From: a virus
IMG/VR virus record: IMGVR_UViG_3300017598_001817
Location: 1-25,379 of that record
DNA length: 25,379 nt
Direction: 5' to 3' (one strand)
Shown: positions 1 to 25,379 of the stretch, piece after piece
How positions within the stretch are numbered: the first letter of the stretch is position 1
Layout of the letters: every line of letters begins with the position of its first letter
Position numbers and translations under genes: made by a program
Notes under the pieces: model-generated
Databases searched by the model: none
What the model was told of the DNA's origin: nothing
The model's input: the letters and a program-made list of their open reading frames with translations, nothing else

Positions 1-393
1 ATGAGAGAAAAAGTAACCGCAGGGAAACACACCGGGTTCCTGGTAGAAAACCCAAGTAACGATATGGGGGTACTCTGTAGCCACGAACAGGGTACGAGTA
101 AAAAGGGGAAGCCGTACAATTCGGCACAACTAACACAAGTAAATAAAAGCCAGAAGGGTGAATGGTTCGTTTACGGGAAAAATCTAAGCCAAAGAGAGTT
201 GGCTAACAAAAGAACCGGGATGTGGTTCCCGTTCCCCATTGAGTTGCTACCCGATATTATCCGGGCACTCAATGATTTGTACCTTGATATTACGGGCAAA
301 ACAGTGGAGAGCGCGGACAAGACCGTAAAAGAAGAGTTCGATACAGTGGGGGAGATGTTAAAAGAGACGGGGTTTAAGGATAGGGGGCGTTAA
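1..393 (+). CDS. Hypothetical protein, possibly a PC4-like ssDNA-binding protein
   Basis: This 130-aa reading frame is the only plus-strand gene and converges on the large terminase. The ATG lies at the very first base, so no ribosome binding site can be seen and the true start may be upstream of the window. Residues about 40-95 show beta-strands, a charged linker (QKGEWFVYGKN), then TGMWFPFP and an amphipathic helix (ELLPDIIRALNDL). This order of strands followed by a C-terminal helix loosely recalls PC4/YdbC-type single-stranded DNA-binding domains. That resemblance is inference from pattern only, and no motif is diagnostic. The tail (residues 100-130) is charged and probably flexible. Its opposite orientation suggests it belongs to the early or replication side of the genome. 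Its stop shares the palindrome TTAA with the stop of the terminase gene. Confidence 0.7.
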   Translation: MREKVTAGKHTGFLVENPSNDMGVLCSHEQGTSKKGKPYNSAQLTQVNKSQKGEWFVYGKNLSQRELANKRTGMWFPFPIELLPDIIRALNDLYLDITGKTVESADKTVKEEFDTVGEMLKETGFKDRGR

Positions 394-2063
394 CCATAAC
401 CCGTAGAGCCACCGCCCTTCTTCCCCTTCTTCGGTCCTCTATTCCTTCTATTTAAATCATCCACTTCCTTACTAGGTCTTCTCTTCCCATAATGCAGAAA
501 CCACTTGCCCAACATATCAATCAAGTCCTTTGTCATCCCGTGAGGGTACATCCCCACCTCGGCAATCAGTTCCTTCATACTCTCATGTACGTATATCTCA
601 CCGTTAAACATCGGGTTGATAAGAGCCTGTATGTCATCGTCCTTTGAGTCCTTCTTTGAACTTGCGGTCATCGGGCTGATTCTAAGAAACTCACCACGCT
701 TCTTCTTTTCCTGTTGGATGTCCTTGTAGATGTAAGCCTGTTGCGCCGCCGTGTCTATCCTCCACAGTCTCGGCTTGTATTTCTTGTGCGCCGCAAACAG
801 AACGTCCATGAACTTGTCAGGCTCCTTGAATCTATCAGCATGGGTAAACCTAACAAACTTCTTAATAGATTCACGGGCTTGGCCCGCAATCAGCATAGCG
901 TTCCTTGAACCCTTCTTCGTCAGCTTAGTCTCAGAGAACCCGCCGGGGTCAATCATACCAAACCAGGGTATCTCCTTGGTAGAAAACACCTCATCATCAT
1001 CCTTGCATACAAGGTACGTGCCGTCTTCACGCTCCTCCTCACGGAAGAACTTGAGCCACTTGATGTCAAACTTGTTGAGGCCACTACCCATTCTAGGGTT
1101 GTTCATATGTTGCGCCCAGAAGATAAGTTCCTTTTCCGGGTTGTTCATCATCTCAATGTAATACTCGGTCTTGAACTTCTCCGGGTAGTTGCTCTCACCG
1201 TCGTTCACATGAGGGTTCTGGACATACTGGATATGCCCCTTATCAATAAGGGATGTGTCTTTTAACGCCGGGACAATACGCCACTCGAACTCTGTATACT
1301 TTTCTTGGATGTAATCGAAGTAGTCACCAACCCCCCAATGCGTACCCACAATGCTTATCTCAGACGCTTCTGGGTGGGATGCGTCAGGCTCAACAAGTAA
1401 CTCATGCACGTTGTCCTGCCACTCAAAGACCTTCTCAAGTACCGCCTGGGACTCCATAGCCTCCTTACCCACAAGGTCGTCTATACGGATAGTGGTGTAA
1501 TGCCCTGACTGCGCGGCACCCTTGACCCCGATCGCCGTAATGGAAGGCTCAGAGTAGATGCCAACCCTCGGGAGGGCGCACTCAGTACCAGACCACTTGT
1601 TACCCTTGGTCCATGCCTTGTCCACCAATCGGTACTCAGCCACATCCTCGCCACCCAACGAGGGGTGTACCATCTCGCCCGTACTCAGTATGGCATACGT
1701 TAGCTTATCGGGATAGAGTTTACGGAGCATGGCGTTACCAAGGATCTGTCGCTCAATCCAATCAAGGAACCGGGATGCTATCTTTTCGTTCTCGGCGGCA
1801 ATCAGTTGTCGTGAGTCTTGGTCCTTTAGGTATGCGTAGACCGTACCCCACTTAGTGTAGATGGTGGACTTGCGTTGGTCACGGGGGTATGCCGTGGCCT
1901 TGCGCCGCAACTCTGATTGGTAGAAGTCACACACCGGGCGGTGTATGTACTCGGATGCGTCCTCGCCCTGCTTGACAGAGCCTCCGACTATCTTAACAAA
2001 ATACCAAAAGGATTTGTCGCAGAGTTCTCGGTAGAACCTAAGACTTCGGTTTGATGAGGTCAT
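390..2063 (-). CDS. Terminase large subunit (ATPase + nuclease)
   Basis: The DNA-packaging motor ATPase docks on the portal, drives DNA into the procapsid and cuts the concatemer. The 557-aa length fits the family. Residues 60-67 (PRDQRKST) occupy the Walker A position, as in the PRGxxKST loop of many phage terminases, but both glycines are missing. D195-D196 in TIRIDDLVG are the likely Walker B acids, and VGTHW (239-243) resembles the ATPase coupling motif. The C-terminal RNase H-like nuclease is marked by D372 (GMIDPGG), D437 (WRIDTAA) and D513/D516 (KDLIDMLG). The tail after residue 530 is basic and Gly/Lys-rich. The ATG lies inside the upstream gene (26-bp overlap), which suggests translational coupling. 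It is the last gene of the minus-strand set, as gene 19 is near the end of the T7 late region. Confidence 0.95.
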   Translation of the reverse strand: MTSSNRSLRFYRELCDKSFWYFVKIVGGSVKQGEDASEYIHRPVCDFYQSELRRKATAYPRDQRKSTIYTKWGTVYAYLKDQDSRQLIAAENEKIASRFLDWIERQILGNAMLRKLYPDKLTYAILSTGEMVHPSLGGEDVAEYRLVDKAWTKGNKWSGTECALPRVGIYSEPSITAIGVKGAAQSGHYTTIRIDDLVGKEAMESQAVLEKVFEWQDNVHELLVEPDASHPEASEISIVGTHWGVGDYFDYIQEKYTEFEWRIVPALKDTSLIDKGHIQYVQNPHVNDGESNYPEKFKTEYYIEMMNNPEKELIFWAQHMNNPRMGSGLNKFDIKWLKFFREEEREDGTYLVCKDDDEVFSTKEIPWFGMIDPGGFSETKLTKKGSRNAMLIAGQARESIKKFVRFTHADRFKEPDKFMDVLFAAHKKYKPRLWRIDTAAQQAYIYKDIQQEKKKRGEFLRISPMTASSKKDSKDDDIQALINPMFNGEIYVHESMKELIAEVGMYPHGMTKDLIDMLGKWFLHYGKRRPSKEVDDLNRRNRGPKKGKKGGGSTGYG

Positions 2064-2301
2064 CTATCTCGCCCTGTTGTTTTTTAGTTAAGGGCTTGTC
2101 TAACTTATCCACCGGGTTCGCCGTGGCGGTCGCCCTTACAGTCGTTCTATCCACCTGCAACGCATGATGAGCGCGGAGTAATAGTTTCGATGCCTCCGTA
2201 CCCTCCTTACGTGGGGTGTCTGGGTTGCGAATTATCTTTAATAGATACTCGCGCAGTTCAATAACATCTTTTTCTTTATGGTCGATGATTGGAGACTTCA
2301 T
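2038..2301 (-). CDS. Small protein upstream of terL, candidate small terminase
   Basis: This is an 87-aa, mostly helical, charged protein. It contains helices around residues 10-28 (KDVIELREYLLKIIRN) and 35-50 (GTEASKLLLRAHHALQV), then a Thr/Ala-rich linker and a final helix (LTKKQQGEIDDLI). No conserved small-terminase motif can be recognised. The position directly before terL, with a 26-bp overlap, and the size make it the best candidate for the DNA-recognition subunit, but this is positional inference only. Its ATG overlaps the stop of the preceding membrane-protein gene (ATGA), so it belongs to the same operon as the lysis genes. In T7 the small terminase gene 18 also lies among lysis genes just before the large subunit. 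Confidence 0.7.
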   Translation of the reverse strand: MKSPIIDHKEKDVIELREYLLKIIRNPDTPRKEGTEASKLLLRAHHALQVDRTTVRATATANPVDKLDKPLTKKQQGEIDDLIKPKS

Positions 2302-2507
2302 GTTTTGTCCATTATGTATTTAATATCATCCCGTATGATTGCTATGTCATCCTCTACGGACTTCATTCTCTTTGCCATGTCCTCGCACCTCTCCGGGTTT
2401 CCGGGCAACCCCAGCTTCTTTGCCCTGCGTTCCTTACGCCTCTCTAAGAATACAATCACAGCTATGGCCGCAATCGCCACAGCCTGTCCAATCTCTATTG
2501 GTGTCAT
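2298..2507 (-). CDS. Small membrane protein with coiled coil (lysis-associated candidate)
   Basis: This 69-aa protein has one hydrophobic segment at residues 5-20 (IEIGQAVAIAAIAVIVFL). A strongly basic stretch (ERRKERRAKK) then predicts a cytoplasmic C-terminus. The C-terminal half, about residues 43-66, is an amphipathic helix with heptad-like hydrophobic spacing. The combination of one TM and a short coiled coil is seen in small phage lysis accessory proteins, but in XhlA-type proteins the order is reversed (coiled coil first). The start is well supported by GAGGGACGA just before the ATG. It lies between the spanin candidate and the small-terminase candidate. A second holin, an antiholin or a membrane anchor are all possible. 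Confidence 0.75.
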   Translation of the reverse strand: MTPIEIGQAVAIAAIAVIVFLERRKERRAKKLGLPGNPERCEDMAKRMKSVEDDIAIIRDDIKYIMDKT

Positions 2508-2514
2508 TCGTCCC

Positions 2515-3147
2515 TCAGTTCACTATTACGTAAATCAGTGCCCCGATTACGATTACAAAACCTGCGTTCTTCAATGAATGCCCGAACCGTAACCCCCGTA
2601 TACGGCTCTCTGACACCGATAGTCTCTTTAGGGCCAGAGAATGTAGATTCTTCTCACTCTCGTATAACTCCTGATAGTCCTCCGATATGATAAGCTGGGC
2701 CTCGTATTTCTCAACAAGGTTGAATATGATCTTATCGTTTCCCTGTATTATCTGTTCCTGTTTGTAGATTATCAATGCCATTTTCTCAATTTGCATACGA
2801 AGATTTACAACCAATGGCTCAGATTCTAACTCGGGTTGGGATGGTTCTTCGGTTACTAGCTTTTCGCGTTGCGCGGAAAGTAGCGTTATGCGTCGTTCGT
2901 TAACGATGCGTGTCTCTAGGAGGATGATGTTCTCGGCCTCTATTTGTTCAACATATCGTTTCCACTTATCAATATCTGCTAACAGTTTGTCTGATTTTGC
3001 GTCGGTTATTTCCTTCAATGAGTCGTATTGACCCTTCCAATATTGGGAGTCAGCATCGCTAGTACACGCCCTGTTAACCAAAAGGAGAACGGTTAACACA
3101 ACGACGGCGACAACAAAGAATATAATCAGTCTCTTTTTACTCACCAT
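2515..3147 (-). CDS. Spanin-like protein: N-terminal TM, long coiled coil, C-terminal TM
   Basis: This 210-aa protein is read from ATG 3147, which is preceded by AAAGGAG six bases upstream. A longer in-frame start (TTG at 3243) exists, but it would overlap most of the upstream gene and has no comparable ribosome site. Residues 7-25 form a TM segment, followed by NRAC, only a weak lipobox-like match. Residues 35-100 and 110-185 are charged, heptad-rich coiled coils separated by a Pro/Glu-rich break (TEEPSQPELESEP). Residues 196-209 (GFVIVIGALIYVIVN) form a second hydrophobic segment at the very C-terminus. A periplasmic coiled coil anchored at both ends is the architecture of unimolecular spanins, which fuse inner and outer membranes in the last step of lysis. 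The position after endolysin and holin candidates supports this. An Rz-like protein without a partner is the alternative. Confidence 0.8.
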   Translation of the reverse strand: MVSKKRLIIFFVVAVVVLTVLLLVNRACTSDADSQYWKGQYDSLKEITDAKSDKLLADIDKWKRYVEQIEAENIILLETRIVNERRITLLSAQREKLVTEEPSQPELESEPLVVNLRMQIEKMALIIYKQEQIIQGNDKIIFNLVEKYEAQLIISEDYQELYESEKNLHSLALKRLSVSESRIRGLRFGHSLKNAGFVIVIGALIYVIVN

Positions 3148-3313
3148 TGTAGACTCCTTTCTTTTGATGTAGTCTCTTCGCCACGTTTGCCCCCGCAAGT
3201 GCAACAACCGATGGCGCGAAAATGCTATAAGGAGCAGTCTCAAAGAACGTGGCCCATATCATACCCGTAACCAGGAAGAAGAACCCAAGCGCAATGGTAT
3301 ACTTCGTGTTCAT
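3137..3313 (-). CDS. Small two-TM protein, candidate holin
   Basis: This is a 58-aa gene read directly from the gap between the endolysin and the spanin candidate. It starts with ATG at 3313 (MNTKYTIALG) and stops with TAA at 3137-3139. Two hydrophobic stretches, about residues 6-24 (TIALGFFFLVTGMIWATFF) and 30-44 (SIFAPSVVALAGANV), are separated by a short acidic turn (ETAP). The tail is basic (AKRLHQKKG). Two TM segments with a charged tail in under 70 residues fits a class II-type pinholin or holin. It lies immediately after the M15 endolysin gene and overlaps the spanin candidate by 11 bp. The ribosome site is weak, with only GGA about 11 bases upstream, which would suit low expression. 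Function is inferred from topology and context. Confidence 0.7.
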   Translation of the reverse strand: MNTKYTIALGFFFLVTGMIWATFFETAPYSIFAPSVVALAGANVAKRLHQKKGVYNGE

Positions 3314-3359
3314 TTATTCACGCATTCCATGAACTGTGAACATCCCAATGTACTGGACA

Positions 3360-3782
3360 TCATTTAGTCTTCCTGAATCCCGGCACCCAATTGTGCCTCG
3401 CCCTCGGTGTAATCTCAAACGCCAAGTCCATGTGAATGAAACTTCCCGAATGAATATACTTATACATCCTGACGCTCTCAAAGTCCGTATCTATTAAGCG
3501 GTGTAACTCCTCCACTTCCTCTGTATTGGGCAAGTCCATGTCCAACGCAAGTCCGAAACAATGCACCGAACACTCCTCACCACCGATTGTTTTGTTGTGG
3601 TACGGGCAACGATACCCTGAACGCACAGGGATGGGCTTTCCCCAAGTCGCCCGTACCGAGTCAAATATATCAAATAGCTCGGAATATGGGCGGCGTATGT
3701 CATGTAGAAACAAATCGGGCGGCAATTGCCCGCAACACCGGCAAGCATACTCAGAGCGTAATAGATACTCGGATAGATTCAT
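3360..3782 (-). CDS. Endolysin-like M15 peptidase (Peptidase_M15_3 type)
   Basis: This 140-aa zinc peptidase is predicted to cleave peptide cross-links or the D-Ala-D-Ala region of peptidoglycan. The conserved core is visible: RSGYRCPYHN (54-63), the SxHxxGxAxD signature as SVHCFGLALD (72-81), giving ligands H74 and D81, and SFIHMDL (114-120), giving the third ligand H117. The N-terminal EYACRCCGQ is a common feature of this family. There is no signal peptide or TM, so release would depend on a holin, and a holin candidate is the next gene. The ATG at 3782 follows the stop of the large ejection protein directly (TAAATG), and its ribosome site is poor. A role in virion entry, given its adjacency to ejection proteins, cannot be excluded, but lysis is more likely. 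Confidence 0.92.
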   Translation of the reverse strand: MNLSEYLLRSEYACRCCGQLPPDLFLHDIRRPYSELFDIFDSVRATWGKPIPVRSGYRCPYHNKTIGGEECSVHCFGLALDMDLPNTEEVEELHRLIDTDFESVRMYKYIHSGSFIHMDLAFEITPRARHNWVPGFRKTK

Positions 3783-6521
3783 TTACCAGTCCATACCAGA
3801 ACTACCAGAAGATTTGCCTCTTCTTCTCCCACCAAGTATCGCACTGGCAATGGATTCTCCCCTCCTTATTCGAGCTATGGTCTTTCTTGCCTGTGACGTT
3901 CCTGGTATCCCGGCTAATTTCGCAAATGACTCAAGATCGTATAGGGTTAGTTTTTCGGGACTAAGGCCAGCTAACTTGCTAGCCACCTGTATCAAGTCCG
4001 CGCCAAGCTGAACCGCCGGTGCCGGGATATTAGATCGCCATTTCTGGCTATATTTAATCGGACTACCAACTACGGGGAGTTGCTCAAGTAACTCCATTGT
4101 CACCCCACCAGCGATTTCCTTCGCACCCTTGCCCTCCTTAATGCCTTCACGCACAGCAATCTCTGGTGCCGGGAACGGGGATGGCATATTAAGCAAGTCC
4201 TCAAAAAGCATATTAACACCCATGGATGCCGTTAGGAATCTTAGTGTACGAACCATGCTTCTGCCAAGGTTGGCCTCTGGATTCTTTATTCCAACCACAT
4301 CACGCATTATCCAGTTCCATTCTGCCGTGGTAAATGTCTGGAACATTGATATTAACCTACCACCAACTCCGCGTTGCATCTTTGCAACATCGCCTAGTTT
4401 ACCAGAAGCCTGTGTTCTAAGAACGGTATTATCAGCCAACTTAACCGCGTCTGCGTGACTGATTTTAGCACCCAGCTTCCGAGTGGTATAGTAGTCATAT
4501 ACAGACAGCCAAGATGCCCTTGCGGTCTCCATGTCAAAGAACTGCAACGGTTTCATGCCCCACTCAGCCGCAGTTCTATGGAGATTTGATAGCTTCCCCT
4601 TAGTGGTCCTATTTACAATGTCAGCAACATGGATGTCCATGTCCCTGCCGAAGAGAACCTTCGAGTGTTGCATGGCGAATGCCCGCTTAGTCTTGTTGAG
4701 GTTCTGGGCCGAACCCTTTATTGTGTGTAAGTACCCAGCCTCAGTGATTGCTCCACGCAACGCAGTAAACTGGATCATGGCAGACCTGACGTTAGCCGAT
4801 AACACAGCGGCGGCTATATTCCTATTAAGGAGGGCCGCGCCCCGCTGTAGGTACGCATGGTCTGGTATCTTTGAGAGGTCGCCCTTTCCTCCGATTGCAT
4901 TAAGCCACTCCTTCATATTCTGTGCAGTCTGTGGTTTGTCATCAGCGAATCGCCACGTTGTCTGTCCGTGAGTACCGTCCTTCTTCATAGTTCCGCTTGG
5001 GATCTCAAAGTCTTCAAGGAACGCCTTGCCCCTAGCGATAACTGGAGAGACATGGATATGCTGGATTGAGTCCCTTGAGTACCGTTCAAATACGCCAAAG
5101 AAATCAAGTTTAACTGGGCCACCAAGACCCTTCCTTGGGTTTGCCCACTTTAAGGGCGTGGCAGAAAGTACGCCATTCAGGGCCGTGGCATCATCCAGCA
5201 GGCCCATGCCCATGTCCCCAAGCATCTCAATGTTGCGCATGAACGTGAAATAGTTGTCTACATACTTGATGGGTTTCTTGCCAGCCAATTCCCTTACACG
5301 GTTAATGCGCTCGAAGAATTTATCATAAGCAACACGAGCCTCACTAACTATCTCCCACTCAATTGGCTTGAGTTGTTCGCGGTATATCTTCCTGCGGCCC
5401 ATGGACCTTAATATATCATCACCACCCTTCTGCTCACCAATCATGTATGTTGCGATTCTGTCTGATGATGCCTTAATGTCTAATTGGTCGGCCTTGAGTT
5501 TCTTTTTCCATCCACCAATGACATTTTTTTTGATATTAGAATAGTCTTTTAAGTAAGCCTTGTCCTTAATGTGCCAATATTCGTATAACTTTTCCCATAA
5601 CGGATGTACCTTAGACGCCCATACCATGGGGGTTGTCATCCTCTCCGTCCAGTTTTTTGCCCTACCCATAAATGATTTTCCAGCTTTCATGTCTGGGATA
5701 GTATCATCGGCTAGGGAAAGAAACTCGTCAATGGATATCGGGAGAGTGCCGTTTTCCTTGAGTTTCAGAATACCCCTTTCCGCACCTGGGACACCTCGCT
5801 CTTCTGCGAATAGGCGCAACTTTAAGGGGTCATCCTTAGCCATAGCGATAGCGTTTCGTTTCCTGGCTTTAGACGGTAGTTCCTTGGGAATCCTCAACAC
5901 AGACTCATCTACCGCACCTACGGCAATTGTCTTTGCGCCAATCTTTGGTTGTGGGCCACGCAGACGCTTCAACCCCTTCACCACACCGTACCCAACCAAT
6001 TCCAATGCGGCATCTAACGGGTTTTCCTCAATATAGCCAACAGGGTCTTTAGCTAATTTAAACCCGCTTTGTACCGTCCACTTACCCATCTCAAAAGCAC
6101 CAACCCCAAGTGCGCTAATTGGCTCCAGCGCAGACTTGAGGACTCCCTTCCCCTCTGATGGTTCCTCATCATCTGGCCTTGGCTGAAACCCCTTCTGTAG
6201 TGCTTGGTCTATTCCGCCACCAAGCGTAAGCGATGATACGCTCTTTGCAAACTGGGGAATCCCCTCAACCATTTCCTTTCCCTGCTCGACAAGCCTCTTG
6301 CCAACACCAATCGGGTCCACTGGTTTTATGGGCCAACCAAATGGCCCAGCGAATGGCGATGCCCTGAGTTTATCTCCGGTAGACAACTCTGGGAGTTGTG
6401 ACTTTTCCAACGGGGGCACGGTTGCGCTTCGTCCCTTCCACCGAGGGGTAGACTTCTCCTCTTCTTCCTCCTTATCAGTCCGGTATGTCCCCCAGCGCGG
6501 GATTGTCTCTTGTGGTATCAT
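3783..6521 (-). CDS. Large virion protein, probable ejected/internal virion protein
   Basis: At 912 aa this is the largest gene in the window. The N-terminus (residues 1-125) is disordered, with Glu-rich (DKEEEEEK) and Pro-rich stretches and the segment FAGPFGWPIKPVDPIG. From about 280 onward it is helical. Residues 570-780 contain ANVRSAMIQFTALRG, ADNTVLRTQASGKLG and LISMFQTFTTAEWNWIMRD. The latter phrases are typical of the C-terminal regions of large polyvalent or ejection proteins of podophages. The C-terminus has LPVVGSPIKY and GIPGTSQARK, then a basic Gly/Ser tail. No catalytic motif for a transglycosylase or polymerase was recognised. It sits between the virion proteins and the endolysin, the place held by internal virion proteins in T7-like maps. 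A channel-forming ejection role is inferred. It overlaps the upstream gene by 4 bp (ATGA). Confidence 0.85.
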   Translation of the reverse strand: MIPQETIPRWGTYRTDKEEEEEKSTPRWKGRSATVPPLEKSQLPELSTGDKLRASPFAGPFGWPIKPVDPIGVGKRLVEQGKEMVEGIPQFAKSVSSLTLGGGIDQALQKGFQPRPDDEEPSEGKGVLKSALEPISALGVGAFEMGKWTVQSGFKLAKDPVGYIEENPLDAALELVGYGVVKGLKRLRGPQPKIGAKTIAVGAVDESVLRIPKELPSKARKRNAIAMAKDDPLKLRLFAEERGVPGAERGILKLKENGTLPISIDEFLSLADDTIPDMKAGKSFMGRAKNWTERMTTPMVWASKVHPLWEKLYEYWHIKDKAYLKDYSNIKKNVIGGWKKKLKADQLDIKASSDRIATYMIGEQKGGDDILRSMGRRKIYREQLKPIEWEIVSEARVAYDKFFERINRVRELAGKKPIKYVDNYFTFMRNIEMLGDMGMGLLDDATALNGVLSATPLKWANPRKGLGGPVKLDFFGVFERYSRDSIQHIHVSPVIARGKAFLEDFEIPSGTMKKDGTHGQTTWRFADDKPQTAQNMKEWLNAIGGKGDLSKIPDHAYLQRGAALLNRNIAAAVLSANVRSAMIQFTALRGAITEAGYLHTIKGSAQNLNKTKRAFAMQHSKVLFGRDMDIHVADIVNRTTKGKLSNLHRTAAEWGMKPLQFFDMETARASWLSVYDYYTTRKLGAKISHADAVKLADNTVLRTQASGKLGDVAKMQRGVGGRLISMFQTFTTAEWNWIMRDVVGIKNPEANLGRSMVRTLRFLTASMGVNMLFEDLLNMPSPFPAPEIAVREGIKEGKGAKEIAGGVTMELLEQLPVVGSPIKYSQKWRSNIPAPAVQLGADLIQVASKLAGLSPEKLTLYDLESFAKLAGIPGTSQARKTIARIRRGESIASAILGGRRRGKSSGSSGMDW

Positions 6522-7576
6522 TTTTCAGTCATAAGTTTTCCATACGCGTCGTACCAGAATTTCATTTGTTTTTTATCTATGTCCTTTGCCATGAAATCTG
6601 GATGCTTTGTGAATTCCGACCACGTAGTGTAAAGTGAGCCATCTGCCGTGACCAATTCCTCAAAGAAGCCCCACATGTCCTCATAGTTTTGGATAACCTC
6701 AGTATCAATGGGCGTTGCTACGCCATCTCGCTCATTTAAAACAGCCATCTGATACCTTAGTGGCATATCTGTACGAATACCATCAATCGTAGGGGGTTGC
6801 CCGTATTCCTTATAATTATTTCTAGCCGTTTTTTTCGTCTGTTTTATATCCTTATAACCTGTCGTGTTTTCCTTCCTCGCTAGCCAACTCCTCTGGTTTG
6901 CCTCTCGGGATGGAGCACCGCGACCACCTGAAAAATCCAAATCCTGGCCCCCTTTTTCCTCCTCCTCATATAGGCCGGTTATCTTTTCCATATCAACGCG
7001 GGCCTCTTCTGGTGTTTTCCTACCGGCCTGTACTTCCCCCTCAATATACGCAACGGCCCTAGTGTAGTTGGTTTGCGGAGCTTCTTGCGGACTACGCCGC
7101 TTATACATCCATTCCTTATAATCCACCTCCTGTTGCCCAGGAGATACAGCATCCTTCCAGTCTTCCCTTCCATATCGAGTCGCCTGATCTACCTGGAACT
7201 CTGTTGGATAAACAGTCCCCTTGTCCTTCTCGCCAAGAACCATGTCCCACGCCTCTGCCCACGTATTCGCCCTTCCGGTGTCGATTAATTCTTTTGCAAG
7301 AATAAACTGTTGAGACTCCCTTACCTTTATTTCCGGTGGCTCCTGGGACTTCTCATAGGCGGCAACCCTGCGGGTCTCAAGGTCATGCTTCTTTTCCTCC
7401 TCACCCCTGTCATAATCCTGTTGCGCCCGCATTTCCTTCATCGCCATAATGTTCCCAAACGTAGAGGCGATACCCATACCTATATTAGGGTAAGGAGAGT
7501 ACGGGTTATAAAACGGGTTTCCGCCCGAAGCCTGATGTAGGTCCCGTCCCGATGGCCGTTGTCCGTAATATGCCAT
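6518..7576 (-). CDS. Hypothetical virion/ejection-associated protein
   Basis: This 352-aa protein has a Tyr/Pro/Asn-rich start (NPFYNPYSPYPNIGMG), a short hydrophobic segment (GMGIASTFGNIMAM, about 33-46) and then a charged helix (QQDYDRGEEEKKHDLETRR). The middle is hydrophilic and Lys/Glu-rich, and the C-terminus (about 290-350) is helical and acidic. No enzyme motif is recognised. The start is very well supported: AAGGAGGGATAG precedes the ATG at 7576. It is translationally coupled to the 912-aa protein, and the two may act together in the virion. The layout of a low-complexity head, a small hydrophobic patch and a coiled-coil body is common among podophage internal virion proteins, but this is inference. 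Confidence 0.8.
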   Translation of the reverse strand: MAYYGQRPSGRDLHQASGGNPFYNPYSPYPNIGMGIASTFGNIMAMKEMRAQQDYDRGEEEKKHDLETRRVAAYEKSQEPPEIKVRESQQFILAKELIDTGRANTWAEAWDMVLGEKDKGTVYPTEFQVDQATRYGREDWKDAVSPGQQEVDYKEWMYKRRSPQEAPQTNYTRAVAYIEGEVQAGRKTPEEARVDMEKITGLYEEEEKGGQDLDFSGGRGAPSREANQRSWLARKENTTGYKDIKQTKKTARNNYKEYGQPPTIDGIRTDMPLRYQMAVLNERDGVATPIDTEVIQNYEDMWGFFEELVTADGSLYTTWSEFTKHPDFMAKDIDKKQMKFWYDAYGKLMTEK

Positions 7577-7586
7577 CTATCCCTCC

Positions 7587-8555
7587 TTACGGGTAAGCAT
7601 TTGCCTCGCCTGTAATACCCGGGTTTCCATAATTTTGTCCCTGGTTATTGAATATATACGGAGCCATGCTACTCGCCGCGCCAAGCCCCTGTGTCAACCA
7701 ACTCGGATTATACATGGGCGTGTACTGTTGACTCTGCTGATTGCCTAGTCCCAATGCCGCCTGTAACCAAGGGTCATTCATTTGCTGGTTTATTCCACCC
7801 TGTTGCTGACCATATATCCCCTGTCCAAGATTTGCCATGCCAGTAGCAATATTCATCGGCCCGTAAAGGTAGTCAGAACCTAAGCCACGTAGGGCATTCG
7901 CACCGTACATCTGATTCTGGGTGTTCTGTAAGCCAAGGTTAGCCGAAGCCTGACCGTAGGGGAGCATCATACCCATACCACCCATCATACGCCCCCTAGC
8001 GGCCTCCTGTGCCTGCATCCACTTATTAGCAACATCAGCACCATAGTTCTCGGTGAGTCGCCTTCCCTGTTCCGCTATCTGGTTCCCAAGTGAAGATGAC
8101 CATCGTGTACCACTCAGGCCAGCACTCTCCTGGGATTGCTTGGTCATATCCTCCATCATGGTCTGGTAGACGGGTAACTGAGCATCAGCGTAACCTTGGA
8201 TATCTACGGGCATACCCTGTGCGTCAATCATATTCCTTAGCTGTTCACTACCATACCCGTACTGCCATGGAGTAGGGACGCCTGATTGTGTCAGGTTGGT
8301 AAAATAGTCACTCGCGGTCTTCCATTGCTCAGGAAACGGGAACGGTGGGGGAGCGTCCATCTGAAAGTCCTGATACGGGTCATAGTCCCAGTTTTGCCCA
8401 CTCTGCCCCTGTGCGGGTGGAGGGGTGGCATTAGGGTCTGCGATAGGCCCAGTATTCGTACCCTGAACTGGGTTCATGGCTAAGTCCTCCGGTCCCATGG
8501 TGTGGGCATATTGCGGGTTTTGCCCGTAATTCATAGTCTTACTTAAATCTATCAT
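7587..8555 (-). CDS. Gln/Met/Gly-rich hypothetical virion protein
   Basis: This 322-aa protein starts at ATG 8555 (MIDLSKTMNYG), which has GTGAGGATAAG just upstream and follows the previous stop by 7 bases. An ATG 30 bases further upstream would overlap the preceding gene and lacks such a site. Residues 20-85 are Pro/Gln/Asp-rich and probably disordered (DAPPPFPFPEQW). Residues 120-190 form a helical region with QESAGLSGTRWSSSLGNQIAEQ. The remainder is Gln/Asn/Met/Gly-rich (ARGRMMGGMGMMLPYGQAS). No cysteines are present. This composition and its position beside the 912- and 352-aa proteins suggest an internal virion or ejection protein that must unfold and pass a narrow channel. No known family is recognised with confidence. 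Confidence 0.8.
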   Translation of the reverse strand: MIDLSKTMNYGQNPQYAHTMGPEDLAMNPVQGTNTGPIADPNATPPPAQGQSGQNWDYDPYQDFQMDAPPPFPFPEQWKTASDYFTNLTQSGVPTPWQYGYGSEQLRNMIDAQGMPVDIQGYADAQLPVYQTMMEDMTKQSQESAGLSGTRWSSSLGNQIAEQGRRLTENYGADVANKWMQAQEAARGRMMGGMGMMLPYGQASANLGLQNTQNQMYGANALRGLGSDYLYGPMNIATGMANLGQGIYGQQQGGINQQMNDPWLQAALGLGNQQSQQYTPMYNPSWLTQGLGAASSMAPYIFNNQGQNYGNPGITGEANAYP

Positions 8556-8562
8556 CTTATCC

Positions 8563-9177
8563 TCACATAGATGGTCTATAACCATATCTCATGGAAGTGT
8601 TCCGTTTTTTTGATTCCCCGTAATACCGCCCCTGTGACGGTGACTTATATTGCGCCCCACGGCCATACCCCTGTCCACTCGCCTGACGAGGCATGTGCTG
8701 GGAAACCGTAGAGCCATACTTCGGGGCGTAAAACCCCGTAGACTCACCAGTTGTCTCCGCCTTGGTGTCGTCACCATAAGACGGGGTTGGTGCAGGTGGC
8801 TGTCCCCATTGAGTCTGACCATACGGGTTCTGCCCCCAAGGATTCTTGGGTTGGTTCTGCACAACCGGACGGTCAGGGTAGAACTCCCTCCAGTTCCCGG
8901 CATCACTCAGTTGCTTTGAGAATCCGGCCTCCCTGAATGCGCGACTGAAATTCGGGGTTGCCGAAGGGTCCCATCCTTTGTAAAAGTCCTGTACCGAACC
9001 GAGGTTCTGGAAACCATATTGAGGATTCCAGATAATGTGTCCGCCCCATTTCGGATCGCGCCACCATTGCTGTTGGACATTGGACTGAGCCTCGGGCGAC
9101 CAGTCGGCTATGTCATGCCCCATTTCAGGCGACCAGTTGTATGTTCCGGGGTTAAACCACGCGGGCCTTGTGCCCAT
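8563..9177 (-). CDS. Trp/Tyr/Gln/Pro-rich hypothetical protein
   Basis: This 204-aa protein is unusually rich in Trp, Tyr, Gln, Pro and Gly. The first half contains repeated tryptophans (YNWSPEMGHDIADWSPEAQ, QQQWWRDPKWGGHIIW). The motif NWSPE / DWSPE occurs twice at about residues 14-29. The second half is a low-complexity run of Pro/Gln/Gly/Tyr (NPWGQNPYGQTQWGQPPAP) ending in basic residues. AGGAG lies 9 bases before the ATG, and the start overlaps the previous stop (TAATG). No function can be assigned. The context among ejection and tailspike genes suggests a virion component. Confidence 0.75.
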   Translation of the reverse strand: MGTRPAWFNPGTYNWSPEMGHDIADWSPEAQSNVQQQWWRDPKWGGHIIWNPQYGFQNLGSVQDFYKGWDPSATPNFSRAFREAGFSKQLSDAGNWREFYPDRPVVQNQPKNPWGQNPYGQTQWGQPPAPTPSYGDDTKAETTGESTGFYAPKYGSTVSQHMPRQASGQGYGRGAQYKSPSQGRYYGESKKRNTSMRYGYRPSM

Positions 9178-9371
9178 TAGAAGTCTCCTATGTACCTACC
9201 GTAGCGGTTCTTTAAAAAGTCTTTACTCTCCTCGTATTTTGTTTTCCCGCGAGTCAACAACGATTGAAACTCACCACCCGGCATCTTATTGAACCGAGCA
9301 AATCTGTTCTGAGTTTTGTTTCGAAACGGGTCATTCCAGAACTTATTCTTTTCTAACCTTTCAAAATTCAT
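9177..9371 (-). CDS. Small basic hypothetical protein
   Basis: This 64-aa protein starts with ATG at 9371 (MNFERLEKNKF), which overlaps the tailspike stop as ATGA. A TTG 24 bases upstream is also in frame but less likely. The protein is rich in Lys, Arg, Asn and Phe (NKFWNDPFRNKTQNRFARF, SKDFLKNRYGRY), basic overall, with no TM and no cysteines. There is no clear Shine-Dalgarno sequence at the ATG, so translation probably depends on coupling to the tailspike gene. The function is unknown. A basic miniprotein between a tailspike and ejection proteins might bind DNA in the virion, but nothing in the sequence proves this. Confidence 0.65.
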   Translation of the reverse strand: MNFERLEKNKFWNDPFRNKTQNRFARFNKMPGGEFQSLLTRGKTKYEESKDFLKNRYGRYIGDF

Positions 9372-11182
9372 GCTAAATTCGCCATCGCTACCCAAGTCCC
9401 CGGAGTACCGCTAACCGTACATTGCCATCCCGTCTGTGCACCGGACACGGGAACTATGTCAAAACAAACGTCACCAGCAACCCATGCACCCGCCGCAGGT
9501 GCCGTTGTTGCCCACACGATTCTACGGGTTCCAAGGCTATGCCCATGACCTCCAGCGTCGCTTATCGTTGTATTCCATGTACCTATAAGTTGGTTGAAAG
9601 TACAGTCTGTACGGGCACTCAATGAGATTGCTGTAGCACCAGTTGTATTCCCAAGATTCTCTATCACGTTAGAGGTAACTACGTGAGTATCATCTGTCGC
9701 GCTACTCCCAACATTTATCCCCTGCTTAACGGCACTTCCGTTTACGGCCAGTAGGTTATTTTTAACCACCGCAGATGCACCGTTTACAATTATTGCATAT
9801 GTTGATGTGTGGTTAGCATGCCCCTGGACTATCTTTATGTTATTATCGTTAATGACCGAAACTGCCGCCGCAGAAAATATCCCCTGTGCCACGGCATTCG
9901 CCGCCGCCTGCGCTGGAGTAACTTCAACTGAGTTTTCGCAGGCTGTCAAAATCCTTGTATTCGTATCGAATCGAGCAAGTCCACTCTCGCCGGACGCAGA
10001 TAAGTCAAGCAATGTCATCCTGTTTTTTGAGACATCAACAACCAAAGCATCATTAAGGCGAGCTGACGACTCTCTTGCAAACAGCTTTGTTTTACAGTTT
10101 ATATTATTGTTCAGCAACCTGCATGACGCACCTACGTCGGCGATACGCCCAAGTATCATATCTGAGAACGTATTGCCCTCGATGACATGATCCTGTCCGG
10201 TTGTGCCAAGGTTCCCATTGGAGTGCCAGTCCCCAACCGAGCCTATGGATAATGGAAAGTTCCCTGACGTTATCCCACCACCATCCCATGTGTTATTGCG
10301 AATTGTCCATCTGGCCGCGTATGAGCCGATACCAATAATAGGGGCATACGTATCGGTACTTACCGAGTTGAATTGGTTATTCTCTACGGTAACTTCCTCT
10401 ACGGTTTCAAACGTACCAATATAGTAATCCTCTGCTGGCGCGGCCTCGTAATTAAACCCGCCGTTAATACAGGGATTTCCATTGCTCGAGAATAGATTGC
10501 CCCGTATTACGTGGCGACACGGTACGTCATTGTACCTATGCTTTAGAGATACCCCCTGTGTCCCCTCCGTGAACTGACATGACTCAATCAGGGCATTGTC
10601 TGACATCCACACAAATATCCCATATGCGGCCGGGGAGGTTGATATACACCTCCTGACTATTGTGTTTTTACAGAACCTCACGTCGAAAGAGTTTCCGTCA
10701 GAGTCCTCAACGGTGCAGTTTGTAACTTTACAATCATCGGCCCACTCCAATCCTATTGAAGTATTTATTGCGGCACCAGAAAACGAATCAATCTTAATGT
10801 TCTCAACTTGAACACCAGAAATACGAGTCCCATTATAGTCCGTGACGGCATACGTGTCGCCATAATAGGCCAATGAGCGAGTTGCCATTGTCCCACCATG
10901 AACCATTAACCCATGACCATAGCTTTCGGAAATGGAAAGGGTAACATTAGGGCCAACACCAAAAAGTTTGACGTTGCTTGTGTTTATAAATAGTGTCTTT
11001 GTCTTATATGTCCCCTCTGGGAATATTAGGCATTCACCCTCATCTAGGGCATCTATTGCATCCTGTATCGCAGAGGTGTCATCGGTTGTGCCATCCCCCT
11101 TGGCACCATACGCCCTAACATCTATCGCCGCATCGACAGGAACTCCACCGTAGTGATATAGCCTATCAGGTGCCGTACTCAT
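9368..11182 (-). CDS. Tailspike-like protein, pectate-lyase-fold beta-helix
   Basis: This 604-aa receptor-binding candidate begins with a short tag (MSTAPDRLYHYGGVPV, residues 1-16). It is followed by DVRAYGAKGDGTTDDTSAIQ (21-40), the hallmark start of the phage pectate-lyase-superfamily (Pectate_lyase_3) right-handed beta-helix. Many Asn-rich coils follow (VENNQF, IRGNLF, IEGNTF), typical of parallel beta-helix rungs. The C-terminus (about 550-604, WVAGDVCFDIVPVSGAQTGW) resembles the short beta-rich caps common in such spikes. These proteins bind and often cleave surface polysaccharide, but no catalytic pair was identified. The N-terminal tag recurs in the beta-helix protein at 22951-23883. 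It overlaps its neighbours on both sides by 4 bp. Confidence 0.9.
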   Translation of the reverse strand: MSTAPDRLYHYGGVPVDAAIDVRAYGAKGDGTTDDTSAIQDAIDALDEGECLIFPEGTYKTKTLFINTSNVKLFGVGPNVTLSISESYGHGLMVHGGTMATRSLAYYGDTYAVTDYNGTRISGVQVENIKIDSFSGAAINTSIGLEWADDCKVTNCTVEDSDGNSFDVRFCKNTIVRRCISTSPAAYGIFVWMSDNALIESCQFTEGTQGVSLKHRYNDVPCRHVIRGNLFSSNGNPCINGGFNYEAAPAEDYYIGTFETVEEVTVENNQFNSVSTDTYAPIIGIGSYAARWTIRNNTWDGGGITSGNFPLSIGSVGDWHSNGNLGTTGQDHVIEGNTFSDMILGRIADVGASCRLLNNNINCKTKLFARESSARLNDALVVDVSKNRMTLLDLSASGESGLARFDTNTRILTACENSVEVTPAQAAANAVAQGIFSAAAVSVINDNNIKIVQGHANHTSTYAIIVNGASAVVKNNLLAVNGSAVKQGINVGSSATDDTHVVTSNVIENLGNTTGATAISLSARTDCTFNQLIGTWNTTISDAGGHGHSLGTRRIVWATTAPAAGAWVAGDVCFDIVPVSGAQTGWQCTVSGTPGTWVAMANLA

Positions 11183-11424
11183 TGCGCCCTACTCCTCATG
11201 TAGTTAGATTGCCTCCTTGTCATGCGGGCATTCTGCGCCGCCAGTTCGTTTTCAAATACAACCATATTCTCCCAGTCTTCTTCCTTCTTTCTCTCTATAT
11301 CGTATATCATGTCCTTCTTACAGCGCATACACCGCTTACGGAGCCTTACTGGAGTATAGTTGTTGCATGTGAGGAACCTATTCGGCTTCCCGCAATGTGG
11401 ACAATTCTTGAAACGTTGTACCAT
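11179..11424 (-). CDS. Zinc-ribbon hypothetical protein
   Basis: This 81-aa protein has two CxxC knuckles: C8/C11 (NCPHCGK) and C32/C35 (RCMRCKK). Twenty residues between them contain another cysteine (C20). This is a typical zinc-ribbon spacing. The C-terminal half is a charged helix rich in Asn, Arg and Gln (ENELAAQNARMTRRQSNYMR). Its ATG overlaps the stop of the Gly/Pro-rich gene (TAATG), and its own stop overlaps the tailspike start. Nucleic-acid binding or structural stabilisation is possible. Family membership is not recognised beyond the zinc ribbon. Confidence 0.8.
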   Translation of the reverse strand: MVQRFKNCPHCGKPNRFLTCNNYTPVRLRKRCMRCKKDMIYDIERKKEEDWENMVVFENELAAQNARMTRRQSNYMRSRAQ

Positions 11425-11924
11425 TACCTTGCGAAGTTTGCACCCTTGCTTAGCTGTCCTGGCCGTCCGTACTGCATACCCGGTACTGGCGCACCTGGGG
11501 GCATCCTTTGCCCTGGTGCGCCCGGTATGCCCCCAATAGGCAGTCCGCCAGAACCAGGTCCAGCAGGTGGTCTACTTCCGGGACTACCACCAGGGCCAGT
11601 CCATCCCCATTTCCCTGCCTGTTCAATCTGGTCGCCAGTCAGTCCGGCAAAGGACGAACCCATTCCGTAACCAGGATGGGTGTATGGCTGACCGTAATAA
11701 TACTGACTCGCCATGTTTGCGCCCATCATGTTCATGGGGTTCACCTGCGCATACGGGCGATTCTGTCCAATTCTAGACATAGCCAACGCCATCAGCCTAC
11801 GTCTATTCTCGTCCATTTCCGGGTCGGTTCCAGTCATTCCAATTTCTTCGCCGCCACCGCTTAATGCGGCACTACCCATAGAGGCTATCCCTGATATAAT
11901 AGCCGATAGAATTATCGGGTCCAT
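11424..11924 (-). CDS. Gly/Pro-rich hypothetical virion protein
   Basis: This 166-aa protein is preceded by one of the best ribosome sites in the window (TTAGGAGGATAAT before ATG). Residues 1-24 are a hydrophobic helix (MDPIILSAIISGIASMGSAA). The middle contains QNRPYAQVNPMNMMGANMASQYYYGQPY. Residues 105-150 are dominated by Gly and Pro (GPGGSPGSRPPAGPGSGG), without a strict Gly-X-Y collagen periodicity. The hydrophobic N-terminus followed by a disordered Gly/Pro/Met tail resembles other small proteins of the ejection cluster. No function is recognised. It lies between the two tailspikes and is probably well expressed. Confidence 0.75.
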   Translation of the reverse strand: MDPIILSAIISGIASMGSAALSGGGEEIGMTGTDPEMDENRRRLMALAMSRIGQNRPYAQVNPMNMMGANMASQYYYGQPYTHPGYGMGSSFAGLTGDQIEQAGKWGWTGPGGSPGSRPPAGPGSGGLPIGGIPGAPGQRMPPGAPVPGMQYGRPGQLSKGANFAR

Positions 11925-11933
11925 ATTATCCTC

Positions 11934-13493
11934 CTAATTAACACTCCTGGCAGTCTCGTACCAGTTCGTGCCATCACATACTAAAGTTATAGTGTCGTCA
12001 GCCGTTGTGACAAGATTCCCGGCCAACTTTAAATTACTGCCATCCGTAAACGTCAATATCCCGGCAAACTTTAACGCCACTTCCCTACCTGACCATGAGG
12101 CCGTAACAGAAGTGATGTTTGTGGTGCCAGTGATATTGAAGAAATCACCAGACGGATTTAATGTAACGGTTGCCGCCGATGCAATATCGGCTGAATCCTC
12201 CGTTAGATTAAGGGAGGCGATTGTGTCTGTCCCGTAAACCGTCAGGGACGTTGTGAACCCGGTACTAATTCTGTTATTTTTAATAATCCCAGTTGCACTT
12301 GGTGTCAATGACTCAATACCATCATCTACCTCTACAGTGCTTTTCAACGTATTCCCGGTGATGATAAAGTCCACTCCCTTTATTTGTATACCCTTAACCG
12401 AGGATGTCCTTGTCCCGATGTCCTGGATATTATTATTGGATATAATTGCCCGGTTAGCAAACACGTTTATGCCATAACCACCGATACTAAGAAGAGTGTT
12501 ACCGTCAATTGTTATACCATCAATGAGGGTCTGGTCTGTGGCAGATACCGTTATCCCCTCACTCGATGAAGATGCGACCTCAGAAACCACGTTCCCAACT
12601 ATCGTTACGTTTTTAATTGGAGTGCCACCCCCACCAACAATACCACCCGCATCACTTCCACGAACAACATTATTCACAATAGAAACAGCCTCAATGTCGG
12701 TTTCAAACTTAATCCCCTGATGTGTACCATCTTTTATGATGTTACCAGAGACAACCACATCCCTCACCCCGCTTGATAAGAAAATATCAGCAGTTGTCGC
12801 CCCAGTCCCGTTGGAATCGAATTTATTATCCACCACCTGTATTCTACTTGCATTTGTTGTCGGGGAATTTCCTCCGATATAAAGCCCGTTTGCGGCACCG
12901 GAGTCCTTTATGTAACAATTCTCTACCCAGCAGTCCGTCGGACTATTCAGCATGTAAATGGCGTTTGAAAAACAATCTGTTATGAAGAGATTCTGTAATT
13001 TAACGAACGATGAGGCGGATACTCTTACAGCACCACCGCCCGTACTTCCGGCCTTATTCCCATTGAAATGCCCACCGATTATCTCAACCTGAGTCTTGGT
13101 GTCGATATTAAATATCCAGTTATTAATCGCGTCCTTAGCGTATAATTGCCCATCTATCACGATTACGAGATAAGACGGCACTTCTATTTTTGTGACAACA
13201 TACGTTCCGGTGGGAATAATCACACGACCTAGGTTATTGTCCGATCCTGCGGCGGCAGTAAACGCCGCCTGAATCGCCTTAGTGTCATCCGTTGAGCCAT
13301 CTCCCGTTGCGCCGTATTTCCTCACATCAACCCACGGGACACGGGATAACCGAAGGATGTTAAAATCAGAAATTCGGGACGCGGCCTCCTCTTGATGTTC
13401 GGCATAATGCTTCTGTATATATTCGTAGACTCCATCAAAATCTTCTGGCTTCTCGCCCATGTAGTACCAATCTCGAAGTCTATCTAATGCCAT
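11934..13493 (-). CDS. Second tailspike-like protein, pectate-lyase-fold beta-helix
   Basis: This 519-aa protein has an N-terminal head (MALDRLRDWYYMGEKPEDFD and a helix to about 48) that is probably its virion anchor. VPWVDVRKYGATGDGSTDDTKAIQ (52-75) then marks the start of the Pectate_lyase_3-type beta-helix. The body has repeated VxGNxI/VxNNxI rungs (VVSGNIIKDGTHQG, ITGNTLKST, IISNNNIQDI). The end (about 470-519, TITLVCDGTNWYETARSVN) is a short beta-rich cap seen in many phage spikes. It is likely a receptor-binding or depolymerase protein, and no active-site residues can be pointed to. The anchor differs from that of the 604-aa spike, so the two may attach at different sites or one may branch from the other. 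Confidence 0.9.
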   Translation of the reverse strand: MALDRLRDWYYMGEKPEDFDGVYEYIQKHYAEHQEEAASRISDFNILRLSRVPWVDVRKYGATGDGSTDDTKAIQAAFTAAAGSDNNLGRVIIPTGTYVVTKIEVPSYLVIVIDGQLYAKDAINNWIFNIDTKTQVEIIGGHFNGNKAGSTGGGAVRVSASSFVKLQNLFITDCFSNAIYMLNSPTDCWVENCYIKDSGAANGLYIGGNSPTTNASRIQVVDNKFDSNGTGATTADIFLSSGVRDVVVSGNIIKDGTHQGIKFETDIEAVSIVNNVVRGSDAGGIVGGGGTPIKNVTIVGNVVSEVASSSSEGITVSATDQTLIDGITIDGNTLLSIGGYGINVFANRAIISNNNIQDIGTRTSSVKGIQIKGVDFIITGNTLKSTVEVDDGIESLTPSATGIIKNNRISTGFTTSLTVYGTDTIASLNLTEDSADIASAATVTLNPSGDFFNITGTTNITSVTASWSGREVALKFAGILTFTDGSNLKLAGNLVTTADDTITLVCDGTNWYETARSVN

Positions 13494-14368
13494 TATGCTA
13501 TCTCGAAATAATCCCCTAGAAGCTGATAGTCAATCTCCATTGCCGACCACTGTAGAATGTCCGTCGTAGTGTTGTTCTGAATGTAAAACTGTAGGATATG
13601 CCCAGTTGTTATGAAATAAAACTCCTTAACCTTCGTTAATCCGCTTGCCGTTCCGGTCAGGTTGCCACCAGCAGTCTCCCACGTTGCCCCGTCAGCACTC
13701 ACGCCTATGGTAACAGCCGTACTTGTGTAAATGTCTGAGAACCACAACCTGACCCGTGCCACGTATTTGAACTTATCCAACGCTTCCGGGTCTTGGTCTG
13801 CGAGGTCGCTTAGTTTAGATAACCAATAACAATTTATCGGATTGGGGTCGCCATTCCCATCAACTCCATCGTATGTATAGGTTTCGGCCTCAAGGTAAAG
13901 ATTCCCCTCATAGTCACCAAAATAGTAATGGAAGTCAGGCTCAAGCGGGACGGTTACTACGGTCTTCCCGGTGTCTGACAGATAAACCGTGTCCCCGCCA
14001 GTCTGTATGTAACTGGCGATAGCGGTTCCCCCAGAAGTGAGGGTGACGGTATCGTTGTCAGTATACATATACATGGTGATGGCATCTGCCGCAACATAAT
14101 CAGACCAACTTCCAGCATCACTTAGCCGTTGTCGTATACGCCATGTCCAAGAAGTGTTTTCTGTTATTCCAACTATCTTGTCAGATGTCGGATAATTATA
14201 CGTATCAAGAACCGAGTATGCCCCACCTGTGCTATATGATAATTCCGCCTCATTATCAGTATTTCTGAATCTCCCTGGAATACCGTTCCAATCCCATGTT
14301 ATCTCGACAGTCGGATAAGTATAGTTGAGATTTGCTACAACTGTTAGGGCGTCGGGTTCATAAGCCAT
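13493..14368 (-). CDS. Beta-rich neck/tail protein next to the hub
   Basis: This 291-aa, all-beta protein is rich in Thr, Tyr, Asp and Trp. Residues 8-105 look like a fibronectin-III-type sandwich (VVANLNYTYPTVEITWDW, WTWRIRQRLSDAGSWSDYV). The C-terminal half (about 195-291) forms a second sandwich (VARVRLWFSD, ITTGHILQFYIQNNTTTD). It has TGATG-type overlap with the hub gene upstream and TAATG overlap with the tailspike gene downstream, so it may link the neck to the spike. No family can be named with certainty. A tail accessory or fibre-adaptor role is inferred from position between the hub and the spike. Confidence 0.8.
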   Translation of the reverse strand: MAYEPDALTVVANLNYTYPTVEITWDWNGIPGRFRNTDNEAELSYSTGGAYSVLDTYNYPTSDKIVGITENTSWTWRIRQRLSDAGSWSDYVAADAITMYMYTDNDTVTLTSGGTAIASYIQTGGDTVYLSDTGKTVVTVPLEPDFHYYFGDYEGNLYLEAETYTYDGVDGNGDPNPINCYWLSKLSDLADQDPEALDKFKYVARVRLWFSDIYTSTAVTIGVSADGATWETAGGNLTGTASGLTKVKEFYFITTGHILQFYIQNNTTTDILQWSAMEIDYQLLGDYFEIA

Positions 14369-15684
14369 CAGAGACTAGCCCCCTTGCCGCCACAAGACAT
14401 TACATCTGCATACTCGTTCACCGTCCACTCGTTATAGATGTAATCAAAACAGAACATCCACCTGTTATTATCCTTGTCCGTCGTTATCCACCTCACCTCG
14501 TTCTCAAGTTCATGGTGATAACCCACGACCCTCTTAACCTCCGTGGGGTTCACTATCTCAAAAAACTTATCCCTAACTTTCCCACCGATACTTTGCGGTC
14601 TATCACCGTTAATCATATAGAAATCACGCCGCCCGACAAAGAAATTGGTATCGTGGGCGTGAACAATAGAATAAGGTGCGGGCGTACCTATCCCCTTCCT
14701 TTGCCTCGGGAAGTGAATCGGATCGCCAGGATCACCAGTCTTATTCGCAATAACAAGAGAGTCCTGTTTATAGACGATAAGATTCTCACCTACTTTCCCC
14801 AATCCTGTTATGAAATCATCCGTATCAGTTAAGTCGTTTGACCCGGCATCGGAACTTGTCCAATCAGTAGGGTCGCCATTGGCTGACCACTTTACCGTGT
14901 AAAGTTGTCTTGAACCACTAATATATAGGTCTGCAAGCACTAATCTATCGGCGTACTCTATGCAGTACCGCGCCTTTGTAGCGTCTGTAGAGTCTAATGT
15001 GGAGGCGTGTCCCGTGCCGTCATACACCTGTACGTTTGTGTCCCCGTTCGTGAAGTAAAGTTTATCGAGAACCTGACACGATGACCACCTCTCATTATCA
15101 GGAACAGTGTACTTTTTGATAATGGTGTAGTCCGCCGCCGCTACCTCATTTTGACCATACGTATCGACAAGTTCCAGAGCGAGATCACTTGTTATAGAAT
15201 CAATCTCTCTCCAATCAGAGTTTGGTTCAGCATCAGCATCATAATCGGCATCGAGAATTAACCAATCACCAGACTCCGGTTGGTTGTCCGCAGAAGTGTC
15301 CCATGCTGTGGTCGTTCCGGCGATGGTCTTATCTACAGTACCCCCAACCGCCTCATCTACATTCGCCGTCCCAGTGGTATATTCCTCGTTTATATACTCC
15401 CACGTATTCGGTTCTGCATGAATCTTGATAGCATCGGTGTCAGTAAGAACAACCGTTGCCGCCGTACCCCCACTGTATATCATCCATATGATATTGAGTA
15501 TTTCCACATTCGTACCGAGGTCGCGATACTTCGCATACCCACGCCGCTTCTTGATACTGCGTTGCTCAACCTTGAAATTCAATGCACCCCAAGTCGAGTT
15601 CTCAAACGGTTGGTTCAATGACGGTATAGACAGGTCCGCCCCATGCTGAAGCGGACGTATCATGTACTTCCGATAATCAGCCAT
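14368..15684 (-). CDS. Head-tail hub / nozzle protein (P22 gp10-like beta-propeller)
   Basis: This 438-aa protein resembles packaged-DNA stabilisation and nozzle proteins. These assemble below the adaptor as a six-fold ring that closes the head and carries tailspikes. Propeller-like phrases are visible: LDKLYFTNGDTNVQVYDG (206-223), ADRLVLADLYISGSRQLY (245-262), GENLIVYKQDSLVIANKTG (299-317), PIHFPRQRKGIGTPAPYS (322-339) and FFVGRRDFYMINGDRP (348-363). The last resembles the 'G.y.ldG' blade of gp10. Residues about 103-190 look like an inserted Thr/Asp-rich beta-domain (GTVDKTIAGTTTAWDTS). It follows the adaptor genes and precedes the spike genes, as expected for the hub. The assignment to the gp10/gp12 class is by pattern and synteny. 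Confidence 0.8.
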   Translation of the reverse strand: MADYRKYMIRPLQHGADLSIPSLNQPFENSTWGALNFKVEQRSIKKRRGYAKYRDLGTNVEILNIIWMIYSGGTAATVVLTDTDAIKIHAEPNTWEYINEEYTTGTANVDEAVGGTVDKTIAGTTTAWDTSADNQPESGDWLILDADYDADAEPNSDWREIDSITSDLALELVDTYGQNEVAAADYTIIKKYTVPDNERWSSCQVLDKLYFTNGDTNVQVYDGTGHASTLDSTDATKARYCIEYADRLVLADLYISGSRQLYTVKWSANGDPTDWTSSDAGSNDLTDTDDFITGLGKVGENLIVYKQDSLVIANKTGDPGDPIHFPRQRKGIGTPAPYSIVHAHDTNFFVGRRDFYMINGDRPQSIGGKVRDKFFEIVNPTEVKRVVGYHHELENEVRWITTDKDNNRWMFCFDYIYNEWTVNEYADVMSCGGKGASL

Positions 15685-16052
15685 TACGAGACAGTTATTG
15701 TGTATGTGTACTTATAGGTTGAGTCCGCAACCATTGAGACCGATGCACTCAACACTGTGCGGGCCAACATAGTACCGTCTGACGAGGCATTAAATAACCC
15801 CACCTCCTTCAGGGTTTCTGAACCCGTCGCCGTCCATGTGTAGTCGATGCTCAACACGGCCGCCGCCTCGGTTGGTGACGCATCCTGCGCCCTCGCAAGA
15901 CCGTTCCCAGTTATGGCACTCACAAGTGCTGTCTGACCGACCGCAAACGCAGTATCACTATCCCCCAATTCCAAATAATCAAAGTCTGCCACGGCGGTCG
16001 TGCCGCCAATCATCTGAGCTACCGCCCGCTTCCCGGCAGTTGTCACGCCCAT
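15684..16052 (-). CDS. Small beta-sandwich virion protein
   Basis: This 122-aa protein contains FDYLELGDSDTAFAVGQTAL (24-43). It has alternating beta-strands and a strand-rich end (TLKEVGLFNASSDGTMLARTVLS, TYKYTYTITVS). The xxFxYxxLGxS element and the final TxTI strand are common in small phage tail or neck proteins, but the family name is not known to me. Its ATG overlaps the stop of the upstream 46-aa gene (TAATG), preceded by GAGGAGGGTGAA. Its position between adaptor and hub suggests a neck or stopper-like role. The fold type is more certain than the function. Confidence 0.75.
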   Translation of the reverse strand: MGVTTAGKRAVAQMIGGTTAVADFDYLELGDSDTAFAVGQTALVSAITGNGLARAQDASPTEAAAVLSIDYTWTATGSETLKEVGLFNASSDGTMLARTVLSASVSMVADSTYKYTYTITVS

Positions 16053-16192
16053 TATTCACCCTCCTCAAAAAACTCTTCCTTCTCATCATAGTGTACGCCG
16101 TCACTTGTCTCTTTCCACGATAACCGCCACACCACCTTACCGTCCTCTAACTTCTCTAATTTATGCCCCTCAGTCAATCCAAATCCACTCAA
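16052..16192 (-). CDS. 46-aa acidic miniprotein with TTG start
   Basis: This short gene fills the gap between the adaptor and the 122-aa protein. It starts with TTG at 16192, overlapping the adaptor stop TGA as TTGA. GGAGGAG lies six bases before the start. It reads MSGFGLTEGHKLEKLEDGKV and continues with VVWRLSWKETSDGVHYDEKEEFFEEGE, stopping in TAA that overlaps the next ATG. The exact fit to both neighbours and the strong ribosome site make it credible despite its length. The protein is acidic at its C-terminus, with a possible beta-hairpin (KVVWRLSWKE). The function is unknown. Confidence 0.65.
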   Translation of the reverse strand: MSGFGLTEGHKLEKLEDGKVVWRLSWKETSDGVHYDEKEEFFEEGE

Positions 16193-16872
16193 TAGCGACT
16201 CCTCCGCATTGTGCTGGGATGTAACCCACGCCTTGCCCCCTCTTTCTCCTGACTCTCAAGACCGATTATCCCCTCTACTATATCTATAAAGGCTTCCTTA
16301 CACTTCTCGGACCTTTCGTACTCTCCAAGCCATCTGTGTAGTTTGTGTGCGGCCAACTCAAGTATCGGCTCATCCCATATCTCACTGACATCCGTAGTGT
16401 CCGTACCCGTCATATCATCGGGGATGTCTCTATAATCTATCTCGAGTTCGTATGCGTCGTCAGGCGTGGGATTGAGATAAATCTTAGTACCACTTCTAAG
16501 CCACATGGACGGCTTGCCTTCCTCGTCCGTATCGGAGCGGTTTGTCCGCTTAGTGAACTCACGGCGACTCAGAAACTTATTCAGCCACCTATCGTTTGTA
16601 GAGTCATACACGTCTTGGATAATAAGGGTGCCAGTCGGCGTGGTGACGTAATTCACGCCATCCGTTGTTGATTGGGTCGTGTCGGTGGCATCAAGAGTCG
16701 GAAACGTGAACTTATGCTTTAGTTCCCAAAAGCGATTCTTCGTGACGACTTCCTTATAGGCCTTATTAATAACTATCCCATATAGATTTACGTCCTCAAC
16801 GCTTTCAAGGTCCGTCCTTCGATGGAATCGTATCTTCAAATACGTTTTAAAATCATCAAACCCGTAAGCCAT
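16189..16872 (-). CDS. Head-tail adaptor protein (P22 gp4 / T7 gp11-like)
   Basis: This 227-aa protein has the pattern of phage adaptor/connector proteins. An N-terminal helical part (residues 3-50, DDFKTYLKIRFHRRTDLESV, VINKAYKEVVTKNRFWELK) leads to a central beta region (WLNKFLSRREFTKR, GKPSMWLRSGTKIYLNPTP). It then has YELEIDYRDIPDDM and a C-terminal helical bundle with LAAHKLHRWLGEYERSEKC and AFIDIVEGIIGLES. The run 'GTKIYLNPTPDDAYELEIDYRDIP' corresponds to the family element 'i.l.P.Pd..y.l.v.Yr..p'. Such proteins form a 12-mer ring under the portal and receive the hub. AAGAGGGAGTA before the ATG supports the start. It is placed directly after the co-chaperonin and before the hub, in agreement. 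Confidence 0.78.
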   Translation of the reverse strand: MAYGFDDFKTYLKIRFHRRTDLESVEDVNLYGIVINKAYKEVVTKNRFWELKHKFTFPTLDATDTTQSTTDGVNYVTTPTGTLIIQDVYDSTNDRWLNKFLSRREFTKRTNRSDTDEEGKPSMWLRSGTKIYLNPTPDDAYELEIDYRDIPDDMTGTDTTDVSEIWDEPILELAAHKLHRWLGEYERSEKCKEAFIDIVEGIIGLESQEKEGARRGLHPSTMRRSRY

Positions 16873-17255
16873 TACTCCCTCTTATGTGCCTCTAGTAATT
16901 CCTGAACCTCTTCTTTTAGAAGTTTATTCCCAGCCTCATTAAACCAATCGGGGTTAATCTGCATGGTGTCCGGTATCGGATACCCGAGGACCGTACCCAA
17001 CCCCTCTTCCTCCGACATCATACGGTGACGCTCATCCCTCATGTCTAACTGCATCAAGTGAAGTACCGTCCCGGTGTAGTAACTCATAAGAATCCTATCT
17101 CCCGGTTCGTACCGAGTCACCTTGTCTCCAGTGGCAATAACCGTACCTATCCGAGTCTGCTCCTTGTGCTTTTCGGGCAGAATAATCATTCCCTTGTAAT
17201 CCAGAAACCCGTCCAATACTACGTAAAGATTGTGCATCTGTGGTTTGATAATCAT
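16872..17255 (-). CDS. GroES-like co-chaperonin (Cpn10 fold)
   Basis: This 127-aa protein aligns by eye with Cpn10. It has IIKPQMHNLYVVLDG (2-16, GroES IRPLxDRVIVK), KGMIILPEKHKEQTRIGTVI (21-40, GGIVLxxxxxxKxxxGxVxAVG), ATGDKVTRYEPGDRILMSYY (41-60, GDxVxF) and TGTVLHL (61-67). Hydrophobic IIL (24-26) matches the IVL tripeptide by which the GroES mobile loop binds GroEL, though the loop is short. Residues about 85-90 (GLGTVL) may be the last strand. A helical tail (104-127) extends beyond the usual about 95 residues. Such phage proteins (T4 gp31 is the classic case) lead the host GroEL to fold capsid protein. AAAGGAGAAAAA before the ATG gives strong initiation. It overlaps the adaptor gene. 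Fold assignment is good; partnership with host GroEL is inference. Confidence 0.82.
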   Translation of the reverse strand: MIIKPQMHNLYVVLDGFLDYKGMIILPEKHKEQTRIGTVIATGDKVTRYEPGDRILMSYYTGTVLHLMQLDMRDERHRMMSEEEGLGTVLGYPIPDTMQINPDWFNEAGNKLLKEEVQELLEAHKRE

Positions 17256-17273
17256 TTTTTCTCCTTTCCACCA

Positions 17274-17783
17274 CTAATTAAGGTCATCAACCCCCCGGTC
17301 TTCCTCCGTTATGTCTATCTCGGCGTCCCTCTCTTCCCGCTTCCTAGACACGTAATTGTAATGCTCGATACAATACTTCTTGCCCTTGTATACGGCGATT
17401 GCCCACTCCGGGTACAGCCTGCCATACACCTTCTCGCTCCCGACAGAAGCCGTGGTCATCATGTCAGCACCGCCTGTACTACCGGCGATTGTCTCATCAG
17501 CCTCGAATGACTCCCTGTCAGAAATTCCGGTACAGGCATCCATCTCAACAGTACCCTCGGCGTCACCACCAGCGAATGTACCCTTATGTAGGGTGTGGGT
17601 CACAACAACCCCTGTAGCACCAGAAGTGCCCCCGGTCAATGTCTCGTCCTCCGTGGGTTCTACGGACCCAGAATCGAACCAGAACTCAACCCTACTGTGC
17701 TTTCCGCCGCAAAGGGTACACGAGTAATACTTCGCATCTTCCGCGATGCGGTCTTTTTTAAGGTTCTGCTTTACACTTATCAT
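17274..17783 (-). CDS. Hypothetical protein: zinc site split by a beta-rich insertion
   Basis: This 169-aa protein is read from ATG 17783, which overlaps the previous stop (TGATG); GTG 17786 is equally possible. An N-terminal knuckle C22xxC25GGKH29 and a C-terminal C138IEH141 together could form one zinc site. Between them, about residues 46-117, lies a Gly/Thr/Ser-rich beta segment (DETLTGGTSGATGVVV, KGTFAGGDAEGTVEM, DETIAGSTGGAD). It has two related DETx(T/A)G elements, the style of an adhesin-like insertion in virion proteins. The C-terminus is charged (RKREERDAEIDITEEDRG). The gene lies just before the co-chaperonin and is probably a virion component. No family is recognised. Confidence 0.78.
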   Translation of the reverse strand: MISVKQNLKKDRIAEDAKYYSCTLCGGKHSRVEFWFDSGSVEPTEDETLTGGTSGATGVVVTHTLHKGTFAGGDAEGTVEMDACTGISDRESFEADETIAGSTGGADMMTTASVGSEKVYGRLYPEWAIAVYKGKKYCIEHYNYVSRKREERDAEIDITEEDRGVDDLN

Positions 17784-18340
17784 CACCCGGCTTGTGTACG
17801 AGCATGGTACACATACACAGTACCACCGTCAAGAGTTTCAAGACTTAGGTTCTCTATTCTCAGCGGAGGCGTGAAATCAAGGTGAACAGGTGACGCATCA
17901 GACGCACCAGCCTTCATAACGATTGCGGGATAGGTGTAGTAGGTTTCCCACGAATAGACCTTATCCGCCTCGTTAGTCCAACTATCGTCTTCGTGATGCA
18001 CCGTACAGTCGTCATCATCCCCGGCAGTTTCGACAACATGACTGTCAAGGTTTGCCGCCGCACCAGACGAGTGCGTAATCTTGATTACATGCCCGTCGGC
18101 TACCGTCGCCGGGACATTCCCAGTAGATGTCATAATACTATTGCTGGTAATTGTTCCGGTTTTCCCAGTTTTTGATGCCGCCGTTATGGGGCTGTTCTCG
18201 TCCCATGTCTTGAATAGCACATCATCGTCAGCCGCACTTGGGATAAAAAGCACCTTCTTGATATAATGAACCCCCGGACGACAGGCACCAGCCGTATCCA
18301 ATACCCATAAAAGGGGCGTACTCGTGAAATCATTACTCAT
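17783..18340 (-). CDS. Hypothetical beta-rich virion protein
   Basis: This 185-aa protein is rich in Asp, Thr, Ser and Ala, with beta-strand alternation throughout. Visible stretches include VHYIKKVLFIPSAADDDVLF (24-43), ITSNSIMTSTGNVPATVADG and PPLRIENLSLETLDGGTVYV near the C-terminus. It has an acidic cluster (GDDDDCTVHHEDDS). No motif for catalysis is present and no family is recognised. Strong initiation is likely, with CGGAGGATTAG just before the ATG. A capsid- or tail-surface role is suggested by its neighbours (a carbohydrate-binding-module-like protein upstream and the split zinc protein downstream). Confidence 0.75.
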   Translation of the reverse strand: MSNDFTSTPLLWVLDTAGACRPGVHYIKKVLFIPSAADDDVLFKTWDENSPITAASKTGKTGTITSNSIMTSTGNVPATVADGHVIKITHSSGAAANLDSHVVETAGDDDDCTVHHEDDSWTNEADKVYSWETYYTYPAIVMKAGASDASPVHLDFTPPLRIENLSLETLDGGTVYVYHARTQAG

Positions 18341-18367
18341 CTAATCCTCCGTTAAGTCAAACTCATA

Positions 18368-18862
18368 TTAATCTAATGTCATTTCGGTGGTCATGTGTAG
18401 TTCCCCACCAACGGTGAACGTCTTCCTCAGAACAACTGTATCAAAATATGCGGTGTTATTGGCTTCCCCGCTATACAGTACTACATATACAGATCCAGTG
18501 CCCGGCAGGCCTGTTGTCGTAAATGTTGTGCTATATCTGGTCCATGCCGCGTCAGTGATGTTTCCGGATGTATAATATGACGATGGCGAAATTGCATGGT
18601 GAGCACCAACCATTATGCGTCCATAGGCAGCAGAACCCTTCTTAAAATAACAACTGAACTCATATAGTGCAGGAACCGTACATGAAATCTGCTGAAAGAT
18701 ATATCTACCGAGGGTGCCGTCACAAGCCACCATCGCACAATTACCACTCTGGCCAGACCCCTCTGTAGTCCCAGTAGCACCAGTACCCTCTGTCCAACCA
18801 GTCGGTGGGTCAACGTCGGATGTGAAATTCGGATTTGTAACTAAGTTGCTTTCGTATGCCAT
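18368..18862 (-). CDS. CBM-like jelly-roll protein
   Basis: This 164-aa protein begins ESNLVTNPNFTSDVDPPTGW (4-23). This matches the start of carbohydrate-binding modules of the CBM4/9 type and related galactose-binding folds ('NLltNpgFesg...gW'). Further family-like elements follow: YIFQQISCTVPALYEFSCYF (54-73), AWTRYSTTFTTTG and AYFDTVVLRK near the end. The whole protein is one domain with no enzyme part and no obvious anchor. It may bind glycans on the virion surface. AGGGGAACT before the ATG supports the start. It follows the LamG gene with 7 bases of spacing, giving two predicted glycan-binding proteins in a row. Confidence 0.8.
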   Translation of the reverse strand: MAYESNLVTNPNFTSDVDPPTGWTEGTGATGTTEGSGQSGNCAMVACDGTLGRYIFQQISCTVPALYEFSCYFKKGSAAYGRIMVGAHHAISPSSYYTSGNITDAAWTRYSTTFTTTGLPGTGSVYVVLYSGEANNTAYFDTVVLRKTFTVGGELHMTTEMTLD

Positions 18863-18869
18863 AGTTCCC

Positions 18870-20258
18870 CTAGTTCATACTCATCGACATGAACATATGT
18901 ACTTGATCGCCGTAATTGGCAGTACCCAAGCCAACCACCCCCACAGGGAAGGTCATCACTAAACTAAACACCGCAGGGGTTATCGTCACGTTCTCATTGT
19001 ATACTGGCTCAAGTTGTGCCCCAGTAACCAGATACGACCCTGTGGTACAGCTAATCTTTCTATTGTAAAGTGGATTTAGGTTTGCCCCGGTAATCGCGTA
19101 TGTGCCAGTCGTGCAAATCGCCTTCCTATTGAAATAGGCATTGAGGGTCTTCCCGGTTACGGCGTATGTCCCCGTAGTACACTCTATCGTGTAGGTTGCA
19201 CCAACCCCAGTCTCGGCACCCCATGTCAACTCATAGTCCGCATTAACGGACGAGTCCATGTTATTGTACTCGAACTTGATGTGGTTGGCTGATAGGGCCG
19301 AGGTTCGGTAACGAACTTCTTCCATATGCCCATTAAAGGCGTTATTCCCGAGGCCATCACCTTGACACCCAATGCCAAGGACTGCGGAAGATGTTACGGT
19401 AAGCCCACCACCAAAATCATGGTCATTAGAGTCAACCACTGAATCTGCATACCCAAGAACAACGCCAGCCGCATCTACCGTGCCGTGGAACAGGTACCAA
19501 GTGTCGGCATCTGTAAACCCGTCCGTCCTAGCGTCACCAACGGAGCCATCTTCATACACGTTAAAGTCAAGATATTCGTTCGGATCAGAACCAGCCGCTA
19601 GACAGGTAAACCCTTCGGTGGTACCCCCGGCACCTTCATTAGAGCTAAAGCGGTGAAAGGAATATTCAGGAACGCCCCACGTATCCCATGCAAGCCATGT
19701 CTGTAACGAAAACGTGTCTTGGTCAAGTGCCGCCGTGTCTGAAACTAATACACCATCATTTGTACCGTCGAACTCCATCGCATAGCGAACTCTACCAGCC
19801 GCCTGATAGTCACTAATTGACTCAGAGGAAGAGTCGTGGTTCCCCGTGGCATCCGTCACCGTACCAGAAGCGTCCGCCATGTGCCACACGCCCACATAAT
19901 CAGACCATGTGTTCGCCTTGTCCTCCCCGTCTGAGTCCGCCGCCTTCCCGTAATAAATCCGTATGTTATTCTGGTCGTCACTTACCGAAGCGTACAATGC
20001 CGGACACTTCACATAGAACGTAGCGTTACAGTCCCCGGCAGTTACATCAAAGTAAACCCTATCGTAGTAAAGGATAGCGTCTGTGGTCACATCATAGAAG
20101 CGTATGTCGTGTCCATTGGTGTCGTCTACTACATTCCCGCCAATATCAGAATCGTCAACAATCTGGATGAGGGTACAAACATTAGTCAGATTACCATCAA
20201 TATTGGCGTCCTGAACGTCAATGTCCTTGTAGTAACTGTACCCGGAAGGTTCCGCCAT
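18870..20258 (-). CDS. DUF2341 + LamG-like protein with C-terminal repeats
   Basis: This 462-aa protein has three parts. Residues about 8-118 match DUF2341 (YSYYKDIDVQDAN, NGHDIRFYDVTTDAILYY, NNIRIYYGKA). Residues about 119-345 match a concanavalin A/LamG-type jelly roll (YVGVWHMADASGTVTDATGN, AMEFDGTNDGVLV, FSLQTWLAW, EEVRYRTSALSANHIKFEY). Residues 358-423 are three tandem 22-residue repeats, with a degenerate fourth after them. The C-terminus ends MFMSMSMN. DUF2341 and LamG often occur together in surface proteins and phage virion proteins. A glycan- or surface-binding role is likely. It lies between capsid and neck genes, so a head or neck decoration is possible. The ribosome site is weak. 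Confidence 0.88.
   Translation of the reverse strand: MAEPSGYSYYKDIDVQDANIDGNLTNVCTLIQIVDDSDIGGNVVDDTNGHDIRFYDVTTDAILYYDRVYFDVTAGDCNATFYVKCPALYASVSDDQNNIRIYYGKAADSDGEDKANTWSDYVGVWHMADASGTVTDATGNHDSSSESISDYQAAGRVRYAMEFDGTNDGVLVSDTAALDQDTFSLQTWLAWDTWGVPEYSFHRFSSNEGAGGTTEGFTCLAAGSDPNEYLDFNVYEDGSVGDARTDGFTDADTWYLFHGTVDAAGVVLGYADSVVDSNDHDFGGGLTVTSSAVLGIGCQGDGLGNNAFNGHMEEVRYRTSALSANHIKFEYNNMDSSVNADYELTWGAETGVGATYTIECTTGTYAVTGKTLNAYFNRKAICTTGTYAITGANLNPLYNRKISCTTGSYLVTGAQLEPVYNENVTITPAVFSLVMTFPVGVVGLGTANYGDQVHMFMSMSMN
18990..19187 (-). repeat. Three tandem 66-bp (22-aa) coding repeats
   Basis: Units lie at 19187-19122, 19121-19056 and 19055-18990 on the minus strand, in frame in the LamG protein (residues 358-379, 380-401, 402-423). 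Each unit begins with two variable residues, then CTTG(T/S)Y, then (A/L)(V/I)TG, a Leu and an aromatic-Asn near the end (YFNRK, LYNRK, VYNEN). A fourth, degenerate unit follows (VTITPAVFSLVM). One Cys per unit is conserved in the first three. Confidence 0.85.
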
Positions 20259-20259
20259 T

Positions 20260-20721
20260 TTACGCCGTAGTAATCAACTCCAGTTCAAAATCAACCCCAG
20301 TATGCTTGACTAAATAAAGCCTCCACGAATCGTCACTCCATAGCACATCAACCAATGCGGTCCTTGTGTCTGGGTTAAGGCTACCCGCCCTGATGATATA
20401 ACTCTTGACATTCGTGCCAACATACCCATCAAGGAACTCTTTTAGTAACCGTTCAGGTGTAGTCTCCCTCGGTGCCAAGTGTTCACTTACGGGCCATTTC
20501 GCAGTCTCCGTAGGCAGTCCCTCATCAAATACCCAAAATGAGTATGTATTATCCGTTATGCAATCCGGCCTATTGTCCACAATCGCTCGTACCGTATAGT
20601 ACCTCAACTCCTCATATGCAGAGGTGTACCCGGTAGTCAGGTCTATCGTCTGTGCCAATACAGGGTCTTTCATAACAAGAACCCTACTCTCCAGTATCGC
20701 CAGTAATTCAGTTTTTGTCAT
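20260..20721 (-). CDS. Hypothetical protein
   Basis: This 153-aa alpha/beta protein begins TKTELLAILESRVLVMKDPV (2-21). It contains EELRYYTVRAIVDNRPDC (37-54), SFWVFDEGLPTETAKWPVSE (61-80) and a C-terminal part, ALVDVLWSDDSWRLYLVKHT (121-140), that looks beta-stranded. No known motif is seen. Good initiation is provided by TTGGGGGAAAC before the ATG. It overlaps the zinc-ribbon miniprotein gene by 14 bases and precedes the LamG gene by one base. A chaperone or assembly factor for the LamG protein, or a minor virion component, are both possible. Confidence 0.78.
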   Translation of the reverse strand: MTKTELLAILESRVLVMKDPVLAQTIDLTTGYTSAYEELRYYTVRAIVDNRPDCITDNTYSFWVFDEGLPTETAKWPVSEHLAPRETTPERLLKEFLDGYVGTNVKSYIIRAGSLNPDTRTALVDVLWSDDSWRLYLVKHTGVDFELELITTA

Positions 20722-20884
20722 GTTTCCCCCAAGTAATTTCGGGCTTCGGCTCCACCCTGGCGAAATACCTGCCCGTTGCGGCCTTTAAACGATAGTGATT
20801 CCTTCCGCAATCTATACACACTTCCGCCGATAACGTAGGGTGCGGCTTCCTGAATAAACACTCGCAGTCTTTCTCCATTTTCAT
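20708..20884 (-). CDS. 58-aa zinc-ribbon miniprotein
   Basis: This gene fills the 170-base gap between two longer genes. It starts with ATG 20884 (MKMEKDCECLFRKPHPT), preceded by GTGAGGAAGAC. It has cysteines C7, C9 (CEC) and C23, C26 (CIDCGRNHY), a plausible CxC/CxxC zinc site. A basic region follows (YRLKAATGRYFARVEPK). The stop TGA lies inside the next gene, giving a 14-bp overlap. The four-cysteine pattern, a proper ribosome site and the tight fit make it a real gene. It may be a nucleic-acid- or protein-binding zinc module. Confidence 0.72.
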   Translation of the reverse strand: MKMEKDCECLFRKPHPTLSAEVCIDCGRNHYRLKAATGRYFARVEPKPEITWGKHDKN

Positions 20885-20891
20885 GTCTTCC

Positions 20892-21302
20892 TCACGCCAA
20901 TGTCATTACCGCGTTATCCACAAAATCTATAACGAATGTCTCCCCGTCAGCCATCGTCACCGCAGACCCATAATCCCACCAACACATCAAAGCGTCTGAG
21001 GCGTGAGTGTCGTTGTAAATCACAACATACTGGAACGGCCCGACAGAACCAGTTGCGGTAATTGTTACATCTGTTGCGGACATCGTTCCAGTACCGGACG
21101 CTTCTGCCCATGTATTCTGGATGTCTGCCGCCGCGTACCCATTCTCCTCAGTGGCCCCAACCAAATCACCCTTATCATCGTCAGCAGACGCAGACGGGGC
21201 ATTATTTGTCACATAGACGTTAAACGTGTCTGAATCAAGGTGATGGTCGCCAAGACCCAATATCTGCACAAACGATTCAAACTTATTGTAGGCAACTGCC
21301 AT
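20892..21302 (-). CDS. Beta-rich virion protein, paralogue of the adjacent upstream gene
   Basis: This 136-aa protein shares its layout with the gene at 21314-21742. An N-terminal helix (AVAYNKFESFVQILGLGDHH) leads to a strand with DTFNVYVTNNAP (24-35), a loop with ENGYAAADI, TMSATDVTITATGSVGPFQY (73-92), YVVIYNDT and a final ETFVIDFVDNAVMTL. In the partner the matching parts are NSFKKHLMNGG, DTIQCALVTSDY, GAGYTADGAEI, AIIWKDTG and TTFTISWSAEGILNL. Such small proteins often occur near capsid genes in phages and are thought to be virion components. GATGGAGGAATAA before the ATG gives strong initiation. The exact role is unknown. Confidence 0.82.
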   Translation of the reverse strand: MAVAYNKFESFVQILGLGDHHLDSDTFNVYVTNNAPSASADDDKGDLVGATEENGYAAADIQNTWAEASGTGTMSATDVTITATGSVGPFQYVVIYNDTHASDALMCWWDYGSAVTMADGETFVIDFVDNAVMTLA

Positions 21303-21313
21303 TTATTCCTCCA

Positions 21314-21742
21314 TCACGGGTCGTTAAGATTTAATATACCTTCCGCCGACCACGATATGGTAAAAGTCGTTCCGGTAGTAGACTTGTTCTCGCCGAAGTC
21401 GTGATACCGTATTAACGGCGAAGTCGCATCCGTTCCCGTGTCCTTCCATATTATTGCCGCCCTTGCGGTTATCGTTGCCGTAGTCCATGCAACATCATCG
21501 CCGTCAAAGACACCCTCATTGTCCGTGTCGTCCTGGGTTACGGTCTTATTCGTTATCTCCGCGCCATCGGCTGTGTACCCAGCACCAACCACCTCGTTTG
21601 TTATGTCATCGAAATATTCGTGTGTATCCTGGTTGGGTGTATAATCACTCGTTACAAGGGCACACTGAATCGTGTCTGTGTCTAAATCAATCCCACCATT
21701 CATTAGGTGTTTTTTGAAACTGTTGTACGTTAGGCTCGCCAT
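21314..21742 (-). CDS. Beta-rich virion protein, first of a paralogous pair
   Basis: This 142-aa protein has a helix (LTYNSFKKHLMNGGIDL, 3-19), DTDTIQCALVTSDYTPNQDT (20-39), GAGYTADGAEITNKTVTQDD and VAWTTATITARAAIIWKDTG. It ends SPLIRYHDFGENKSTTGTTF then TISWSAEGILNL. It parallels the next gene along its whole length, so the two are likely an old tandem duplication. The ATG overlaps the upstream stop (TAATG). A capsid- or neck-associated structural role is inferred from this family's usual context beside head genes. Confidence 0.82.
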   Translation of the reverse strand: MASLTYNSFKKHLMNGGIDLDTDTIQCALVTSDYTPNQDTHEYFDDITNEVVGAGYTADGAEITNKTVTQDDTDNEGVFDGDDVAWTTATITARAAIIWKDTGTDATSPLIRYHDFGENKSTTGTTFTISWSAEGILNLNDP

Positions 21743-21975
21743 TAGAATATTTGTCTAAATGATTTAATCCATATTAAAAGTCGCCTGAAAAACTTCAGTC
21801 GCGGCTCGTGCGGCGCTATTACATAAAGTCCAGCCTGTTCAGAGAATATCCTAAAGAGGGAATCCAGCGCACTCTCGAACTCCCTACGTGCAACTATGAC
21901 CTGCTCAATAGTTCTGGCCCTCTTGATGGCCCGTAACGTCAGGCGCATCTCCTCAAACCAGTATTCTTTCTTCAT
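21742..21975 (-). CDS. Small helical hypothetical protein
   Basis: This 77-aa protein is predicted to be helical and basic: EEMRLTLRAIKRARTIEQVI (8-27), VARREFESALDSLFRIFSEQ (28-47) and a last helix, PRLKFFRRLLIWIKSFRQIF (58-77). The last is amphipathic and may touch a membrane or a protein groove. GAGGAGAAA precedes the ATG, and the start overlaps the preceding stop (ATGA). No family is recognised. Confidence 0.72.
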   Translation of the reverse strand: MKKEYWFEEMRLTLRAIKRARTIEQVIVARREFESALDSLFRIFSEQAGLYVIAPHEPRLKFFRRLLIWIKSFRQIF

Positions 21976-22127
21976 TTTCTCCTCTTTGTGAACTTAGTGC
22001 GGCGTATTTTCATTTCCTTCACATGGGCCTGAGCCGCCCTATCGTATCCCTCAGTGAGTTTATATCTCAACCCAGCCTTTTTCCTGGCCCTGGCAGTCGT
22101 AACTATACCAGCCATCTTCTTAGCCAT
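21972..22127 (-). CDS. 51-aa very basic miniprotein
   Basis: This short gene starts with ATG 22127, with TTAGGAGTGAAC upstream. It reads MAKKMAGIVTTARARKKAGL and continues with RYKLTEGYDRAAQAHVKEMKIRRTKFTKRRK. About one third of residues are Lys or Arg, and acidic residues are scarce. Its stop overlaps the next start as ATGA. It is likely a nucleic-acid-binding or RNA-binding protein, or a small packaged basic protein. The function is unknown. Confidence 0.68.
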   Translation of the reverse strand: MAKKMAGIVTTARARKKAGLRYKLTEGYDRAAQAHVKEMKIRRTKFTKRRK

Positions 22128-22157
22128 GTTCACTCCTAACTAAATAATCGGTGGACA

Positions 22158-22364
22158 CTACTTAACTCTGTTTACGTCAACTGTCCTTAAAAACTTAGCC
22201 GCCCTACTCCCGTGTTTCTCATTTAGCTTTCTCTCTAAATATTTACACTTATCCAATTGAACGTCCGTCATCCCGCCGTGACCGCCCCACTCTTTCCTCA
22301 CTATTTCAACTTGTTGAGAACGAGTTTCCCCAGTCCTGTCTTTCGGGATAATTACATTAGCCAT
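22158..22364 (-). CDS. Small hypothetical protein
   Basis: This 68-aa protein begins MANVIIPKDRTGETRSQQVE. It has a helical second half (MTDVQLDKCKYLERKLNEKH, then GSRAAKFLRTVDVNRVK), is charged, and has no TM. The ATG overlaps the stop of the upstream 56-aa gene (TAATG), and only GGTGG is a candidate ribosome site, so coupling is likely. No family is recognised. It stands in a row of four small charged genes (21742-22534) between the DnaJ-type zinc protein and the paralogous pair. Confidence 0.7.
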   Translation of the reverse strand: MANVIIPKDRTGETRSQQVEIVRKEWGGHGGMTDVQLDKCKYLERKLNEKHGSRAAKFLRTVDVNRVK

Positions 22365-22534
22365 TATCGGCCACCATCCAATTTCTCAAACCTCTTATCA
22401 AATTCCCTCTCGTTGATTTTCCCATCCTTCAAGTCCTTGAAAATTTTTTTTGCCTCTTTCGGGATGTCTACCCCGGCCTTTTCAAGCCCCTTTCTCAACT
22501 CCCTAGATTCGGCCTGTGTTTTTGTTTTTGCCAC
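22364..22534 (-). CDS. 56-aa charged miniprotein with GTG start
   Basis: This gene is seen in the gap before the 68-aa gene. GTG 22534 is preceded by TAGGAGAATAAG (AGGAG six bases upstream). It reads MAKTKTQAESRELRKGLEKA, continues GVDIPKEAKKIFKDLKDGKI, and ends NEREFDKRFEKLDGGR. It is almost entirely helical and rich in Lys and Glu. The stop TAA overlaps the next ATG. The pattern 'KxIFKDLKDGKIxExEFDKRFEKL' has the look of a short helix-turn-helix hairpin, without calcium-binding residues. Function unknown. Confidence 0.68.
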   Translation of the reverse strand: MAKTKTQAESRELRKGLEKAGVDIPKEAKKIFKDLKDGKINEREFDKRFEKLDGGR

Positions 22535-22535
22535 C

Positions 22536-22901
22536 TTATTCTCCTAATAGTGTTAAAATATTTGCTCTCGTCGTAGACTGGGCATCAAAAAGCACCCAAA
22601 GCGTGGCGCGAATCAACGTGCCATCGGTCATGTCGATAACCCCCATTCCGATTATGTCCCTGTAGTTTTGCTTATTGGCATCAGATAGTGCCTGATATTC
22701 AGCAGGAACCGTGTTCTCTACTATCTCATAAGTCTGTATTAATTTCTTTCCGGCATCATCAGCCCAACGGACCTCACCAACAAATGTCTCCGTGTCACCG
22801 TCACAATGCGGACAATTGTAATCTGGGTTCTGCCCCCCTCCGACAGTCCCGCTTCCGCCACAATGACCGCATTGCCGATATAAATACATTACATCAGACA
22901 T
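22536..22901 (-). CDS. DnaJ-type zinc-finger protein
   Basis: This 121-aa protein is read from ATG 22901, with TTGGAGGTAAAT upstream. An upstream in-frame ATG at 22946 would run through the hairpin and is rejected. Residues 11-16 (CGHCGG) and 30-35 (CPHCDG) form the CxxCxG(S)G...CxxCxGD pattern of the DnaJ cysteine-rich zinc finger, here one repeat pair (C11, C14, C30, C33). The rest has a beta-strand (FVGEVRWADD) and helices (DANKQNYRDIIGMGVIDM, STTRANILTLLGE). A single DnaJ-like zinc module could bind unfolded protein or nucleic acid. It could act with the co-chaperonin downstream, but this is inference. Phages often have small proteins of this type near head genes. Confidence 0.82.
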   Translation of the reverse strand: MSDVMYLYRQCGHCGGSGTVGGGQNPDYNCPHCDGDTETFVGEVRWADDAGKKLIQTYEIVENTVPAEYQALSDANKQNYRDIIGMGVIDMTDGTLIRATLWVLFDAQSTTRANILTLLGE

Positions 22902-22921
22902 ATTTACCTCCAAGTGGGTGA

Positions 22922-22939
22922 GGGGGGCCGAAGCCCCCC
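22922..22939 (-). other. Stable intergenic RNA hairpin with cUUCGg tetraloop
   Basis: On the minus strand a 7-bp stem GGGGGGC/GCCCCCC closes a TTCG loop with a C-G closing pair, the exceptionally stable UUCG tetraloop. It sits in the 49-base gap between the beta-helix gene and the DnaJ-type gene. No run of T follows the stem, so it is not a classic intrinsic terminator. A run of six T precedes it. It may protect or mark a processed mRNA end, or reduce transcription past the head genes. Confidence 0.85.
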
Positions 22940-22950
22940 ATCCCAAAAAA

Positions 22951-23883
22951 TCAAGTGGCGTAATCTATCGAGTAGTTTCCAGCAGTCGTAAGTCCGTTAG
23001 CAGTAACAAGGCTTCCAATACTCGCACTATCATCGCCAAAAATATTCCCAGCAATCACACCAGTGGCGGCAGTAGCAACCGAGATGTACACGTTCGTCCC
23101 ACCAGTTGGTAGCATGTTCGCAAATACGTTGTGATGGATATTGATAAAATCGCAATCCGCAATAGTGATGTTTGCGCTACACTGAGCCGCAGTAGCCAAC
23201 CACTGGCAATTCCCAATCTCGATTCCGTCAGGCACCTGTTCGCTAGAACCAACGGTAATCCCGGCACCCTTATGGAACGTACAATCAAGAATCGTAGCCC
23301 ACATAACACTCTGAATAGTCAATGAGGTATTGCCACCAAAACGAAACATACAATTGGATATGGTGTTTCCACACGCATACCCATCACCAGCACCAGTCTG
23401 TAAGCCATCTAGAGCTACACAAACATTAGAGGTGCTTGCGCCATCGTGAAACGAAAGATTCTCCATTAGCGTCCAGGGTGCATCAACATCAAATGCTGGG
23501 GTGGCCGTAGCCGTCCCGGTTCCGCGCATATAGGTATAAAACTGTCCGCCCTGGCCCCTTCCATAACCAGTTCCGATTATAGCAAGGCCATGTAATGTGT
23601 ATGGAATATCCCAATTCGTAGTGCTTTCTGGGATTATGTAATGGGGGTCATAGTTCATGGTATTCGGCGTTCTTGGCCTAACATAAATTACATCATTGGC
23701 CGATGCTCCGTCAATGACATCCTGTAGATGCTTCGCGGCGTCTGCAATACTTTTGCCAGTCCCGCCAGTAGTCCCATTGTCGTAATCGACAAACCAAGTC
23801 TTTTCGCCCCACATTCCAAGATAGGGGTTCCCGCTAACGGGTGCCCCTCCCATGTGAAATAACCTATCAGGTGATGTACTCAT
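22951..23883 (-). CDS. Right-handed beta-helix protein with tailspike-like N-terminal tag
   Basis: This 310-aa protein has the tag MSTSPDRLFHMGGAPV (1-16), closely matching the N-terminus of the 604-aa tailspike. A segment with GEKTWFVDYDNGTTGGTGKS (26-45) follows, similar to the start of many secreted beta-helix proteins ('WFVDYDNG..G.GkS..dA'). The body has rungs such as NTISNCMFRFGGNTS, WATILDCTFHKGAGI and ITIADCDFINIHHNVFANML. No catalytic motif is visible. AAGGAGGTGAGAT precedes the ATG. It stands directly after the major capsid gene, away from the tailspikes. A head-attached fibre or decoration spike is thus possible. The UUCG hairpin follows its stop. Confidence 0.85.
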   Translation of the reverse strand: MSTSPDRLFHMGGAPVSGNPYLGMWGEKTWFVDYDNGTTGGTGKSIADAAKHLQDVIDGASANDVIYVRPRTPNTMNYDPHYIIPESTTNWDIPYTLHGLAIIGTGYGRGQGGQFYTYMRGTGTATATPAFDVDAPWTLMENLSFHDGASTSNVCVALDGLQTGAGDGYACGNTISNCMFRFGGNTSLTIQSVMWATILDCTFHKGAGITVGSSEQVPDGIEIGNCQWLATAAQCSANITIADCDFINIHHNVFANMLPTGGTNVYISVATAATGVIAGNIFGDDSASIGSLVTANGLTTAGNYSIDYAT

Positions 23884-23898
23884 ATCTCACCTCCTTAC

Positions 23899-24825
23899 TC
23901 AAGTATTGCCACAAAAATAAAGCCTCGGGTCTCCAAATCCATAATCGAAGAACTGCACAGACGTTACCACCGTGTCTCGGGTGTCGTCATCCGCGCCCTT
24001 AACAACTAAATCAGGCTCCATTGCGGTCAAACAATTGATGTCAAACCTGTCGTCGTTCTTTGCCAGTCCAAACCAAGAGGTCGTACTGGTCAAACGAGTT
24101 CCAGGCATAACGAACTTAATCTTCTCGGCCACATTGTCGGTGTTCGAGAACTCATGCGCCTTGCCATCACTCCTGTAAATCTCTTTCGCGGTCCACTTCA
24201 ACTTCGGGTGGAACACTAGAGTGTCACAACTTGCATTGAAAAACTGACCCATTGCGTCAACGAGAGTATCAAAGTAATACTCCATATCCTCAACGGCGGC
24301 AACGGAAAGTGCGGCGTCAAGGTAGTTGTCGTAGTTGTCGCCAGTACCATCAGCCAACCCGGTATGGGTGTTTTCGGCCAAGTCGAGGCCGTCAAAACCA
24401 GTACCAGAAGTCGAACTAACAGAAGTCGGGCCATTGTAAAGCCTAAACAACTCCTTATCCTTCGCGTCTTTCTGCGCCCTTGCTAGAGACTGGGTCCACT
24501 TTTTAACAAGACCATACTTGTTAAACTTTTTCATCCGCAGAGTTACGCGGAATCCAGAACCAAACTGTCTCTGTTCGTAGTCCTTAGCGTCACCGAATTT
24601 CGGGGACTGTAAGGGGATGTTCTGCCCCTCAGTCATTTCCTGCGCCAAGCCTAGACCGGCGATCTCACGATCCCTTTCCCACTCATCCTTCGTAGTAGAG
24701 GTCTTGTAGACATCCTGATAAAAAGTGGTGGTCTTGCGCTCGGTAGTATCATGTACCTTTCGCAGAAACTTCTTAAACATCTCTCCATCGGTGGAGTCAT
24801 CCCAATATCTTGTTACTGTAGCCAT
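23899..24825 (-). CDS. Major capsid protein
   Basis: This 308-aa protein forms the capsid shell and is expected to have the HK97-type fold. Family-like features are an N-terminal helical arm (MFKKFLRKVHDTTERKTTTF), a strand with SGFRVTLRMKKFNKYGLVKK, a long spine helix (about 105-130), NYLDAALSVAAVEDMEYYFD (164-183) and CDTLVFHPKLKWTAKEIY. The C-terminal part carries INCLTAMEPDLVVKG and VTSVQFFDYGFGDPRLYFCGN (near 288-307), an ending typical of phage capsid proteins. No pro-domain or protease site is evident. It lies between a decoration-type gene and the beta-helix protein. The ATG overlaps the decoration stop (TAATG), so both should be made together. Confidence 0.88.
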   Translation of the reverse strand: MATVTRYWDDSTDGEMFKKFLRKVHDTTERKTTTFYQDVYKTSTTKDEWERDREIAGLGLAQEMTEGQNIPLQSPKFGDAKDYEQRQFGSGFRVTLRMKKFNKYGLVKKWTQSLARAQKDAKDKELFRLYNGPTSVSSTSGTGFDGLDLAENTHTGLADGTGDNYDNYLDAALSVAAVEDMEYYFDTLVDAMGQFFNASCDTLVFHPKLKWTAKEIYRSDGKAHEFSNTDNVAEKIKFVMPGTRLTSTTSWFGLAKNDDRFDINCLTAMEPDLVVKGADDDTRDTVVTSVQFFDYGFGDPRLYFCGNT

Positions 24826-25259
24826 TATCTTATTCCAACGATGCTGGTTTCTAAGAACCGAACAATTAATCTACCACTAGCCACCGCGCCGTCACGTGGA
24901 TCAAGTTTAACGCACTCAACGTCAGTCGTGGCACCACTCTCGTCAACAGTATGGGCACCAGCGGTATACGTAAAGTCTAACGTGTCGCCAATCAACGCTT
25001 CGGACGTAGCATCCGTGTGGTATTTTACAACATACAAATTACTAGATGAAATCAACTCAACGGGTATCTTCGTACCCGCCGTTCCTGTAGCCGCTCGTTT
25101 CGCAATCCCCCAATTATTGTCTGTAGTGGCGATAACTAATTCGCCATTGGAGTCAGTCTGTACGAGGTCGCCCGCATAAAAATCATTTGCGGAACCGGCG
25201 GCGGCTTCTTCTGCCTCGGTTATCTGCGGATTTCCAGCAATCCTTTCTACACTAGCCAA
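24825..25259 (-). CDS. Capsid decoration-type protein with TTG start
   Basis: This 144-aa beta-rich protein has an N-terminal motif with AGSANDFYAGDLVQTDSNGE (21-40) and NNWGIAKRAATGTAGTKIPV (48-67). It also has TSEALIGDTLDFTYTAGAHT (84-103) and a C-terminal GRLIVRFLETSIVG. The pattern 'AGdlV...sgg.v..a....ig.Ala...agt.i.V' is common in small head decoration or fibre proteins lying beside the capsid gene. The start is TTG, supported by ACGGAGGATAAT with ideal spacing and by the absence of any ATG nearby. Coupling to the capsid gene by TAATG overlap supports joint expression. The decoration role is inferred. Confidence 0.8.
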   Translation of the reverse strand: MASVERIAGNPQITEAEEAAAGSANDFYAGDLVQTDSNGELVIATTDNNWGIAKRAATGTAGTKIPVELISSSNLYVVKYHTDATSEALIGDTLDFTYTAGAHTVDESGATTDVECVKLDPRDGAVASGRLIVRFLETSIVGIR

Positions 25260-25277
25260 ATTATCCTCCGTTTTGGC

Positions 25278-25379
25278 CTAGCGACCACCCTCTGAAAGTA
25301 AACTCTCCATGTCTTCGTCCCTCATCGTAGCACCATCTTTTGCAAGTTCCGCGTTTAGAGCCTTGAGTTCGGCCTGTCC
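25278..25379 (-). CDS. C-terminal end of an upstream gene, possible scaffold protein (partial)
   Basis: Thirty-three codons are open from the right edge to a TAG at 25280-25278. The visible end reads QAELKALNAELAKDGATMRD, then EDMESLLSEGGR. It is helical and charged, with a Leu/Ala repeat. The position just upstream of the decoration and capsid genes and the helical acidic end fit a scaffold protein or scaffold-protease, but too little is visible to decide. The rest of the gene lies outside the window. Confidence 0.6.
   Translation of the reverse strand, partial: GQAELKALNAELAKDGATMRDEDMESLLSEGGR

Follow-up and report, generated by a model that had tools for sequence, protein, structure and literature searches.

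The interval between the major capsid protein (MCP) gene and the portal-tail adaptor gene of an uncultured, short-tailed (podovirus-like) phage is, judging from comparison with its relatives, a site of adhesin exchange in this lineage. The window, i.e. the whole stretch of 25,379 nucleotides that was analyzed, carries every gene on the minus strand, from 25259 down to 390, and its adhesin-type genes sit within an interval of ~7 kb (Table 1). On balance, we favor reading this block as a two-part adsorption module, in which the LamG, CBM and phrog_644 proteins would form a neck or short-tail part and the beta-helix protein BH310 an appendage on the capsid or neck. A host search found no prophage in genome contigs.

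The sequence-only reading had placed an adhesin-rich block at 17274-24825, between the capsid and adaptor genes and away from the tailspikes. Gene content and domain matches confirm the block, although that range also takes in the MCP gene itself. Gene order does set it apart from the tailspikes, but BH519 starts only ~4-5 kb further on, in the same gene series. At the other end, p144 is kept at its pre-MCP position in most relatives (27-39% identity), a position that makes it a putative decoration or cement protein.

Table 1. Features of the window discussed in the text, in order of transcription
Feature	Coordinates	Strand	Basis
p144, putative capsid decoration/cement protein	24825..25259	-	Directly upstream of MCP; TTG start
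MCP, 308 aa	23899..24825	-	Pfam Phage_capsid_4 E 2.2e-9; phrog_1650
BH310, right-handed beta-helix protein, directly after MCP	22951..23883	-	AlphaFold2 model, VIA, family alignment
BH310 N-terminal peptide MSTSPDRLFHMGGAPVS, proposed docking peptide	23833..23883	-	Motif conservation, low pLDDT
Strong RNA hairpin, boundary of BH310 and remaining block	22916..22944	-	-22.9 kcal/mol
p121, small CxxC-containing protein	22536..22901	-	Weak phrog matches only
p68, small conserved core protein after BH gene	22158..22364	-	34-57% identical in relatives
p77	21742..21975	-	Open reading frame only
p142, phrog_644 protein, tail-arm fold	21314..21742	-	phrog_644 E 1.4e-45; structure matches
p136b, second phrog_644 protein	20892..21302	-	phrog_644 E 5e-10
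p153, small protein preceding LamG gene	20260..20721	-	No match in family searches (Pfam, phrog)
LamG462, DUF2341, LamG lectin-like domain and C-terminal 22-residue repeats	18870..20258	-	Pfam
CBM164, CBM_4_9-like jelly roll	18368..18862	-	PF02018 below cut-off
p185, lineage-specific conserved core protein of the interval	17783..18340	-	Homologs in relatives
p170, Cys/His protein with TSGATG beta module, conserved core	17274..17783	-	Alignment of 7 sequences
GroES-like co-chaperonin gene, just before adaptor	16872..17255	-	Cpn10 E 3e-5; phrog_3188 E 2e-7
Portal-tail adaptor, SU10-type	16189..16872	-	SU10_adaptor E 7e-16
p122, small protein with weak similarity to podophage GP4 fiber I	15684..16052	-	PF23140 E 0.003, below cut-off
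p438, probable tail nozzle/hub (putative nozzle role)	14368..15684	-	phrog_3287 E 6e-39
p291, tail-module protein	13493..14368	-	30-39% identity, same position in relatives
BH519 tailspike, different N-terminal anchor	11934..13493	-	Tail spike phrogs, Beta_helix
BH604, tailspike-like beta-helix with the N-terminal peptide of BH310	9368..11182	-	Motif match; tail spike phrogs

Searches of viral contigs with single sequences (MCP, p438 and BH310) returned none or one locus, and relatives were instead gathered with an MCP alignment, which found 24 contigs at 39-51% identity to the MCP. In the 23 other virus contigs found in this way, the interval varies in its adhesin content, encoding beta-helix, LamG, papain plus lectin, S74 fiber and CBM proteins; it spans 3 to ~11 kb where measurable, and in some relatives it also encodes glycosyltransferases. 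The variability across relatives that had been proposed as a check is therefore seen, as an exchange of adhesin content. A small core (BH, p68, p185, p170 and GroES) is conserved within the interval and co-oriented with the structural genes. Homologs of p185 share 26-35% identity in L008, L018, L020 and L023 and are short, 93-94-aa forms in L022 and L024, and p170 keeps a C-x2-C ... C-x2-H pattern across 7 aligned sequences. Two relatives, L006 and L014, have a tailspike reduced to a ~200-aa stub and interval adhesins of 1263 aa and 915 aa, respectively. Isolated phages searched with BH310, LamG462 and p185 gave no match.

The p142 model is a confident beta-sandwich (pLDDT 94.9). Its first-ranked Foldseek match is a chain of the mycobacteriophage Bxb1 tail wing arm (9d93_Ra, TMt 0.80; VIA Z 11.3, rmsd 1.7 Å, 99 residues), to which it is also similar in sequence (phmmer E 6e-4; profile E 1e-4); this same-fold test covers p142 only. 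VIA also matched p142, at Z 5-13, to T4 and KP1 baseplate chains, the HFTV1 tail, A511 gp105, a phi812 arm segment, the phiKZ baseplate and the Bas63 connector. A weak match of p142 to Muc_B2 (E 0.005, below cut-off) was set aside, and p122 and phrog_644 were not detectable as one family (hhalign probability 0.2%). The second family member, p136b, is 63% identical to a protein of L005 and 34% identical to Pam1_09 from the Pam1 tail gene cluster. Of the several beta-sandwich proteins noticed in the sequence, p142 has a confident model and p136b falls into its family; p153, p185 and p170 are left without assignment.

In unrelated phages, a LamG adhesin often comes directly after phrog_644, at a place that in gene order corresponds to the neck or the tail tip. 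The pair follows the tape measure and Dit in L078, lies between the probable adaptor and nozzle in L048, L050, L051, L052 and L060, and lies between the MCP and probable adaptor in L053. LamG is no common background, being found in 2 of 30 arbitrary IMG/VR records versus 10-12 of the 26 viral records fetched with p142, in 7 of which it lies within 1.1 kb of the p142 homolog; the one-sided Fisher p of 0.005 to 0.0008 is a guide only, because the 26 records were picked by p142 similarity and some are interrelated (L048-L052 and L060 form one lineage). The L048-L060 adhesins have differing N-terminal heads and a common stretch of the last ~150 residues, with up to 75% identity. DUF2341 occurs in 1 of the 26 phrog_644 records and is therefore not a general partner of the family. 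Since phrog_644 is head-proximal in phiCbK and directly after the MCP in MiniFlayer, the family alone is no proof of tail location.

Both Pfam domains of the expected DUF2341-plus-LamG protein score above their curated cut-offs in LamG462: DUF2341 with E 3e-6 (28.2 bits versus 23.4) and Laminin_G_3, at 19275-19769, with E 2e-12 (41.7 bits versus 27.6). The C-terminal repeats lie at residues 363, 385 and 407. The C-terminus is common to a 514-aa protein of L005, and the N-terminal domains are common to proteins of L014 and L018. The jelly roll CBM164 is described as CBM-like only, and not as a full CBM_4_9 member, because its PF02018 score (E 1.2e-4, 22.8 bits) is under the cut-off of 25.9. A C-terminal tail shared by LamG462 and CBM164 (..HM....M..), seen by eye, is too short to claim.

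BH310 is the beta-helix protein that had been noticed in the sequence. Its Pfam Beta_helix match (E 3e-4) is under the curated cut-off, and the fold is backed by an AlphaFold2 model (pLDDT 76.6) that VIA matches to tailspikes and beta-helix lyases at Z 20-23, including 21.7 to the Pam1 tailspike; the predicted fold is the right-handed beta-helix that characterizes phage tailspikes. In the PDB, phmmer matched BH310 mostly by chance, in large part to antibody light chains. A homolog, from a family of which 16 sequences were aligned, follows the MCP in 18 of the 21 contigs that extend past the MCP, L019, L022 and L027 having none at this place. The N-terminus carries a 16-residue motif, M[ST]xxPDxLxxxGGxPV, which is conserved in 18 relative loci and has low pLDDT (unstructured) in the model. 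Scanned relatives that have the motif hold one copy per record, found only in the post-MCP protein. BH604 starts with the same motif, whereas the canonical tailspike BH519 has a different N-terminal anchor, which is conserved in the tail modules of relatives.

A strong hairpin follows BH310, and all other genes of the block lie beyond it; the LamG462 and CBM164 genes are therefore outside the MCP segment in the window. Relatives repeatedly show such flanking hairpins at the BH gene, and 5 of 460 shuffles reach the observed energy. MCP and BH310 genes are joined without an intervening hairpin in the window, L005 and L006, while hairpins separate MCP from BH in most relatives.

The block had been proposed to decorate the capsid or neck. 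That BH310, LamG462 and CBM164 all sit on the head, as its glycan-binding decoration, seems unlikely to us. The block does follow the MCP directly, with BH310 at its start in most contigs, the junction is free of hairpins in the window and L005, and phiCbK offers a precedent in gp75, a phrog_644 protein adjoining the proposed head-filament lectin protein gp76. Gene order is weak evidence for virion location, and the other observations count against a coated head: nearly all fold matches of p142 are tail parts (baseplate, wing, arm), the phrog_644-LamG pair stands in tail or neck gene order elsewhere, and the hairpins, both before LamG/CBM and between MCP and BH in most relatives, argue against a capsid-like copy number. 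Capsid decoration is not supported for most of the block, and for the LamG/CBM part we consider a neck or tail adhesin module the probable arrangement. The neck fits most of the block best; head location could hold for BH310 alone, a plausible head appendage given its place after the MCP, its conserved N-terminal peptide and the hairpin-free junction of the two genes in the window.

BH310 and BH604 might alternatively be two beta-helix spikes of the tail or neck that share one docking site through the same peptide, with nothing of the block on the capsid. The resemblance of BH310 to tailspikes and polysaccharide lyases agrees with this, as does the peptide that begins both proteins, but BH519, at the canonical tailspike position, uses another anchor common to relatives, and the scanned relatives have the peptide only after the MCP. 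We find this doubtful; it is a sub-case compatible with the two-part module, and the probabilities of the two overlap. An unconstrained insertion site for beta-rich accessory genes, with products absent from the virion, would suit the strong variation in content and length and the glycosyltransferases of some relatives. The recurrence of adhesin-type domains, the constant C-terminal ends under swapped heads and the conserved, co-oriented core make it highly improbable.

In the two-part module that we prefer, p142 and p136b would probably hold the lectin-type adhesins LamG462 and CBM164 to the neck or short tail, in the adaptor region, with adhesin domains swapped between relatives and one protein end kept constant. 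BH310 would dock via its unstructured peptide to a site made up of the products of conserved virion genes, on the capsid or neck. The particle may bind cell-surface or extracellular glycans first, after which BH519 would engage the receptor. More tentatively, BH310 may found a lineage-wide, post-MCP family of beta-helix spikes that dock to the capsid or its vertices and combine a conserved docking peptide with a variable body; given the same peptide in BH604, two such proteins could be displayed from one site. The short peptide may serve as a modular tag for docking to the virion, and for phrog_644, one of the many functionally uncharacterized phage families, we predict an arm that carries exchangeable lectin-type adhesins. 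A vague 'adhesin block' is now a set of testable claims on phrog_644, the interval and the peptide.

Known systems share parts of this arrangement. Bxb1 gp31, which forms the tail wing arm (PDB 9D93), has the same fold as p142 and detectable sequence similarity, but Bxb1 is a siphophage with the wing at the tail tip, whereas p142 is encoded by a podovirus-like phage, between its MCP and adaptor genes. In Caulobacter phage phiCbK, gp75 is 53% identical to p142 and lies, in head-proximal order, directly before the adhesin gp76, which has a ConA-like lectin domain; gp76 is a giant protein of 2799 aa, undetected in virions (PMC3556154), with no equivalent in the window. With phrog_644 beside this proposed filament protein, the question of what attaches the filament becomes testable in a culturable phage. 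Kuravirus SU10 has an adaptor of the same family, but a single gene number separates its MCP, gp9, from its adaptor, gp11 (PMC9509320), where the window has ~7 kb of adhesin-rich sequence. The satellite MiniFlayer has an order like that of the window (MCP, phrog_644, a small gene, a large protein, tail fiber and adaptor), for which its authors proposed an adsorption module (PMC10690885); it differs in that the large protein, of 1376 aa, is annotated as hypothetical and that the satellite fibers bind the neck of a helper phage.

The 25,379-base IMG/VR record is a fragment of a podovirus-like phage, and every gene between 25259 and 390 reads on the minus strand. Between the major capsid protein (MCP) gene and an SU10-type adaptor lie the beta-helix protein BH310, small proteins, the two phrog_644 proteins (p142 and p136b), the small protein p153, the DUF2341 and LamG protein LamG462, the CBM_4_9-like jelly roll CBM164, the small proteins p185 and p170, and a GroES-like co-chaperonin gene that adjoins the adaptor. 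The sequence-only reading had described an adhesin-rich block here, and this description is correct, with two caveats: CBM164 scores under the cut-off of its Pfam family, and the range proposed for the block takes in the MCP gene itself.

Coordinates of features in the window and in other viral records
Record	Feature	Coordinates	Strand
Window	MCP	23899-24825	minus
Window	BH310	22951-23883	minus
Window	GroES-like co-chaperonin	16872-17255	minus
Window	SU10-type adaptor	16189-16872	minus
Window	BH604, tailspike-like beta-helix protein of the tail module	9368-11182	minus
L005	Glycosyltransferase-like gene	9086-10371	
L018	Glycosyltransferase-like gene	8274-8903	
L015	Glycosyltransferase-like gene, so called only by resemblance to the L005 protein	3840-4481	
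L014	915-aa protein	17737-20484	
L006	Array of 21 tRNA genes	2045-5049	
phiCbK (L031)	gp75 followed by gp76	9001-17891	

Relatives were found by alignment of the MCP, which gave 24 viral contigs, including the previously known L005, with lengths reaching 52 kb. Where both ends could be measured, the MCP-adaptor interval ranges by coordinates from ~3 kb (L020) to ~11 kb (L014). Its recurrent core consists of the beta-helix gene, the small protein p68, p185, p170 and GroES, and the remainder is variable: LamG occurs in L014 and L018, an S74 chaperone fibre in L010, a large beta-helix in L006, a beta-helix with CBM_4_9 in L024, and glycosyltransferases in L005 and L018. The glycosyltransferase-like genes within the interval of L005, L018 and L015 may possibly modify virion proteins. 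The interval of L014 also encodes a protein in which a papain-like cysteine protease domain is joined by beta-helix and Lectin_like domains, and which may act as a surface protease carried on the virion. The GroES-like gene next to the adaptor is conserved in several relatives, and vir526, a Methanomicrobiales-associated virus with an MCP 28% identical, likewise has one. Among the relatives scanned, only L006 carries a tRNA array, which lies upstream of its head genes.

Parts of the adhesins are shared in different combinations. The C-terminal repeats and terminus of LamG462 are common to a 514-aa L005 protein (43-44%) whose N-terminal part differs, and its DUF2341/LamG part is common to L014 and L018 proteins (30-32%), both of which are without the repeats. 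In an unrelated lineage (L048, L050, L051, L052 and L060), the head of the adhesin following phrog_644 changes while the last ~150 residues are kept.

The adhesin module is very probably present on the virion. The sequence-only reading was partly right. For the LamG, CBM and phrog_644 part of the module, we lean towards the neck or tail. The model of p142 (pLDDT 94.9) has as its best solved match the tail wing arm of phage Bxb1 (9D93; PMC13148394). Further VIA ranks are taken by baseplate chains of T4 and KP1 (Z 13) and the HFTV1 tail (Z 8), followed by weaker matches to arm, baseplate and connector proteins. LamG was above the cut-off in 10 of the 26 records fetched by p142 versus 2 of 30 arbitrary records, and in seven of the former it lies within 1.1 kb of the p142 homologue. 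Gene order places phrog_644 at the tail tip in L078 (with tape measure and Dit), in a minor-tail cluster in Onyinye, in a tail cluster in Pam1, and at the neck in L053 and L050-type records, where adaptor and nozzle were assigned by size, order and the look of the sequence, without a family match. Contrary to these orders, it is head-proximal in phiCbK and MiniFlayer. The phiCbK phrog_644 protein gp75 directly precedes gp76, a proposed head-filament protein, and could be its mount.

Most relatives have strong hairpins between the MCP and beta-helix genes and again after the latter; the window has one after BH310 (-22.9 kcal/mol). The observed energies were reached by 5 of 460 dinucleotide shuffles. 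We infer that expression may be lowered stepwise from the MCP to the adhesins, which would argue against a capsid-wide copy number of LamG462 and CBM164.

For BH310, our judgement is about evenly split between the head and the neck or tail. In 18 of the 21 contigs extending past the MCP, a set including near-duplicates (L010-L012; L016/L026), the first large gene that follows encodes a beta-helix protein starting M[ST]xxPDxLxxxGGxPV; in L023, a 224-aa gene intervenes. The model of BH310, in which the N-terminus has low confidence, is a right-handed beta-helix close to polysaccharide lyases and tailspikes. Every scanned relative with the beta-helix protein carries a single copy of the N-terminal peptide (the L028/G009 match is not a post-MCP beta-helix). 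The window has two, at the start of BH310 and of BH604, an arrangement absent from the relatives scanned. BH519, in the canonical tailspike position, has a different anchor that is conserved in relatives.

Modular phage adsorption proteins are of a known kind; what is new here is their unusual gene position.
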